IMG/VR virus record: IMGVR_UViG_3300037258_000301
Coordinates: 87,625 to 151,624 of that record
From: a virus
Reading direction: 5' to 3' (one strand)
Length of the DNA stretch: 64,000 nt
Under the pieces are notes generated by a model that saw nothing but the letters and a program-made list of their open reading frames with translations, did no database searches and was not told the DNA's origin. Position numbers and translations under genes: made by a program. This document shows, piece after piece, positions 1-64,000 of this stretch (its first letter is position 1; every line of letters starts with the position of its first letter).

Positions 1-25
1 ACTACCGCATCAACCGACCTCATGA
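1..25 (+). CDS. 3' end of an upstream tail gene (partial)
   Basis: The first bases read as seven codons ending in a TGA that overlaps the ATG of the next gene by four bases, the junction used throughout this genome. Nothing can be said about the product; by position it should be another tail protein. Confidence 0.35.
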
Positions 26-1224
26 CTCTCCAGCTGGAGAGCACTGCGGTCGAGGCGGCCAGTCCTACGCTCATCACCACCACCAATCCTCTGCTGCCGG
101 ATCGGCTCATCACTTCTCGCTTGTCCCACATGGACCCCGACATCTACGACCTGTCCCCGAGCAGCCACTTGATGAAGCTACTCAAGGTCTTGATGGGCAA
201 CGCGGGTGCCGGAGCGCTGCGCAGGCAGTTCACCCAGAGCCGCATGGCCAACTCCTTCAGCGGCATGCACTTCTTGGACCTGGATCACTTCTACGGCGCG
301 CTGTTCGGGATCCAACGCACCAATGTTGAGCTTCAGATCGATACCGGCTTCAACCCTTACGTTGATGCCACCGACGGCGCCACCTGGGACGACATCCACT
401 CTCGGGATGCCTCCTACCGTGACCGCATCCAGAAGTTCGCCAACGCGATCTACCTGGGTGGCTCATACGCGGGCTTGCGAGCAATGGTGTCGGCGCTCAC
501 CGAGGCTGACTGTGAGATCTACGAGAGCTGGGAGTGGATTGACGAACAGGACGCGGGAATCGGTGTCCTGCCTCTCCAGAACTACACCTACACCTTCCTC
601 CAGACCAACTTGACCTATGGAGCGATGCAGCCTCAAACCTGGGGTTTCTGGGGTGGTGGCAGCAGCAATATCTTCTCTGGTCGTACCGGACAGAAGAATC
701 GCTCCGAGATCATCATTCAGCCACATCGCATCCTGACCGCCGATGAGACCTACGAGATCGTTCGGGTCATCGACGTCTTCAAGCCGGCCGGCACCAACTT
801 CACGATCAACTCCAGCGGGATCGGAATCCAGACACCATTGGAGATCCGGGATGTCGCAGCAAGCAGTGAGTATTGGGACATCACCGTCAGCCTCATCCCC
901 AACCCCGATCTTGCGCTAAGCCCTTATCCGGCGCAAACCTCACCGTGTGTACGACCGGCATTCTCCCAGTACCAAGGGGGCAGCTGGAATTACAACGCTG
1001 ACCTGTCCACAGTGAGCAGTTACACGATGGAAAATGGCGTAGTGACGGGATCGCCTGACGACGAGACGATAGTTTTCACCGATGGCACCTCTCGGGTCTA
1101 CGGCTCCAGCAACGCGGTGATGACGGCCGCACAGGCAGCTTCGGCCGAACTCGTCTCCGACGGTGTCCTCTCAGCAAGCCCCTATGCCCCGGCCCGATCG
1201 GTTGCGGGAGTGAGCGCTTCATGA
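22..1224 (+). CDS. Minor tail protein
   Basis: This 400-residue protein is probably a structural component of the tail tip or baseplate. It has no signal peptide, is rich in Thr, Ser and aromatic residues, and has a beta-rich C-terminal half (around residues 190-400), as is usual for tail-tip proteins. The N-terminal part (20-180) is more helical. It begins in a four-base overlap with an upstream frame and ends in a four-base overlap with the very large tail protein behind it, so the two are translationally coupled and probably assemble together. I recognise the context rather than a named domain; a tail connector protein is an alternative. Confidence 0.6.
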   Translation: MTLQLESTAVEAASPTLITTTNPLLPDRLITSRLSHMDPDIYDLSPSSHLMKLLKVLMGNAGAGALRRQFTQSRMANSFSGMHFLDLDHFYGALFGIQRTNVELQIDTGFNPYVDATDGATWDDIHSRDASYRDRIQKFANAIYLGGSYAGLRAMVSALTEADCEIYESWEWIDEQDAGIGVLPLQNYTYTFLQTNLTYGAMQPQTWGFWGGGSSNIFSGRTGQKNRSEIIIQPHRILTADETYEIVRVIDVFKPAGTNFTINSSGIGIQTPLEIRDVAASSEYWDITVSLIPNPDLALSPYPAQTSPCVRPAFSQYQGGSWNYNADLSTVSSYTMENGVVTGSPDDETIVFTDGTSRVYGSSNAVMTAAQAASAELVSDGVLSASPYAPARSVAGVSAS

Positions 1225-4200
1225 CAAGCCCGAGTACGCTGCCTACGCCCTGGACCGGCTCTGTGCCGCTGAGCAGCCTTCTCCAGGCCATCAGCGTTGA
1301 GCCCAGGCTTGCGCTATCCAATCAGCAGGCAGACGACCCTCAGCGCTTCTGGGCCACCAACAACCGGCCTGCCACCTCCCAGGTCACCGAAGTCCTCCAG
1401 ATCACTCTGGGGGTGCAGCGGCTCATCAACCATATCGTCTTCGACGTCAGTCACTTCCCCTGTGACGTCCAGGTTGAATACTGCGATCCAGAAACCAACA
1501 TCTGGTTGCCGTGTCTGGATGCCCAAGCCATCGGGCCCACCCCCATCACCGCCGGCCTACGCGACTCCATCCCCTCGGTGCTACCGCCCATCAGCTCCAT
1601 CGGCGGACACCTCCACCCGCAACACTCCTTCTCCGGTCACTGGCAGCATCTCGAACTGGCCATTCAGCCCGTCTTCACGGCCAACATCAGGCTCCTGCTG
1701 ATCCGGAACTCCACGGGACAACCCCCCACCGACAACTTCCAGAACCCCGTCGACTACTCGCTTGCGGTACGCCGCCTGAACCTGCAATACGTCGTGACGT
1801 CACTGTTGGACGTCCCCTCCACTCCCGGAGCGTTTGCCTCCACCACCGACCTATTCGGCTCGCCGGTCAGCTACAGCCTGCGCGTCAATGCGGCAGAAAA
1901 TGTTCTTCGCAACACCAGCGCGACCGGCGGGACGCAAAGCGGTCAGCAGCTGATCTGGAAGTGCGAACCACAGCCAGTGCCATGGGCCGTCATCAACTTC
2001 TACCTCGATGTACGAAACATCGAGGGCGATGCACAGGTGATTGATCGCGTCTACGTGGACCCGCTCTACACAGGTCCTGCCATGAATCTCTACTACTCCG
2101 TCGACGATCCGAACGGAGTCTTCGTTCCCGGATTCGACCCGCTGCCTGATGGCGTCATCCAGGTCAACGACACCGATGCCATCGGTGGCAACATTCTCTA
2201 CTCCGGACTCGCCGGTGTCGGTGACATCGCTTTCGTCGACATCAACAACGTCGCCGTTGGATACGACCCGACTCACTCTTGGTGGTTCGGCGGCCTCATC
2301 AATGCCAAGTATCGACACGACGGCACTGAAACGATCGACCATCCGATCATCGACACTGGCGATTGGCAATGCTGTCTGACCCCCTTCGGGTTCCTCTTCT
2401 CTACTTCGGGTGGCGACTACCTGTCGCTGCCGATCGCCAACTTCGATCCCGCTACGCCAGTGAACTTCCTGTTGTCTTATGACAGTTCCACGAACACCGT
2501 TACGGTGTGGATCCAGGTAGGTCCCACTTCCTACACCGGATCGGTGACGCTCACGACTATCCCGGTGGCGGTCACCAACATCCGGGTGGGCGGATTCCAG
2601 ACGGAATACCCGGGTACGTCCGACATAGACTTCACCGAACTGCTGCTCAAGGTGGACGACGTTCCCGACACGGCGACAGTCCTTGCCTTCCTCGCCAATC
2701 CAGACCCCTACGTCCTCAATGATACCTATCTGGGTAGCCAAGATCCTCGCGTGAACAACGCACTATTGCGTTATCACATCGAGTTCTTCGACGGGATCAA
2801 CAACCCGGCCGGCTTCATCGGTGGCCCACCCGACCGATACGCCGACCTGTCTTGGACGCCGATCACTCGGGACTACACCCTACAAAAAGGCTTCTGCAAC
2901 TTCCTGCCGACGGCGGCCAAGTACATCAAGATGGAGTTCTCCGGTCTCGTCCCGGAAGCCTACGAACTCTACGAACCGATCCAACGCACGGTGTTGACCT
3001 ACCCCACGGCGTTGGGGGGCACTGGCGGCAACTCTCCGGCTCCGGTCGACCAACAACGTCCTGGCACCACCGCGAGCTGGAAAGTCAACCTGATGCTGTC
3101 CGCCAATCAGTACACCGGCGGTGTCAATCCCATCATTGGTACGGGCGGACTGCCAGGCAAGAACTACACGGCGACGACCGCTCGGGCCATCACCAATCTC
3201 GAACAGCAGGCCCAGCTCGCCCTGAACAACTGGACCTGGCGCTTCTTGCCCAGTTCGTCTCCCACGGTGATGCCGTCCTTCTCCACGACCGGACCGCACA
3301 ACTACGAAGAGGTCGACATCACGCCGACCACCAAGGTCGGCTACTTCGTGGGCCTGAAGTCGGTGGGTGCTTACCGGCTGGATTATTCGACCACGGCCGA
3401 CACCGATCAGTACATCGACCTGTTTTATGACACCTCGAACTTGGCTCCAGCAACGAACTTCCTGCTTCCCCAACCCCATGCACTCACCTCCGGCGCCGCA
3501 GATTACGCCGAAGCTCAGTCGGTGGTGTTCAACTCTCAACGTGTGGTCTCGGCCATCCAGTTCGCCACCACTCAGTCCGATCCAACCCAGCTGCTACCCG
3601 ACGACGGCTTCGACGATCCGACTCACACCTCATGGAACGTGGTGGGGGACGCGTCTTTCGCGCCCGGAGTGGAAGTCAACCAGATCGTTGGTTCGACCCT
3701 CCAGATCAGTCGTAACGCAACTGGAGTCACCTGGTCACAATTGACGTCCACCTATCAGACCTATCAGGAGATCATTAACCTCTCCACCATCACGTACTCG
3801 TCCATCATGCAGGGATTCTCGGTTCCGATGGACTCCGGCGGGGTGTCGAGCGGAGTGATCACATCGCCCCCGGGTGGTCGTGTGTACGCGGCCGGTCGGG
3901 TCGTGGCCGGCACAAACCTTTCTTCTCCGCTCTACGTTCAGATCGTTGACAACGATACGGGTGCCCTCCTGTCCGAAGAGGCCGTTACGGTACCGGCCAA
4001 TTCGGTCGTTGAGTGGTACACCGGTTACCACATCGGAGATGGTGTCGATCCGCGTCCGATGCTGTGGAGTGACTTCTCGACACCCATCACCGCGCTTCCG
4101 ATGCAGGACAACTTCACTCGTCCCAATGCCACCGTGCTCGGGGCGATGAACACCACCCAGGTCTGGGCCTACGATCTGGACAACAACGGGCTGCCGCTGT

Positions 4201-6473
4201 CCCTTCATATCGTTTCCGACAACGCCGAAGTCACGCTCCAGGGGCAAAAGAACTACGTCAACACCGGAAGTTTGTGGGGGTCCGTCGAGTTCAGCGTCCC
4301 CAACGCGATCAGTAACACCGCCGTCACCGGACCGAACATTTTGGCCAACGGAACCTTCGAGAACGCGACTATCGCCCCCTGGTCCGTCTCCGGCGGCACT
4401 CTATCGGCGTCGGCCTCTGGTACCGCGCATACCGGCTCCTACTCGCTGAAGGTGACGCCTGGTGGGGGAGCGAACGTCAGCATCGCTGCCGAGCAGTACA
4501 TCAGCGTCACCGTGGGCGCGTCCTACTCCCTGGGTATGTGGAGCTGGTTTACCAACGCCGTCACGAGCAGCCACTTCGTCATCGGCATTTTCTGGTTCGA
4601 CGCCAACCACAACGCGTTGACCAATCCCACCACGTCACTGAATGCCTCCGCTACGACGTGGACCAACAGCACCCTGACGGCGGTTGCTCCGTCAGGAGCC
4701 GCTTACGCATCCGTCGGCGCCTCTCTTATCGGCACTCCGCCCACATCCGACATCTGGTACCTCGATGACGTCACGTTCACCACCAACGCCGAGGCGTACC
4801 TGATCAAGCTCGGTCCGACCGCGATGGACATGGCGGGCGAGCTGATGATGACTTCCGGTGCCGCTTTCGAGGCCCCCAACGCCTCGGTGCTCGTTCCCGG
4901 CGGCTCCGGTACCCAGTCGGTGGTCGGGGGCGATGACATCCGCATCGACTCGATGCCGACCATCCTGGTGCCGAGTGCTCAACGGGATGTCACTCAAGCC
5001 AGCGTTGATCCAGTAGCCACGCCGTACTCCCTGGTGATCTACCGCAACGGTAGTTGGGTTCGTACCGTCTCCCACGACCGAGGCGCCCAGCCACTCGTCG
5101 GCATCAAGGGCAACCAGGGCCAGGAGTGGGCCAGTTATGCCTACACCCCCCTGAAATACGGTTCACCCCCCACCGAGACCATCTCTGGCATCCCCAGCGG
5201 CACCAATGGCGGTTGGGCCGCCGGCCAGAGCGGCAACTCTCTCTGGGTCACCAAGAGCGACCAGGACTGGCTCGCCACCGGCACCTGGAACACCTCCGCA
5301 GCGCCTCGGCTTCCCGGTCGGGATGACTGCGGCTACCCCCTGATCGCCACCAGCAACGAATCAACCTTCGTCACCGACGTCGAGTCCTATTACGGGGCGA
5401 TGACCACCCACGTATCCACGCTGGCCGGTGCCGCCACCGGTACCAGCCCGCACGGCAATGTCCTGGTGCTCGACTACGACCACGACATGTACATCGACGT
5501 CAACGGCAACATTCTGGTCAACGGCACCAGCTACGGGAACCTGTTTCCCGGCGGTATCCCTACTGGCAAGTCCATCACGGTGCAGTGGGCCCAAACCTCC
5601 CGGCTGTCTTCGGCCACGCTGGGCGGTATCAGTCCGGCCCAGTTCCCTGACATGCTCATCGGCAAGGTGGCCGGCGTCATCGTCGGCCGCTTCGCCCACG
5701 GCAATCTCTCCATCTGGCGAGGCACTAAACGCGGAGTTGCTGGAGATGCCTACGCCGGCACGCCACCGAGTTGGTACGGCCCCATCCAATCCGGCACCTG
5801 TTTCCGGGCCTGGGTGTGGGCGCCGGACGCCTCCAACATCGCACTCGACCCGACCATGCCGACCTGGAATACCGTCACCCAAGACGGCTCGCTGACCTAT
5901 GACCAGGTGGAGGGAGAGCAGCAGCTCACCTTCCCCAACCTGCGGGCCCAGTTGGTGCAGTACGGACCCTCACAGGACGTGTGGGAGGTCGACGCGCTCT
6001 CGATGTTCGTCGATCCGATCGTCTGGAACTTCTCCACTGACGGCGGCTACACCTTCTACCCGGCCTATGAGATCCGCAACAACCCGCAGGGCGTCCTGGC
6101 CTTCCCGACCTCCATCGACGTCACGGAGCTGGGCCAGCTACCCGGCACGGGCCTGGTGTGGAGAGTTGTCAGTTACGCTCCTGATTCGGTGATTTCCTCA
6201 CTGGTGATTCGCCCGTGGTACGCGGGCCTGCTCTCCGGTAACAGTCAGCGGGTAGGGCTGGCCACCCAAGGTCCCAATGTGATGCCCTACGATCATTTTG
6301 GCGACATCAATGCCGACGCTTCATTCCAGTTGTGGGACAAGCCCATTCCTCGCGAATGGTTCTTCGCGTATCGACCTTTGGCGACCACGACGACTTTGGG
6401 CACAGCGACGGGAGGGACCTTCCCCAGCAGTACGACCTACCCCGGACCCAGCCTCTACCCCGGTAACAGCTAG
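1221..6473 (+). CDS. Very large minor tail protein / host-recognition protein
   Basis: At 1750 residues this is the largest protein in the window. The sequence is almost entirely beta-type: Gly, Thr, Ser, Asn and Pro rich, low in Lys, with no transmembrane segment. Around residues 1035-1190 there is a jelly-roll-like carbohydrate-binding module: a start resembling NGTFENATIAPWSVSGG, then a GSYSLKVTPG strand and a later YLDDVTF strand, the order typical of CBM4/9-like modules in phage tail proteins. The module may bind host cell-wall or capsular glycan, which is inferred. It overlaps the preceding tail gene by four bases and is followed by a hairpin terminator, so it closes the tail operon. 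Confidence 0.7.
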   Translation: MTSPSTLPTPWTGSVPLSSLLQAISVEPRLALSNQQADDPQRFWATNNRPATSQVTEVLQITLGVQRLINHIVFDVSHFPCDVQVEYCDPETNIWLPCLDAQAIGPTPITAGLRDSIPSVLPPISSIGGHLHPQHSFSGHWQHLELAIQPVFTANIRLLLIRNSTGQPPTDNFQNPVDYSLAVRRLNLQYVVTSLLDVPSTPGAFASTTDLFGSPVSYSLRVNAAENVLRNTSATGGTQSGQQLIWKCEPQPVPWAVINFYLDVRNIEGDAQVIDRVYVDPLYTGPAMNLYYSVDDPNGVFVPGFDPLPDGVIQVNDTDAIGGNILYSGLAGVGDIAFVDINNVAVGYDPTHSWWFGGLINAKYRHDGTETIDHPIIDTGDWQCCLTPFGFLFSTSGGDYLSLPIANFDPATPVNFLLSYDSSTNTVTVWIQVGPTSYTGSVTLTTIPVAVTNIRVGGFQTEYPGTSDIDFTELLLKVDDVPDTATVLAFLANPDPYVLNDTYLGSQDPRVNNALLRYHIEFFDGINNPAGFIGGPPDRYADLSWTPITRDYTLQKGFCNFLPTAAKYIKMEFSGLVPEAYELYEPIQRTVLTYPTALGGTGGNSPAPVDQQRPGTTASWKVNLMLSANQYTGGVNPIIGTGGLPGKNYTATTARAITNLEQQAQLALNNWTWRFLPSSSPTVMPSFSTTGPHNYEEVDITPTTKVGYFVGLKSVGAYRLDYSTTADTDQYIDLFYDTSNLAPATNFLLPQPHALTSGAADYAEAQSVVFNSQRVVSAIQFATTQSDPTQLLPDDGFDDPTHTSWNVVGDASFAPGVEVNQIVGSTLQISRNATGVTWSQLTSTYQTYQEIINLSTITYSSIMQGFSVPMDSGGVSSGVITSPPGGRVYAAGRVVAGTNLSSPLYVQIVDNDTGALLSEEAVTVPANSVVEWYTGYHIGDGVDPRPMLWSDFSTPITALPMQDNFTRPNATVLGAMNTTQVWAYDLDNNGLPLSLHIVSDNAEVTLQGQKNYVNTGSLWGSVEFSVPNAISNTAVTGPNILANGTFENATIAPWSVSGGTLSASASGTAHTGSYSLKVTPGGGANVSIAAEQYISVTVGASYSLGMWSWFTNAVTSSHFVIGIFWFDANHNALTNPTTSLNASATTWTNSTLTAVAPSGAAYASVGASLIGTPPTSDIWYLDDVTFTTNAEAYLIKLGPTAMDMAGELMMTSGAAFEAPNASVLVPGGSGTQSVVGGDDIRIDSMPTILVPSAQRDVTQASVDPVATPYSLVIYRNGSWVRTVSHDRGAQPLVGIKGNQGQEWASYAYTPLKYGSPPTETISGIPSGTNGGWAAGQSGNSLWVTKSDQDWLATGTWNTSAAPRLPGRDDCGYPLIATSNESTFVTDVESYYGAMTTHVSTLAGAATGTSPHGNVLVLDYDHDMYIDVNGNILVNGTSYGNLFPGGIPTGKSITVQWAQTSRLSSATLGGISPAQFPDMLIGKVAGVIVGRFAHGNLSIWRGTKRGVAGDAYAGTPPSWYGPIQSGTCFRAWVWAPDASNIALDPTMPTWNTVTQDGSLTYDQVEGEQQLTFPNLRAQLVQYGPSQDVWEVDALSMFVDPIVWNFSTDGGYTFYPAYEIRNNPQGVLAFPTSIDVTELGQLPGTGLVWRVVSYAPDSVISSLVIRPWYAGLLSGNSQRVGLATQGPNVMPYDHFGDINADASFQLWDKPIPREWFFAYRPLATTTTLGTATGGTFPSSTTYPGPSLYPGNS

Positions 6474-6506
6474 CCATACCGGCGAGAAGGCTTTGCTCCT
6501 CCTCAG

Positions 6507-6534
6507 CGGCACATGCAATAATGCACATGTGCCG
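6507..6534 (+). terminator. Hairpin terminator after the tail operon
   Basis: CGGCACATG and CATGTGCCG form a perfect 9-bp stem with a 10-nt A/T-rich loop, followed by GATTTTG. It lies 33 bp after the stop of the large tail protein and before the next gene, so it probably ends the late tail transcript. The T-run is short. Confidence 0.55.
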
Positions 6535-6590
6535 GATTTTGTGGTGTCTACCCATCGGGAGATCTCACCATCGTGAGGAAGGAGAGGCCC

Positions 6591-6896
6591 GTGTTGGAAC
6601 AGGCCGTCTCTTCCGCTTTGTATCGACTCACCCTCCTGGAAAAGGCCCTTCACTCCACCGAATCGTGGTCCCTGTCCGTCGGTGCCGAGCGGGTACCGGC
6701 CACCCGCATCGTCACCGATGACGGCGTGACCTTTCGGGCCACGCTCTCCTCGCTGTGCGCGGCCGACCTGCCGATCGTGTCGTTGTGGTGCGGTGACGAA
6801 CTCAGCGGCACTCGGGCACTCCCCTACGCGGATCACGGCGACGGCCTGGATGTCGAGTGGGGCATCAGCATGGGGAAAGGCGCGGTAGCGGCATGA
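6591..6896 (+). CDS. Hypothetical protein (101 aa)
   Basis: A small soluble protein I do not recognise. The GTG at 6591 is chosen because AAGGAG lies seven bases before it; a GTG 18 bases upstream has no such site. The N-terminus (LEQAVSSALYRLTLLEKAL) is helical and the rest is a mixed beta region with a conserved-looking DGVTF strand. It is coupled to the intein-containing helicase by an ATGA overlap, so it may be a partner or regulator of that helicase. Confidence 0.55.
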   Translation: MLEQAVSSALYRLTLLEKALHSTESWSLSVGAERVPATRIVTDDGVTFRATLSSLCAADLPIVSLWCGDELSGTRALPYADHGDGLDVEWGISMGKGAVAA

Positions 6897-9274
6897 CAAC
6901 TCTGGAGCAAGCCCCGCCCACGACGGCGGGGCTTTTCCATACTCCCTGGTCGGGACTCCTCGACTTCCAGGCTGAAGGGGTCGCCCAGTGCTTCTACGGC
7001 ACCGACCCCGAGAGCGGCGCCGACGGTGGCATGTTCTTGCTATTCGACACCGGCTGCCTCTATGGTGACGCCGAGATCATGGTCAATCGAGGTGGGAAGG
7101 GGTTCCGGGTAGCGATCCGAGACGTTGTTCGCAAGTTCAACGGCGGCAAGACGCATGGCCCAAAGTGGGATCTGTCCATCCCCACCTTCGTCACACGAGA
7201 AGTTGATGGCGTTGTACGCCTGGGCCGTCTCACGGGCGCCTGGGAGAGCGGCGTCAAAATCACCTACACCGTCACTACTGACACGGGTCGGACTATCCGT
7301 GCTACCGACGAACACCCCTTCCTGACCGAGCGCGGGTGGCTCCGTCTGGACCAACTCGTCGTGGGTGATGAAGTGCATGTCCGAGGCTCTCAAGCAACCG
7401 GACACGCACGGAAGCCCAAGCCGCGTTATCGATCAACAGCTGGGCTTGTCCATCACCCTTACGCGACCCACCGCAGGGCGAAAAACAGTCCTTATCGCGT
7501 GGTAGAGCACCGCCTGGTGGCTGAGGCTGCGATGAATCACCTCGCCTATGAGAGGTACGTCGAGCGGCTCCGAATTGGACAAATTGACGGCCTGTGCTTC
7601 CTTGATCCTGACATTTACGCCGTACACCATATTGATCACAATCATCTCAACAACGAGCTGGTCAACCTCAAGATCATGACACACTCGGAGCATCAAGCGC
7701 TCCATGCTGACGAGGGCAAGACCAACAGCGTCCTATACAAGATCGTGACGGAAAAGATCACTTCTGTGGAGCTCTTCGGAGAAGAGTCCACTTACGACCT
7801 TGCTGTTGAGGATGATCCACACAACTTCCTGGCCAACGGCTTCGTCGTACACAACACCGGTAAGACCGTCTGCTCGATCGCGCTGGCCTGTCTCCTCATT
7901 GAGGACCAGAAGATCGACCGGGTCATTGTGGCCTGCGAGAAGAGCAAGCTCACCGACTGGGTGAGCGACTTTCAGAGCTTCTCCGAGTTGAGCGTCCGGA
8001 AGTACCACGGATCCAGTCGCAAGACGATGCTGACCAAGCACGACCCCCTGGTGGTGGTCAGCACCTACGAGACGTTGCGGGCCGACCTGATGGCCTTCCA
8101 GAAGAACCCCGGCAAGCGCGGTCGAGGTTCCCGCGTCGACGGGCCGCTGATGGACGATCTGGGGCTGCGATCCAGTCGCACCCTCTGGATCTTCGATGAG
8201 GTCACGAAGCTGAAGGGCCGTGGCAGCCAGATCCATCGGGCGTTCGACTACGCGCTGGGGCAGGCCCGCAAGCACACCCATCAGCGCGTGATCGGTCTGA
8301 CCGCGACGCCGGTCGAGCGGGACTTCGAGGACTTCTACAACCTCGGCCGCCTTGTCGTACCCAGCCGGATGCCTACCGTCGAGGAGTTTGAGAAGCGCTA
8401 CACGCGGGGCAAGGACATCCTCGGCCGCTACGTCTTCGTTCAGTACCGGGCCCGTGAGTTCGCCGCCCTGTTCTCTCCGGTGCTGATCCGTAAACGCAAG
8501 ACTGATCCGGATGTGATCGAGCAGTTCCCGAAGATGGTCGAGCAGACCATCGGGGTCGACCTGCATCCGCAGCATCGCCAGTTCTACGACGCGACGCTGA
8601 GCCTGTTCGACGACCCGGAGGATCTTCGCGCGTTCGGTATCGCCCGGATGACCGCCGGCCACCCGTGCTCACACCTGCACGCCGACAACCCGGTCTCGCG
8701 CTCCATCGTGGAGACCGTCGGTGAGGAGTTTCTCCGTTCGGTGCCCTCCTCGAAGTCGATCGAGCTGATCAATCGGCTGACCCCCCTGGTCAAGGGACAG
8801 GGGGCGCAGGTGATCGTGTTCACCTTCTACGGCCGCTCCGTGCTCGTCGAGCTGGCCAAGGATCTGCGGGCAGCCGGGTTCACCGTGTCGACCTTCGCCG
8901 GAGGTATGACCACCGCCGAGCAGGACAAGGCCAAGACGGAGTTCACTTCCGGCGCCACCGAGGTGTTCCTGGCTTCTGACGCGGGCGCCCGGGGCCTGAA
9001 CCTCGGCAACGCCTCCTACGTGATCGAGTTCGAGTCGGCGATGAACTACGCCATGCGCACCCAGCGGTTCAACCGGGCTAGCCGACTCTCTTCTACCGCG
9101 ACCTCGGTGACCTGCTGGACGATGATCTGCCAGGCCACCATCGAGGTGCCCCTGTTCGAGCTGTGCATGCGTCGCAACGCCGATCATGACATCGCGGTGG
9201 GGGACGAGGCTGACGACACCGCGTTCATCCCGGCCAGTGAGCGTCGCCGGATGCTGACGATTGGGCGCGGATGA
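6893..9274 (+). CDS. SNF2-type superfamily 2 helicase interrupted by an intein
   Basis: The precursor has 793 residues. Residues 55-321 are an intein (separate entry), leaving a 526-residue ATPase after splicing. The joined sequence restores Walker A as DTG-TGKT. Further motifs are WIFDEVTKLKG (Walker B, DEAD/DEAH position), GLTATPVERD (motif III), SDAGARGLNL (motif V) and QRFNRASRLS (motif VI), in the order found in SNF2-like remodelers and translocases. The ATG at 6893 overlaps the previous stop by four bases; an upstream in-frame GTG at 6857 lacks support. Its role in replication, recombination or takeover of the host is unknown. Without splicing the ATPase should be inactive. Confidence 0.85.
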   Translation: MTTLEQAPPTTAGLFHTPWSGLLDFQAEGVAQCFYGTDPESGADGGMFLLFDTGCLYGDAEIMVNRGGKGFRVAIRDVVRKFNGGKTHGPKWDLSIPTFVTREVDGVVRLGRLTGAWESGVKITYTVTTDTGRTIRATDEHPFLTERGWLRLDQLVVGDEVHVRGSQATGHARKPKPRYRSTAGLVHHPYATHRRAKNSPYRVVEHRLVAEAAMNHLAYERYVERLRIGQIDGLCFLDPDIYAVHHIDHNHLNNELVNLKIMTHSEHQALHADEGKTNSVLYKIVTEKITSVELFGEESTYDLAVEDDPHNFLANGFVVHNTGKTVCSIALACLLIEDQKIDRVIVACEKSKLTDWVSDFQSFSELSVRKYHGSSRKTMLTKHDPLVVVSTYETLRADLMAFQKNPGKRGRGSRVDGPLMDDLGLRSSRTLWIFDEVTKLKGRGSQIHRAFDYALGQARKHTHQRVIGLTATPVERDFEDFYNLGRLVVPSRMPTVEEFEKRYTRGKDILGRYVFVQYRAREFAALFSPVLIRKRKTDPDVIEQFPKMVEQTIGVDLHPQHRQFYDATLSLFDDPEDLRAFGIARMTAGHPCSHLHADNPVSRSIVETVGEEFLRSVPSSKSIELINRLTPLVKGQGAQVIVFTFYGRSVLVELAKDLRAAGFTVSTFAGGMTTAEQDKAKTEFTSGATEVFLASDAGARGLNLGNASYVIEFESAMNYAMRTQRFNRASRLSSTATSVTCWTMICQATIEVPLFELCMRRNADHDIAVGDEADDTAFIPASERRRMLTIGRG
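7055..7855 (+). mobile_element. Intein with HNH homing endonuclease domain
   Basis: A 267-residue in-frame insertion lies within Walker A. It starts with Cys1 (CLYGDAEIMV, block A), has block B with TDEH (intein residues 84-87), block F around STYDLAVEDDPHNFLANG, and ends in VVHN before Thr+1. All the splice-active residues are present. Between blocks B and F lies an HNH-type nuclease region: EHRLVAEAA near residue 151, then AVHHIDHNHLNN (189-200), NLKIMTHSEHQALH to about 217. This is not the more common LAGLIDADG type. Insertion at the nucleotide-binding loop of an ATPase is a classic intein site. The element is probably active both in splicing and in homing (inference). Confidence 0.9.
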
Positions 9275-9295
9275 ACGCCACCAGGTCGTCTTCGG

Positions 9296-9559
9296 TCACT
9301 TTGCCTCCAGCGCGGTCGTGATGGCCCGCGCGGTCGGGCATGGCCACGGCTCGTCGCAGGTCGGACAGAACTCGCCTTCCCGTTCCTCGCCGTCGGCGTC
9401 GCGACCTTCCACATGCTCAGGCGAGTGCAGGTCGAGCACGGCGCGGAGCGCGGCGAATGCCGCCGAGGCGCATTCCTCGCGCAGGTACGCCTGGCCTTCG
9501 TAGCCGTAGGCGCCCGCGCCGTAGGCGTAGTCGTCGAGCAACTTCAGTGGATCACTCAT
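9296..9559 (-). CDS. Hypothetical protein with a CPTC zinc-knuckle-like end (87 aa)
   Basis: Last gene of the minus-strand block, convergent with the helicase gene and only 21 bp from it. It contains a Tyr/Gly-rich N-terminal stretch (YAYGAGAYGYEG) and a C-terminal EFCPTCDEPWPCPTARAI with three Cys, suggesting a small metal-binding knuckle. The ATG at 9559 is preceded by AAGGA and overlaps the end of the upstream 36-residue gene. Function unknown. Confidence 0.55.
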   Translation of the reverse strand: MSDPLKLLDDYAYGAGAYGYEGQAYLREECASAAFAALRAVLDLHSPEHVEGRDADGEEREGEFCPTCDEPWPCPTARAITTALEAK

Positions 9560-9662
9560 CGGCTGCACCGTCCTTGTTGGCGAGGTAGGCGACGCGCGCC
9601 TCTGGAGTGTCGTCGATCCAGCCGCCGTTCGGGAGTGGACGAACGTAGTCGGGGTCGGTCAC
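9552..9662 (-). CDS. Very small protein (36 aa)
   Basis: A 37-codon frame begins at a GTG that overlaps the stop of the preceding gene (GTGA) and ends eight bases inside the following one (ATGAGTGA). This coupling on both sides is the main reason to accept it. The product reads VTDPDYVRPLPNGGWIDDTP followed by an Ala/Asp-rich tail. No known domain. Confidence 0.5.
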   Translation of the reverse strand: MTDPDYVRPLPNGGWIDDTPEARVAYLANKDGAADE

Positions 9663-9898
9663 GTGGTCTCCTCAGTGGCGGGGAAGGGTGGTACCTCGAT
9701 CTTCGTGACGCGGTACCCAAGGTTGACCAGGACGTTCAGGAAGGTACCCACACCATGCGCCTGCGTTGAGTGGCGCATGAACTCGCGGTGCTCCCCCAGG
9801 GCGGTGTGGACGGCTTCGTACAGCTCGTCGAACTCACCGAGTTCCTGCCAGGGGATGTCATCGATATCGGGATCTGGGGCCTCGACGGGATCGGTCAT
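9659..9898 (-). CDS. Hypothetical acidic protein (79 aa)
   Basis: Starts at an ATG overlapping the previous stop by four bases; in-frame starts further upstream would run deep into the neighbour. The N-terminus is acidic (DPVEAPDPDIDDIPW), followed by a helical middle with two His and a C-terminal VNLGYRVTKIEVPPFP strand. Not recognised. Confidence 0.55.
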   Translation of the reverse strand: MTDPVEAPDPDIDDIPWQELGEFDELYEAVHTALGEHREFMRHSTQAHGVGTFLNVLVNLGYRVTKIEVPPFPATEETT

Positions 9899-10326
9899 GA
9901 CGACACCTTCTCCGCAGAGACGCCGAAGCCACGATCCACCTTGACCACGTAGCCACGCTTCTTCGCGCAGCACCCGCACAGCCGGATCTCTTCCTCGTCA
10001 TCCTGCTCCCAGTTCACCCAGGCCAAGCCCTCGTTGTAGAACAGCACTCCGCAGTCGTCGCATCCTTGCTGGGAAACCAGGTCGGAGACTCCCCCGAAGC
10101 GCCCGAGCCAGAACCACTCCAACGACTCACAGTGCTCGTCGTGCTCGTCCCACTCCTTGCGGATGTGTGGGAACAGCGTGTCGTAGCACCACGGTTCGAC
10201 CTTCACGTAGTGCTTCGGCGCGATGCTCGGTCCAGGCCACCAGCCGAAGTAGTGGGCCCAGCGTTTGAACCACACCACCGAGAGGTCATGTGGATTGGGA
10301 CAGAAGTGGCAGTGACGTTCCTTCAC
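9895..10326 (-). CDS. Cys-rich putative zinc-binding protein (143 aa)
   Basis: Contains at least three Cys pairs: HCHFCPN at the N-terminus, QQGCDDCGVLFY near residue 89 and RLCGCCAKKRG near residue 118. This suggests one or two zinc ribbons around an aromatic-rich core with many Trp (WWPGP, EWFWLGRF, WVNWEQ). It might bind nucleic acid or act as an adaptor, but no family is recognised. It is coupled by overlaps to the genes on both sides. Confidence 0.55.
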   Translation of the reverse strand: MKERHCHFCPNPHDLSVVWFKRWAHYFGWWPGPSIAPKHYVKVEPWCYDTLFPHIRKEWDEHDEHCESLEWFWLGRFGGVSDLVSQQGCDDCGVLFYNEGLAWVNWEQDDEEEIRLCGCCAKKRGYVVKVDRGFGVSAEKVSS

Positions 10327-10817
10327 GACCCCTCCACCAAGGCCCGTAGGGCGGTTACGTACTTCTCCAGGCCCTCAGCGATCTCAGCGAGGGTCAGGGC
10401 CTCCTCCGGGGGATGGGGTACTCCCACCCGCGTTCGGGTCTTGGAGGCCAACTGGTGCCGCAAGGGGACAGCCTTCTGAGGTCGATCTCCTTCCTTCGGT
10501 GCCAGGTCGGGCATTTCGTTGGAGTAGGAGTTGATGTAGAAGGTCTTGCGGAAGATGGCGCCAGCCTCCGTCCCGACGTAGATCGTGTCGTTCTGGCTCA
10601 ACCAGACGTGCATCGGCTCGTTCTGGCGACCCCACCGGACCATGACCAGTTCCTGGTCGGGCTTCATGATCTTCCGCGCCTTCGCGATGACCTCTCGATC
10701 ATGCGAGACGGACTTGATCATTTCTTCTCGGAAGGTCACCATCTTCTCGCTCGGTTGATAGATCATCATGATGATGTGCTGTAAGCCGGTGGACCCGGCG
10801 GGCGACCCGTCAGACAT
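10323..10817 (-). CDS. Hypothetical protein (164 aa)
   Basis: Begins eight bases inside the upstream gene (ATGTCTGA junction). The protein has a basic, helical region (KSVSHDREVIAKARKIMK), a central beta region (QELVMVRWGR, DTIYVGTEAG) and a Pro-rich linker before a C-terminal helix. No signal peptide or transmembrane segment. Not recognised; membership of the minus-strand operon is the only clue to its role. Confidence 0.55.
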   Translation of the reverse strand: MSDGSPAGSTGLQHIIMMIYQPSEKMVTFREEMIKSVSHDREVIAKARKIMKPDQELVMVRWGRQNEPMHVWLSQNDTIYVGTEAGAIFRKTFYINSYSNEMPDLAPKEGDRPQKAVPLRHQLASKTRTRVGVPHPPEEALTLAEIAEGLEKYVTALRALVEGS

Positions 10818-11064
10818 CGGTCTTCTTCATCGGCGTGTCGTTGGAAAATGCGGAGGAGAAGATCTGGAAGGTATCCGAGGAGGTCCTGGGCGCGATCGTG
10901 TCGAGGACCAGCACTACGGGTTCGCCGGGGGCGAAGCAGTCGGGCATGACGTCCCGAAGGATGCCGTCGCTGGTCTCGTCCCAATCCGGGGCAAGTAGCA
11001 CCACCTCGTAGTCCAACCAGTCCGGATGGGCTTGCAGTTGAGCGAGCAGTTCATGGCCGTTCAC
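10810..11064 (-). CDS. Hypothetical protein (84 aa)
   Basis: The GTG at 11064 overlaps the previous stop by four bases and is preferred to an earlier in-frame start that would lie well inside the neighbour. The protein alternates helix and strand (NGHELLAQLQAHPDWLDYEV, then VVLLAPDWDE and EPVVLVLDTI), a compact alpha/beta pattern. Similar HELLAQL...V short proteins occur in phages without assigned function. Confidence 0.55.
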   Translation of the reverse strand: MNGHELLAQLQAHPDWLDYEVVLLAPDWDETSDGILRDVMPDCFAPGEPVVLVLDTIAPRTSSDTFQIFSSAFSNDTPMKKTDV

Positions 11065-11429
11065 GCGGAAGACTCCGTTCCGACCCCCTGAGGGGTCCAC
11101 TGGGCAGTGTTCGGAAGAGTGGGGGGATCACTTTCTCGGGTCGCGCGCAGATCGTTCAGGAGATCTCTGACGAGCTGTTCGACCTGCTCGCGAAGAGCGA
11201 ACGGCGGGAGAAGTCCCCGGGTAGAGACGACCGTGGGGTTGGTCTGCCCGTCCTTGCCGGTGAGCGGCTTACCGTCGATCATCAACTCGATGGCCATGAA
11301 CCCGACGAATTGCCCGTCACCGGCCGGTTCTGGCAAGACTCCCAGGGTGACATCCCATGAGGTGTCCTCAGGCTCGGCCATCAGGATCTCTTCGACCCAC
11401 TGGCTCCACTGTGCGGAGATACGTTGCAT
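11061..11429 (-). CDS. Hypothetical protein (122 aa)
   Basis: Soluble, with a beta-rich core (WDVTLGVLPE, FVGFMAIELMIDGK) and a C-terminal helix (REQVEQLVRDLLNDLRA). The ATG at 11429 gives the full frame. A second ATG at 11381 has a somewhat better GAAGAG upstream, so the true protein may be 16 residues shorter. Unknown function. Confidence 0.5.
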   Translation of the reverse strand: MQRISAQWSQWVEEILMAEPEDTSWDVTLGVLPEPAGDGQFVGFMAIELMIDGKPLTGKDGQTNPTVVSTRGLLPPFALREQVEQLVRDLLNDLRATRESDPPTLPNTAQWTPQGVGTESSA

Positions 11430-11434
11430 GGATG

Positions 11435-11617
11435 TCAGTCTGGCACGACGTCGTAGAACTCATCGGGCGTGTTGGCGGTATCGGCGATGGCCTGAGCCAT
11501 CACTCGGTTCATGACAGCACCGGGGAAGCCCGGTATGGGAATCAGCTCGTCAAGGACGACGGCGAGCTTCTTCTTCCGGTGCTGACGACGGACCTGTTTC
11601 GCCTGACGGTTACTCAT
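11435..11617 (-). CDS. Small basic protein (60 aa)
   Basis: The ATG at 11617 follows GGAGACACA and overlaps the preceding stop. The N-terminus is strongly basic (RQAKQVRRQHRKKK), suggesting contact with nucleic acid or membrane, followed by a hydrophobic Pro/Gly segment (LIPIPGFPGAVM) and an acidic end. No family recognised. Confidence 0.55.
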   Translation of the reverse strand: MSNRQAKQVRRQHRKKKLAVVLDELIPIPGFPGAVMNRVMAQAIADTANTPDEFYDVVPD

Positions 11618-12549
11618 TGTGTCTCCAGGGAGATGAGGGCACGACGGTAGGAGATCATGGGAGGATTCGGACGAAGTAGCATGCGGTTGAACCACCGAGC
11701 ATGCATCCTCTTGCGGAAGTAGATGTCAGCGCAATGGGTGACGTTCCCGTAGGTACGGATGAGCTGCCGAACAGCCTTGCGCAGGAGATACCAGCGTTGA
11801 GGCACTGGTGGTGGCGCTGTGTCCAGGATGGCTTTACGCAGGACGGCGTTAGGCGTGATCCGGACACCCAGTTCGCCCTGAGGCGTGGACGGTACCTGCA
11901 TGGCTAGGTGGAATAGCCGTAATGCCAGCTCCGAGGAGGGAATCAGGACCGCGTGTTCGGCAGCACTGCTTCGGGGGGACTGATAGGTCGTGACCAGGCT
12001 GGAAGGGGCATCGTCGGCAGTCCCGGTGGGGAATGCCACCGCTGTCTCACCGAGCTTGGCGTGGTAGTTGCTCTGATTACCCGCCTTGAGCTTGGTCGTC
12101 GAGATCAGATACACCGGTCGATCTGCCGCGATGAACCCGCGTAGCTGCTCCTCCGCGATCTTGGCAGCATGGAACGGCTTGCCGTGTTCACATGTTCCCC
12201 GGATGCAGGTGGCGTGACGGGTTTGCGCATGTCCAGTTCGTGACGTTAGTGAGGTCAAGGTGATGGGATTCTCGCACTTGGCTCCAGTTTTCCTGACCAA
12301 GGCACTAGCTGCGCTATGGATGATCCTTATGTCTCTTGCCCAGGAGTTCTGCTGTTCAGGAGTGAGAGAGTACTGGAATTCCGCATGCTCCCCCGAAGTC
12401 CTGCCAGCAAGATTGGAGGCTTCCCTCGCTCGGTCCACCCTCGCTGCGCTCGGGATTCCTCGCTCGGTCATCCTCCAATGACGACGAGCTGCGCTCGTGG
12501 GAGGGTTGGTCGACGAGCTGGATTTGCCATGAAGGCGCTGGTACGGCAC
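11614..12549 (-). CDS. Unknown protein, first gene of the minus-strand operon (311 aa)
   Basis: The GTG at 12549 has AAGGA six bases upstream; an ATG at 12471 has GGAGG touching it, too close for a normal site. The protein is rich in Ser, Thr, Arg and His, with a Cys cluster (HATCIRGTCEHGKPFH) near residues 112-128 and a basic C-terminus (YFRKRMHARWFNRMLLR). Codon use is less G/C-rich in third position than in neighbouring genes and the N-terminal coding DNA holds a repeat cluster, which may mean recent acquisition. Function unknown; a nucleic-acid-binding role is only a guess. Confidence 0.5.
   Translation of the reverse strand: MPYQRLHGKSSSSTNPPTSAARRHWRMTERGIPSAARVDRAREASNLAGRTSGEHAEFQYSLTPEQQNSWARDIRIIHSAASALVRKTGAKCENPITLTSLTSRTGHAQTRHATCIRGTCEHGKPFHAAKIAEEQLRGFIAADRPVYLISTTKLKAGNQSNYHAKLGETAVAFPTGTADDAPSSLVTTYQSPRSSAAEHAVLIPSSELALRLFHLAMQVPSTPQGELGVRITPNAVLRKAILDTAPPPVPQRWYLLRKAVRQLIRTYGNVTHCADIYFRKRMHARWFNRMLLRPNPPMISYRRALISLETQ
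12424..12470. repeat. Clustered CCTCGCTCGGTC / CGCTGCGCTCGGG repeats
   Basis: CCTCGCTCGGTC occurs twice (12424-12435 and 12458-12469), flanking CCCTCGCTGCGCTCGGG (12438-12454), which can partly self-pair. The cluster sits inside the start of the minus-strand unknown gene. Such GAGCGCAGCGAGG-like words are also common as spacer repeats in high-GC actinobacterial DNA. Confidence 0.6.
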
Positions 12550-12584
12550 AATCAGTCCTTAGTCCGATGTCGTTTTGGGAATTG

Positions 12585-12616
12585 ATGACCTTCAGCTCTG
12601 ATCAGCTGGAGGTCAT
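12585..12616. terminator. Hairpin terminator between two minus-strand genes
   Basis: ATGACCTTCAGCT and AGCTGGAGGTCAT form a 13-bp stem (one T/G mismatch) with a six-base loop, followed on the plus strand by TCCCCTTTTTGGGG, itself a small C4/G4 hairpin. It lies directly downstream of the glycosyltransferase gene on the minus strand, so it probably ends that transcript and isolates it from the next minus gene. The T-run is better placed for the plus strand; it may act both ways. Confidence 0.5.
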
Positions 12617-12651
12617 TCCCCTTTTTGGGGACAAACCGGAACGGTAGCGGA

Positions 12652-13707
12652 TCAGGGTGTCCCTACGCCAGCCAGGGCTTGCTGGTAGGCCGCGACCCAG
12701 CGGTACGCGTTGGCCTCGGTGGTCCGACCCAGTACCCACTCCCGGGCTTCCTTGCCGAGCTTCTGCCGCGTCTCGGGTTCCTTGATCAGATGCGTGAGAC
12801 ACTCCGTCCACTCCCGGGGATTACCGGCCAACCAGTAGCCCCGGTGCCCCTCGTCGAAGGCCCGAAGATAGGGCCCCACCGGGGAGGCGATCACGGGGAT
12901 ACCCAGGGCGCCGAGTTCCAGCAGCCTGATGTCCGATTTGCTCTCGTTGAACGGGAACGGGTAGAGCGGGGCCAGCCCGATGTCGAAGTTGATCGCCCGG
13001 TAGTAGTTCTCCACCCCGTTCACCCAGGCCGTGTGGTGGGTCCGCCCTCGGATCGAGGCCACTCGCTCGGTGTAGTCGACCGGACAGATGCAGTGGAAGA
13101 TCGTCTGCGGGTGGGCCTGGATGACCCGCTTCACCGAACGAGCGCACTCACCGAAGTCCCGGTTGTGGGTGGAGCTACCCGCCCAGCCGATCACCAGGTC
13201 GTCCTCTCCGATGACCTGTCGGCCTTCGGCGTCGGCTACGGCGTGGGAAGGAACCAGCTCCGTCAGGAACTGCGGGACGGTGTTGGGTAGCACCACCACC
13301 GGGACCGAGGCGTGCTCGGTCACCACGTTGGCCAGGTGCTCGGTGGACACCGTGATCAGGTCGGCGACCGCTACGTTCTCCTTCAGTCGTCGGAGCCGCT
13401 CCGGGTCGAAGAAGGCGTGGGCGTCGTTGGACCGGTCGATGTTCCACAGATCGTCGTCGAGATCCATGACCAGGGCGAAGTCTCGCCGGCCATGGCGAGC
13501 CAGGGCTTGCCACAGGGCGGTCGGGGACGGTTCGACGAGTCGCTGCCCGACCAGGACATTCAGACCCTGCTCCTGGCAATTCTCCAGGGTGGGCATTGAG
13601 GTGCCGTGCGTGCAGGCGTGGCCGATCAGGGACATCCGGGACAGGGGAAGATAGCCCCGGTAGTACCCAGGACCGTGCATGTCGGCCAGACAGAAGTGAA
13701 CGCGCAT
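12652..13707 (-). CDS. Glycosyltransferase, GT-B fold (group 1-like)
   Basis: A 351-residue protein. The N-terminus (MRVHFCLADMHGPGYYRG) is like the start of a GT-B N-lobe. The centre has VITVSTEHLANVV and VVVLPNTV, and the C-lobe has LVIGWAGSSTHNRDF followed by INFDIGLAPLYPFPFNESKSDIRLLELGALGIPVIASPVGPY. This last block, with a Glu in the EX7E-like position and a nucleotide-sugar binding helix, is typical of group 1 transferases. It could modify phage DNA bases, tail proteins or host surface glycans. The ATG at 13707 fits the domain start; an in-frame start ten codons upstream is less likely. It is transcribed divergently from the plus-strand operon at 13.8 kb. Confidence 0.8.
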   Translation of the reverse strand: MRVHFCLADMHGPGYYRGYLPLSRMSLIGHACTHGTSMPTLENCQEQGLNVLVGQRLVEPSPTALWQALARHGRRDFALVMDLDDDLWNIDRSNDAHAFFDPERLRRLKENVAVADLITVSTEHLANVVTEHASVPVVVLPNTVPQFLTELVPSHAVADAEGRQVIGEDDLVIGWAGSSTHNRDFGECARSVKRVIQAHPQTIFHCICPVDYTERVASIRGRTHHTAWVNGVENYYRAINFDIGLAPLYPFPFNESKSDIRLLELGALGIPVIASPVGPYLRAFDEGHRGYWLAGNPREWTECLTHLIKEPETRQKLGKEAREWVLGRTTEANAYRWVAAYQQALAGVGTP

Positions 13708-13745
13708 GGTTCGCAGCGTCTCACGCGAACATGCCACTCACCATC

Positions 13746-13774
13746 TTGGTCGACTCAGGGCAATGACGGACACT
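13746..13774 (+). promoter_or_regulatory. TTGGTC-17-GACACT promoter of the repeated family
   Basis: The -35 is TTGGTC, the spacer is 17 bp and contains GACTCAGGG, and the -10 is GACACT. It matches the repeated phage promoter in the -35 to spacer block but lacks the downstream GTCACCA element (CAGAGAG instead). It would drive the membrane-protein operon starting at 13813. Confidence 0.6.
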
Positions 13775-13812
13775 GGTCAGCAGAGAGATCACTACCCATC
13801 CTGGAGCGCGTC

Positions 13813-14319
13813 ATGTACGACCTCGACCAATTCGACGACGGGGACAACCCCGAGTTCAGATACCCCCTGTTCACCCACGAGCAGCTCATGTCGGTGCCGA
13901 CCGAGCCGATCCCCACGCAGTCCCTTCCGACTGTGCGAATGTCACCACCTCTCGCCCCGGCGATGGAGGTTTACACCGGTCAGGACGCTCAGCTTTCCAC
14001 TCGTGAGCTGATGTGGGGCCTGATGGTGCTGGGGACGATTGCGCCACTCGTGGGGGTGCTCGCCGATGGCTTCCTGGGCTTCCTCGTCGGCACCCTCGTG
14101 GGCTTCGCGCTGGGGAGCGGTGCCACCATCGCCCGTTACCTGCGGATCAAAGCCATCCGGGCCGGCCGTACCGACCTGGAGTTCAGTCAGGCCGAGGTCA
14201 AGACGGAGACCGTCCTGGGGGTTCTCGTGCTCGTCTTCAGCATCCTGTCCGTGGCCAGTTATGTCGAACGCCGCCATGTCCGCCTGATCGCTCGTGAGAT
14301 CCAGCGTGGTGGCCGGTGA
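13813..14319 (+). CDS. Membrane protein with three hydrophobic segments (168 aa)
   Basis: The ATG has GGAG six bases upstream. The first 60 residues are polar, acidic and Pro-rich. Then come hydrophobic segments at about 68-105 (LMWGLMVLGTIAPLVGVLAD and GFLGFLVGTLVGFALGSG) and at about 135-152 (VLGVLVLVFSILSVASYV), separated by a basic loop (RYLRIKAIRAGR). It resembles small phage inner-membrane proteins of unknown role; a holin-like or superinfection-exclusion function is possible. Coupled by a GTGA overlap to a second membrane protein. Confidence 0.6.
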   Translation: MYDLDQFDDGDNPEFRYPLFTHEQLMSVPTEPIPTQSLPTVRMSPPLAPAMEVYTGQDAQLSTRELMWGLMVLGTIAPLVGVLADGFLGFLVGTLVGFALGSGATIARYLRIKAIRAGRTDLEFSQAEVKTETVLGVLVLVFSILSVASYVERRHVRLIAREIQRGGR

Positions 14320-14759
14320 CCGCGCGCATGAGGTTCGTGCTGTGTACCGGTGGAATATTCCTGCTGGTACTGGCGGCGGTCGTACTCGCTCTGTTGCTGC
14401 CGATCCCTGCTGCCACCCCGAGCACGCCCCCGCTGGCTCAGACCGCGACACCCACACCGACCCCGACCAGCACTTGGGGGCTCATCGAAGATCTCGACAC
14501 GGCGGGGCTTCCGCTGTTGAGTACGAAGGCCACCGTGACCGAGTATCAGCGGGAGACCTACACCGAGGCCGCCGTGGCCAAGGCGCCGTGCACGGTGGCC
14601 GCCGAGGGCGGTTCATGGTCGATCATTCTCAGTCTGGACGAAGAGCTGCCGGTGGGGCCTACTCAATACGGTCAGATGGTGGCGATCGGCATCCGGGACG
14701 AGTGTCCGCGCTATCTGGCCGTGGTCCCGCCGGACTGGCTACCGTCTCCGACGTCGTGA
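14316..14759 (+). CDS. Single-pass or secreted protein with Pro/Thr linker (147 aa)
   Basis: An N-terminal hydrophobic segment (residues 6-30, FVLCTGGIFLLVLAAVVLAL) acts as signal anchor or signal peptide. A flexible TPTPTPTSTW linker and an extracytoplasmic domain with two Cys (KAPCTVAA, RDECPRYLAVV) that could form a disulfide follow. The order anchor, Pro/Thr linker, small folded domain suggests exposure on the outer face of the membrane, perhaps blocking superinfection or helping lysis (inference). It starts in a GTGA overlap with the preceding membrane protein. Confidence 0.6.
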   Translation: MTARMRFVLCTGGIFLLVLAAVVLALLLPIPAATPSTPPLAQTATPTPTPTSTWGLIEDLDTAGLPLLSTKATVTEYQRETYTEAAVAKAPCTVAAEGGSWSIILSLDEELPVGPTQYGQMVAIGIRDECPRYLAVVPPDWLPSPTS

Positions 14760-14763
14760 CCCC

Positions 14764-14810
14764 TTGGTGGTGTCAGGGTGGGTTGGTAGTCTCTGGTGTG
14801 TCACCAACTC
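14764..14810 (+). promoter_or_regulatory. Repeated phage promoter with downstream GTCACCAACTC
   Basis: TTGGTG at 14764-14769, a 17-bp spacer beginning GTGTCAGGG, TAGTCT at 14787-14792, then GTCACCAACTC from 14800, close to where transcription should begin. AAGGAG and the GTG start of the helicase follow at 14825-14841. Confidence 0.75.
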
Positions 14811-14838
14811 CTCATCCCCAAACCAAGGAGTGATCCCC

Positions 14839-16842
14839 GTGTCCTGGACCGACGCGCAAGAGGCATTCCGGACCAGCCTCCCGGGTTACGAAAACCGGGT
14901 CGAGCAGACGCGGCTCGCGCAAACCATCGAGAAGGCCCTGGCCAACGGCAAGCACCTGACCGCGCAGGCCGGCACTGGTGTCGGCAAGAGCTACGCCTGT
15001 CTCGTTCCGGCCATCGACCATGCTCAGGTCACTGGCTTGCCGGTCATGGTGGCCACCGAGACGAAGGCATTGCAGGCGCAATACGCCAAAAAGGATGTTC
15101 CGTGGCTCCAGGAGCACCTGGGTGTGCCGTTCACCGCCGCGCTACTCAAGGGCCGCAGTAACTACCTGTGCCGTGCTCGCCTGGCCGAGGCCACCCCTGC
15201 TGAGGTGTTCAACATCGAGGCGCTCCGGGAAGAGGTCGCCTCGGTGCCGGACATGAATGGCGACATGGAAGACCTGATCACCGAGGTTGACCTGGCCCAG
15301 CGCCGGGCGTTGACCATGAGTTCCGAAGAATGCCCCGGCAAGTCCGACTGCCCCTTCGGCGGTACGTGTTTCGCTGAGCAGGCCAAGGCGCGAGCCAAGA
15401 CCGCCGATGTCGTGATCATCAACCATCACCTGCTCGCCACCGAGGCCGCCCTGCGCGAGGCAACCCACACCGATGAGATGCCCGACGGCATCAGTTTCCT
15501 CCCCGATTTCAGTGGACTGATCATCGACGAGGCGCACGGGTTCCAGGACGTGGCCACCGACATGCTCGGCGGCGAGTTCGTCGAGCGTCAGCTCCTGCGC
15601 TTCGCCTCCGACGCCGGGTCGCTGCTGGGAGACCGGCAGCTCACCAAGGGTCTGGAAGCCTGCGCGCACAGCCTGTTCCTGAACCTGGGGAACTGGATGA
15701 CGCAGGAGAACCGTCGCAACCGCAGCCGGGACACCTCGATGGCATTGCCGCACTCGGTGATCGAGGAGTATGCCGACGAGTTCGTCATGGTCACCGATGA
15801 AGTGCGGTTGATCAGGCAGCACATCAAAAAGATGGACACCTTCGGTAACGACCAGGCTGCCGCCCGCAAGAAGCGCATGATCAAGCGGGCCGAGAACCTG
15901 TTCAATCGCATGGCCAGGTTCGTCACCGCGTCCTCCGATGACCTGGTTCGCTGGATCGAGCTGGCTTCTGATCGCCGTGGCGACACTCTGAAGTTGCACT
16001 TCGCGCCCCTGGACGTGTCTCCGGTCCTGGAGCAGTGGTTGTGGTCTCGGCACACCACCGTGCTGATGTCCGCCACCCTGGCCGTCGGCAGCGACTTCGG
16101 CTTCATCACCAAGCAGCTCGGCGTGCCCGACCCGATCACCTTCGACGCCGGTACCCCGTTCGACTACCCGAATCAGGCCGCGTTCTTCTGCCCGCAGACC
16201 AAGTGCGACCCCACTTCCGGTAGCGAATGGCAGGCTCGGGTGGCCATGGTCATTCGCAAGCTGGTCGCGGCGGCCGATGGCCGGGCACTGATCCTGTTCA
16301 CCTCGCGCCGGGAACTGGAGGCCGCCTGGGTGGCCTGTGCCGAGACGATCGAAGACCTGGGCATCACCGTGCACAAGCAGATCGAGGGTGGCAACAACCG
16401 GGCGTTGGGCGAGGAGTTCAAGACCGATGAGCGGTCCGTCCTGTTCGCGTTGAAGTCGTTCATGACCGGCTTCGACGTGCAGGGCAGCGCCCTGGAGCTG
16501 GTCATCCTGAACAAGCTGCCCTTCGCCAACCCCGGTGACATCATCCTCAAGGCCCGCTGTGACGCCCTGGACCGCGAGGTGGAGCGCACCCGCCAGAACA
16601 AGTGGGCGAACGGCTCTTTCTCGAAGATCACCGTCCCGTCGATGACCCTGGTCCTGCTCCAGGCGTTCGGGCGCCTGATCCGCACCAAGAACGATCGTGG
16701 CGTCGTGGTGCTCCTGGATGACCGGATCTACACCAAGAACTACGGCAAGAAGATTCGGGCCGCGATGCCTCCGGCGCAGGTACTGACCACCCTGGCCGAT
16801 ACCGAGGACTACCTGAGCGCCTTGCGCACTACGGTAGGGTGA
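14839..16842 (+). CDS. DinG/XPD-like superfamily 2 helicase
   Basis: A 667-residue ATP-dependent DNA helicase, expected to unwind 5'-3'. Walker A is AGTGVGKSY (about 44-52) and the DEAH box is IIDEAHGFQD. Four Cys spaced as in the FeS-cluster domain of DinG/XPD lie in NYLCRARL, SEECPGKSDC, PFGGTC. The second helicase domain has MSATLAVGSDFGF, ALILFTSRREL, KSFMTGFDVQG (motif V) and QAFGRLIRTKNDRG (motif VI). The GTG start at 14839 has AAGGAG eight bases upstream and lies behind a promoter of the repeated family. It may resolve R-loops or assist recombination; substrate not shown. Confidence 0.88.
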   Translation: MSWTDAQEAFRTSLPGYENRVEQTRLAQTIEKALANGKHLTAQAGTGVGKSYACLVPAIDHAQVTGLPVMVATETKALQAQYAKKDVPWLQEHLGVPFTAALLKGRSNYLCRARLAEATPAEVFNIEALREEVASVPDMNGDMEDLITEVDLAQRRALTMSSEECPGKSDCPFGGTCFAEQAKARAKTADVVIINHHLLATEAALREATHTDEMPDGISFLPDFSGLIIDEAHGFQDVATDMLGGEFVERQLLRFASDAGSLLGDRQLTKGLEACAHSLFLNLGNWMTQENRRNRSRDTSMALPHSVIEEYADEFVMVTDEVRLIRQHIKKMDTFGNDQAAARKKRMIKRAENLFNRMARFVTASSDDLVRWIELASDRRGDTLKLHFAPLDVSPVLEQWLWSRHTTVLMSATLAVGSDFGFITKQLGVPDPITFDAGTPFDYPNQAAFFCPQTKCDPTSGSEWQARVAMVIRKLVAAADGRALILFTSRRELEAAWVACAETIEDLGITVHKQIEGGNNRALGEEFKTDERSVLFALKSFMTGFDVQGSALELVILNKLPFANPGDIILKARCDALDREVERTRQNKWANGSFSKITVPSMTLVLLQAFGRLIRTKNDRGVVVLLDDRIYTKNYGKKIRAAMPPAQVLTTLADTEDYLSALRTTVG

Positions 16843-16870
16843 AGCACGGTGAACACAGTTTGACCCCCTG

Positions 16871-16907
16871 ACGACGACCTCGCCTACCCGCGAGGTCGTC
16901 GTTTTTG
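16871..16907 (+). terminator. Rho-independent terminator after the DinG-like helicase
   Basis: ACGACGACCTCGC pairs with GCGAGGTCGTCGT through 13 bp with a six-base loop, and a T5 run follows. It is the clearest intrinsic terminator in the window and isolates the helicase from the downstream small-gene operon. Confidence 0.85.
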
Positions 16908-16969
16908 CGCTGTGTCCGTACCGGCGTCGCCCCCGTAATCAGCGACATCACACTTTTCCTGGAGGAATG

Positions 16970-17332
16970 ATGACCGACCCCACCCCCGTCGAGGCCACCC
17001 CCATCGACTCTGACGAGGCCCGGAGTGCACTGCACACTGCCCTGGAGGATGTGGAGGCCGCGTTCCAGAACCTCTACGGCAAGGTCAGCAGCAAGGTAGC
17101 CGCGCTCCTTTCGCACCTGCACGGCCAGGCCGAAAGCCTGACCGATGAGGCCGAGACTGACGCCAAGGAAGATGCCTCGGAGGTCGCGGCCGACGTCAAG
17201 ACCATCACCGTGACCGGCCAGAGCGCCCTAGGTGGCGGTGTCAACCCCAACGCGGTGCACCCCACCTCGCCGCCGGCCAACGTCCCGGTGCAGACGGAGA
17301 CTCAGCAGGTCGTTCCGCCGGTGCAGGGATGA
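16970..17332 (+). CDS. Hypothetical acidic helical protein (120 aa)
   Basis: The second of two adjacent ATGs is chosen because GGAGG then sits at a usable distance. The first 80 residues are helical and acidic (EARSALHTALEDVEAAFQNL, later TDEAETDAKEDASEVAADVK), which may form a coiled coil; the C-terminal 35 residues are Pro-rich and probably disordered. Its stop overlaps the start of a holin-like gene by four bases, so it could be a cytoplasmic or lysis partner. Confidence 0.55.
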   Translation: MTDPTPVEATPIDSDEARSALHTALEDVEAAFQNLYGKVSSKVAALLSHLHGQAESLTDEAETDAKEDASEVAADVKTITVTGQSALGGGVNPNAVHPTSPPANVPVQTETQQVVPPVQG

Positions 17333-17658
17333 CCACCTCGGTGCCGGCCACACCGACTTCGTCTTTCGTGCAGCGCGAACCCGCCCTGACTTACGGAGGG
17401 GGCCTCACTGGCGCATCGCTGATCATTGATGCGATCGTGGGGGTGGGGATTCCCCTCACGGACACCACCAGAATCGTGATCATGCTGGTGGTGTCCGTGG
17501 TGGGGCCGCTCATCGGTACTCTGCTGACGCGACAGAAGGTCTTCAGCGCCGCCACCGTCGCCACGCTGAAGAAAGACGCCGAAACCATCCTGGGCGACGT
17601 AGCACATCCCGAGGTCACCCCCACCCCCGACGACACGGGGAAGCACTCCGCGCCCTGA
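17329..17658 (+). CDS. Putative holin-like membrane protein (109 aa)
   Basis: Two hydrophobic segments (about 25-43, GGLTGASLIIDAIVGVGIPL, and 48-66, IVIMLVVSVVGPLIGTLLTR) are joined by a short turn, with a charged C-terminal tail beginning RQKVFSAATVATLKKD. Size, two-TM layout and basic-then-acidic tail are those of small phage holins, but no endolysin gene lies nearby, so holin is only a suggestion. Coupled to the preceding gene by ATGA. Confidence 0.5.
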   Translation: MTTSVPATPTSSFVQREPALTYGGGLTGASLIIDAIVGVGIPLTDTTRIVIMLVVSVVGPLIGTLLTRQKVFSAATVATLKKDAETILGDVAHPEVTPTPDDTGKHSAP

Positions 17659-17674
17659 CCGTGAAGGTGACCTC

Positions 17675-17720
17675 TTGGTGTTGTCAGAGTGACTCGCTAC
17701 ACTGAGCCAGTCACCAGCTC
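17675..17720 (+). promoter_or_regulatory. Repeated phage promoter with downstream GTCACCAGCTC
   Basis: TTGGTG (17675-17680), a 17-bp spacer starting TTGTCAGAG, TACACT (17698-17703), then GTCACCAGCTC at 17710. An in-frame GTG at 17689 lies upstream of the expected start point, which supports the later start at 17743 for the next gene. Confidence 0.75.
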
Positions 17721-17742
17721 CACCCCCATCACGGAGGTCATC

Positions 17743-18465
17743 GTGCCCGGCACCTTCATCGAAAAATCCCAGGTCGCGTCCATCGCGGGCGGTCTGCTCC
17801 GCAAAACCGGCGCCACCGCGTCCCAGCTGGTCAAGGCCATTGCCGTGTTCAAGAGCGACCTGGCCACGCGGCCCGTCACCCCGTTGCCGGACCGCAAGAT
17901 CCTGGAGCTGCCCGCAGAGCAGGCCAAGGCCCTGGGGATGCTGGCCCGGATCAGCGCGTCTCTGCCGGTGCCGCTCAAGCGCCGGGCGCTGAACGAGACC
18001 GAGATGGCCCAGTACATCGAAGCTCGGGAGGCGTTCCTTCTGGCCAAGAAGGCTCTGGAGCGTTTCGACGAGAACACCAAGGCCGTCTTGCACAACCACT
18101 TCGACGCCAAGGTCGAGGCCAACGGCTCGATCGACGACTCCACGCCCTTCCACGCGAAGAACGGCTGGTTGTGTGTCGAGGACAAGAGCAGCGGCGCGGC
18201 CGGCGGCGAGAAGAACAAGATCACCCGCGAGCTGTCCGGGGGCGGCCCGTCCTTCGGTGAATCGCACCTCGCCGCCATGCGCGACGACGGTGTCATCACC
18301 GAGCGGGAGTACCAGTCGCTTACCCGCATCCCGCGCTACCGCGAGCTGAACGACGACGCGGTGATCGCCAAGGTCGCTGCCGACTCGGAGTTTGCCGCGC
18401 GGGTCCTGGAGTACTCCACCGAGATCGCGCCGACCCCCTCGATCCAGCTCCGGCCGGCGAAGTGA
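17743..18465 (+). CDS. Hypothetical protein (240 aa)
   Basis: The GTG at 17743 has CGGAGG five bases upstream and follows a family promoter. The protein is soluble and mostly helical: SQVASIAGGLLRKTG near the start, a central YIEAREAFLLAKKALERFDE helix, then a mixed region with HFDAKVEANGS, and a C-terminal helical section with VAADSEFAARVLEY. I recognise no domain. It is followed, with a GTGA overlap, by a MerR-like DNA-binding protein, so the pair may act together in regulation. Confidence 0.55.
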   Translation: MPGTFIEKSQVASIAGGLLRKTGATASQLVKAIAVFKSDLATRPVTPLPDRKILELPAEQAKALGMLARISASLPVPLKRRALNETEMAQYIEAREAFLLAKKALERFDENTKAVLHNHFDAKVEANGSIDDSTPFHAKNGWLCVEDKSSGAAGGEKNKITRELSGGGPSFGESHLAAMRDDGVITEREYQSLTRIPRYRELNDDAVIAKVAADSEFAARVLEYSTEIAPTPSIQLRPAK

Positions 18466-18830
18466 GCGAGTCCTACGGTCGCCGCACACTCTCGCGGGAG
18501 GCCCGCGTCATCCTGTTGGATGACGCGGCGCCCGTTGAGGGGCAGTACTGGACCGCGCCTGACGACGCACCCCCGTGGTACTCGATCGGTGAGGTCAGCT
18601 CGTTCTTCCTCGGCTACCACAAGCGCTGGCTGACCGACATCCTTGACGAGGACCCGTCCATGGCCCTGTACGGGTCGCTGATCAACGGTCAGCGCCGGTA
18701 CCGCCTCTACGACGTCGAACGCACCGTGCACGCGCTCACGGCCGCTCAGCGCCTCTCTCCGCACCGTGCTCGGCTGGCACTCCTGCATGTCCGCCTAGCT
18801 GCTGTGCAGTACGGCTACCTCGATCTCTGA
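18462..18830 (+). CDS. MerR-like helix-turn-helix DNA-binding protein (122 aa)
   Basis: Residues 40-95 contain a winged-helix pattern like MerR or excisionase proteins: WYSIGEVSSFFLGYHKRWLT (first helices), then RRYRLYDVERTVHALTAAQR, where YRLYDVER matches the YR-Y-D-I/V pattern of the MerR wing. There is no effector domain. It probably binds phage DNA as a transcription factor. Coupled by GTGA to the preceding gene. Target unknown; the repeated promoter/operator is one candidate. Confidence 0.65.
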   Translation: MSESYGRRTLSREARVILLDDAAPVEGQYWTAPDDAPPWYSIGEVSSFFLGYHKRWLTDILDEDPSMALYGSLINGQRRYRLYDVERTVHALTAAQRLSPHRARLALLHVRLAAVQYGYLDL

Positions 18831-18843
18831 CTAAGGACGCCCC

Positions 18844-19170
18844 ATGACCAGTCCCCCATCCGGTAGCGACGGAGTGCCCGTCAATGGTGGTCCGTTCATC
18901 GAAGGGTCTTCCATGCCGATGCCCAGCAACTCTATGTGGAACGATCTCTCTCGCTTCGTCGACAAGAACGCCGTCGAGACGGAATCCCGGCTCGGTGAGA
19001 TCAGCGATGTTCTCCTCGATGCTCGCGAAAAGATCTCTGAGGCTCAGAAGTACATCGCTGAGGCGCAACAGAATCTGGCGCAGCTCAGGAAGTTCGTCAT
19101 TGGACAGGTGTTGGTGATACTCGTCCTCCTAGGACTGTTGATGATCATTTTTCTTGCGTTTCGACTCTGA
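18844..19170 (+). CDS. Coiled-coil protein with C-terminal transmembrane anchor (108 aa)
   Basis: After a disordered Ser/Gly/Pro N-terminus, residues 32-80 form a probable coiled coil (LDAREKISEAQKYIAEAQQN), followed by a single hydrophobic C-terminal segment (IGQVLVILVLLGLLMIIFLA). This tail-anchored layout places the body in the cytoplasm. It could be part of a lysis or exclusion complex; no specific family is recognised. AAGGA lies in the short gap before the ATG. Confidence 0.6.
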   Translation: MTSPPSGSDGVPVNGGPFIEGSSMPMPSNSMWNDLSRFVDKNAVETESRLGEISDVLLDAREKISEAQKYIAEAQQNLAQLRKFVIGQVLVILVLLGLLMIIFLAFRL

Positions 19171-19182
19171 GAGGACCTCTTC

Positions 19183-19422
19183 ATGGCACTGAACCCGGAG
19201 CAGATCCGCTCTCTGGCACGAGAGGACTTCGTCGAGGCTGTCTACCTGTCGTTGGGCGCCGCACAGGAGCAGGGGCTCCTCAGCTTCCCCACTTCGATCG
19301 AACGGCGTGCGGCGGCGACTCTGGTGTTCGACCAACTGACCATGCATGTCATGATCAAAATGTTGGTCGGCATGGCCCCCTCCATGAATCGGTCAGCGGA
19401 AAGCCAGGAGCGTTTCGGATGA
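19183..19422 (+). CDS. Hypothetical helical protein (79 aa)
   Basis: GAGAGGA precedes the ATG. The protein is helical with a hydrophobic, Met-rich stretch (LTMHVMIKMLVGMAPSM) that is too interrupted for a confident transmembrane call. It overlaps the exonuclease gene by four bases and so is probably co-translated with it. Function unknown. Confidence 0.5.
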   Translation: MALNPEQIRSLAREDFVEAVYLSLGAAQEQGLLSFPTSIERRAAATLVFDQLTMHVMIKMLVGMAPSMNRSAESQERFG

Positions 19423-20300
19423 GCAAGGTCCTCTACATCGACGGGCCAAACTTGACCATGCGTGCTCTGCATGCCGGCTTGCACGGTCCGATGTTTTCCA
19501 ACGGCGCCGACACCGCAGCTCTCACGATCTTCATCAACTCGCTGGGCAAGCTCGTTCGTGAAGAAGGTCCGAGTTACCTGGGTATTGCGTGGGATTCCCC
19601 CCATAAGGGTTTCCGTCATACCCTCTACGAGGGCTACAAGGCCAATCGGGCTGAGGCTCCAGTATTGGACGCCAAGGCATCCACCTTCGCGCTGGTGCGC
19701 GAGTTCTGCGACCTCGCTGGCATCCGTAGCCTGTCGTGCCCCACCATGGAGGCCGACGACATCATTGCGCGGCTGTGGTATGTCGCGGTGCAGGGACCGA
19801 TCGTTATCGCCAGCTCCGACCACGATTTTCTCCAACTGGCCGGGCCCAATCCCAGCGGTGTCTCCACCGAGGTCCTGCGTTTCGGCAAGGAGAATGACCG
19901 ATGGGATGCGGCCAAGGTCAGTGAGTACCACGACTCACCTGAGCACTATCCCCTGATCGCCGCCCTGGCCGGTGATCCCAGCGACAATATTCCCGGCATC
20001 AAGGGGATCGGCCCGAAGAAGGCCGTCAAGCTCCTGGAGAAACACGATTGGGACCTGGAGTCCGCTCTGGATGAGTACCCCGAGGAGCGGGAGCGGGTAC
20101 GGACCTTCTTCCAGATGATCGATCTTCGGAACTCGAACTTCTTTCCGCTTCTGGCCGATGCCGCGCCGGTACCAGTTGGTGAACAGGCGCGTACTGCGTC
20201 ACCTGAGCTGATGACATTCCTGGAGGACTACGAGCTGAAGGGAGCTTTGGCCAAGTTCCGCGCGGGCACTTTCTGGCGCGCAATCCCTTACAGACGCTGA
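19419..20300 (+). CDS. 5'-3' exonuclease / flap endonuclease (FEN family)
   Basis: A 293-residue protein like the N-terminal nuclease of DNA polymerase I. Metal ligands are visible in YIDGPNL near the start, MEADDIIARL (about 110) and ASSDHDFLQL (about 130). The helix-hairpin-helix DNA-binding block GDPSDNIPGIKGIGPKK (about 186-202) is nearly canonical. It should remove RNA primers and flaps during replication, complementing a DnaE-type polymerase that lacks this activity. ATGA-type coupling links it to the upstream small gene. Confidence 0.9.
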   Translation: MSKVLYIDGPNLTMRALHAGLHGPMFSNGADTAALTIFINSLGKLVREEGPSYLGIAWDSPHKGFRHTLYEGYKANRAEAPVLDAKASTFALVREFCDLAGIRSLSCPTMEADDIIARLWYVAVQGPIVIASSDHDFLQLAGPNPSGVSTEVLRFGKENDRWDAAKVSEYHDSPEHYPLIAALAGDPSDNIPGIKGIGPKKAVKLLEKHDWDLESALDEYPEERERVRTFFQMIDLRNSNFFPLLADAAPVPVGEQARTASPELMTFLEDYELKGALAKFRAGTFWRAIPYRR

Positions 20301-20336
20301 TATTTCGATAGGTGACCCGTCTTGTAGTGGATCATC

Positions 20337-20360
20337 CGAGGGGTTTAGAGTCTCCCCTCG
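20337..20360 (+). terminator. Possible hairpin after the exonuclease gene
   Basis: CGAGGGG and CCCCTCG form a 7-bp stem with a 10-base loop but no T-run follows. The same stretch holds TTGTAG and TAGAGT 18 bp apart, so this may be a promoter with an operator-like dyad instead. The 166-bp gap 20301-20466 has no other obvious feature. Confidence 0.35.
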
Positions 20361-20466
20361 ACGGTCCGTCCGTCATCGGTTCGCTCCTCCGCTCGCCTAG
20401 GCCCTCATGGCCCACGGGAAGGTCGGGCGGAGGGCGTACCTCATCCCCGTCTCGGAGGTTTCTTCC

Positions 20467-21024
20467 GTGTCCCAGCAAGAACTGTCTCGCCCCTCCGCTC
20501 CGTCGTCCGGAAGCCGACGTCAGCCCTATCGACCCCCGACCCCGGAAGAGGAGGTCAGGCGAGATCTGGCCTTTTCGATCTCTCTCCAGCGCCTCGGCGA
20601 GTCCATCGAGCACGGTTGGAAGATCAGTTTCAAAGAGTTCGACGGCGAGATCACCACGGGCTATCTCGCTGGCATGGACAGTGAGTACTTCTTGGTCTAC
20701 GTCCCCGACCCGGACTACACCGTGGTGACCGATGACCCCCATGACGGGTTCTTCGAGAAGGGCATCGCGCGAGGTCTGAACCCCACCTTCGAGCTGCACC
20801 ATCACAACACCTTCGAGGACGAGCTGTCGCATCCGAAGATGGTCGGTCAGGTCGAGGACTGGCGTCAGTGGTACGCCCAAGCCCGATCGGAAGAGGCCGC
20901 CGTCCCCGCTCAGGTTGAACGGGGGCGTACCGACATCGCGTCCGTCGGCGATATGCCCCGCAACGGGAAGTCGCAGCCCAGCATCACCGCGAAGCCACCC
21001 CACCCTCAGTTCAAGGGAGCTTGA
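20467..21024 (+). CDS. Possible Hfq/Sm-like RNA-binding protein (185 aa)
   Basis: The GTG at 20467 has CGGAGG eight bases upstream; an ATG 60 bases earlier has no ribosome site. The central part (about 35-105) reads LQRLGESIEHGWKISFKEFD, then EITTGYLAGMDSEYFLVYV. This resembles the Sm fold of Hfq, an N-terminal helix followed by strands with a KI.F..FDGEI..GYL.G.D pattern. The rest is low-complexity Pro/Ser/Arg at both ends. The similarity is by eye and weak; if real, the protein could bind phage or host RNA. Otherwise unknown. Confidence 0.4.
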   Translation: MSQQELSRPSAPSSGSRRQPYRPPTPEEEVRRDLAFSISLQRLGESIEHGWKISFKEFDGEITTGYLAGMDSEYFLVYVPDPDYTVVTDDPHDGFFEKGIARGLNPTFELHHHNTFEDELSHPKMVGQVEDWRQWYAQARSEEAAVPAQVERGRTDIASVGDMPRNGKSQPSITAKPPHPQFKGA

Positions 21025-21026
21025 TC

Positions 21027-21425
21027 ATGTTCACCATGTTGCCAGACTCCGATGTGGCTCTGATCGAAGATGTCATCCCTCGGGTCACCGAAACGGTCAC
21101 CGTACGTCCGACCTCACGTGTCACGAAGGTCGAGAAGGGGCGCACCTTCGTCGGCACCGCGTCGAGCACCTGGAGTGCCGAGCAACTGCTGAGCTACGTC
21201 GCCACCCAGATCCAGCAGCTGCATGGCCCCTTCCCGCGTGACCCGAAGAAGGAGGTCGCGATCATGCGATCTTTCGCTGGCCGTTGGGCCGAACAGGCAG
21301 GCCCGATCGCTCAGTACGCCTTTGAGGTGGCCGGCGGGATGTGGCGCAAGGCTCCCATCAGCATCACCCGCTTCTGTCTCAAATCCGATCCCTACTTCGC
21401 CGAGATCATCGCGAAGGAACTCTGA
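21027..21425 (+). CDS. Hypothetical protein (132 aa)
   Basis: The ATG at 21027 lies seven bases after AAGGGAG. The protein has a Val/Thr-rich N-terminal strand region (VTETVTVRPTSRVTKVEKG) followed by helices (WSAEQLLSYVATQIQQLHG, RSFAGRWAEQAGPIAQYAFE). Located immediately before the helicase loader, it may be a replication accessory factor. No known domain. Confidence 0.5.
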   Translation: MFTMLPDSDVALIEDVIPRVTETVTVRPTSRVTKVEKGRTFVGTASSTWSAEQLLSYVATQIQQLHGPFPRDPKKEVAIMRSFAGRWAEQAGPIAQYAFEVAGGMWRKAPISITRFCLKSDPYFAEIIAKEL

Positions 21426-21444
21426 ACCCTCTTTGGACGGTGCC

Positions 21445-22272
21445 ATGTTGTCCCTCGCGGACCACTACCCCGTCCCACACTTCATCCCCACGCTGACCAA
21501 TGACGAATTTCGACGATTCACCCCCACCGCCGTATGTCCGACGTGTCGTGGGGAGGGGAGCTTCCTGTGGGACTACGACGAGAATGGGCCAGTCGCCGCG
21601 CCAATACGGTGGCAATGCGACTGCCTGAGCCAAATCATCCTGAACAACTATCTGATGCGCTGCGGCTTGAACCCTCATCTATATTGGCGCACCGCCAAAG
21701 ATCTGCTCGCCTTCGAGCGGGGTGAGGCCGAGCTGGGTGAGTACGTATCCAGTCCCAACGAGTATGCCCAGGCCGGCATCGGGTTGAGCCTTACCGGCGA
21801 TCCGGTCAACGGGAAGTCGACCTGGGCGACGTTCCTGATGAAGGTCTTCATCGCCGAACAGTGGGACGTGCAGTGCATGAGTCTGGATACCCTGGCTGAC
21901 TCCTACACTGCCACTTGGGCCCGCAAGGGCAAGACCGAACAGCATCAACAGACCAGTACGGATTGGTTCACCGACCGCATCCTCAAGGTGCCCGTTCTGC
22001 TGATCGACAATATTGGCCGCAATGACAAACGCAATGATTTCAGTACGGTGCAGCAAGCGTTTCTTCGTATCACCAGCGAACGCCTGGAAACTGGTCGCGT
22101 CACTCTCATGACTTTCTCGGGCAAATCCGAGACCTCTCCGGTCCCGCTCGATCACCTCACGGCCACCACGTTGACCGTGAACCTGCGCGGACCTGATCTT
22201 TCCACCGCTTCCCGGCAACGCGTCATTGCCGACATCCAAGCTGGCATCCATCGCCCATTGAGACTGATCTGA
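21445..22272 (+). CDS. AAA+ ATPase, DnaC-like helicase loader
   Basis: A 275-residue protein. It begins with a zinc-binding CPTCRGEG...CDC element (about 31-60), as in some phage and bacterial loader proteins, and has Walker A SLTGDPVNGKSTWA (about 112-125), a Walker B VLLIDNIGRN and a sensor-like LMTFSGKS. The order zinc knuckle, AAA+ core, and position 12 bp before a DnaB-like helicase gene support a loader that places helicase on DNA. The upstream ribosome site is weak (GGACGG). Confidence 0.75.
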   Translation: MLSLADHYPVPHFIPTLTNDEFRRFTPTAVCPTCRGEGSFLWDYDENGPVAAPIRWQCDCLSQIILNNYLMRCGLNPHLYWRTAKDLLAFERGEAELGEYVSSPNEYAQAGIGLSLTGDPVNGKSTWATFLMKVFIAEQWDVQCMSLDTLADSYTATWARKGKTEQHQQTSTDWFTDRILKVPVLLIDNIGRNDKRNDFSTVQQAFLRITSERLETGRVTLMTFSGKSETSPVPLDHLTATTLTVNLRGPDLSTASRQRVIADIQAGIHRPLRLI

Positions 22273-22284
22273 GAGGGAGGGGCC

Positions 22285-23613
22285 ATGCGAGAATCCGAAC
22301 GCGTCCTACTCTCCCACCTCACCGAGACGGCGTCGTTGGAGCTGCTCTCCGCCGAGGGCTTCGCGACCGAGCAGGGCTGCGAGGTGCTCTCCTCGGAGAT
22401 CGTTCGGTCGATCGTGCGTTGGGCGATCGCGTTGTACTTCGAGTCCGGCCGCGACGTGCCGATCACTCGACGCATGATCGAGGAGACCTGGGAGCACGAG
22501 CTGGAGCAGCTCGACGTCCAGATCGACGACGAGCATGAGTTGGAGCCGGTCGAGTGGGTGATCGATGACCTACGGGCCGCCTACGCCGGCAAGATCGCTC
22601 ATGACTTCGCCACGAAGCTCGCCGTGGCCGTCGGCGAGGAAGCCCATGCCCCCGATCGCGTGAAGGTGCTGTTGGAATACAGCCACGAGTTGTTCGCTAT
22701 CACCCGCACGCTGGTGTCTCGTCGGCAGGAGGCAGACCTGGGGCAGGGCGTGGACATGGCCCTCACGAGCTACTTCCAGCGGGTTGAGGCCAACACCCAT
22801 CTGGAGGGACTGACCTTCGGCCTGCCCTCCATCGACAACCACACCAAAGGTATCCACCCTGGCGAGGTGGCCGTGTTCGCGGCCCCCTCGGGTGAGGGCA
22901 AATCCTGGGTGGGACTCAAGGCCACCTTCGAGGAATGGCGCCGGCACCGTAAGTCAATCCTGTTCACCCTGGAGAACTCTCTGCCCATGACGTTCGACCG
23001 GCTCGTCTGCGTGGGTGCGGGAGTGCGGTATGAGGCATGGCAGGAAGGGTCTTGTACCGAGCCGGAGATCTTGCGGGTTAAGCAACTCCTGGAAGAAATG
23101 CGCGACACTGACTGGTGCCCGCTGGTCATCATGCCCGGCCGGAACGAGCGCACCATGACCGCGATGGTGCGCAAGACGTTCACCGAAAACGCTGTCTCGC
23201 TGATCATCGACCAGCTCTCCTTCGTTGAAGAGACCATCAAGGGTGCCAAGCAGCGCAACAGGTGGGGCGCTTTTGGCGACATGATGCACGAGTTGCATGA
23301 CGAGGTGGCCGAGGGCAAGGAAAAGCTCTCGGCTTTCGTTTTGCATCAGATCAACCGCAAGGGCATCGAGGAGGCAGCCAAGACCGGCCGCTTCCACATG
23401 GAGCATTTGGCCGAGGCCAGTGAGATCGAACGCACTGCCGACTTCATTTATGCGGCCTACCGCTCCGATTTCGACAAGCAGAACAATCTCGCCACCTGGC
23501 AGCAACTCAAAGGTCGTCGGGTACGACCACATGATGACTGGCCGATGGTGTGGGACCTTGCGCGCGGTCACATCGCCGTACGTGGCGACGAACCTTCTCG
23601 GAGGGCGGCATGA
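22285..23613 (+). CDS. DnaB-like replicative DNA helicase
   Basis: A 442-residue protein. The N-terminal 160 residues are helical (interaction domain). The RecA-type ATPase domain starts near 185 with LTFGLPSIDNHTKGIHPGEV and Walker A APSGEGKSW. A strand-helix block ILFTLENSLPM and Walker B SLIIDQLSFV follow, then FVLHQINRKG and HLAEASEIERTADFIYAAYR, a DnaB motif-3/4-like block. It should form a hexamer at the replication fork. Coupled to primase by ATGA and preceded by the loader. Confidence 0.88.
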   Translation: MRESERVLLSHLTETASLELLSAEGFATEQGCEVLSSEIVRSIVRWAIALYFESGRDVPITRRMIEETWEHELEQLDVQIDDEHELEPVEWVIDDLRAAYAGKIAHDFATKLAVAVGEEAHAPDRVKVLLEYSHELFAITRTLVSRRQEADLGQGVDMALTSYFQRVEANTHLEGLTFGLPSIDNHTKGIHPGEVAVFAAPSGEGKSWVGLKATFEEWRRHRKSILFTLENSLPMTFDRLVCVGAGVRYEAWQEGSCTEPEILRVKQLLEEMRDTDWCPLVIMPGRNERTMTAMVRKTFTENAVSLIIDQLSFVEETIKGAKQRNRWGAFGDMMHELHDEVAEGKEKLSAFVLHQINRKGIEEAAKTGRFHMEHLAEASEIERTADFIYAAYRSDFDKQNNLATWQQLKGRRVRPHDDWPMVWDLARGHIAVRGDEPSRRAA

Positions 23614-24638
23614 GCACCTTCATTCAGGGGCGCCTGCCGACCACGCAGAAGAAGATGCTTTGTCGCGATCTGCTCGCCGAGTTCGGGGCCCGCAACATCA
23701 CCGAGCACTCCAACGGCGAACTGATCCACTCTTGCTGTCTGCCGTTCGGTCAGCATCGCAACGGCGACAGCAACCCCTCGGCTTCGTTGAACTATCAGAA
23801 GCTCACCTACTCATGTCTCGGATGTGGAAACTCGGGCGGCCTGTTGTGGTTCCTGGCCGTATGCCGGGGCGAGGAACCCCTGGAGGTGCGCAAGTGGCTG
23901 GAGAACGCCACCGGCACCGAGGGTGGGGTGCTCGACCTCCAGAATCTGCTTCGACTTATCGACGAAATCTTCGAGCCCAAAACTTCGGTCTACCAACCGA
24001 TGCCAAAGTACGACCCGTCGATATTGGACGCATGGCGGCAACCCAACTTCCATCCTCTCCTCACTGAGGGCGCGCCCGATCTCGATATCGAAGGATGGCA
24101 CATGCCCGAAGAGACATTGCGTCACTTTGATATTGGTTACGATCTCACCACCGACCGCATCACCATCCCAGTGTGGTGGAAGGGGAAACTGGTCGGTTGG
24201 CAGGCCCGTGCGGTCTGTGACGATGAGGAGAACAAGTACAAGTCCTCTCCTGAGCTACCGCGTCGGTCCATTATGTACAACTACAGCCAACGTGACCACT
24301 ACATCGTCGTGGAGAGCCCAAAGTCCGTGCTGCGCCATTATCATCACCAGCCGACCATCGCGGCTACCTTCGGCGCCAAGGTGGAGCAGGCACAGCAGGC
24401 TCTCCTGCACAGTGCCGGCCGGGTCGTGTTGTGGTTCGACAACGACCCGGCGGGCTGGTCGGCCACCCGCAAGGTTGGTAATCGGCTGACCGCCTACACC
24501 TCGGTCTACGCCGTGCTCAGCCCCTGGAAAGGAGGACCGGAGAATCTTCCCGATGGCGTCATGGATCAGCTCGTCGAGCAGGCAGTGCCCTACGCTGTGT
24601 GGCACTTACCAGATCAACTGCGACGTTGGAGACCCTGA
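23610..24638 (+). CDS. DNA primase (CHC2 zinc finger + Toprim)
   Basis: A 342-residue protein that makes RNA primers at the fork. The N-terminal zinc domain has HSCCLPFGQHRNGDSNPS and then TYSCLGCGNSG, with Cys/His placed as in CHC2-type fingers. The central catalytic part contains TIPVWWKGKLVGWQAR and the Toprim core YIVVESPKSVLRHY (catalytic Glu), followed by VVLWFDNDPAGW (DxD metal ligands). It starts four bases before the end of the helicase gene. It is shorter than bacterial DnaG and lacks the C-terminal DnaB-interaction domain. Confidence 0.88.
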   Translation: MSTFIQGRLPTTQKKMLCRDLLAEFGARNITEHSNGELIHSCCLPFGQHRNGDSNPSASLNYQKLTYSCLGCGNSGGLLWFLAVCRGEEPLEVRKWLENATGTEGGVLDLQNLLRLIDEIFEPKTSVYQPMPKYDPSILDAWRQPNFHPLLTEGAPDLDIEGWHMPEETLRHFDIGYDLTTDRITIPVWWKGKLVGWQARAVCDDEENKYKSSPELPRRSIMYNYSQRDHYIVVESPKSVLRHYHHQPTIAATFGAKVEQAQQALLHSAGRVVLWFDNDPAGWSATRKVGNRLTAYTSVYAVLSPWKGGPENLPDGVMDQLVEQAVPYAVWHLPDQLRRWRP

Positions 24639-24802
24639 TGGCTATCCGCAAGTTCGGCATCCAGGAAGCGATCCTCACCACCGAGGACGCCGACGACGAC
24701 CTCATTCGGAAGGAGGCAGCCCGCGCATGGACCCCCGAGGACGCGGCCCAGTTGGCTCAGGAGAACTCGGACTCGTCATTCGGGGACTCGGACCGCTCCT
24801 AG
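24638..24802 (+). CDS. Small acidic protein (54 aa)
   Basis: The ATG overlaps the primase stop (TGATG). The sequence is acidic (TTEDADDDLIRKEAARAWTP) with a Ser/Asp-rich tail. Coupling to primase and an in-frame ATG are the evidence. Function unknown; a replisome accessory peptide is plausible. Confidence 0.5.
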   Translation: MAIRKFGIQEAILTTEDADDDLIRKEAARAWTPEDAAQLAQENSDSSFGDSDRS

Positions 24803-24819
24803 CTTCCACGTGCCGTCAG

Positions 24820-25488
24820 TTGGCCACCTGGACCGTTTGGGATGTCAACGGCTACTACGGGAGCTTGGGTTTTCGCTTCGGTGATCGGCCGAGTAAGCGT
24901 CAACTGCGGCATGCCTTCGAGCGTCTACGCGGGCACGACAATGCACGCCTGACCGAGATCCTGCACGTCCTGTTGCGCCAACGGGCTGAGTACGACCGCT
25001 GCGCGTTCGGAGAGCCTTTCTACGACCGAATGTTCACCGAGTTCATCAAACGGGTCGCCGAGCGTCTGGCTGGGGCAGCAGGCCGTGCCCAGCGTGACGT
25101 CCTGGACGACTGGGGTTTCCGCGACCTGCCAGAGGACTTCGACGAACTGGAACGAGAGTTCCTGGCTGACCCCTCTTCCCCTCGCCGATCCTCATGGGCT
25201 ACCGTGGTCTGGCCGTGGTCCTGGTACGCGGACCGAACCGAGAGTGTCGACTTGGTTCGGCTATCTGTTTGGCAACAAGCCCTGGTCCGTCATCTTCGCG
25301 TCGCTCGTTTTTCTGTCGGCCTCTCCGGCTACGGTGATCCCGTCAGTGCCCGCGTGATCGGTGGGGACTGGGTGGTCTTCCTCCGGGACGACCAAATACC
25401 TGACGAAGGTCGGGCACGACAAGCCGCACGACAAGTACATACGAGCGCCACTTATGCGCTCCAGGACAATAACCGTACAAGGAGAACC
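24820..25488 (+). CDS. J-domain-like (DnaJ-like) phage protein without its own stop codon
   Basis: From a TTG at 24820 the reading frame gives ATWTVWDVNGYYGSLGFRFG, the D.N.YY..LG pattern of the J-like proteins of actinophages, then RQLRHAFERLRG and LTEILHVLLRQRAEYDRC. The His-Pro-Asp motif of true J proteins is missing. The C-terminal part has WSWYADRTES...WQQALVRH and GGDWVVFLRDD. Oddly, the frame has no stop and runs straight into the ATG of the next gene at 25489. From about 25388 on, the codon use is better in the +1 frame, suggesting a frameshift. No ribosome site is seen before the TTG, so the start is uncertain. Confidence 0.5.
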
Positions 25489-25492
25489 ATGA
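25361..25492 (+). other. Overlapping +1-frame segment closing the J-like gene
   Basis: In the frame one base ahead of the J-like protein, codons from about 25388 read TTKYLTKVGHDKPHDKY with the C/G-ending AAG, GAC, CAC, TAC codons of this genome, and end in a TGA that overlaps the next ATG by four bases. The in-frame alternative has CAA, ATA, GCA and CGA codons rare here. This may be the true C-terminus of the J-like protein reached by frameshift, or a separate small protein (GTG 25361). Confidence 0.35.
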
Positions 25493-26544
25493 AGTACATT
25501 GGTGGGTCTGCCGCAGTCAAGATTGTTGAGGCGGAGACCAATTCCGGTTTTGGCGGTGGCCGTAAGCACCCCTACATCTCGTCAGTCCTGAAGAACAAGG
25601 ACGACTCGGTGATCCTGCGCTTCCTCGACAACCCGGAGATGGGCGTCGACGAAGAGAACTTCTGGATTACGTTGGCAACGCACGACTACGTGCCCGTCAA
25701 GCCGGCACCCGCCTCCATGGACGCAGACAAGAAGAAGAAGTGGCCGGAGACCATGACGGCCATCTGCCGGACGCAGCAGCAGCTCCAGGGTGAGTACGAC
25801 AACTGCTACATCTGCGAGAACCTCACCAAGGACGATAAGAACGGCAAGCCGCGTCCCTGGAGCAAGTCGGGTACCACCTTCGCGCGAGCGATTCACCGCG
25901 AACGAGTCAAGATCACCCAGGCCGATGTGGATGCCGGCAACGCTCCCGCCGAGGCGTTGGGCAAGTGGGCCATGCGTGACGTGATGGTCGAGATGGATGA
26001 GCTTGATGACAAGGGCGACCCTACTGGCCGGAAGGTATCGGTACCGGAGATCTTCCTGGTGCAGCAGAAGTGGTCGAACTTCTTCCAGCAGATCTCGATC
26101 ATGTCCGAAGAGTACGACGGGACGATTCTGGATCGGGACATCAAGATGACCCGGACTGGCGTGAAGCTGGAGACTGCCTACACGCCGACGCCGCTGAACC
26201 AAACTCCGAACTTCGACCTGAGCGACCCGGAAACTCGCGCTCCGTTCGACAAGGTGTTCCCGTGGAGTGATCTGATCGAGTTCATCGACAACCTGCACTC
26301 CGACCGGTACTTCGGCCGCTTCTTCGACCCGAGCTACATCGACCCCGACGAGGAGAAGAAGTCGAGTCGTCCCGCGAGTTCCACCAGCGTCGTCTACGAG
26401 GATGTCGACGAGGCGGCTCCGGCCCGGCCGACGAGCAACGGCATCTCCCAGGAGAAGATGGACGCGCTGAAGGCGCGCATGGGTGGCGCGAAGAAGTCTG
26501 AACCGTCGGTCGAGACTGACGACGGGGCTCTCGCGAACGCGTAA
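25489..26544 (+). CDS. Candidate phage single-stranded-DNA-binding protein (351 aa)
   Basis: The ATG has AAGGAG upstream. The protein begins MKYIGGSAAVKIVEAE, has a beta-rich centre with VILRFLDNP and FWITLATHDYVPV strands and a Cys pair NCYICENL that could bind zinc, and ends in a long disordered acidic and Ser-rich tail. Position between primase and DNA polymerase, general length and acidic C-terminal tail resemble phage ssDNA-binding proteins of the gp32/gp2.5 kind. The family is not clearly recognised from sequence alone; another replication accessory role is possible. Confidence 0.45.
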   Translation: MKYIGGSAAVKIVEAETNSGFGGGRKHPYISSVLKNKDDSVILRFLDNPEMGVDEENFWITLATHDYVPVKPAPASMDADKKKKWPETMTAICRTQQQLQGEYDNCYICENLTKDDKNGKPRPWSKSGTTFARAIHRERVKITQADVDAGNAPAEALGKWAMRDVMVEMDELDDKGDPTGRKVSVPEIFLVQQKWSNFFQQISIMSEEYDGTILDRDIKMTRTGVKLETAYTPTPLNQTPNFDLSDPETRAPFDKVFPWSDLIEFIDNLHSDRYFGRFFDPSYIDPDEEKKSSRPASSTSVVYEDVDEAAPARPTSNGISQEKMDALKARMGGAKKSEPSVETDDGALANA

Positions 26545-26643
26545 GCTCCCCTCCACCACCGGGTCGACGAATCCCCGGCGGAGGCACCCTCAGCGCCTCC
26601 ATCGTCGGCCCGGTGGCCACGCATCTCACCCCCTGGATACCGC

Positions 26644-29600
26644 GTGCATACTCTCATCGAGTCCTACAGCCCCTCCGCGACCGTCACCATCGCGGATCAA
26701 ACCTTCCCCGAGCGGTGTCTGCTCGAAGACGAGGACGGCCAACGGCTGATGCTCGTCCGCGACACCATCAAGGTCGCCGACTACACTCACGCCGTTTCTC
26801 ATGGCGCCGGCATGATCGTGCGCACCGAGCCCCGCCTTGCGTTCGTACTCAATGAGACGTTCAGCGAGAGCGTCCATCCCGATACGGGCGATGACACCTA
26901 CTTCCTCGACTCCCGATACTGGACGGCGCACGAGAACTTGCCGACCTTCTTTGAGGCATTCCAGGCCCGCTATGCCCCAAAATCCGAAAACTCGAACTTC
27001 GTTCACCTCCATGCACACTCGGAGTACAGCCCACTGGATGGCCTCAGTACTCCCGAGGAGATGGTCAACGCGGCCGTCCGCATGGGGCAGAAGGCCATGG
27101 CCATTACTGATCATGGAACTTGTGCAGGCCAGCCCGCGTTCCAGATCGCCTGTGACAAGGGTGGCATCAAGCCCATCCTGGGTATCGAGGCGTACTTCGT
27201 CGACGACCGGTCCGTACGCGAGAATCGCTACGACTACTGGCACCTGATCTTGTTGGCCCAGGATCAGGAAGGACTGCGCAACCTGTGGGCGATGTCCACC
27301 GAGAGCTTCCGGGACGGCTACTACGACCGCAAGCCTCGCTTGGACTGGGAGACCCTGGAACGCTACGCCGAGGGCGTCCTGTGTTCCACGGCGTGCCTGC
27401 GAGGCCCGGTGGTTGACCCATACCTCAAGGGCGACACTGAGCGCGCGGTGAGCAACCTGGGGCGTCTGAAGGCCATCTTCGGTGACCGGCTCTACGCCGA
27501 GATCCACGCCAACCAGATCCCCGATCAGATCAAGGCCAACCGCTGGCTCACCGAGACCGCCCGCACCTACGACGTACCTCTGGTCGCCGTGTGCGATTCG
27601 CACTACCCCACGTCAGCTGACGCTGACGCCCATCGTGTCTGGCTGTCGATCACCACGAACAAGGACGTCACTGACGATTCCAGTCTGTTTCAGGGGCAGC
27701 AGGACTACTCCCTGCGGGATGAGGTTGATGTCCGGGTGGCCCTGAGCTACCTCGCCCCTGACGAGGTCGACGAAGCGGTAGCCAACACCTCGGTTATCGC
27801 TGAGCGGTGCACCGCCCGTATCGAGAAGCGCCTGCACATGCCGGTCTACTCGCGTCGCAGTGCCGAGTACCCCGATCCGGTAGCTCGTGACAAGGAGCGC
27901 CTGTTCGAGCTGTGTATGCAACGGTGGGAGGAGCGCACCACCGGCAAGACCAAGAGTCAGGACGTCTACCTGGCTCGGTTCGAGCGCGAGTTCAACCTCA
28001 TCGTGGAGAAGGGGTTCCCGGGCTACTTCTTGATCGTGTGGGACATCATCTCCCACGCGAAGCGCAATCGAGTCATGGTCAGTCCCGGCCGTGGCTCAGG
28101 TGGTGGATGCCTCTTGGCCTACCTATTGGGCATCACTGAACTGGATTCCGTCGAAGACGATATTCTGTTCGAACGCTTCATGACCAAAGGCCGTACCGAG
28201 CTGCCCGACTTCGACCTGGACTTCCCCTCCAGCAAGAAGCAGTTCATGTTCGACTACATCGCTGGTCGGTGGGGCCGAGACAATATGGCCATTGTCGGGA
28301 CTCACATGCGATTGAAGAACAAGAGCGTCTTCAAGGACGTCTCGCGCGCGCTGAAGTCGCAGCTGCCTGAGGGCTACTACCTCGATATCGAGAACATCTG
28401 CAAGATCGTCGACAACGCCGAGGCAGACACCGCCGGCCTGGGCCTGTCCTACGAGCAACTCTTCGCCAAGGTGGGCGAGGAGCTGGAACCCTATCGTGAG
28501 AAGTACCCCGAGGTCTTCCGCTGGGCCGACTTGCTCAACCACCGGCTGAAGACTTACGGCACCCATCCGGCCGGCATCGTCATCGACACTGAAGCGCCGC
28601 TGACCGAGAACCTGCCGTTGCGGGCCGGCGACAACGGGATGGTCACCCAGTTCGCCCTGGAGGCTCTGGAGTCCCTGGGTTACGTCAAGTTCGACCTGCT
28701 CAACCTGCGCAACCTCGACACCCTCCAGATCTGTTGTGATCTGATCAAGGAACACACCGGGCGCGACATCGACCCCTACTCCTTCACCAGGGAAGAGCTG
28801 TCCGACCCGATGGTGTTCGAGCGCATCGGGGCGGGCTGGACGCTGGGCATGTTCCAGATCAACACCCACCAGGGCACGCGCCTATGTACGCGGTACAAGC
28901 CGCAAACGCTCGTCGAGCTGGCACACGTACTCACCCTCGTTCGGCCGGGTCCTTCCCGCTCAGGACTGACTGACCTCTACCTGCGGCGCCGAGAGACCGG
29001 TGAGGAGATCACCTATCCCGACGAGCGGCTGCGCTCCATCCTGGGCCACACCGAGGGCATCATGCTGTTCCAGGAACAGCTCATGCAGATCTGCCTGGTG
29101 ATCGCCAACTACACCGACGTGGAAGCGGACAAGGTCCGCAAGATCCTCGGCAAGAAGAAGGTCGAGCTGGCCAAAGAGGAAGGTCGGAAGTTCATTGCGG
29201 CAGCTGTCGACAATGACACCGACGAGAAGGTAGCCATCCAGCTATGGGAGCAGATGGAGGAGTTCGCCAAGTACTCCTTTGGCTACGCCCACGCAATGGG
29301 CTATGGCACCTTCACCTATTGGACCGGCTGGCTGATGTGCCATTACCCGCTGTACATGTTGTGTGCCGCGCTCTCCTCAGTCAAGGCGGAAGAGATTCCC
29401 ACTTTCGTGGAAGAGGCGCGACGCATGGGGTATGCCGTCCTGCCTCCGGACATCAATCTGTCCCGGCGAGGCTTCACCGTGGATCCGGCCAACATGGCCG
29501 TCCGATATGGCCTGGAGTCCGTAGATGGTGTCGGCCCGGTTGCGGTGGATGCGCTTCTGGCGGCGCAGCCCTTCGCTGACTGGGAGGACTTCGTCGAGCG

Positions 29601-30309
29601 GAAGACCTCCAAGTGCAACTCCGGGCACGTCGCCGTCCTCAACAAGATCGGTGCGTTCGAGTCCATCACCGGGCACCGGCGCTGGCTGGAGCTGAAGCTG
29701 GAGTTGGAGGCCGTCCCCTCTTCGGGTGCCTGCGTGAACCACTCCGAGGACCTCGACGAGCACGAACTGCCCTGCTCGTTCGACTGGAGTTCACTGCCCC
29801 CGGCGCTGGGCAAGACCGGCAAGTTGCTCGCGAAGCAGCCTGGCCCTCCGAAGAAGTGTTCGCGCGCCTGCAAGCAGTTCCAAGCCCGACAGCCCGAACC
29901 CATCGACCTGGTGGCGCCTTACACCGCCGAGGACATTCGCCGGATCGAGGACGACGTGCTCGGTGTGTTCCTCTCCTCGACCCCGTTCGACCGATTGGAC
30001 CCTGCTGACCGCGAAGAGTGTCTCACCGCCGAGGAGGTACTCACCGCCGAGCCAGGCCGCTACCTGGTGGCCGCGATCATCAAGAAGATCAAGAACCACT
30101 GGGACAGCTCCGGTTCGGCGATGTGCTTCCTGGAGGTGGCCACCGAGCGAGGCCAACTGCCGGTGACGGTGTTCGGCTCCGCCTACGCGGAGATCCGCGA
30201 TCAACTCGTCCGGGGCTCTCTGTGCCTGCTGCTGGTCAAGCACGACAGCCGAGGTCAGATCCTGGACGAGATCATCAACCTGGACATGATGGAGAGCACT
30301 GATGCCTAA
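26644..30309 (+). CDS. dnaE: DNA polymerase III alpha subunit (DnaE-like)
   Basis: A 1221-residue C-family replicative polymerase. The PHP domain starts around residue 119 (FVHLHAHSEYSPLDG, then AITDHGTCAGQ) and keeps its metal ligands. The polymerase core has VSPGRGSGGGCLLAYLLG and the catalytic PDFDLDFPSSKK; GTHPAGIVID and HVLTLVRPGPSRSG belong to the palm and fingers. A C-terminal OB-like region (YLVAAIIKKIKNHW...VTVFGSAYAE) is present. About 118 residues precede the PHP domain and match nothing I know. It starts at a GTG at 26644 after a 99-bp gap and overlaps recA by eight bases. Confidence 0.93.
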   Translation: MHTLIESYSPSATVTIADQTFPERCLLEDEDGQRLMLVRDTIKVADYTHAVSHGAGMIVRTEPRLAFVLNETFSESVHPDTGDDTYFLDSRYWTAHENLPTFFEAFQARYAPKSENSNFVHLHAHSEYSPLDGLSTPEEMVNAAVRMGQKAMAITDHGTCAGQPAFQIACDKGGIKPILGIEAYFVDDRSVRENRYDYWHLILLAQDQEGLRNLWAMSTESFRDGYYDRKPRLDWETLERYAEGVLCSTACLRGPVVDPYLKGDTERAVSNLGRLKAIFGDRLYAEIHANQIPDQIKANRWLTETARTYDVPLVAVCDSHYPTSADADAHRVWLSITTNKDVTDDSSLFQGQQDYSLRDEVDVRVALSYLAPDEVDEAVANTSVIAERCTARIEKRLHMPVYSRRSAEYPDPVARDKERLFELCMQRWEERTTGKTKSQDVYLARFEREFNLIVEKGFPGYFLIVWDIISHAKRNRVMVSPGRGSGGGCLLAYLLGITELDSVEDDILFERFMTKGRTELPDFDLDFPSSKKQFMFDYIAGRWGRDNMAIVGTHMRLKNKSVFKDVSRALKSQLPEGYYLDIENICKIVDNAEADTAGLGLSYEQLFAKVGEELEPYREKYPEVFRWADLLNHRLKTYGTHPAGIVIDTEAPLTENLPLRAGDNGMVTQFALEALESLGYVKFDLLNLRNLDTLQICCDLIKEHTGRDIDPYSFTREELSDPMVFERIGAGWTLGMFQINTHQGTRLCTRYKPQTLVELAHVLTLVRPGPSRSGLTDLYLRRRETGEEITYPDERLRSILGHTEGIMLFQEQLMQICLVIANYTDVEADKVRKILGKKKVELAKEEGRKFIAAAVDNDTDEKVAIQLWEQMEEFAKYSFGYAHAMGYGTFTYWTGWLMCHYPLYMLCAALSSVKAEEIPTFVEEARRMGYAVLPPDINLSRRGFTVDPANMAVRYGLESVDGVGPVAVDALLAAQPFADWEDFVERKTSKCNSGHVAVLNKIGAFESITGHRRWLELKLELEAVPSSGACVNHSEDLDEHELPCSFDWSSLPPALGKTGKLLAKQPGPPKKCSRACKQFQARQPEPIDLVAPYTAEDIRRIEDDVLGVFLSSTPFDRLDPADREECLTAEEVLTAEPGRYLVAAIIKKIKNHWDSSGSAMCFLEVATERGQLPVTVFGSAYAEIRDQLVRGSLCLLLVKHDSRGQILDEIINLDMMESTDA

Positions 30310-31360
30310 GAACGCGGTCGAGAGCGCCCTGGAGAAGTTTCAGGCCCAGTTCGACAAGAGCTTCGGCGAGGGGGTCATGCGTCGAGCCACGCAGATGCCC
30401 GGCTACGACGTGATCCCCACCGGCTCGCCCTCTCTGGACTATGCCATGGGCAGCGGTGGTTACATCCGGGGGCGTTTGACGGAATTGTGGGGGATGCCCG
30501 GTTCTGGCAAGACCACCATGTCGTTGATCGGGATGGCTGAGGCGCAGAAGGCGGTGCCGGATCGCATGGTGGCCCTGGTGGACGTCGAAAAGACCTATGA
30601 CCAGGACTGGGCGGTCGCGCATGGCATTGACACCACTCGTCTCATGGTCATCACCCCCACTACGGCCGAGGACGCCGCCGACCAGATGAAGAGCCTCATT
30701 GAGTCCAACTTGTTCTCGGCGATCACTCTCGACTCCATCGGTGCCATGCTGCCGGCCAAGGAGGCTGAGAAGGATGCTGGAGACGCGGTGGTGGGAATGG
30801 GGGCCAAAGTGGTGACGCGCATGGTCAAGACTGCCACCAACAAGGCCACCGAAAACCATGTCGCGATCATCCTGATCAATCAGGTCCGCGCCGCCATCGG
30901 GTCGTTCGTCGGTCCCGACACCACTACGCCCGGAGGTTTCGCTCTTCGACACTGCACCACGCATGTCCTGAAGCACCGACGTACGCGGGAGACCCCGAAG
31001 TTCATCGGAACGAAGGAGTACCAGGTACAGGTCGGCCATCAGATCGCGATCAACGTAGAGAAGAACAAGGTCGCCCCGCCCAAGCGCACGGCCTACCTAT
31101 GGATGTTCAACCAGGCCACCCCCGAATACGGGCCCGTCGGCATCGACAAGGTCACCGACGTGTTCAACCTGGCCAAGCAGCTGGACCTCATGCACCGATC
31201 CGGCGCTATGTACACGCTGCCTGACGCATCCAAGCACAACGGGGAACCAGCCGTCATACCGTACCTGCGGGCCCACCCCGAGGTCTGCGACATGCTCCGC
31301 ACCAAGGCTCTGTCGTTGGCTGCTGACACCCTCGCCGACGAGCCTCTCCAGGAGGGATGA
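30302..31360 (+). CDS. recA: RecA-like recombinase
   Basis: A 352-residue protein. An N-terminal helix (residues 1-30) is followed by Walker A WGMPGSGKTT (about 63-72), DVEKTYDQDW at the position of the RecA MAW-type DAEHALDP motif, Walker B ITLDSIGAMLP, and the DNA-binding loops QVRAAIGSFVGPDTTTPGG with ALRHCTTHVLKHRR. Length and order match RecA. It should promote strand exchange and replication repair. It starts eight bases inside the polymerase gene, so the two are translated together. No lexA gene is visible. Confidence 0.92.
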   Translation: MPKNAVESALEKFQAQFDKSFGEGVMRRATQMPGYDVIPTGSPSLDYAMGSGGYIRGRLTELWGMPGSGKTTMSLIGMAEAQKAVPDRMVALVDVEKTYDQDWAVAHGIDTTRLMVITPTTAEDAADQMKSLIESNLFSAITLDSIGAMLPAKEAEKDAGDAVVGMGAKVVTRMVKTATNKATENHVAIILINQVRAAIGSFVGPDTTTPGGFALRHCTTHVLKHRRTRETPKFIGTKEYQVQVGHQIAINVEKNKVAPPKRTAYLWMFNQATPEYGPVGIDKVTDVFNLAKQLDLMHRSGAMYTLPDASKHNGEPAVIPYLRAHPEVCDMLRTKALSLAADTLADEPLQEG

Positions 31361-31713
31361 TGCTCGGCATTGGCATCGTGATCGGGGCAGTCTTCCTGAT
31401 CCTGATCGGCATCGTCTTCTTCGCTACCCGTCGAGACCACCCCCCGACCCCTCAACGGGTCCCTGAGCCGCCGAGCCCGGCAGAGCTGACCGATGTCATC
31501 GCTCCGCTCCCGTGGCTCTACGGGCGCCCGATCAGGCACCGTTATGACCCCGAGGAGTTCACGGAGTCGCTGAGCTGTCTCACCTGCGCACAGCCGATCC
31601 TGCCGCAGGCCGAGTTCTGGGAGGTTCCTCTCCTCAATCAAGGCCCCGACGTGCTGATCGCGATCTGTCTTCAGTGCGACAGCCGCAGTCCTTACGACAA
31701 GCTGGAGATTTGA
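31357..31713 (+). CDS. Membrane-anchored zinc-ribbon protein (118 aa)
   Basis: The N-terminal transmembrane segment (LGIGIVIGAVFLILIGIVFF) is followed by Pro-rich residues and a C-terminal domain with two Cys pairs, LSCLTCAQ and AICLQCDS, that may bind zinc. The start is one of two adjacent ATGs after GGAGGG (31357 or 31360). It overlaps the recA stop by ATGA and lies just before nuclease genes. Function unknown. Confidence 0.55.
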   Translation: MMLGIGIVIGAVFLILIGIVFFATRRDHPPTPQRVPEPPSPAELTDVIAPLPWLYGRPIRHRYDPEEFTESLSCLTCAQPILPQAEFWEVPLLNQGPDVLIAICLQCDSRSPYDKLEI

Positions 31714-32072
31714 TGGTCAAGCCACTGACGACTCGGGCTATGAGCGACAAGCATGAAATCTTCCTGGCGGACCTGTTCGATGGCCGGCGTTCAGTCGGTA
31801 GTGGGAACCAGTTCAACGATGCTGCCGACGGTCGCAACGACGTGTTCACTCCTCACGCAGCAGCCTGGGACGGCAAGGCCACCCTTGGCAAATCCCACTC
31901 CGTCTCGTTGGACACTTGGGACAAGCTCGTCGAGCAGTCCCACGGCTTGATCCCGGTGCTCGCCCTGCGCTGGTACGCCAACGAGCGACTGCATATCACT
32001 CGTGACCTCGTGGTGCTGGACGTGCACGACTTCGTCACGATCCTGGAAGCCGCCCGCAATGTCCACCAGTAG
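31713..32072 (+). CDS. PD-(D/E)XK nuclease-like protein (Holliday junction resolvase type?)
   Basis: A 119-residue protein. HEIFLADLFDGRRSVGSGNQ, then DGRNDVF and AWDGKATLGKSHSVSLDTWD, match the E...SGS...D...DxKxT...S layout of small PD-(D/E)XK nucleases such as archaeal Hjc and related resolvases. The remainder (PVLALRWYANERL, DLVVLDVHDFVTILEA) gives strand-helix elements. By position it could process recombination intermediates made by RecA. It starts in a TGATG junction and overlaps the next nuclease gene by 14 bases. Confidence 0.6.
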   Translation: MVKPLTTRAMSDKHEIFLADLFDGRRSVGSGNQFNDAADGRNDVFTPHAAAWDGKATLGKSHSVSLDTWDKLVEQSHGLIPVLALRWYANERLHITRDLVVLDVHDFVTILEAARNVHQ

Positions 32073-32796
32073 CGCGGTGCTTCGCGGCATCCTACGAGAG
32101 CATCGCGACAAGAAGGTGCTCTCGCCGATCATCCGGGCCGCACTGCACGACCCGAACTTCAAGGGCTTCCCGCTACAGGTGGAGGGCTGGACGGCGCGTC
32201 CATACGACGGCTGGTTTCATCCGTCCACTCACGCCACCAAGACGGTTGACGAGTTGATCGACTACCTCACGCACCCCGAGAACCACCAGCCTGAGGAACA
32301 CCCGCCGCTCGTCTTCGTACTCGCGGTGACCCAGGGCAAGTTCTGGCATACGTTCATCCAGCGTCTCCTTCTGGACCATGGCATCCTGCTCCAGGATGAG
32401 GTTCCCCTGATCGATCCCACCCGACGACGCAGAGGGCACACCGACGGTCTTCTGGCCAATGGTGAACTGCTGGAAATCAAAACTTCCTCCTCTCGCTCCT
32501 TCCGGAAGTTCACCAACTGCGCCGATCTCATCGCCAATGAGCCCGGCTACTACGCTCAAACTCAGGACTACCTCGACATGGCCGAGGCCGAATACATGCG
32601 TTACCTCGTGATGTGCATGGAGAGCCCTTACGAGTTCTCCGAGTTCCTCGTGCCGGCTGATGGGCTCTTCCAGACCGCTCAGCGCCGCAAGTACCGGGAG
32701 GCCGTCGAGACCGCCGCTCAAGGACAGATCTATCACATTCCCATCCCCACGCCCGAGCAGTCTTCCGCGCTGCTCTACGGCACTCCACTGCATTGA
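32059..32796 (+). CDS. RecB/Cas4-like PD-(D/E)XK exonuclease
   Basis: A 245-residue protein. After a helical N-terminal part, QGKFWHTFIQRLLLDHGIL carries the His of the Cas4/RecB nuclease motif. It is followed by EVPLID and RRRGHTDGLLANGELLEIKT, the conserved D...ExK catalytic core. YAQTQDYLDMAEAEYMRYLV looks like the C-terminal Q-x3-Y helix of this family. No FeS Cys cluster is visible, unlike classical Cas4. A DNA-end resection role is likely, with RecA and DinG-like helicase as partners (inference). It overlaps the preceding nuclease gene by 14 bases. Confidence 0.75.
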   Translation: MSTSSAVLRGILREHRDKKVLSPIIRAALHDPNFKGFPLQVEGWTARPYDGWFHPSTHATKTVDELIDYLTHPENHQPEEHPPLVFVLAVTQGKFWHTFIQRLLLDHGILLQDEVPLIDPTRRRRGHTDGLLANGELLEIKTSSSRSFRKFTNCADLIANEPGYYAQTQDYLDMAEAEYMRYLVMCMESPYEFSEFLVPADGLFQTAQRRKYREAVETAAQGQIYHIPIPTPEQSSALLYGTPLH

Positions 32797-32802
32797 GGAA
32801 CC

Positions 32803-33426
32803 ATGAACACTGACGCTCTCACCGCGCTGCGCATCAACGCACGGACGAAAGCTGCCGCGCTTCCCGTCTGGCGCGCGCCTCTTCTGATCGACCTGCATCC
32901 TGGTCGTGTGTTGGCCTTCGACCAGTCCCTGGCCGCCTGTGGAGTGGCCGTGTTGACCTTCGACGGTCAGACGCTATTTCTGCGTGATGCTCATGTCATG
33001 CAGGTCCCCGCAACTGATGCCAAACGCAGCCGTGAACACGGCCTACGACGAGCTGAGCTATTGGTTGATGCGATCATCAACTGGTATCAACGTAGTGTGC
33101 CAGACGATCAATGGTCGGTCGTCTACGAAGCGGTACCTGAGGGTGGATCTATCCATGCACCCGAGTCATCACTGCTGGGGGCTATGGCGGTTCGCATGGC
33201 CACTCGGACCTTCCGGGGTGCACCGCCCCTACTAGATCCAGTTCCTGCCCAAAGCCACAAGAAGTTCGTTTGTGGCAATCGTAATGCCACCAAGAAAGAA
33301 CACCACGCCGCGCTGATGGAGTTGACGCGCGCCTTGGGTGTCCGTGGCGCCGAACTCTTGACCAATGAAGGCAAGCGTGACGCTTTCTCAGTTGGGCTCT
33401 ACGCATTGGCCCAAAGTCATGGCTGA
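32803..33426 (+). CDS. RuvC-like Holliday junction resolvase (RNase H fold)
   Basis: A 207-residue protein with the three acidic signatures of RuvC-like nucleases: VLAFDQSLAACGVAV (first strand Asp, DxS..GxA), WSVVYEAVPEGG (Glu) and NEGKRDAFSVGLYAL (C-terminal Asp). FRGAPPLLDPVPAQSHKKFV and the following ATKKEHH supply basic residues. About 35 residues precede the first motif and look disordered. It should cut four-way DNA junctions before packaging. Six bases separate it from the Cas4-like gene. Note that this and the two previous genes encode three different nuclease types in a row. Confidence 0.75.
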   Translation: MNTDALTALRINARTKAAALPVWRAPLLIDLHPGRVLAFDQSLAACGVAVLTFDGQTLFLRDAHVMQVPATDAKRSREHGLRRAELLVDAIINWYQRSVPDDQWSVVYEAVPEGGSIHAPESSLLGAMAVRMATRTFRGAPPLLDPVPAQSHKKFVCGNRNATKKEHHAALMELTRALGVRGAELLTNEGKRDAFSVGLYALAQSHG

Positions 33427-34099
33427 CCCGCAGAACATCCGCAAGTCAGGGAAGACCACCGCCGAAGAGGTGACCAAAGAGGAGTGCACCGAGGAGAAGC
33501 TCACCGAGCCTTTGGGCACTGTCGGTATGGAGGTCGAACCTCATCGAGATCGTCTTGTTCGGCCGTACTTCCAACGGATGCGCACCGAGTGGAACTCCGA
33601 TCAGAAGATGGTTCTCCAACGTGTCCATCATCGTGTCGAGAAGCAGATCCAGGAGGTTTTCGCTGAAGCCTTCGACATCATGATCGAGCTTTACGACGTG
33701 GTTCGCACTCGGGTGGTTGACGTTGACGCTGACGACGTCTGGGAGAAGACCTCTTCGGGTGCCTACCGCGAGGACTGGGGCAAGCTCACCCACAAGCAGC
33801 GGGAGCGGTTCCTGTTCCTGATCACGACGCGCCTGTTCACCTGGGAGCAGCAGGCGGCCGGCCTGAACTTCGAGGCGGTGTTCGCCAAGGCCGAGTGGGA
33901 ACAGAGCTTCGCCACCGGTTACGAATCACTTCCCGGTACCCGACCGACCATCGAGGACCGCACCTCCCGGGCCCGGCTCACGTCGCAGGACGACTACTAC
34001 TTTGCCTTGATGCGAACGTATTTCTCTCGCCGAGCTGACGCGGTGGTCCGCAGCATGAGTGGTTTAGCTCAGCGGTTAAAAGACGTACACACCGTCTAG
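33419..34099 (+). CDS. Hypothetical protein (226 aa)
   Basis: The ATG at 33419 overlaps the previous stop by eight bases. The protein is helical and charged, with an acidic N-terminus (TTAEEVTKEECTEEKLTEP) and a long helical middle (MVLQRVHHRVEKQIQEVFAE). A second helical part is Tyr/Phe-rich (REDWGKLTHKQRERFLFLIT). No known motif. As the last gene of the replication/recombination unit before a gap with a long inverted repeat, it may be a repair accessory or an early gene. Confidence 0.5.
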   Translation: MADPQNIRKSGKTTAEEVTKEECTEEKLTEPLGTVGMEVEPHRDRLVRPYFQRMRTEWNSDQKMVLQRVHHRVEKQIQEVFAEAFDIMIELYDVVRTRVVDVDADDVWEKTSSGAYREDWGKLTHKQRERFLFLITTRLFTWEQQAAGLNFEAVFAKAEWEQSFATGYESLPGTRPTIEDRTSRARLTSQDDYYFALMRTYFSRRADAVVRSMSGLAQRLKDVHTV

Positions 34100-34150
34100 C
34101 TGCTCAAATGACGTCTAGGTCGTGACTTGCCAACATCGACAAGTTCGACG

Positions 34151-34225
34151 CATCATGTGCACATCAGCCTCAACGCTCACTCCGGGGTGTGGGATCGGAG
34201 GTGAGTTCCTGGTGTGCACATGATG
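34151..34225. repeat. Long inverted repeat in the gap before the HTH gene
   Basis: CATCATGTGCACA (34151-34163) is repeated perfectly inverted as TGTGCACATGATG (34213-34225). Inside it CTCACTCC and GGAGGTGAG form a second, one-base-imperfect pair. Together they would make a nested cruciform or a pair of operators. The 137-bp gap 34100-34236 contains no coding frame. Confidence 0.7.
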
Positions 34226-34236
34226 GGACGCTGCCT

Positions 34237-34920
34237 GTGAGAAGAACCGCATCTCGTGCTGGCGTGGCGGAATTGAGAAGCCTCTTCCGTCATCTTGAAG
34301 AGTTGCGGTCGCTCTATGAGGCCAAAGGTACTGACGAGATCATCACTCCAGATGGAAATCATTGGTCTCTCTGGGATCTCGAATACCTTTATCGGGAATC
34401 GCAGAAGCTGGATAATCTCACTCTTCGCCAATCTCAAGCCATTCAACTGTGCTTAGTCGACGGTCTGTCCGAACGAGAAGCATCTCATGTCATCGGTACT
34501 CGTCCGACCAATCCCGTAGCGATCTATGCAAACCAGGGCTTGGCTCGACTGTTGGAGTTGATCGACAATGGTCGTCTTGCTCGTTTCCGCCCGCTGCCCA
34601 ATGAAGATGAGTTGCTCCGTCAGCGTCGTCAGGTCACTTTGGAGCGTCTAGCTGGCCAGATCAAGTCCAGCGTCACCATCGAGACGAACGGCTGTTGGAT
34701 CTACCCACTCTTTCATCCCCGGATCAATCCGGTTATTGCATTGCGTGCATCTCACTCTCCGAATGGTGTCGTTTACGTTCATCCTCTCTGGGTCATGTAT
34801 GAGGCCCTCGTCGCCCCGGTTCCTATTGGGCAGCGAGTTACCCATCATGACCTTTTTCAGTTCTACTATCGAGGCTGTGCCAATCCGGAGCACGCCATTC
34901 TTGTTGAGGAGTCGCAATGA
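34237..34920 (+). CDS. Helix-turn-helix protein with C-terminal HNH-like domain (227 aa)
   Basis: Residues 50-115 contain a sigma-70 region-4-like HTH, LTLRQSQAIQLCLVDGLSER (helix-turn-helix core LTxRQxxAIxLxxxxGLSEREA). Residues 150-225 resemble an HNH_3 domain: TNGCWIYPLF, VYVHPLWVMYEALVAP and RGCANPEHAILVEE, where CxNPxHxxLV is the family signature. The first half of the His-Cys signature (TNGCWIY...VTHHDLF) is altered, so nuclease activity is doubtful. The GTG at 34237 follows the long inverted repeat; GTGs at 34189 and 34201 are alternatives. Possibly a degenerate homing nuclease used as a regulator. Confidence 0.6.
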   Translation: MRRTASRAGVAELRSLFRHLEELRSLYEAKGTDEIITPDGNHWSLWDLEYLYRESQKLDNLTLRQSQAIQLCLVDGLSEREASHVIGTRPTNPVAIYANQGLARLLELIDNGRLARFRPLPNEDELLRQRRQVTLERLAGQIKSSVTIETNGCWIYPLFHPRINPVIALRASHSPNGVVYVHPLWVMYEALVAPVPIGQRVTHHDLFQFYYRGCANPEHAILVEESQ

Positions 34921-35225
34921 GGGTGAGGTATGGAGTTCACGGTCCATTGGAAGAAGCAGCCAACGAATTCATACGTCAGTCCCTACTCACGGTGAAGAGT
35001 CGTGAGGAGAAGTCAGACATCCTCACGCCGTGGAAAGAGCATCATCGTCGATCCGTCGAGGTCTATTCCTCGATGGGGGTCCCCGACTCGGCTTTCCGGC
35101 AAGGCATCTTCAGGCGGGCCCGCAACAGGACCAAAAGCTATCTGAACTCCTGTGATGGAGTCATACAAGGTCGACGTGGTGAACATGAGGGCTTCGCTGA
35201 CTTCGCCGCCGACGAGGAGTACTGA
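34917..35225 (+). CDS. Hypothetical protein (102 aa)
   Basis: Starts in an ATGA overlap with the HTH/HNH gene. The protein is basic and helical (HGPLEEAANEFIRQSLLTVK, DSAFRQGIFRRARNRTKSYL), so it may bind DNA or RNA, with an acidic C-terminus. It ends in TGATG, coupled to a candidate small terminase. Unknown function. Confidence 0.5.
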   Translation: MRVRYGVHGPLEEAANEFIRQSLLTVKSREEKSDILTPWKEHHRRSVEVYSSMGVPDSAFRQGIFRRARNRTKSYLNSCDGVIQGRRGEHEGFADFAADEEY

Positions 35226-35929
35226 TGGGTGGACGTGGCCTGATCGCTCCGATACGCAATTCGTTGGTACAGATCCGGATCGGCAATCAGATCTACGATG
35301 CCGTTCGCGAGCCCCGCTGCAAGACCTGCATGCATCCGGCTCGCATGGACATCGAGACCATGATCGTTGAGAACACAGCCTTCACGACCATCGCCGAGCG
35401 GTGGTCGGACGTGGAGTACACATCCTCCTCGGGCGGCCTCGTCGTACTGCCTACGATCAGCGCCTCGTCCATTCGCAACCACTACAAGGCGCATCACATC
35501 CCCCTCCAGGCCGCCGTGCAACGCCAACTCGCCGAGAAGCGCATGCAGGAGATCGGCTACCAGCTGGAGGAGGTCGGCGGTACGTTCGTCGATCACGTCA
35601 CGTTCAACCAGGTGGTTCTTCAGCAGGCTCAGCAGCGGCTGGTGCGGGGTGAGATCCGGGTCGAGGTCAAGGATGGTATCGCCGCCGCGAAGTTCCTTGC
35701 CGACGCCGAGGCGGCCACCGGTAGCGACATCAACGCCGAGGCGTGGTCGCAGGCCATGGAGGTCTACTTCGCGGCAGCTCAGAGCATCATGAATCCGGCT
35801 CAATGGACCCAGTTCGTGCGCTCTCTGCGCAACAACCCCATCCTCAAGGCGCTGGAGGCTCGAATCAGTGGCCAACAGCCCCCACCCGAGGCCATTCCTG
35901 CTGGCCGCGACCCCTATACGGAGGGATGA
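35225..35929 (+). CDS. DNA-binding protein, candidate terminase small subunit
   Basis: A 234-residue protein. The N-terminal part has CKTCMHPARMDIETMIVENT with a CxxC metal site, and IAERWSDVE then ISASSIRNHYKAHHI, an HTH-like IA..W....SxxSIRNHYK...H pattern. The C-terminal two-thirds are helical (QRQLAEKRMQEIGYQLEEVG) and could mediate oligomerisation. It lies three genes before the large terminase, where a packaging-recognition subunit is expected. No direct homology is claimed; a transcription factor is the alternative. Confidence 0.5.
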   Translation: MGGRGLIAPIRNSLVQIRIGNQIYDAVREPRCKTCMHPARMDIETMIVENTAFTTIAERWSDVEYTSSSGGLVVLPTISASSIRNHYKAHHIPLQAAVQRQLAEKRMQEIGYQLEEVGGTFVDHVTFNQVVLQQAQQRLVRGEIRVEVKDGIAAAKFLADAEAATGSDINAEAWSQAMEVYFAAAQSIMNPAQWTQFVRSLRNNPILKALEARISGQQPPPEAIPAGRDPYTEG

Positions 35930-35931
35930 GC

Positions 35932-36132
35932 ATGCTGGTGTGGGTGGTGGGTGTGAACGTCGTGGAGGATTGGGCCATCTGTGGCGCCTTCTCCACCAGG
36001 GAGAAGGCGGTGGCATGTTGCACCACGGAATATCACTACGTGTTCCCCTTGATGCTTGACGACTGGCTGGGTGATAAGCACACCCCCGCACCGGCCGAGT
36101 ATCCGCTACTGGAGAGGAACTCCGAGACATGA
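35932..36132 (+). CDS. Hypothetical protein (66 aa)
   Basis: The ATG at 35932 lies six bases after GGAGGG; an ATG at 35926 overlapping the previous stop would be too close to that site. The protein begins with VWVVGVNVVEDWAICGAFST and has a Cys pair (AVACCTTEY). Not recognised. Confidence 0.45.
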   Translation: MLVWVVGVNVVEDWAICGAFSTREKAVACCTTEYHYVFPLMLDDWLGDKHTPAPAEYPLLERNSET

Positions 36133-36503
36133 TCGACGTCAACGATGAGGAAATCCTACGCATCGAGAGAGGACCTTTTGCCTGGATGCGCGCGAAGCAG
36201 GCCACCTCGATGTCTCTGGAGGACTTCCGGCGCACAGCTGAGAACAAGTTCGCTGATGTCGGGTTCCGAGCCAAGGTGACCGCCTACACGACCACTCAGG
36301 AGGGCGTCTACGCCTTCGACGTCGAGATCCAGGGGCGCATGGCCGGCGCCGGCCAGTTCGACCCTGACCAGCTCGCTCACGAGGTCCAACACAACCTCCT
36401 GGAGCTGCCCGGCAAGCACGAGGGCGCGATCAAGACCGACAAGGGGGCGGTCCGCGCTCTGCTCTCTGGTGATCGCCCGGGTCCAGGTGGTCATCACCAC
36501 TGA
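36129..36503 (+). CDS. Hypothetical protein between small and large terminase candidates (124 aa)
   Basis: Starts in an ATGA overlap. Regions of mixed helix and strand (FRRTAENKFADVGFRAKVTA, YAFDVEIQGRMAG) are followed by a Gly/His-rich end (GPGGHHH) that could bind metal. Located directly before the terminase large subunit (2-bp gap), so a packaging or head-completion accessory role is possible. No family is recognised. Confidence 0.5.
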   Translation: MIDVNDEEILRIERGPFAWMRAKQATSMSLEDFRRTAENKFADVGFRAKVTAYTTTQEGVYAFDVEIQGRMAGAGQFDPDQLAHEVQHNLLELPGKHEGAIKTDKGAVRALLSGDRPGPGGHHH

Positions 36504-36505
36504 CC

Positions 36506-38476
36506 ATGAGCCTGCTACTTCCTACTGACTTCACGGCATTCACCGGCGTCGACATCCCCGACCCGGTGACTTTCGTCGTGGGAGAACACTGGCTGAACCG
36601 GCCGATGCTCTATCCCCGCCAGGCCACCGTGGTCAAGCTGGTGTTTCTGCGTACGGACTTACTCACCGACTATGACCACCAGGTCATCGACGAGTGGGAG
36701 GAGTCCTTCCGGCGTACGGGCAACCGAGGCATCGTTCCGGACATCCGACAGCGGGCCGACCAGCTCCGGGAGATGGGCTACCAGCACTTCCGTGAGGTGC
36801 TGCTCGTTCTCGGACGTCGAGCCGGTAAAGGCTATCTCTGCGCCCTGCTCATGGCCTACGTCATCTGGCAGTACATGGCCCTGGGTGATCCGCAGGGCTA
36901 CTACGGCATCGACCGGGACAAGCAACTCGCCGCGTTCCTCTACGCCGGCAAGAAGCAGCAGGCACGCGTCAACCTCTGGCAAGACCTCGTTCACATCATC
37001 CAGGGCAGCGAGTGTTTCCAGCCCTATATCTCGCGCTCCCAGGGCGAGTCTCTGACTATCTACGCACCCTACGACCTGGTGCGAATGAACAAGCTGGCCC
37101 ATCGAGGATTCCAGACCACGATGGATCAGGCGACGTTCCTCATCGAGCCCAAAGAAGCCACGATGATGTCCGGTCGTGGACCGGCTTCCTGCATCCAGGG
37201 CTACGACGAGATGGCGCACATGGTCACCGCCGGGGGTGCGTCCCGGTCAGCCGAGGAAGTATGGAACGCGGCTACTCCGTCATTGGACCAGTTCCGCAAG
37301 GATGCCTTCATCGTGGAGCCGTCTTCACCCTGGCAGATGATTGGTCAGTTCTATCAGAACTGGCTCAACTCGTTGCTCCTCGATGAGGACGGCGTGCCCG
37401 CGTATCCGAACATCTTCATGCTTCAGCTGGAGTCGTGGGACATCTATCAGGACTGGGAGTTGGCCCATGTACTACCACTGTTTCCGCACGACTTCGAAGG
37501 AGACCTGAAGGAGTACCAGGGGAATCCTCATCCGAAGCTGGAGAAGCTCAAGGGCGCCGTGCAGACGTACGACTCCGAGATGCAGAAGCTGGAGATGGCC
37601 AACCCCGAAACCTTCGCTGTAGAGCGTCGCTCTCATTGGCAGTCGGTTGTTGATGCCTACCTCGACCCGAAGAAGATCGAGGCGATGTTCAACCCCGCAT
37701 TGGAGATGAAGACCGAAGGTACCCTCAGCATGTTCTACAAAGGACATGCTGACCCGTCGACCGTCAACGCCAACTACGGCGTAGTCATTGGGCACCCAGA
37801 GACGCGGGACGGCATCATCCACGCCGTCATCGATCATGTGCACTTCTGGCGCCCCAGCGACTTTCCCGACAACATTATCGATTACATCATGGTCGATGAG
37901 TCACTCTGGAAACTCATCTATGGATTCAAGTGTGATGAGTTCACGTTCGACCAATACAACTCGGCCGGTTCGATTCAGCGTCTCCAACAACATGTGCGCG
38001 AGTCGCAAGTCCCCAAGCGCATGCAGATCTACGAACTGACGGCCACCGCCGCCCATAACTGGGAGCGGGCCGAGAACTTCAAGGTGGCGCTCAACCAGGG
38101 GTGGATCGAGTGTCCGCCGCATGAGCAACTTCAGCTTGAGCTGAAGTTTCTCCAGCGCAAGGACACCGCAACCACCCATAGAGTGGACAAGCAGGACACG
38201 GGACCCGTAACAACCAAAGATATTGCTGACTGCATCATGGAGGTGGTCTGGACGCTGCTCGGTGACCAGGTGCATTCCTACACCCACGGCGCCCTGAGCA
38301 ATTTCCAGCTGCAAGTGGGCCTTCAGGGTGGCATCAATCCGCATGCCCGGGAGATGAGTGCCGCCGACAGCCACACCTTTGACCAGCTCGGAGGACTGTC
38401 CGGCCGGCAACGCAACGCGGTCATGCGGGGTGGGGGCCTTAACGCCGCTCGCAACGCCTATCGTCGCCGGTCATGA
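36506..38476 (+). CDS. Terminase large subunit
   Basis: A 656-residue packaging motor ATPase and nuclease. Walker A is EVLLVLGRRAGKGYL (around 105-119), the GRRxGK variant usual in phage terminases. AGKKQQARVNLWQDLVHII continues the ATPase core. CIQGYDEMAHMVTAGG supplies the Walker B Asp-Glu and the coupling region. The C-terminal nuclease has acidic positions in GVVIGHPETRDGIIHAVIDH, DYIMVDESLWKLI and TKDIADCIMEVVW. The usual portal gene does not follow, so head genes must lie elsewhere. Confidence 0.88.
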   Translation: MSLLLPTDFTAFTGVDIPDPVTFVVGEHWLNRPMLYPRQATVVKLVFLRTDLLTDYDHQVIDEWEESFRRTGNRGIVPDIRQRADQLREMGYQHFREVLLVLGRRAGKGYLCALLMAYVIWQYMALGDPQGYYGIDRDKQLAAFLYAGKKQQARVNLWQDLVHIIQGSECFQPYISRSQGESLTIYAPYDLVRMNKLAHRGFQTTMDQATFLIEPKEATMMSGRGPASCIQGYDEMAHMVTAGGASRSAEEVWNAATPSLDQFRKDAFIVEPSSPWQMIGQFYQNWLNSLLLDEDGVPAYPNIFMLQLESWDIYQDWELAHVLPLFPHDFEGDLKEYQGNPHPKLEKLKGAVQTYDSEMQKLEMANPETFAVERRSHWQSVVDAYLDPKKIEAMFNPALEMKTEGTLSMFYKGHADPSTVNANYGVVIGHPETRDGIIHAVIDHVHFWRPSDFPDNIIDYIMVDESLWKLIYGFKCDEFTFDQYNSAGSIQRLQQHVRESQVPKRMQIYELTATAAHNWERAENFKVALNQGWIECPPHEQLQLELKFLQRKDTATTHRVDKQDTGPVTTKDIADCIMEVVWTLLGDQVHSYTHGALSNFQLQVGLQGGINPHAREMSAADSHTFDQLGGLSGRQRNAVMRGGGLNAARNAYRRRS

Positions 38477-38477
38477 C

Positions 38478-38506
38478 TTCGTCGACTCAGGGATTTCTTC
38501 TACCCT
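38478..38506 (+). promoter_or_regulatory. Repeated-family promoter predicted to give a leaderless mRNA
   Basis: TTCGTC, a 17-bp spacer starting GACTCAGGG, and TACCCT (38501-38506) fit the repeated promoter. Only seven bases separate the -10 from the ATG at 38514, so the start of transcription should fall on or next to the ATG and the gene would be translated without a Shine-Dalgarno site, which is indeed absent. Confidence 0.65.
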
Positions 38507-38513
38507 GATCGCC

Positions 38514-38999
38514 ATGACTACCCACAGTCCACCCACCCCGCTGGCTGACTACGCCTACGTGCCGGTCGCCCACTATCTGTCCCAGCCACTGCGCATCCAT
38601 GTGCTGGGCTCTCACGGCCCTGATCACTCCGACGTCCTGGTATATCACCCGGACGCACCTCCGGAGACAAAGATGCTGGCCAACGTCCTCATCACTGACG
38701 AGTGGTTCGCCCGTCCCGGGCACGCCATGTGGCCCGGATATCAGGGGGAGCGCAGCTGGGCCCAGATCGCTGAGCAGACCTACCAGCAGGTGCAAGAGGA
38801 ACGCGATCTGGCTCGACGCCTGACTGACCTCGGCATCTCTCGTCGGCTTCGTCATTATGCTGGCGTGGGTGGCACCTCCCACGAGGCCGGCGAGGCCGAT
38901 ACCCAGCTGACCTTCAGCCATGACGAACTGGACTACCTCCTGACCCTGGCCGAACGCGGTAAGGAGGGAGGCACCTCGGCGACTCAGGAGAGCACATGA
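38514..38999 (+). CDS. Hypothetical protein, probably leaderless (161 aa)
   Basis: The protein begins TTHSPPTPLADYAYVPVAHY and has a beta-rich N-terminal half (LRIHVLGSHGPDHSDVLVYH), then helices (WAQIAEQTYQQVQEERDLAR) and an acidic C-terminus. No motif is recognised. It follows the terminase and precedes two unknown large proteins, so it may belong to packaging or head morphogenesis. It has its own promoter, whose expected start point coincides with this ATG. Confidence 0.55.
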   Translation: MTTHSPPTPLADYAYVPVAHYLSQPLRIHVLGSHGPDHSDVLVYHPDAPPETKMLANVLITDEWFARPGHAMWPGYQGERSWAQIAEQTYQQVQEERDLARRLTDLGISRRLRHYAGVGGTSHEAGEADTQLTFSHDELDYLLTLAERGKEGGTSATQEST

Positions 39000-39973
39000 A
39001 CCACCTTCGGCAAGCATGGGCAGCCAAGACTGCCGCACACCGCTTTCAGCACGTATGGCTCCCCGAGAACCCCGATGAGGCGCATGATCTCCTCCAGGGC
39101 CTCGCTGGGGGCCATCTCGCCCATCTGCGGGTGGTCGGTGAGCAGGCCGCTCCATACGACAAGGAGCGCCTGCACGATCTGATCAACAACGGTGGCTTCT
39201 CTCACCACCCAGGTCACGGCGCGGCCCCCTCGACTGGCTACATGGCCAGCTACGAACTCTCCTCGCCGAGCCAGGCCGCCGTGCACGACATGTCCACGCT
39301 GACGCCCGAGCACATCGCGGAGCATCGTTCGGCCATCGGTGAGCACCTGGCCAAGCCAGACAGCTACCAGGGCGGCTGGCTCGACCGAGGCGAGAACAAG
39401 GTATACCTGGATGCCTCCCGCCACTTCCACGACGAGGGGAAGGTCCGGGACTTCTCCCTGAAGAACAAGCAGCTCGCCTACTACGACCTCGGCAAGGGCA
39501 ACGAGTACTACCTCGATCCGCATCGCGACGAGCTGGCCCACACCGACCCCTCGGCGCACCACGAGAAGTACTCCGGCATCACCAAGAAGTTCGGTCCCGG
39601 CACCCCGCTGGAGTACGAGAGCTACCGACACCTCTACGAGGGTGGTGGCGAGAAGACCGCGTCCCTTCAGTACGCGGTGACCGAGCAGCCGCCGGCCAGT
39701 GGGTTGCCCTACCTGATCCGCGTGGCCAGGGGCAACCAGGTCATCGCGCACATCGGGGTGCGTCCGGATGGCACCTGGCGCTACCTTCGGGCCGAGGCCG
39801 GCCGGACCGCCACCCAGTCCTCGGTCGACGAGATCCGGGACGGAATCAACGCCATCGTGGGCGCCTTGTTCGAGGGCACCCAGGCTCGCCCCGAGTGGCT
39901 CGACGGCCGGCCGATCGGCCCGTGGCTCAACGACCACGTGGACGAGATCGAGCGCCGGAAGCGGCAGCCGTGA
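38996..39973 (+). CDS. Hypothetical protein of the terminase region (325 aa)
   Basis: Overlaps the previous gene by ATGA and the next by GTGA. The protein is rich in His, Asp and Gly (FSHHPGHGAAPSTGYMASYE; YYLDPHRDELAHTDPSAHHE) with a Tyr-rich middle (DLGKGNEYYLDPH) and an ordered C-terminal part (GLPYLIRVARGNQVIAHIGV; RYLRAEAGR). The many His could bind metal. It resembles no domain I can name with confidence. Co-translated with the ParB/nucleotidyltransferase protein, so the two may act as a pair. Confidence 0.5.
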   Translation: MNHLRQAWAAKTAAHRFQHVWLPENPDEAHDLLQGLAGGHLAHLRVVGEQAAPYDKERLHDLINNGGFSHHPGHGAAPSTGYMASYELSSPSQAAVHDMSTLTPEHIAEHRSAIGEHLAKPDSYQGGWLDRGENKVYLDASRHFHDEGKVRDFSLKNKQLAYYDLGKGNEYYLDPHRDELAHTDPSAHHEKYSGITKKFGPGTPLEYESYRHLYEGGGEKTASLQYAVTEQPPASGLPYLIRVARGNQVIAHIGVRPDGTWRYLRAEAGRTATQSSVDEIRDGINAIVGALFEGTQARPEWLDGRPIGPWLNDHVDEIERRKRQP

Positions 39974-41631
39974 CGTGGCCCCCGAGTGCTACTCATGAGG
40001 AGCTGAAGGATCTGATTCCTGGCTTCGATCAGGATCGTCATGTGGGGCACGAGCATGAGGTGTACGACTACCACCCCGCCTATCCCATCAAGGGCGGCAT
40101 AGTCGGGCTACACAAGGGCAAGTCGCCCTGGGGTTTCTACTCCGAAGACAGTCGTGCTCGTGATGACGACCTCGATCGTTGGAGTGATCTCCAGGACCGC
40201 ATCAAGAGAACTCCCGGTGACGTACACCCTCTCGTTATTTCCGGTGGGCACCTCCTCGACGGATTCCATCGCGCAAGCTTGGCTCTCAATGCCCGGAAAA
40301 ATACCTTCCATGCCTACGTTGCTCGCTCGGAGAGCGCACAGAAGGAAGGTCGATCTCAAGGGTCACGCGACTCTGCCACGAAGAACTTTGGTGAACTGGC
40401 CCCGTACGAGCAGGCTGCCGCTGCCAAGTATCACGAGCAGATGATTGAGGAGGGTAACGCCGAGCCCAATACGATGCCGCGCGATTACCGCTATGAGATG
40501 CACCAGGAACCCATGAAGCAATTCATCAAGCGGTACATGGATGCCGACGACGAGTTCAGGGCCGAGTACCCCCATGGTTCGGCTGACTTCCAAGCGCACC
40601 ACGACGAGATGCTGCGGAATCATCCGATTCCGAGCCATTCGGCCAAGAATCGCTGGCCCCTCATCGTGCGCGACACCAACCCGAACTACGTCGATGACGG
40701 CTACCACCGGATGCACTCCTACATCCGCGATGGTGCCACCTCTCTGCCAACCATGCGCATGTGGCCGAAGGACGAAGCGCTCGTCAAGCAGGCAGCCACG
40801 GTGCTGCCTCATGAGCGCCTCTTCGGACCCACCTACGGGCTCGACCACCGGCTGTTCGAGGGGGATGTGCTGCGGCCGGAGATCCGGCGGGACATCGTCG
40901 AGAAGTTCAGCGGCTTCTGTTCGGCACACGACTACCCGAACTGGCACGACTGGGCCAAGATCGTCTTCTTCGGCAGTGAAGCGTCAACATGGACGTCACC
41001 CACCCTGGTAGGAAATAACGACTTCGATCTGAGTATCGGAGTCGAGTATGAGCGCTTCCGGGCGGCCGTACCGACCATGCGGGGGCTTGCCGCCGATCTC
41101 ATCGCCAGCGGTCTCACCGAGCAGATGCACGCCGAGCTGAACGATCCCGCCACCTACTTCGAGCTGGCCGACGGCAGCCGGGTGGGTCCGATGGATCAAA
41201 CCTGGTTCGCCAACCTGCTGGGGTGGGACATCCGCCAGATCCGCCCCTACGCCGCTTACGACGTGGTGGCCAATCACTGGATCGTCAAGCCTCCTGATTT
41301 GCCCGACTGGGACATCAACCAGTTCCCGCAGGGCCACGGCCTGGTCCGGGAGATCCAGGGCATCATCGAGATGGCGCGAGGGATCCTGGCTATGCCCGAG
41401 CCCTACCGTACCCAGCAGGGTGCTCAACTCTGGGAGTACGTGCATGCCAATCGCTCGGGAGCGTTCGGGCCTCAGGGCGAGGGCTGGTGGGATGTCCGTA
41501 ATGTGGTAGAAAAGGCACTAGATCAAAAAGGTCTGATTCAGCCCCTCTTCGAGTGCCACCAGCGGGCCGTCGAGACCCCACACAGTCTCGATGCGCCGGC
41601 AGGCTGGTCCAACGACCCCAGCACCGTCTGA
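39970..41631 (+). CDS. ParB-like, ParB-like, nucleotidyltransferase multidomain protein (553 aa)
   Basis: The GTG at 39970 overlaps the previous stop. Residues 55-100 give a ParB/Srx-like core, HPLVISGGHLLDGFHRASLA (G...DGxHR). A second copy, RWPLIVRDTNPNYVDDGYHR with HSYIRDGATSLPTMRMWP, lies near residues 225-265. Residues 325-365 read IVFFGSEASTWTSP...NDFDLSIGVEY, a nucleotidyltransferase GS...DFD signature with catalytic Asp pair. The C-terminal part (about 400-530) is helical. Such a fusion suggests nucleotide- or nucleic-acid-dependent modification, perhaps of phage or host DNA or proteins; the exact reaction is not shown. Confidence 0.65.
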   Translation: MTWPPSATHEELKDLIPGFDQDRHVGHEHEVYDYHPAYPIKGGIVGLHKGKSPWGFYSEDSRARDDDLDRWSDLQDRIKRTPGDVHPLVISGGHLLDGFHRASLALNARKNTFHAYVARSESAQKEGRSQGSRDSATKNFGELAPYEQAAAAKYHEQMIEEGNAEPNTMPRDYRYEMHQEPMKQFIKRYMDADDEFRAEYPHGSADFQAHHDEMLRNHPIPSHSAKNRWPLIVRDTNPNYVDDGYHRMHSYIRDGATSLPTMRMWPKDEALVKQAATVLPHERLFGPTYGLDHRLFEGDVLRPEIRRDIVEKFSGFCSAHDYPNWHDWAKIVFFGSEASTWTSPTLVGNNDFDLSIGVEYERFRAAVPTMRGLAADLIASGLTEQMHAELNDPATYFELADGSRVGPMDQTWFANLLGWDIRQIRPYAAYDVVANHWIVKPPDLPDWDINQFPQGHGLVREIQGIIEMARGILAMPEPYRTQQGAQLWEYVHANRSGAFGPQGEGWWDVRNVVEKALDQKGLIQPLFECHQRAVETPHSLDAPAGWSNDPSTV

Positions 41632-41641
41632 TCTCCCCTGC

Positions 41642-41682
41642 GCCCTCCCTAATAGCTGACGCACCGCGCTCAGTGGGAGGGC
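41642..41682 (+). promoter_or_regulatory. Hairpin that can hide the ribosome site of the fibre gene
   Basis: GCCCTCCC (41642-41649) is perfectly complementary to GGGAGGGC (41675-41682), and the second arm contains the GGGAGG Shine-Dalgarno of the fibre-like gene whose GTG is at 41686. The stem would close a 25-base loop and sequester the ribosome site, so this may be a translational control element. Confidence 0.5.
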
Positions 41683-41685
41683 ACC

Positions 41686-43044
41686 GTGACATACGCAACC
41701 CAGACGTGGATCGACGGCCCAGCCGGGGGCACGCCGATCAACGCCGCGCGGCTGACACACATCGAAAACGGCATCAAGACCGCCACCGATCTCGCCACCT
41801 CCATCATCGGCCCGTCCGGCACCATCCTGGGCACTCAGGCGTCACTGACCACTCCCGCTCTGCAAACCGGCAACTATGCCGCGTCGGCCAACCAGGTCAT
41901 CCCCTGTGACGCGACTGCCGGCAGCTTCACCGTCACGCTGCCTGCCGCTGCGGTCATGGGCACCATCATCACCGTCAAGCTGATCAACACCGTCGTGACG
42001 CACACCGTTACCGTGCAGTCCTCCGGTGGCGACTCGATCAACTCCGCCGGCACCACCCAGGCCGTCCTTCAACTCGTTGGTGAGTCCTTCGAGTTCGTCG
42101 CCACCGGTTCGGGCCTGTGGTACCTCTATGGCGGCCAGAAGAGCCTCTCTTCGCTGGACACGCGCTACATGGCGGCGTCCGGCTCCCCGAACTTCGTCAC
42201 CCAGTTCGTGAAGGTCGGGCCGACCCCCTACTCCTTCACGCCGGTAGGTTCGGGATCGGCCTACTACATCATCGACAAGACCGGTTCGGGCAACGACGCG
42301 TCCCTGCTGATCCGGGACACCGGGGTCGCCATCTTCGAAGTCGGCGCCGCCGCCGATGATCAGTTCCACATCAAGGCCGTCACCAGTTCCGGAACCGTGT
42401 TCACCGATGCGATCATCGTCGAGAACGCGACGGCCTATGTCTACATCCCCAAGCAGCTCGGCGTGGGCACGATCCCCGTCTATCCGTTCCACCTGGCCTC
42501 GGCCGCCGGCAGTGGTGCCCGCACCGTTGCCCGGTTCGAGAACACCAGTGGGGCCGGCGCGGGTCTGGAGTTCAAGGGCGATGCCGGCTCAGGTACGCCT
42601 GACTGGTTCATGGGCACTGATATCGGCCTGACCGGTGCCAACAACTTCGGGATCTCCGACCTGGTGGCGGGCTATCCGCCCAGGCTCGCGATCGATACCT
42701 CCGGCAATGTAGCGATCGGCAGCGACGCCCCCGGCGCGAAGCTCGACATCAACGGCGCGCTCACCATCCGGGGCGACAACAGCCTCAGCCCGTTCAAACT
42801 GCGCGGGCTGAAAACCACCACCGGCGCCCCGACCACCGGCACCTGGGCCTTGGATGACCTTGTCATCGACTCTTCCGGCGCCTCCTGGCTGTGCACCACG
42901 GCCGGCACTCCCGGTACCTGGTCGGCCGGCGGGGGCGGGGCGCTGTGGTGGTTCGGCACCGGCGCTCCGGTTACCGTGGCCGGATCCAAGGTAGGCGACG
43001 TCTACATGGACACCAACACCGGGAATACCTATCAATTGAGTTGA
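41686..43044 (+). CDS. Tail fibre / receptor-binding-like protein (452 aa)
   Basis: The N-terminal ~45 residues (TYATQTWIDGPAGGTPINAA) match the head of phage and prophage tail fibre proteins, where this motif attaches to the tail. The rest is beta-strand and Thr/Gly/Ser-rich, with a repeated AxSGNVAIGSDAPGAKLDING-like pattern at about 345-365, as in trimeric fibre or tailspike-like shafts. Trp and Gly cluster at the C-terminal end (GGGGALWWFGTGAPVTVAGS). It should be exposed on the virion and bind host surface; the target is unknown. The GTG start follows GGGAGGGC. Confidence 0.65.
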   Translation: MTYATQTWIDGPAGGTPINAARLTHIENGIKTATDLATSIIGPSGTILGTQASLTTPALQTGNYAASANQVIPCDATAGSFTVTLPAAAVMGTIITVKLINTVVTHTVTVQSSGGDSINSAGTTQAVLQLVGESFEFVATGSGLWYLYGGQKSLSSLDTRYMAASGSPNFVTQFVKVGPTPYSFTPVGSGSAYYIIDKTGSGNDASLLIRDTGVAIFEVGAAADDQFHIKAVTSSGTVFTDAIIVENATAYVYIPKQLGVGTIPVYPFHLASAAGSGARTVARFENTSGAGAGLEFKGDAGSGTPDWFMGTDIGLTGANNFGISDLVAGYPPRLAIDTSGNVAIGSDAPGAKLDINGALTIRGDNSLSPFKLRGLKTTTGAPTTGTWALDDLVIDSSGASWLCTTAGTPGTWSAGGGGALWWFGTGAPVTVAGSKVGDVYMDTNTGNTYQLS

Positions 43045-43068
43045 TCTCCGAAGAGAAACGGGAACCTC

Positions 43069-43620
43069 ATGGGCTGGAACCAAGTGGCCTCGTTGGCTCG
43101 GAAGAGCTTGACGAACGCCGCCTCCCAATCGCTGGTCGCCTGGACCGGCGACCCCACGATGATGAACACCAGCTACACCTCGCCAGGCACCGGCAAGTGC
43201 CTGGCGGTGCGCGCCTACGTCGACAATCCGGTCACTATCGCCACCTTCTACTGCTACACGCTGGTGAGTGGTTCGGGGCTGTCCAACTGCTACATCGGCC
43301 TCTACAACGCCACCGGTACCTTGCTCGGCCACACCAACGACATCTCTGCCTCACTGGACGGGACTGCCGGCCAGATCACCGCCTCGGCCGCGTCCCCCAT
43401 CACCGGCTTGACCTTCAACCAAGAGGTCAGGCTGGTCATCCTGTTCGGCGCCGGCACCACTCCCACCTTGCTGTCCAGTCGCGCCTATGGGGCGAACATG
43501 GGCCTTTCCAGCGATCTGCGATGGGAGTCCGGAGGTAGTGGGCTCACCTCGCTGCCCTCCAGCCTGCCGACTATGAGTTCGGCAGGCGCCGAACCGCCCT
43601 TCCTCGCGGTAGGTCCCTGA
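43069..43620 (+). CDS. Tail-associated surface protein, paralog 1 (183 aa)
   Basis: A beta-rich, Cys-containing protein. Segments such as NAASQSLVAWTGDPTMMNTS, LAVRAYVDNP, LSNCYIGLYNATGTLLGHTN and RAYGANMGLSSDLRWESGG recur in the next gene in the same order, so the two are tandem paralogs (see next entry). Both lack a signal peptide and lie directly behind the fibre gene. They are probably decoration or receptor-binding components. Such beta-sandwich pairs are common in actinophage tails, but this family is not one I can name. Confidence 0.6.
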   Translation: MGWNQVASLARKSLTNAASQSLVAWTGDPTMMNTSYTSPGTGKCLAVRAYVDNPVTIATFYCYTLVSGSGLSNCYIGLYNATGTLLGHTNDISASLDGTAGQITASAASPITGLTFNQEVRLVILFGAGTTPTLLSSRAYGANMGLSSDLRWESGGSGLTSLPSSLPTMSSAGAEPPFLAVGP

Positions 43621-44186
43621 TGACGTGGACCCTGACCGGCAACGCCCAGTACCAGCCGCTGTCGTTGCGTACTTCACTCAACAACAACCTGGTCGCCTGG
43701 AACGGTGACCCCGCCTTCGTGCCCGGATCGCCCGGCCTCTCGGCGGGATTCATCTACATGACCCGCGCCTACGTGGATCAGAGCCTCGCCGCGAACACCG
43801 CCTACATGGGCATCCTGACGGCCGGCACCGGCTGCACCAACTGCTTCATCGGGATCTATGACCCCGCCACCGGTAACCGGCTGGCCCAGACCGCCGACGT
43901 GTCCACCCAGATGATGACGGTGGCACTCCTCCAGGTCGCCCTGACGTCCACGCTGGCTGCCCAGGCTCTCAACCAGGAATTGTGGCTCGCGGTGCTCATG
44001 GGGGCCACCACCGGCACACCGACGATCGTGGGGCGCTCTCCCTACGGCAACAACATCGGCCAGTCCTCCGACTATCGCTTCCAGCTCTCCAGTACCGGCA
44101 GCCATACCTCACTGCCCTCCACGGTCCCCACCTTGGTTCCGGCCACGGCCAGCCAGGCCATGCCGTTCATTGGCATCGGGCCCTGA
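43620..44186 (+). CDS. Tail-associated surface protein, paralog 2 (188 aa)
   Basis: Paralog of the preceding gene: NNNLVAWNGDPAFVPGSPGL, MTRAYVDQSL, CTNCFIGIYDPATGNRLAQT and SPYGNNIGQSSDYRFQLSS match its segments in order with moderate identity. The start codon shares its A with the previous stop (TGATG). It is Thr/Ala/Gly-rich with no transmembrane segment, and ends in MPFIGIGP, while paralog 1 ends in FLAVGP. Likely virion surface or tail component; duplication followed by divergence could widen host range. Confidence 0.6.
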   Translation: MTWTLTGNAQYQPLSLRTSLNNNLVAWNGDPAFVPGSPGLSAGFIYMTRAYVDQSLAANTAYMGILTAGTGCTNCFIGIYDPATGNRLAQTADVSTQMMTVALLQVALTSTLAAQALNQELWLAVLMGATTGTPTIVGRSPYGNNIGQSSDYRFQLSSTGSHTSLPSTVPTLVPATASQAMPFIGIGP

Positions 44187-44187
44187 C

Positions 44188-44520
44188 ATGCATCACCTGA
44201 TCAGCACCGTCGGGCTGTGGTTCGAGTGGTGGACCGGCATCATTAACATCTTTTGGTATAATCTTTGGTCGGGATTTGTTGGTGACTTGACCGAATGGGT
44301 TACCGTCGGCGCCGGGTTCGGGCTCCTTTACCGACACTTCAACTGCCACACGGACGGGTGCAAGCACCTTGCGTTCCGCCACATCGTGGATCCGGACTCC
44401 GGCGAACACCTGCGGCTCTGTCGCCAACACCACCCACGTAAGAGCATCACTCCCGAGCACATCGCGGATGTTGCCCACCGGATCCACTTGCGTAGTCAAC
44501 CGCCTCCGGAAACTCCCTGA
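44188..44520 (+). CDS. Membrane protein with Cys/His-rich cytoplasmic end (110 aa)
   Basis: An aromatic N-terminal segment (WFEWWTGIINIFWYNLWSGF) and a second hydrophobic stretch (VGDLTEWVTVGAGFGLLY) probably lie in the membrane, followed by FNCHTDGCKHLAFRHIVDPD and RLCRQHHPRKS. The Cys/His spacing suggests a metal-binding cytoplasmic domain. It comes after the tail paralogs, possibly as an infection-stage membrane protein. The ATG at 44188 follows the previous stop by one base; no ribosome site is obvious. Confidence 0.55.
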   Translation: MHHLISTVGLWFEWWTGIINIFWYNLWSGFVGDLTEWVTVGAGFGLLYRHFNCHTDGCKHLAFRHIVDPDSGEHLRLCRQHHPRKSITPEHIADVAHRIHLRSQPPPETP

Positions 44521-44528
44521 ACGACCTC

Positions 44529-44574
44529 TTGGTGGAGTCAGGGCCTCACGCTAGTGTTCTGCCGTCACACGCTC
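44529..44574 (+). promoter_or_regulatory. Repeated phage promoter before the secreted protein gene
   Basis: TTGGTG (44529-44534), 17-bp spacer starting GAGTCAGGG, TAGTGT (44552-44557), then GTCACACGCTC at 44564. The last element is a variant of GTCACCAGCTC. A GAGAGG ribosome site and the ATG at 44630 follow. Confidence 0.7.
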
Positions 44575-44629
44575 TCTGGATGTCAGGAAGCTCCTGACAC
44601 ATTCCCATCCCCCGTGGAGAGGTCCATTC

Positions 44630-45661
44630 ATGAAGAAGTACGTCGTCGCCGTCATGGCGATCGTCGCCATGCTGCTGGCGGGTGGTTACGTCGCCGCCAA
44701 TGCCGGCCCCAGTGACGTGCCCAGTTCGCCTGCCGGCAACTACCACAGTCTCGCCACCCCGCAGCGGCTCCTGGACACCCGCACTCCGGCTGCCCAGACG
44801 CTCAGCAGTGGTGCCTCCCTGAACGTCACGGTCGCGGGCAAGGTGGGAGTCCCCGTCGATGCCACTGCGGTGGTCCTGAACGTCACCGTCGCCGACTCCA
44901 CCATCGGCGGCTATCTGTCCGTGGTGCCCTCCGGTGTGGATCCGACCGGCACCTCCACGGTGAACTGGCCCAGCGCCGGAGCCTTGCTCTCCAACCAGGC
45001 CACCGTGGACCTGCCGGCCAACGGCAACGTCACGGTGTACAACCGGGCCGGCGACACCGATGTCGTTCTGGACGTGGTTGGCTACTTCACCCCTGCCGAA
45101 GCTGCCGGTACGGGTCCTGCGGGTCCTGCGGGGCCACAAGGAGCCAAGGGTGATACCGGCCCGGCCGGACCCCAGGGGGCGCCAGCCGTCAACACGTTCG
45201 GCGTAGGCCAGCTCTGGATCAACACGAAGTTCGGATTGACCCAGTGGGCCCAGTACGAAACCACCGAGGCCGGTGCGCCGGGTGGCGATCAGGCCAGTGG
45301 TGAGTTCCGGTTCACCTGCACCCTGACGGATGGCTGTGACCTGTCGCTGAAGGCGTACTCCACCGGCGACGGCTACACCGTGTACCCGCGCATCGTGCTG
45401 GAGAAGGAAGACAACACCACCGGTGCGAAGCTGACCTGCGAATATGCGGACGGCACCAACAACGAGGGTGGCACGCAGGATCTGACCGATACGGCCGCCA
45501 CGGTGCTGATGGGCATCGGATCCACCGCTGACTGTGGGAGCACCGTGCAGACCGGCACCCCCGCCGACGGCGTGGATCACATCAACGTCCCCGGTTCGAC
45601 GGGACAGGGCATCCACTACGACGCGAACATCACGCTGACCTTCGCGAAAGCTGCTGCCTGA
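44630..45661 (+). CDS. Secreted collagen-like protein with actinobacterial N-terminal domain (343 aa)
   Basis: A clear signal peptide (MKKYVVAVMAIVAMLLAGG..AANA) directs export. Residues 38-155 form a beta-rich domain starting YHSLATPQRLLDTRTP and ending VVLDVVGYFTP, very like repeated domains of secreted Streptomyces-type proteins. A short collagen-like Gly-X-Y tract (GPAGPAGPQGAKGDTGPAGP) follows at about 160-185, then a C-terminal beta domain with three Cys. It has its own promoter and terminator, the mark of a phage-encoded lysogeny or host-surface gene (moron). It could coat the host cell, modify adsorption or join the virion. Confidence 0.75.
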   Translation: MKKYVVAVMAIVAMLLAGGYVAANAGPSDVPSSPAGNYHSLATPQRLLDTRTPAAQTLSSGASLNVTVAGKVGVPVDATAVVLNVTVADSTIGGYLSVVPSGVDPTGTSTVNWPSAGALLSNQATVDLPANGNVTVYNRAGDTDVVLDVVGYFTPAEAAGTGPAGPAGPQGAKGDTGPAGPQGAPAVNTFGVGQLWINTKFGLTQWAQYETTEAGAPGGDQASGEFRFTCTLTDGCDLSLKAYSTGDGYTVYPRIVLEKEDNTTGAKLTCEYADGTNNEGGTQDLTDTAATVLMGIGSTADCGSTVQTGTPADGVDHINVPGSTGQGIHYDANITLTFAKAAA

Positions 45662-45666
45662 TAGTT

Positions 45667-45705
45667 CCCGAGGGGGAGCATTCGATGAGGGTGCTCCCCC
45701 TCGGG
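45667..45705 (+). terminator. Hairpin terminator after the secreted protein gene
   Basis: CCCGAGGGGGAGCA and TGCTCCCCCTCGGG form a perfect 14-bp stem with an 11-base loop immediately after the stop codon. There is no T-run, so it may also stabilise the mRNA end. Confidence 0.6.
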
Positions 45706-45727
45706 GTCACTTCCGAGGAGCCCTAAG

Positions 45728-45844
45728 ATGATCATAATGACGACTCGCCAGTTTCTACTCCGGGCGGCCTTGGTCGCCCTGTCCTTGTCCACGCTGCTGG
45801 GGGTCGGGGCCATGTGGGCCCAGGCCAACCACCTGATTCCTTGA
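45728..45844 (+). CDS. Small membrane or exported peptide (38 aa)
   Basis: GAGGAG lies eight bases before the ATG at 45728. The product is basic at the N-terminus (IIMTTRQFLLR) followed by a hydrophobic stretch (AALVALSLSTLLGVGAMWAQ), then AN and a short tail, so it looks like a signal peptide with almost nothing behind it or a single-span membrane peptide. It ends four bases before the -35 region of the next promoter. Function unknown. Confidence 0.55.
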   Translation: MIIMTTRQFLLRAALVALSLSTLLGVGAMWAQANHLIP

Positions 45845-45848
45845 CCTC

Positions 45849-45895
45849 TTGGTGGACTCGGGGCATCGAGCTATCCTGGTTTTTGTCACCAGCTC
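45849..45895 (+). promoter_or_regulatory. Repeated phage promoter with GTCACCAGCTC
   Basis: TTGGTG (45849-45854), 17-bp spacer beginning GACTCGGGG, TATCCT (45872-45877), then GTCACCAGCTC from 45885. CGGAGGC and the ATG at 45915 follow. It drives the DUF6011-like gene. Confidence 0.75.
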
Positions 45896-45914
45896 CACTG
45901 CCCCGGAGGCACCC

Positions 45915-46601
45915 ATGTCGAATCTCACTCTCGACCTGATCCGCAACTCCATGGTCGGCACTCCCGGCTACATCCCCTCCACCGAGGCTCTCCCCACCAC
46001 GTCGCGTCCCGCCCCGGCCCGCCGGCAGCTTGACCACGGCGCTTATTCCCCGAGGATCGCCATGAGCCGCCCCTCCGAACCTCAGATGGACCTGCTGAAG
46101 GGGCTGCTCGCCCAGATCGCTGAATTGGATCAGGAGGTGGCTGATGTCGAGCGTGACCTCCTCAACGCCCTGTACTTCGACAACAAGCTCACCCCCGGCT
46201 GGGGCAATGGCGCTTCCCAGCGCATCGATCATCTGAAGAGCATCAAGACGACCCTGACCAACTCTCGCAAGACTCACTCCGCCCAGCTCGATCGTCCCAT
46301 CGTTCCTGTGGGTAGATATGCCGTCACCGCCATCGAAGGCCACACCGCGTTCTACTCGGTCGAGGTCAACGACGGCGGCTTCTACACCGTCTACCTTCAG
46401 GTCTCCGACGACTTCCAGAAGCTGTCCTGGGCCACCTCGCTGACCGTACTTCGCCAGGTCGAGAGCGACGGCCCTCTGGATGCCGCTAAACGTTACGGCC
46501 GTGAGTTGGGCGAGTGCCCGAGGTGTCACCACACTTTGACCAACCCAGCGTCGATCGCCGCCGGGATTGGCCCAAAGTGCGCTACCAAATACGGCGCGTA
46601 G
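45915..46601 (+). CDS. DUF6011-like zinc-finger protein (228 aa)
   Basis: The C-terminal block GECPRCHHTLTNPASIAAGI followed by GPKCATKYG is the short CxxC...GxGPxC signature of the DUF6011 family, a putative zinc-binding element of actinophages and actinobacteria. The middle has a helical coiled-coil segment (LLAQIAELDQEVADVERDLL), and a beta domain (RYAVTAIEGHTAFYSVEVND, GGFYTVYLQVSDDF) follows. It starts behind a repeated-family promoter and ends one base before the first DnaA box. Function unknown; contact with nucleic acid is plausible. Confidence 0.6.
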   Translation: MSNLTLDLIRNSMVGTPGYIPSTEALPTTSRPAPARRQLDHGAYSPRIAMSRPSEPQMDLLKGLLAQIAELDQEVADVERDLLNALYFDNKLTPGWGNGASQRIDHLKSIKTTLTNSRKTHSAQLDRPIVPVGRYAVTAIEGHTAFYSVEVNDGGFYTVYLQVSDDFQKLSWATSLTVLRQVESDGPLDAAKRYGRELGECPRCHHTLTNPASIAAGIGPKCATKYGA

Positions 46602-46634
46602 TTATCCACAGGTGGGGATGAGGGTGTGGATAAC
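46602..46634. other. Inverted pair of DnaA boxes, candidate replication origin
   Basis: TTATCCACA (46602-46610) and TGTGGATAA (46625-46633) are both perfect matches to the classical DnaA box, in inverted orientation with 14 bp between them. They lie in a non-coding 226-bp gap (46602-46827) that also holds a hairpin and the leader of the lsr2 gene, and includes an A/T-richer stretch near 46780-46800. Confidence 0.65.
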
Positions 46635-46642
46635 ACTCTACT

Positions 46643-46678
46643 CAGAGTGGGTGCCGAACTATTTTGGTACCCACTCTG
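46643..46678 (+). terminator. Hairpin in the DnaA-box gap
   Basis: CAGAGTGGGTGCC and GGTACCCACTCTG form a 13-bp stem with one G/T wobble and a 10-base loop (GAACTATTTT). It may end transcription from the DUF6011-like gene or, being next to the DnaA boxes, be part of an origin. No T-run follows. Confidence 0.5.
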
Positions 46679-46827
46679 CCGCCGATCTCTTTGGATGGTA
46701 AGAAGGCGCATGTTCATCATGGTGGATCACGCCCCGGACCCCGGCGTGTCACTTGGTCGCATTGGCCTGATCATCACATCATGAAGCATTCATTTCATAT
46801 CGTCCCCCGTACCTGAAAGGACACTCC

Positions 46828-47232
46828 GTGGTTGACCAAATCACAACGCGCCGCTTGGACGACTTGCACGCGCTCAACAACGAGAATGTCGAGGCCGACC
46901 AGCGGTATAGCTTCACTTTCGACGGCGCACCGCTCCAACTCGACCTGACGTCAGAGAACGCGACCGAGTTCGAGCGTGTGCTACGGCCTTACCTGGATGC
47001 GGCCACTCCCGTGCAGAAGGCCGCCACCGCGACGATCACGCCCAAGTCCAAGATCTCCTCCACGCGGCCCGCCGGCACGGGCGCCCGGAAGATCTCCAAG
47101 GCCACGGCGGCACAGATCCGTCAGTGGGCACTGGACAACGGCATGGTCTTGAAGCAGCAAGGTCCGCTGCCTCGGGACGTCAAGGAGAAGTACGCGGCAG
47201 CTCAGGGCATCAGCGTCGACGAGCTGCACTGA
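46828..47232 (+). CDS. lsr2: Lsr2-like nucleoid protein
   Basis: A 134-residue protein with both Lsr2 domains. The N-terminal oligomerisation strands read YSFTFDGAPLQLDLTSENAT and EFERVLRPYLDAATPV (cf. the FGLDGK.YEIDLS..NA..L...L..Y of Lsr2). The C-terminal DNA-binding domain has ISKATAAQIRQWALDNGM, LKQQGPLPRDVKEKYAAAQG, with the I..WA..NG....RG.IP..V...Y pattern; however, the minor-groove RGR-like hook is replaced by QQG. Phage Lsr2 could silence host or phage AT-rich DNA or oppose host Lsr2. GTG start after GAAAGGA. Confidence 0.85.
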   Translation: MVDQITTRRLDDLHALNNENVEADQRYSFTFDGAPLQLDLTSENATEFERVLRPYLDAATPVQKAATATITPKSKISSTRPAGTGARKISKATAAQIRQWALDNGMVLKQQGPLPRDVKEKYAAAQGISVDELH

Positions 47233-47238
47233 TGGAGA

Positions 47239-47278
47239 GGCCCCGGAGCGCGTCATCCCCATGCGCGGCTCCGGGGCC
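47239..47278 (+). terminator. Hairpin terminator after lsr2
   Basis: GGCCCCGGAGC and GCTCCGGGGCC form a perfect 11-bp stem with an 18-base loop, six bases after the lsr2 stop codon. No T-run follows. It separates lsr2 from the small-gene block. Confidence 0.6.
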
Positions 47279-47432
47279 CTGCATCTCATTCCCACACGCT
47301 TTCCCGACAGACGCTCCCGTCGGTACTCGCCTCGCGAGACACCCCTCACGAGGAAAGGATCACGCAGCGCGGACTGTACCCGAGGACAAGATCTGCTCGC
47401 AAACGACCCACCCTCATCCCCCAAGGACACCC

Positions 47433-47666
47433 ATGGCCACGATTGTTTCCGTCCCCCGCAGCTCCACCTTGACGGTCGACGACGAATGTCCACATGGCAT
47501 GTCCGATCCCAGCTGGTGCCACCAGTGTCGGAATGCTCGCTCTGGTGGTGTACGAGTCCAAGTGCAGACCGATGGGGGCCGTTGCTGGAATTGCGGTGGC
47601 TACCTCCACAAAGGTGACATCATCACCCATGTGGAAGGCCATATCGAATGCAGTGACTGCCGTTAG
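47433..47666 (+). CDS. Double zinc-ribbon small protein (77 aa)
   Basis: Four Cys pairs or Cys-His pairs: DDECPHGMSDPSWCHQCRNA and GRCWNCGGYLHKGD followed by IECSDCR. This spacing suggests two zinc ribbons. Such proteins are common in the small-gene arms of actinophages and may bind nucleic acid or proteins. The ATG at 47433 has AAGGA eight bases upstream. The preceding 150 bp hold no gene. Confidence 0.55.
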   Translation: MATIVSVPRSSTLTVDDECPHGMSDPSWCHQCRNARSGGVRVQVQTDGGRCWNCGGYLHKGDIITHVEGHIECSDCR

Positions 47667-47736
47667 GAAGATCAACTCATACTTGCACCGGGGCAATTCC
47701 TACGGAATACCCCACTGGCAATTGGAGGGCGAACCC

Positions 47737-48072
47737 ATGCGACGTTGCTCTGTGTGTGGCGGTCTTCACGCGCGAGGGCTCAAGCAGCCTTACTGCATGA
47801 AGTGTCACGCCGCTTACATGCGCGAATGGCGCAAGACCCACCCTCCGTCAGCGGCTGAGCGATTCAGGTCGAATTGTCGGAGCTACACCCGGGTACTGAT
47901 CAAGCGGGGGCACCTCAAGGTCGAGCCATGTGAGGAGTGTGGTGGGCCCTTGGTTCAGGCGCATCATTCGGATTACACCAACCCGAGGCTCGTTACCTGG
48001 CTGTGCACGAGACACCACATCGCTCTTCACCAGCGCCTACGCGCTCAACAACAGCTCATCGAGGAGATGTAG
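47737..48072 (+). CDS. HNH-type endonuclease-like protein (111 aa)
   Basis: GGAGG lies eight bases before the ATG. Four Cys in RCSVCGGLHARG and PYCMKCHAAYMREW form a first ribbon, and KVEPCEECGGPLVQAHHSDY followed by LCTRHHIALHQRL forms an HNH-like core with the CxxC...HH...N...HxxxxH arrangement. It could be a free-standing homing endonuclease or nicking enzyme of the kind found near terminases. It ends with TAG overlapping the next GTG. Confidence 0.6.
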   Translation: MRRCSVCGGLHARGLKQPYCMKCHAAYMREWRKTHPPSAAERFRSNCRSYTRVLIKRGHLKVEPCEECGGPLVQAHHSDYTNPRLVTWLCTRHHIALHQRLRAQQQLIEEM

Positions 48073-48299
48073 TGGATCCAAATTCGATCAATGCCTATCC
48101 TGGGACGTCAGGGCAGATCGACACCAATGCCCTGGACACGCCTGAGGTGCCGCTGCCAGTGCTGCCCTGCGCCCGTACCGGCTGTACGGAGGACGGCACA
48201 CTCATGGCCAAGGTCTCCGGTGCCCCGGAGTACACCTTCTGGTGTGTCGCTCACGTGCCGGCACCGCCTATCCTCACCCCTCCGGCCAGCCAGTCATGA
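48072..48299 (+). CDS. Hypothetical protein with a Cys pair (75 aa)
   Basis: The GTG overlaps the previous stop (TAGTG). Reads DPNSINAYPGTSGQIDTNAL, then PCARTGCTEDG and YTFWCVAHVPAPPI; three Cys and a His may make a small metal site. Overlaps the next gene by ATGA. No known family. Confidence 0.45.
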   Translation: MDPNSINAYPGTSGQIDTNALDTPEVPLPVLPCARTGCTEDGTLMAKVSGAPEYTFWCVAHVPAPPILTPPASQS

Positions 48300-48526
48300 G
48301 CGGCAACGTCTATGTCTGCCTCGGCCACAGCGACTTCGTCCTGAGCGCCCGGCAGCGCACCATCGAGGCCCTCAACGCGACCGTGGTGCTCGACTTCGGC
48401 CCGGATGACGAGCTGATCGGCGTTGAGGTGCTCGACGCGGTACGGGTCGCCTGGAACGGCAAGACGATGCCACTGCCGGGAGGTGAGGAATGCTCGACGA
48501 CCGAGACCGACTCATCGCCATCCTGA
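48296..48526 (+). CDS. DUF2283-like small protein (76 aa)
   Basis: The centre (VVLDFGPDDELIGVEVLDA) fits the D-x(n)-G-x-(V/I)-(V/I)-GIEILDA pattern of the DUF2283 family, with the preceding VCLGHSDFVLSARQRTIEAL. It starts in an ATGA overlap and runs 37 bases into the next gene. Function unknown. Confidence 0.5.
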   Translation: MSGNVYVCLGHSDFVLSARQRTIEALNATVVLDFGPDDELIGVEVLDAVRVAWNGKTMPLPGGEECSTTETDSSPS

Positions 48527-48987
48527 TCCGCAAGCTCGGTGGCCGGGTCGAAGTCGGCGACAAAGAGCTGCTCGACGTTGACCACTACACCATGGTTACC
48601 CGGGAAGATATCTTCACCAACGTCACCGTCTACACCGTCCAGTACCCCGACGACGACCAGCAGCCGACCTCGCCCGTGCATGTCGAGCCTAAGCAGCTGA
48701 TCGCCGCACTCATGGACTATGCCCGCGAGGTCGACCTCACCTTCTCGCGCGACTATCTCGAAACGCAGATGGAGCGCTATGCGGTCGAGGTCACCGATAA
48801 CCATGTTGCCACTGGTATCCCACATCGCCCTGGGCGGATGGCCCCGGCCGTCCGGATCCGCATGTGGGAAAAGCGTGGCAAACAGCCACCCAGCAAGTTC
48901 AACACTCCGCCACCACCTATCTCCCCTGTCCAGGCCCAGGCCACCCGTCTGTCCCCTCTTGAACTCGAAGGATCGACCGATGACTGA
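48490..48987 (+). CDS. Hypothetical protein (165 aa)
   Basis: Its first 37 bases overlap the preceding gene in another frame. The N-terminus (DDRDRLIAILIRKLGGRVEV) looks helical and the middle has strands (FTNVTVYTVQYPDD; MERYAVEVTDNHVATGIP). The C-terminus is Pro-rich and probably disordered. No motif recognised. Confidence 0.5.
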   Translation: MLDDRDRLIAILIRKLGGRVEVGDKELLDVDHYTMVTREDIFTNVTVYTVQYPDDDQQPTSPVHVEPKQLIAALMDYAREVDLTFSRDYLETQMERYAVEVTDNHVATGIPHRPGRMAPAVRIRMWEKRGKQPPSKFNTPPPPISPVQAQATRLSPLELEGSTDD

Positions 48988-49351
48988 GCGCCGCGCCTTC
49001 CGTGAGAAGTACCAAAACCAGGTCGCTGAGCTGGGAGAAGGTGAAGATCCCCCCGCTGACGAAGGGGAGATCGAGCAGGCCCGGCGCCTGATCCAGGACG
49101 ATGCCCAAGGCTTCACCGTCAACGAGCACGACCTCATGAAGGCTCGGGTCCTCGTGGAGCGTTACGAGACCCAACTTGCTCTCATTCGCCGGGTGCAGTT
49201 GCGGGTCTGTGAGTACTCCACCTCAGTGGTCGACGCGGTGGAGGTGATGGAATGCCTCGGCATCGCCCCGAAGCAGGCAGTACTGCCCACCAAGGTCTTC
49301 TTCTCGCCGGCCACGATGCTCGACTCGTCCGTGGCGAAGCATCATGTCTGA
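48980..49351 (+). CDS. Hypothetical helical protein (123 aa)
   Basis: Starts eight bases before the end of the preceding gene. The sequence is charged and helical (RAFREKYQNQVAELGEGEDP, EHDLMKARVLVERYETQLAL) with a hydrophobic C-terminal half, so it may pack in a coiled coil. Overlaps the next zinc-ribbon gene by eight bases. Unknown function. Confidence 0.5.
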   Translation: MTERRAFREKYQNQVAELGEGEDPPADEGEIEQARRLIQDDAQGFTVNEHDLMKARVLVERYETQLALIRRVQLRVCEYSTSVVDAVEVMECLGIAPKQAVLPTKVFFSPATMLDSSVAKHHV

Positions 49352-49652
49352 ACGAAGAACCGTGGTCCTCACCGGAGGACCCATCCTCGTCTTGGTGCCG
49401 CACCTCGTGCTGGCCGAGCAGATCGCCCGCCATGACGAACTCGGCGACTGCTCGATCTGTCGGGGCACCGGCACCGTCGTGATCCTCATGTGCCTCGCCG
49501 GAGAGCCCCACACTCCGGTCAAGGCATGCCCGCCCTGCGCCGGCACCGGCTGGCTCGATCAGGTCGAACGCACACCCCACGTCCCACCCGTTCAGCATCA
49601 CCTCCCCACCCTGATAGAAGGTGCATCCCCATGCTTCTCTCGCTCGCCCTGA
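49344..49652 (+). CDS. DnaJ-type zinc-ribbon protein (102 aa)
   Basis: CSICRGTGTVV (about 36) and CPPCAGTGWLDQVE (about 62) are two CxxCxGxG elements of the kind in the DnaJ Cys-rich domain; together they could bind one zinc ion. The N-terminal part is hydrophobic (VVLTGGPILVLVPHLVLAEQ). No J domain. It overlaps genes on both sides. Confidence 0.55.
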   Translation: MSERRTVVLTGGPILVLVPHLVLAEQIARHDELGDCSICRGTGTVVILMCLAGEPHTPVKACPPCAGTGWLDQVERTPHVPPVQHHLPTLIEGASPCFSRSP

Positions 49653-49948
49653 CCCTGACCATCCTGGCTCTCGTCGTGCTGCTCCTCGGTAGCTGCGGGT
49701 ATTGGACCCCCGATACCCTGCGTCACATGAAGATCTCCCTTGCCCACCTGGGCACCCGCGTCACCGCCCTGTTTCGGCGTCTCTCGGCGACCACTGACGA
49801 AGCCCCCTGTGCCTGCCTGGCCTGCCACCACTTCGTAGGTGTCGACCTGTCAGTGCGCTCCAAGCACAAACTGCTCCCGCGCCTGGCTGGTGAGGCCGCT
49901 GAAGGGCTGGCCGCTGAGATCGAAGAGTTCCTGGGGGCTGCCACGTGA
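49631..49948 (+). CDS. Membrane-anchored protein (105 aa)
   Basis: The first 22 residues (LLSLALTLTILALVVLLLGS) are a signal anchor, then CGYW. The adjoining Cys could be lipidated but the spacing is short. A later Cys-rich piece (EAPCACLACHHFVGVD) may bind metal. It overlaps the previous gene by 22 bases and the next by GTGA. Confidence 0.5.
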   Translation: MLLSLALTLTILALVVLLLGSCGYWTPDTLRHMKISLAHLGTRVTALFRRLSATTDEAPCACLACHHFVGVDLSVRSKHKLLPRLAGEAAEGLAAEIEEFLGAAT

Positions 49949-50139
49949 GCAAGCGCAAAAACAACGAGATCATGAAGTTGTATGGAGTCGACATTCCGGC
50001 GTGGAGAGATCCCGTGGATGAAGAAGAGCACCCGCTGCCTGACGTGCTCACCACGCTCCTGCGCCTGCATGCTGCCCTGACCAATCAGGTGTGCGCCCTG
50101 CCGGCGCTCAACCGGGCTGTGGAGGCCGTCAGTGACTAA
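49945..50139 (+). CDS. Hypothetical protein (64 aa)
   Basis: Starts in a GTGA overlap. A basic N-terminus (SKRKNNEIMKLYGVDIPAW) and a helical C-terminal half with one Cys (HAALTNQVCALPALNR). Similar small basic-then-acidic proteins fill phage arms; no function. Confidence 0.45.
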   Translation: MSKRKNNEIMKLYGVDIPAWRDPVDEEEHPLPDVLTTLLRLHAALTNQVCALPALNRAVEAVSD

Positions 50140-50401
50140 CGAGCCGCCTGCACTTCGTCCCATCGATTCCGCTGACCTCGTTGACCTCATTGACGTCCTT
50201 GCCGCCATGAAGGTGGACATGGACCAAGCAGAGCACGAGGCGCAACGCAGCTTCCTGCTCGATGTGCTCGCCGCTGACCCTGACTGTCCGGTCTGCGGGC
50301 GTAAGGGCATCCCTGTCGCCGATGACCGAGGTATCTCCTACCACCACGACGGACGCGCCTTCCACTGTCGTGTCACCCCGAAGCTTCTGGAGCGCCCATG
50401 A
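50132..50401 (+). CDS. Hypothetical zinc-binding protein (89 aa)
   Basis: A helical N-terminal part (PIDSADLVDLIDVLAAMKVD) is followed by DPDCPVCGRKGIPVADDRGI and AFHCRVT. The CxxC plus a distant Cys/His suggests a zinc knuckle. GTG start eight bases before the preceding stop; ends in ATGA overlap. Confidence 0.5.
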   Translation: MTNEPPALRPIDSADLVDLIDVLAAMKVDMDQAEHEAQRSFLLDVLAADPDCPVCGRKGIPVADDRGISYHHDGRAFHCRVTPKLLERP

Positions 50402-50679
50402 GTATTTTGTACCGCCCCTACACGATCACCATGCATCTTTCAGGGATGGATAGCGTCACCACCCAGACCGCCGACGACAGCGCTCAGGCCGCCAAGGCCG
50501 TTGCCCTGATCCAGCAGGCCATGTCTCGGTCAGGCAATGCGATGTTGGCGAACTACATGAAGAACATGAACGTCATCATCCGAGCCGAGAACATCATCAT
50601 GGTGATATGCGAGCCCGCGCTCACCCTCGCCGATGTCGAGGCCGCTGAGAGGGAGTTGGCGCATGAGCTACGTGACTGA
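50398..50679 (+). CDS. Hypothetical protein (93 aa)
   Basis: Starts in an ATGA overlap. A beta segment (LYRPYTITMHLSGMDSVTTQ) leads into a long helix (SAQAAKAVALIQQAMSRSGN) and MKNMNVIIRAENIIMVICEP. The N-terminal segment, helix and acidic end fit an oligomeric phage accessory protein. Unrecognised. Confidence 0.45.
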   Translation: MSILYRPYTITMHLSGMDSVTTQTADDSAQAAKAVALIQQAMSRSGNAMLANYMKNMNVIIRAENIIMVICEPALTLADVEAAERELAHELRD

Positions 50680-50989
50680 TCTGACCATGATCTTCCCGAA
50701 CAGGGAGGACGCCAAGCGGTTTGAAGCCCTCTACCGCGACGAGACCAGTTATGGTCTCGTACCGTTGGCGTCTGAAGGCAGCAACACGCCCGGCAATTAC
50801 GTCTATACCTTCGGATTGAACTACATCACTCGTTTCCCGGAGCTGATGGAAGCCCTGGAGCGTGGGCCCTGGGCACGCGGCACCGTCCTTTACATCTGTC
50901 ACGCGGGAAGCGATCCGGAGATCACCGTCTTCGGCCCGGTCGTCGGTATGCCTGAACCGAACGGCGGTGAGAATGACCTATCCGTCTGA
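50663..50989 (+). CDS. Hypothetical protein (108 aa)
   Basis: Starts 17 bases before the end of the preceding gene. A helix (NREDAKRFEALYRDETSYGL) and strands (GNYVYTFGLNYITRFPEL, RGTVLYICHAGSDPEITVFG) alternate, an alpha/beta layout. No catalytic motif is seen. It is followed by a small gap before an HTH gene. Confidence 0.45.
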   Translation: MSYVTDLTMIFPNREDAKRFEALYRDETSYGLVPLASEGSNTPGNYVYTFGLNYITRFPELMEALERGPWARGTVLYICHAGSDPEITVFGPVVGMPEPNGGENDLSV

Positions 50990-51003
50990 GTAAGCTGACA
51001 TGC

Positions 51004-51237
51004 GTGTCCCCCCTCCCCGACGTGTCAGCCGCGCACTGCCTTGACGAGGTCGAAGCTAGCCACGACGAGCTGCTGCTGGCCCGCAGGAGCGTCGAGAGCG
51101 CCGAGTATGCCCTTGTCAAGGCAATCACCCTTGCGGTCAACCATCACTCCTCCTGGGCAGCGATAGCGACCGCCATGGGCATCCGCCGGCAGACCGCCTG
51201 GGATTGGTATCAGCGTCACCACAACCCCACATCTTGA
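51004..51237 (+). CDS. Small helix-turn-helix DNA-binding protein (77 aa)
   Basis: The C-terminal half, HSSWAAIATAMGIRRQTAWD, is a clear helix-turn-helix (WAxIAxAMGIxRQTAWxxY) of the kind found in small phage regulators; the N-terminal half is an acidic helix. It probably binds DNA and may regulate neighbouring genes. Start GTG at 51004; no ribosome site, but TAAGCT lies seven bases upstream like a -10, so the mRNA may be leaderless. Confidence 0.6.
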   Translation: MSPLPDVSAAHCLDEVEASHDELLLARRSVESAEYALVKAITLAVNHHSSWAAIATAMGIRRQTAWDWYQRHHNPTS

Positions 51238-51251
51238 GGAGCGTCACCACC

Positions 51252-51554
51252 ATGAAGATCTTCGACGAGGACGACTTCGTCCAGCAGATCAGCAATGCCG
51301 GCGAAGCGTTCGCCAACGACCTCAACGACGAGATAGAGGGCAAGTTCGGCTTCTCCGTCGGCGACTACGACGAGGACGTGGACGCCTACTCGGTCACCGC
51401 GTCCTGGGAGCCGTGTCTGGACGAGGACGAAGAGGTCGAAGGTCGGGATGGCGACTACGGGCCTGTGCAGAAGCAGCGCTTCTGGCTGGTACCGATGTCC
51501 CCCGACCAGGTCAACAAGCCGTCGGTCGACGTCTCTGAGGGTGCTCAGGTATGA
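51252..51554 (+). CDS. Highly acidic hypothetical protein (100 aa)
   Basis: GAGGAG lies before the ATG. The sequence is very acidic (KIFDEDDFVQQISNAGEAFA; DEIEGKFGFSVGDYDEDVDA; DEDEEVEGRDGDYG), a feature of DNA-mimic and anti-restriction proteins, but that idea is speculation. Ends in an ATGA overlap with a small gene. Confidence 0.5.
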   Translation: MKIFDEDDFVQQISNAGEAFANDLNDEIEGKFGFSVGDYDEDVDAYSVTASWEPCLDEDEEVEGRDGDYGPVQKQRFWLVPMSPDQVNKPSVDVSEGAQV

Positions 51555-51709
51555 AGATCACCCTGACCATCCAGGACGACGTGGACAACAAGAACCGGGC
51601 CGCCTGGTTTGTCGAAGAGACGCGCGCGAGTGCCACGTTCTCGTTCATGTCCGAGGACGGCGACGATGTCGAGGTACAGATCGACGACGTGAGCATCCAG
51701 TGGTGGTAG
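51551..51709 (+). CDS. Small acidic protein (52 aa)
   Basis: The ATG overlaps the previous stop by four bases. The product reads KITLTIQDDVDNKNRAAWFV, then an acidic SEDGDDVEVQIDDVSIQWW end. It resembles the acidic neighbour in composition, so the pair may act together. Unrecognised. Confidence 0.45.
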   Translation: MKITLTIQDDVDNKNRAAWFVEETRASATFSFMSEDGDDVEVQIDDVSIQWW

Positions 51710-51717
51710 GAGATGCC

Positions 51718-51764
51718 TTGGTCGGCTCGGGGTTCACCGGTAGTCTCCGGGGTGTCACCAACCA
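51718..51764 (+). promoter_or_regulatory. Repeated phage promoter with GTCACCAACCA
   Basis: TTGGTC (51718-51723), a 17-bp spacer starting GGCTCGGGG, TAGTCT (51741-51746), and GTCACCAACC from 51754. CGGAGG and the GTG at 51786 follow. Confidence 0.7.
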
Positions 51765-51785
51765 CCGCACACCCCGGAGGCCACC

Positions 51786-52037
51786 GTGCCGATGCTCACC
51801 CTCTCGCGCTATGCCCACCACGACGACGACGAGCATGATGCTCGCCTGAACGGCTTCGAGGCTGGCTGGTCTCACGCCAACTACGTCGAGGCGTATGGCT
51901 GGAGTGCGGACTCCCAGATGCCTGACCGCTACCGCAGGGTGTCCGGTGTGTGGCGCGACGCCTACCAGGAGGGCAAGGACGAGTTCGAGGCTCAGACCGA
52001 GAACGAGGAGATCTACGGGCACGACTGGCGTGGCTGA
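51786..52037 (+). CDS. Hypothetical protein (83 aa)
   Basis: The GTG at 51786 has GGAGG five bases upstream. The sequence is His/Asp-rich (RYAHHDDDEHDARLNGFEAG) and contains a pattern like the RGYxxGW or FEAGWSHANYVEAY of small phage proteins, ending acidic. Unknown function. Confidence 0.5.
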   Translation: MPMLTLSRYAHHDDDEHDARLNGFEAGWSHANYVEAYGWSADSQMPDRYRRVSGVWRDAYQEGKDEFEAQTENEEIYGHDWRG

Positions 52038-52039
52038 GT

Positions 52040-52222
52040 GTGTCCCCTCGCAAGAAGCTCGCCGGCCGCCCACGGTGCACTCCGTGTGGCGGCCTTGCGA
52101 TATTCCCTGACCGGATCGCCGCCGAGTTCCAGGGTGTCTTCTGGGGCCTCCGGGCCTACCCGTGCCCGCACCGTCGCAATCGCTGGCACCTGACCAGCGT
52201 CCCCGAGGAGGACCAGCAGTGA
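52040..52222 (+). CDS. Zinc-ribbon-like small basic protein (60 aa)
   Basis: The GTG at 52040 starts one to two bases after the previous stop. The sequence SPRKKLAGRPRCTPCGGLAI and YPCPHRRNRWHLTS carries a CxxC plus Cys/His, a zinc-ribbon layout with a basic N-terminus, likely contacting nucleic acid. Overlaps the next gene by GTGA. Confidence 0.5.
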   Translation: MSPRKKLAGRPRCTPCGGLAIFPDRIAAEFQGVFWGLRAYPCPHRRNRWHLTSVPEEDQQ

Positions 52223-52500
52223 CGATCCGACAGAGCCTTCAGAACAGCCCGATGCGAGCGAGTCTGCGTGAGCGAGACGCCATCCTGCGCATGATCGTGG
52301 GCGCGATCGAACCCATCACCGATCGACGAGTGTTCGACCCGATCATCGACCTGATCCAGAACCACCCTGGCCACCCGTTCCTCGAAGACGACGGGGTGGC
52401 GCTCATCCTGCGCTGCCAGAACCCCGACTGCTACCCCACCACGTGGCCCTGTCGTCCCCTGCGGGACTTGGCCGGCCGTTTGCGCGTGAGGTTGCCGTGA
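52219..52500 (+). CDS. Hypothetical protein (93 aa)
   Basis: Starts in a GTGA overlap. Helical N-terminal part (RASLRERDAILRMIVGAIEP), then VFDPIIDLIQNHPGHPFLED and a Cys pair (LRCQNPDCYPTTWPCRPLRD). It might bind a metal. No family recognised. Confidence 0.45.
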   Translation: MTIRQSLQNSPMRASLRERDAILRMIVGAIEPITDRRVFDPIIDLIQNHPGHPFLEDDGVALILRCQNPDCYPTTWPCRPLRDLAGRLRVRLP

Positions 52501-52536
52501 CAAGCAGTGACACCCTCGAACGAAAGGGTTGATCCC

Positions 52537-52839
52537 GTGACCGCAGCGCTGACCCATTCACCGTTCTGGCGTCGTCCCGAGCGCGATGCACACCGCGAAG
52601 CACATCCACGCACCCTCATGCCGCGCGAGGAGGCCCTGGAGCGACTGGAGGGCCTCCGGCAGGCCGTCCGGTTCTTCGTACCCTGCCAGTACCGGGCCGG
52701 GTATACAGACGTGATCGGCGCTCCCTGTTCGCACTGCGGTCACACCGACTTTGCGCATGGAGGAGTTCACCAGCCCGACGTGCCGGCCTTCTGCATGGCC
52801 TGCGCCCTGCTGATCACCTGGCTGGAGATGAACTCATGA
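52537..52839 (+). CDS. Zinc-finger-like protein (100 aa)
   Basis: The GTG at 52537 lies nine bases after AAGGG; an in-frame GTG at 52507 lacks a site. A basic N-terminus (HSPFWRRPERDAHREAHPRT) is followed by GAPCSHCGHTDFAHGG and FCMACALLI, a CxxC/CxxC ribbon. Likely nucleic-acid or protein contact; function unknown. Confidence 0.5.
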   Translation: MTAALTHSPFWRRPERDAHREAHPRTLMPREEALERLEGLRQAVRFFVPCQYRAGYTDVIGAPCSHCGHTDFAHGGVHQPDVPAFCMACALLITWLEMNS

Positions 52840-52934
52840 TCAGTACTGATAAGCAGGACGCACAGTACGCTCGGGGCTCTGACCAGCGTCAGGCCACCGA
52901 GACGGGTCTGACCTCACCCGAGGAGCGACCATGA
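52836..52934 (+). CDS. Very small protein (32 aa)
   Basis: An ATGA overlap joins it to the previous gene, and its stop overlaps the next gene's ATG. It reads ISTDKQDAQYARGSDQRQAT with an acidic end; composition is polar. Coupling on both sides is the main support. Confidence 0.4.
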   Translation: MISTDKQDAQYARGSDQRQATETGLTSPEERP

Positions 52935-53722
52935 CGGATGTCGAGGGCCGGACTCTGACCTTGCATCTTCCCACCGGCCCCACGCTGGTGTTCGACACCG
53001 ACGAGCGCACGCTGACCGTGACCTCCCGCACCCCCGTTTCCTCGCAGGAGATCCGCGTCAACCTCACCGACAGCGCGCTGCGGTCGCTGACCAGTGCACT
53101 GACCGAGGGTGTGCGTTTGGCGGATGAGCATCGTGACCAGCTGCGGTGGGCCATGCAGGAGAAGCGAGCCGATGAGCACGCAACCAGGTACGAGAGGGAG
53201 GCCTTCATGGTCTTCACCCACGCTCGGCCGCTCGGCGACGACATCCCCCAGCGGATGGAGACGATCATTCACCGGCGCACCTGTCTGGCCGCTCCTGCCA
53301 TCTCTGAAGCCGTCACCGCGCAGGACGTGAGTGACTTGGTCCGTCGGCATGCTGGCACGGTCACGCATCTGGTCGAGTTCCATATCGGCTGCTTCATGAA
53401 CCCTGATGAAGGCACCACCGTCACCGTGTTCGACGCCGGTATGACGTCGTCGGCCCTGCTCCATGAACACCTGGCGCGCATAGAGCAAGAGCACATTGCC
53501 CAAGTACGTGCCGCCAGGGGACGCAAGATCACCAGCGTGCCCAACGTCAACGGCCTGGATGACTCTCTCGACGAGACCGTGGTCGGGCACGACGGTAAGT
53601 ACCTGCCCACTACCCCCGACGGCAAGAGGTCGAAGGTGCAAGCCTCGGCGTTCGACACTCTCGGCGACGATGTGCCTGAAGCGATGGACGCCCGGCTCGA
53701 CGACTCCGTCACGCTGTCGTAA
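52931..53722 (+). CDS. Hypothetical protein (263 aa)
   Basis: The largest protein of this stretch. The N-terminal part is beta-rich (GRTLTLHLPTGPTLVFDTDE), then helices (DEHATRYEREAFMVFTHARP) and a Cys (HIGCFMNPD). The C-terminus is polar and probably disordered. No motif recognised. It ends just before a promoter of the repeated family. Confidence 0.5.
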   Translation: MTDVEGRTLTLHLPTGPTLVFDTDERTLTVTSRTPVSSQEIRVNLTDSALRSLTSALTEGVRLADEHRDQLRWAMQEKRADEHATRYEREAFMVFTHARPLGDDIPQRMETIIHRRTCLAAPAISEAVTAQDVSDLVRRHAGTVTHLVEFHIGCFMNPDEGTTVTVFDAGMTSSALLHEHLARIEQEHIAQVRAARGRKITSVPNVNGLDDSLDETVVGHDGKYLPTTPDGKRSKVQASAFDTLGDDVPEAMDARLDDSVTLS

Positions 53723-53740
53723 CCCCCGCCTTCCTACCCC

Positions 53741-53787
53741 TTGGTGGTGTCAGGGCTTCGCGATAGTCTCTGAGGTGTCACCAGCTC
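53741..53787 (+). promoter_or_regulatory. Repeated phage promoter with GTCACCAGCTC
   Basis: TTGGTG (53741-53746), 17-bp spacer starting GTGTCAGGG, TAGTCT (53764-53769), then GTCACCAGCTC from 53777. It is the best match to the consensus and drives the operon starting at 53807. Confidence 0.8.
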
Positions 53788-53806
53788 TACTTCCTCGGGA
53801 GTCATC

Positions 53807-53995
53807 ATGACCATTGCTCAACGTCGCGGCATCGCCCACTACGCCGGCAGGGACATCCCCGCTCCCCGCGCGAACACCGTGGCCTTCCTCGCCCGGCTCG
53901 ATTACATCCGCAAGAACCGCACCACCGGCGCATACGCACTGACGACCCTGGGCCGTGAGCTGTCCCTGCTCGCCGGCTTCTTCGAGGAAATCTGA
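53807..53995 (+). CDS. Small protein, possible winged-helix DNA-binding fold (62 aa)
   Basis: Residues 20-62 (NTVAFLARLDYIRKNRTTGA then YALTTLGRELSLLAGFFEEI) look like the third helix and wing of a small winged-helix protein (T-GAYALTTLGREL). Basic N-terminus. If real it is a transcription regulator under a repeated-family promoter; the fit is suggestive only. Confidence 0.45.
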   Translation: MTIAQRRGIAHYAGRDIPAPRANTVAFLARLDYIRKNRTTGAYALTTLGRELSLLAGFFEEI

Positions 53996-53997
53996 TC

Positions 53998-54201
53998 ATG
54001 GCGACCATTCCTCGTGCTCGGCTGGTGCAGATCACTACCGCTGAACTGATCGAACAGTACAACTTCGCGATCAGTAGCCATGCGGGTCGGAACACCAATT
54101 TTTCTCCTCGACAGCAGCGGATCAACTACATCGTTGACTTGCTCTCGGCTCGTGCCGACAACGATGACGCAGCGGCCGTCCAGTGGTTTGAGGAGACGTG
54201 A
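53998..54201 (+). CDS. Hypothetical protein (67 aa)
   Basis: Starts two bases after the previous stop at a TGATCATG junction. The sequence IPRARLVQITTAELIEQYNF and SHAGRNTNFSPRQQRINYIV is helical with a basic N-terminus. Unknown function. Confidence 0.45.
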   Translation: MATIPRARLVQITTAELIEQYNFAISSHAGRNTNFSPRQQRINYIVDLLSARADNDDAAAVQWFEET

Positions 54202-54213
54202 TCATGAAAGACA

Positions 54214-54303
54214 ATGAGTCCGTGCGTGGAGGAGACCGGTTTCACTCTTGGATTCGTACCGAAAGAACTGTTCTATTCCGCCAGCAATGCGATGAAGGAC
54301 TGA
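54214..54303 (+). CDS. Possible very small protein (29 aa)
   Basis: An ATG at 54214 gives SPCVEETGFTLGFVPKELFY and then SASNAMKD before a TGA that is followed by TCATG of the next gene, the same junction as neighbouring genes. Third-position G/C is higher in this frame than in the overlapping alternative that would extend the next gene to 54204. Accept with caution. Confidence 0.35.
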   Translation: MSPCVEETGFTLGFVPKELFYSASNAMKD

Positions 54304-54305
54304 TC

Positions 54306-54632
54306 ATGAATTTCTTCGAGCACCGGTATGTCAACATCGACGTAGCGGCCAACCAGATCACCCTCGCCCCGAAGCCGGGCACGATCCGCAAGCGTGTGCT
54401 GCCGCTGGTGGTGGCCGATCCTCTCCAGTACGCCACCGCCACCCTGGACGACCCAGGCGCCGTCAAGCGCGGTTTCACCCTCACCACGGGCATGATCGGT
54501 CGCAACAAGGACAAGGGCAGCGTGTTCCTCACCGTCATGATCGGGCAACGCGCCGAGGTGGTGGAGATCCCCCGCAAGTACGGTGCGCAAGCCCGCGAGG
54601 CCGTGGCCACCATCAACGCAGTGGGAAGGTAG
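54306..54632 (+). CDS. Hypothetical beta-rich protein (108 aa)
   Basis: The ATG at 54306 follows GAAGGACTGATC. The sequence FFEHRYVNIDVAANQITLAP, VLPLVVADPLQYATATLDDP and GSVFLTVMIGQRAEVVEIPR suggests a beta barrel ending in a helix (PH- or Sm-like in outline). An in-frame ATG at 54204 with a good ribosome site would add 34 residues, so the start is not certain. Function unknown. Confidence 0.5.
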   Translation: MNFFEHRYVNIDVAANQITLAPKPGTIRKRVLPLVVADPLQYATATLDDPGAVKRGFTLTTGMIGRNKDKGSVFLTVMIGQRAEVVEIPRKYGAQAREAVATINAVGR

Positions 54633-54635
54633 ATC

Positions 54636-54848
54636 ATGAGCAACGAGCCGCATCTGTACGTCTCGCCTGAGGTGCGCACAAGTCAGCGTGTCTGTGCTGA
54701 GTGCGGGCTTCCTGAGGACACTCCCCTCCATCACGTCGTGTCTGCGGGTTGGTGCCAGTGGGACGACGAGGATCACGACTGGACCCCGGGCGATATGGAG
54801 TGCCGGCGCTGCGGTGCTGACCTGTCCGAGTGGAACGAGGAGTCCTGA
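54636..54848 (+). CDS. Double CxxC zinc-ribbon protein (70 aa)
   Basis: SQRVCAECGLPEDTPLHHVV and DMECRRCGADLSEWNEE contain two CxxC pairs about 30 residues apart. This is a zinc ribbon with an acidic C-terminus. ATCATG junction with the previous gene and TGATG with the next. Possibly an adaptor or nucleic-acid binder. Confidence 0.55.
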   Translation: MSNEPHLYVSPEVRTSQRVCAECGLPEDTPLHHVVSAGWCQWDDEDHDWTPGDMECRRCGADLSEWNEES

Positions 54849-55366
54849 TGGGTGGTCGGATCGTTTATCACGCACCCCGGTGGATTCCTGCTGAGCTACG
54901 AGTGGATGCCGAGGGCAACACCAAGCCTGGCTTCATCTGCATGCATGAGTTGGAGAATGGCAGTGGTCCATGCGGTAGCAATGTTTTCGCCCCCGAAGAT
55001 GGGATTGACGATCATTCCTGCTTTTGTGAGACGTTCTGGCCGTATCTCGCCGAGGACCACCGATACCTTCCCCACGATGATCTGCTGAGGTTCAACAGTC
55101 TTCGGGGGCATCTGACCATCCCCTATGCCGAGCTGCTCGCCGTCCTCGGCCAACCTCACCACGTTCTGGAGGGCGACAAGGTTCGGGTCAGGTGGGCGTT
55201 CGACACTCCGTTCGGGCCCGTCACGATCTACGACTGGAAGAGCAACCTGCCCGTCGAGAGGGTTGTTGACTGGAGCTTCGGTGGCCGTGACTACGACGCG
55301 GTTCAGACGTTTGGTGCGTACTACGGCTGGAAAGTGTATGACTCTGACTCTTCTCTCAGCTGGTGA
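54848..55366 (+). CDS. Hypothetical protein (172 aa)
   Basis: Starts in TGATG. A Cys-containing N-terminal half (PGFICMHELENGSGPCGSNV; DHSCFCETFWPYLAEDHRYL) is followed by a beta-rich C-terminal half with WAFDTPFGPVTIYDWKSNLP and YGWKVYDSDSS. The C-terminal half (VRVRWAFDTPFGPVTIYDWK) recalls conserved small phage proteins without function. Not recognised. Confidence 0.5.
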   Translation: MGGRIVYHAPRWIPAELRVDAEGNTKPGFICMHELENGSGPCGSNVFAPEDGIDDHSCFCETFWPYLAEDHRYLPHDDLLRFNSLRGHLTIPYAELLAVLGQPHHVLEGDKVRVRWAFDTPFGPVTIYDWKSNLPVERVVDWSFGGRDYDAVQTFGAYYGWKVYDSDSSLSW

Positions 55367-55377
55367 AAGGTATTTCG

Positions 55378-55611
55378 ATGAGCAAGCCAAGCAAGCCACG
55401 CAAGCTGTGGGCAACCAAGTACGTCATCCCGGGCGCCCCCTATCTCCGACACCCTTCCGAGGCGGCCGTGTGGCGCTCCGTGAATGACGAGCGCGCCCGC
55501 TGGAAGAGCGGCATCCTGCGCACTCGGCACCTGACCGTGTACGTGGACGAGCGGGACGGCCAAGGCTGGCAGATCTACGCCATGGTCGACCTGAATGAGG
55601 AGATCGGATGA
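55378..55611 (+). CDS. Hypothetical basic protein (77 aa)
   Basis: The ATG at 55378 lies eight bases after AAAGG. A basic N-terminus (SKPSKPRKLWATKYVIPGAP) is followed by a helix and a strand (HLTVYVDERDGQGWQIYAMV). ATGA overlap with the next gene. Unknown function. Confidence 0.5.
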   Translation: MSKPSKPRKLWATKYVIPGAPYLRHPSEAAVWRSVNDERARWKSGILRTRHLTVYVDERDGQGWQIYAMVDLNEEIG

Positions 55612-55847
55612 GCGACGTGGCAGATGACAAGGAGTTCCAACAGCGGGTAGTGCGCTACCTGCTGCCAGGTGACGTGCAGGCCCTCCTGCGCTTCGCCGAG
55701 TTGATGGAATCGATCAATGGCGCGGCAACCCGTTCCAAGGAGGGCCGCTTCCTCTCTCGGTTGGTCGCCGGCACCGGTACGGGGATAGCTGGACGGCTCG
55801 CCACCGACGCGGCCAGGATCCTGAACAGCTCGGCGCAGCGGCCATGA
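55608..55847 (+). CDS. Hypothetical helical protein (79 aa)
   Basis: Starts in an ATGA overlap. The sequence is helical (VVRYLLPGDVQALLRFAELM; GRFLSRLVAGTGTGIAGRLA) with a Gly/Ala-rich stretch near the C-terminus. Overlaps the next gene by four bases. Unrecognised. Confidence 0.45.
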   Translation: MSDVADDKEFQQRVVRYLLPGDVQALLRFAELMESINGAATRSKEGRFLSRLVAGTGTGIAGRLATDAARILNSSAQRP

Positions 55848-56149
55848 CCCCCGAAGATCGCGCACGAGCAGACATCGTCGACTACTGCTTGACCAAACGT
55901 GACCGCTGGCACGGGTATGACGCGATACCCGGACAGATCGATCACGATCTCGCGAACGCGTACGCATCTGTCGCGGAGGCCCTGACCGAGCAGCAGCCCG
56001 AACCGGTGAGCGAAGACCACGTGCGCATGTTCATTCAGGACTGCGCAGAGGACGCAGACCTCAACACGGATGGCGACGACGCGGAAGCGCTCGCGGTCGC
56101 TTTCACGAACCGCTACATCATCACCCGCAAGCCGCAGGGAGACGCCTGA
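55844..56149 (+). CDS. Hypothetical protein, paralog of the next gene (101 aa)
   Basis: The N-terminal part is basic and Arg/Asp-rich, and the C-terminal 50 residues (QPEPVSEDHVRMFIQDCAE then AEALAVAFTNRYIITRKPQG) match the next protein in the same order, so the two are paralogs. ATGA overlap on both sides. Function unknown. Confidence 0.5.
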   Translation: MTPEDRARADIVDYCLTKRDRWHGYDAIPGQIDHDLANAYASVAEALTEQQPEPVSEDHVRMFIQDCAEDADLNTDGDDAEALAVAFTNRYIITRKPQGDA

Positions 56150-56370
56150 TGTCTGAACCGACCGACGACTGGGACACCCCCGAATGCGGTGGTGAACCCG
56201 TCGAGCAGCAGCTCGAATCGGTGAGCGAAGACGATCTCACTGCCCAGATCACTTACGAGATTGCCGGATGGATCGACATCGACACGGCGCAGCGGCTCGC
56301 GCGTGGGCTTCAGCGGTGCTTCCACATCACTGCTCGCCCTGTGGCTTCCCCGACCGAGGAGACGAAGTGA
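56149..56370 (+). CDS. Hypothetical protein, paralog of the previous gene (73 aa)
   Basis: QQLESVSEDDLTAQITYEIA and AQRLARGLQRCFHITARPVA correspond to QPEPVSEDHVRMFIQD and AEALAVAFTNRYIITRKP of the preceding protein. The junction TGATG couples them. Function unknown. Confidence 0.5.
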   Translation: MSEPTDDWDTPECGGEPVEQQLESVSEDDLTAQITYEIAGWIDIDTAQRLARGLQRCFHITARPVASPTEETK

Positions 56371-63227: not shown

Positions 63228-63425
63228 ATGACCACGGAGGCTGACCGAGCGTGTCCGCACGGCTTCGTCGAACGAACCAAATCGGGCCCCAGGGGCACAT
63301 GGCAATACAAGTGCCCGTGCTGCCACAACCGTGTGGATCGCCTGACCAGAAAGTCATTGGCGCCGAAATGTCCGAACGGATGCGGAAGAACAGAACTGGT
63401 GCCGCCGCCAGAGATGCGCTGGTGA
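63228..63425 (+). CDS. Zinc-ribbon small protein (65 aa)
   Basis: CPHGFVERTKSGPRGTWQYK, CPCCHNRVDRLTRKSLAPKC and CPNGCGRTELVPP contain at least six Cys as CxxC pairs, indicating one or two zinc ribbons with a basic surface. It lies seven bases before the last gene. No family name. Confidence 0.55.
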   Translation: MTTEADRACPHGFVERTKSGPRGTWQYKCPCCHNRVDRLTRKSLAPKCPNGCGRTELVPPPEMRW

Positions 63426-63432
63426 CCGCCAG

Positions 63433-64000
63433 ATGACCCTCGACCTTCACGCCTACTCGAACCTGCACTACGTCGGGCGGCACACCACCACGTTCTGTCG
63501 TGACGAGGACGCGGGTGGTGACCTCGTGCACCTCTTCGCGTTCACCAGTACGTCATCCCCGGACTCCGCCGACGGGCTGCCCGTGGAGAAGGGGGAACTG
63601 GACACGATCAACGGCCCTCACCCCTACCTGATCGCGGGCTGTTACGAGCGCACCAAGCCGCAATTCAGTACGGAATTCACCTACAGCGGCTACAGCTTGT
63701 GGCGCCACGACTTGGCTGATGTGTTCAACCCCTACCCGCCAGTGGAGGGCGAGAACATGATCGGGCGCGGTGACCCGGACAAGCCCTTCTTCGAGCTGCT
63801 CTGGTTCGCCGACAACGAGGGCTGTATCGGGCCTGTGGCGGCCGGAAGACTCGCCGAGGACTTCCGGGCCCACCGAGAGGAATACGTCGCCACCCAGGCG
63901 GCTAGGCCAGCGTCTGAGTGGCGAGCCGCGTGCGTGTCCTACTACGACGATTACACCCGACTCTGTGAGATCGCCACCGACGGTGGACTGATCGACTTCT
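63433..64000 (+). CDS. Hypothetical protein, truncated by the window end (at least 189 aa)
   Basis: An open frame from ATG 63433 reads to the last base without a stop. It starts TLDLHAYSNLHYVGRHTTTF and includes YLIAGCYERTKPQFSTEFTY, KPFFELLWFADNEGCIGPVA and VSYYDDYTRLCEIATDGGLI. The mixed alpha/beta sequence with several aromatic residues resembles small phage proteins of unknown function. The C-terminus is missing. Confidence 0.6.
   Translation, partial: MTLDLHAYSNLHYVGRHTTTFCRDEDAGGDLVHLFAFTSTSSPDSADGLPVEKGELDTINGPHPYLIAGCYERTKPQFSTEFTYSGYSLWRHDLADVFNPYPPVEGENMIGRGDPDKPFFELLWFADNEGCIGPVAAGRLAEDFRAHREEYVATQAARPASEWRAACVSYYDDYTRLCEIATDGGLIDF

What the first reader, a model, noticed from the sequence alone, without database searches (positions are those of the whole stretch)
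39970..41631. Protein combining two ParB-like segments and a nucleotidyltransferase
The order ParB-like (DGFHRA), ParB-like (DDGYHRM), then GS...DFD nucleotidyltransferase, in one 553-residue protein co-translated with an unknown His-rich protein after the terminase, is unusual. ParB-fold domains can bind CTP, and the nucleotidyltransferase could use the same or another nucleotide. A role in DNA packaging, capsid modification or toxin-like NMP transfer is conceivable.
Basis: partly seen in the sequence, partly recalled or inferred. Interest (0 to 1): 0.7.

Follow-up and report, generated by a model that had tools for sequence, protein, structure and literature searches.

The report
Modular phage effector protein after terminase
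A large phage of actinobacteria carries, right after its DNA-packaging gene, a patchwork protein ending in an intact-looking nucleotide-transferring enzyme; its relatives swap the front parts freely, which suggests a mix-and-match protein carried in the virus head and injected into the host.

Summary
The ORF is real (39970-41631, 553 aa, coupled to the ORF before it, 1.5 kb after TerL). Its last ~275 residues are a Pol-beta-type nucleotidyltransferase (NTase): G335, S336, D351, D353 in 37/37 relatives, D/E409 in 36/37; confident AlphaFold model; nearest solved structures are NTases. ParB-like segment 2 is moderately supported, segment 1 rests on its DGFHR motif. Neither has the CTP boxes of canonical ParB. 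The virus is related to the Bxz1/Myrna (cluster C) myoviruses. In 11 relatives the same NTase, always within 3 kb of TerL, ends proteins with unrelated fronts (ART-, GNAT-, RelE-, zincin-, ParB-like). This is the phage 'polyvalent protein' pattern (Iyer 2017), but that catalogue has Pol-beta NTases only in conjugative elements and of another family. Module boundaries tend to carry [KRH]-[TQ]-A-[ASGV]; [KRH]TA is enriched in head-cluster proteins of six genomes, mostly not elsewhere: a candidate prohead-protease site. Best reading: a capsid-packaged, processed effector whose NTase modifies a host target. Packaging, cleavage and substrate are inferred.

The parts
39970..41631 (+). 553-aa modular protein: ParB-like 1, ParB-like 2, nucleotidyltransferase (full ORF, GTG start)
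40150..40353 (+). ParB-like segment 1 (residues ~61-128; DGFHRA at 40258-40275); motif-level assignment only, no relatives found
40354..40785 (+). ParB-like segment 2 (residues 129-272; DDGYHRM); a 60% identical copy sits inside the head-protease fusion protein of phage L059
40786..40797 (+). K273-Q-A-A276 at the ParB-2/NTase boundary, candidate processing site (inference)
   Evidence: motif enrichment
40798..41628 (+). Pol-beta-type nucleotidyltransferase domain (G335-S336 at 40972-40977, D351/D353 at 41020-41028, D409 at 41194-41196) with C-terminal helical part (H492, R495, F499, G503, G505, N511 invariant)
38996..39973 (+). 325-aa coupled upstream protein; segment 66-238 is related to Rhodococcus phage E3 gp68 (head cluster, upstream of portal) and to an ORF at the same place in L005; KTAA at residue 11, KTAS at residue 220
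36506..38476 (+). terminase large subunit (context; in all fused relatives the NTase gene starts within 3 kb downstream of TerL)

Best explanation
A phage-type polyvalent protein. It is made with the packaging genes of a Bxz1/Myrna-like actinophage, taken into the prohead, probably cut by the head maturation protease at K/R/H-[TQ]-A sites into modules (here after K-Q-A, freeing the NTase), and delivered into the next host with the DNA. There the NTase transfers a nucleoside monophosphate from an NTP to a host molecule (protein or tRNA most likely, small molecule possible). The ParB-like segments act as nucleotide-regulated nuclease/DNA-binding modules or as packaging modules. Shown here: modular architecture, conserved NTase active site and fold, conserved position after TerL, sharing of the ParB-2 module with a head-protease fusion protein, enrichment of the motif in head-cluster proteins. 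Inferred: packaging, cleavage, injection, and the NTase substrate.
For: NTase triad complete in 36/37 family members. Confident AF2 model (pLDDT 86, pTM 0.80) whose closest solved structures are Pol-beta-superfamily NTases: AAD(9), CdnC/CdnE, TUTase, CCA-adding, ANT, DrrA. Eleven fused relatives carry entirely different N-terminal modules before the same NTase. TerL lies just upstream in L005, L007, L008, L009, L011, L013, L014, L066, L067 and, by record coordinates, in L010 and L012. The ParB-2 module is embedded in the head-protease fusion protein of L059, followed there by K-T-A-A as the window copy is followed by K-Q-A-A. [KRH]TA[AS] is 10 observed vs 1.1 expected in head-cluster and post-terminase proteins of this genome and 4 vs 5.0 in its other 211 proteins. 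[KRH]TA is enriched in head clusters of Stormageddon (17 vs 3.3), E3 (8 vs 2.5), Myrna (9 vs 3.6), Skog (13 vs 3.5) and ET08 (12 vs 4.8). In fused NTase proteins the fronts hold 18 [KRH][TQ]A[ASGV] vs 3.2 expected, the NTase domain none, and 0 of 25 standalone NTases has [KRH][TQ]A before the domain. Precedent for the class: PMC5512222.
Against: No proteomics: the protein is not shown to be in any virion. The motif was noticed before it was counted in this genome; [KR]VA is also enriched in some genomes, and the Skog non-head set is also enriched (13 vs 6.0). Several fused relatives (L005, L007, L008, L012, L014) have no [KRH]TA or [KRH]QA right at the NTase boundary. Foldseek E-values and TM-scores to solved NTases are weak (best E 0.005, TM about 0.2). 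ParB-1 has no homolog. The gene is about 65 kb from the portal/MCP cluster in linear coordinates. Standalone relatives are not in a head-gene context.
Confidence: 0.6

Rival explanations
1. A host-takeover enzyme (like many phage NTases, ARTs and GNATs) made in the infected cell, not packaged. The N-terminal modules are fusion partners picked up by recombination; the [KR]TA motifs are flexible linkers.
For: Standalone NTase relatives in BRock-like Streptomyces phages sit next to the endolysin, not the head genes; no direct packaging evidence.
Against: Position beside TerL conserved in all fused relatives; sharing of ParB-2 with a head-protease fusion protein; motif enriched in head proteins and at module boundaries.
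Confidence: 0.22
2. A DNA-packaging or genome-end factor: ParB-like segments bind or nick DNA and the NTase acts on DNA ends or on terminase.
For: The gene lies 1.5 kb after TerL in the same direction; ParB-like domains can be nucleases (PMC5512222).
Against: The ParB-like segments are absent or replaced by ART/GNAT/RelE-like modules in relatives with closely similar TerL (L007, L005); the 213 Bxz1-like phage records that share TerL gave no match to this protein.
Confidence: 0.08
3. The ParB-like segments are not ParB folds at all; DGxHR occurs in unrelated spacer sequence and only the NTase is a folded domain.
For: Leave-out profile score for ParB-2 only 6.5 bits, ParB-1 undetected; AF2 gives low confidence for most of residues 1-270, on a shallow alignment.
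Against: A profile of these segments with others of the phage group finds ParB/Spo0J, Noc and SbnI as the first 13 solved-structure hits, E from 2.5e-5 (the window copies are in that profile); hhalign of ParB-2 against the other segments aligns on the motif, E 5.7e-4; ParB-2 is 58-60% conserved as a unit in L059.
Confidence: 0.25

Closest known systems
Phage-type polyvalent proteins (Iyer, Burroughs, Anand, de Souza, Aravind 2017, PMC5512222), e.g. phage P1 DdrB
   Same: Several unrelated catalytic modules in one polypeptide, ParB-like and zincin/ART/GNAT modules in the family, encoded by a portal-terminase phage next to virion/packaging genes, variable architecture.
   Different: Pol-beta NTase as the constant C-terminal module in phages; [quoted passage not shown] This one is larger (about 275 aa with a conserved helical part) and has no Pfam match. 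No zincin of its own in the window protein.
Head-packaged, protease-processed proteins of large myoviruses (T4; SPN3US, motif A-X-E, PMC10052503)
   Same: A recurring short motif in head proteins and a head maturation protease in the same genome (57373-60624 of G000, phrog_18299, E 9.5e-26).
   Different: The motif here would be [KRH]-T/Q-A, not x-x-E; cleavage has not been shown in this phage group in anything I could read.
Standalone NTase of BRock/GiJojo-like Streptomyces phages (annotated 'hypothetical protein')
   Same: Same NTase family, 26-29% identity, all catalytic residues kept.
   Different: Single protein of about 330 aa beside the endolysin gene, no modules in front.
Pol-beta NTases of known function: AAD(9)/ANT antibiotic nucleotidyltransferases, CD-NTases (CdnC/CdnE), CCA-adding enzyme, TUTase
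   Same: Fold and active-site layout hG[GS]...DxD...[DE].
   Different: Only distant structural similarity (Foldseek E 0.005 at best), no sequence similarity; substrate cannot be read across.

Membership tests
Pol-beta superfamily nucleotidyltransferase | hG[GS] motif followed by [DE]x[DE] | tested here: met
   G335, S336, D351, D353 invariant in 37/37
Pol-beta superfamily nucleotidyltransferase | third acidic residue on a later strand | tested here: met
   D/E409 in 36/37, on strand 404-414 of the model
Pol-beta superfamily nucleotidyltransferase | fold resembles solved NTases | tested here: met
   The first 22 PDB matches all belong to the superfamily, though weakly: best E 0.005, TM about 0.2
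Minimal polyvalent/NTox45-type NTase of Iyer 2017 | minimal four-strand, three-helix domain in Firmicute mobile elements, usually fused to ArdC-N | tested here: not met
   About 275 aa with a conserved C-terminal helical region; actinophages; no ArdC-N match in Pfam
ParB/sulfiredoxin superfamily | strand-[DEG]G-x-[HTS]-R-helix motif with hydrophobic strands around it | tested here: inconclusive
   Both motifs present; a profile including them hits ParB structures at 2.5e-5; leave-out support weak for ParB-2, none for ParB-1
Canonical CTP-binding ParB | GERRxRA box and ENxxR box | tested here: not met
   Neither box is in the sequence by reading
Phage-type polyvalent protein | two or more domains of unrelated activity in one polypeptide, shuffled among relatives | tested here: met
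Phage-type polyvalent protein | encoded among late/virion or packaging genes of a portal-terminase phage | tested here: met
   TerL close upstream in the window and all eleven fused relatives
Phage-type polyvalent protein | packaged in the virion and injected | not testable with these tools
   Needs proteomics
Prohead-protease substrate | cleavage at the motif in mature virions | not testable with these tools
   Motif enrichment only

The most novel reading that the evidence does not exclude
Bxz1/Myrna-like actinophages carry interchangeable effector modules next to TerL and inside their portal-proximal and head-protease proteins, separated by [KRH]-[TQ]-A-[ASG] cleavage sites of the head maturation protease. 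The capsid thus receives long polyproteins and cuts them into separate injected effectors, among them a new phage NTase family that nucleotidylates a host target.
Probability: 0.4. Interest if true: 0.72.

Novelty: new variant of a known kind. Interest (0 to 1): 0.52.

Why it matters
More than 200 phage records in the collection share this terminase and capsid type, and many of their large head-cluster proteins are annotated 'hypothetical'. If the [KR]TA motif is the head-protease site, one proteomics run would parse these proteins into mature injected modules and say which effectors each phage delivers first. The NTase is a conserved, uncharacterised family with an intact active site, found both fused and alone, and so is directly testable for what it modifies in actinobacteria.

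Tried and rejected
Pfam, PHROGs and PADLOC gave no useful family for the protein. phmmer with the ParB-1 part against PDB gave nothing. hmmsearch of the NTase profile against PDB gave chance hits only. A viral-contig scan with the ParB-2 profile found only L059's record again. A scan with the 325-aa upstream protein found nothing, though L005 carries it at 47-48% identity. AF2 of the full protein modelled the NTase well but not most of residues 1-270, so no structural claim is made for the ParB parts. CTP-switch/partition function rejected: no CTP boxes. DNA-packaging role ranked low. An RNA element in the L012 insert was sought in Rfam: no match.

Full report
Observation. The ORF 39970-41631 is open, 553 codons, and its GTG start overlaps the TGA of the 325-aa ORF before it. 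Codon composition agrees with the genome; residues 1-128 have lower GC3 (0.62 against 0.77-0.79), as a recently acquired piece would. TerL is at 36506-38476. The window is positions 87625-151624 of a 151,624-bp virus record.

Which virus. The major capsid protein of the record (62709-63809) is 55-61% identical to those of Rhodococcus phage E3, Gordonia phages Stormageddon and Skog, and Mycobacterium cluster C phages such as Myrna; TerL agrees. The nearest relatives of the cassette in bacterial assemblies are on Streptomyces contigs of 152 and 157 kb, so a Streptomyces-like host is likely (inference).

NTase. The C-terminal part has 52 relatives in IMG/VR, 10 in GTDB genomes, all Streptomyces or Nonomuraea, and standalone versions of about 330 aa in BRock, GiJojo and pSt2308. 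In an alignment of 37, G335, S336, D351 and D353 are invariant and position 409 is D or E in 36. AlphaFold2 gives pLDDT 86 and pTM 0.80, with the GS turn after strand 329-334, the DxD on strand 351-358 and the third acid on strand 404-414. PDB matches are headed by NTases (AAD(9), CdnC, TUTase, CCA-adding, CdnE, ANT(6), DrrA, LinB, KNT), with weak E-values, 0.005 at best. BFVD gives strong matches to uncultured phage proteins, one annotated as a nucleotidyl transferase (E 5.1e-9). So it is an active-looking NTase of a family I could not find described; the substrate is unknown.

ParB-like parts. Both DG-x-HR motifs are there. A profile of these and other ParB-like segments of the same phage group finds Spo0J, ParB, Noc and SbnI first (E from 2.5e-5). 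Held-out support is weak for ParB-2 (6.5 bits as best domain; hhalign pairwise E 5.7e-4, probability 29%) and absent for ParB-1. The boxes that define CTP-binding ParB are missing by reading.

Modularity. Eleven relatives end in the same NTase, with unrelated fronts. By reading: L007 GNAT + Arr-like ART; L008 ParB-like + Arr-like + RelE-like; L005 ParB-like + ART-like + RelE-like + HExxH zincin (SprT-like, E 3.1e-5, just under the Pfam cut-off); L009 and L010 about 1600-1900 aa with several ART- and ParB-like segments; L066 GNAT + zinc knuckle + ART-like; L067 GNAT + zinc knuckle. Module names other than SprT-like are my reading of motifs, not library hits. TerL lies just upstream in L005, L007, L008, L009, L011, L013, L014, L066 and L067, and in L010 and L012 by record coordinates. 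The ParB-2 module recurs, 60% identical, inside the head-protease fusion protein of L059, in the place where the window's virus has a DUF7178 segment. The coupled 325-aa protein shares a segment with E3 gp68, which lies shortly before the portal gene of E3. These are the features of phage polyvalent proteins (PMC5512222). [quoted passage not shown]

A candidate processing motif. Module boundaries often read K/R/H-T/Q-A. In this genome [KRH]TA[AS] occurs 10 times in 23 head-cluster and post-terminase proteins against 1.1 expected from 500 shuffles, and 4 times against 5.0 in the other 211. Because the motif was seen first in these sequences, [KRH]TA was then counted in genomes not used to choose it: the head clusters of Stormageddon (17 vs 3.3), E3 (8 vs 2.5) and Myrna (9 vs 3.6), Skog (13 vs 3.5) and ET08 (12 vs 4.8). 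Other proteins of those genomes were not enriched, except in Skog (13 vs 6.0). Control motifs [DE]TA and [LIVM]TA are not enriched; [KR]VA is, in some. In the fused NTase proteins the fronts hold 18 [KRH][TQ]A[ASGV] against 3.2 expected, the NTase domain none, and no standalone NTase of 25 has [KRH][TQ]A before the domain. The MCP N-termini also carry a conserved R-x-A just before their conserved part (R-I-A in the window's virus; R-F-A in E3 and Myrna, R-V-A in Stormageddon; Skog has R-F-S). The genome encodes a head maturation protease (57373-60624, phrog_18299). The simplest reading is a prohead-protease site, comparable in kind to A-X-E of SPN3US (PMC10052503) but different in sequence. 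This is inference until proteomics is done.

Mechanism and likelihood. Most likely (0.6): a head-packaged, protease-processed polyvalent effector, the NTase being released after K-Q-A and nucleotidylating a host target. Rivals: a non-packaged takeover enzyme (0.22), a DNA-packaging factor (0.08); separately, the chance that the ParB-like parts are not ParB folds is about 0.25. No paper found in the library describes this combination: a five-term search gave two papers, the 2017 survey and one on BREX.

Noticed in passing
G000 head cluster, 38701-61576 of the record (outside the window; L061-L063), and L076-L080: [KRH]TA motif enriched in head-cluster proteins of six Bxz1-like genomes and mostly not elsewhere: candidate prohead-protease site for the whole group.
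   Followed up: partly
L062:11738-16684 (G000 49738-54687): A 1649-aa protein just after the portal gene with NUDIX domain and double zinc ribbon (Pfam), and GNAT-, ParB-, SWIM- and ART-like segments by reading: another polyvalent protein of the same virus.
   Followed up: partly
L063:373-3621 (G000 57373-60624): Head maturation protease fused to a DUF7178 segment and acidic spacer; in L059 the DUF7178 place is taken by the ParB-2 module of the window protein.
   Followed up: partly
L012:4330-5000: An in-frame insertion of roughly 200-240 codons splits the NTase domain between the DxD motif and the third acid; no Rfam match. Nature unknown (intein, intron or assembly artefact).
   Followed up: partly
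window 44630-45661: 343-aa protein with a short collagen-like stretch (GPAGPAGPQGAKGDTGPAGPQG), probably a fibre protein.
   Followed up: no
window 26644-30309: Phage-encoded bacterial-type DNA polymerase III alpha subunit with PHP domain (Pfam E 3.6e-62).
   Followed up: no
L066, L067: Related TerL-NTase cassettes on 152-157 kb contigs of Streptomyces assemblies, close to the virus genome size: possible whole phages carried or co-sequenced with the strains.
   Followed up: no
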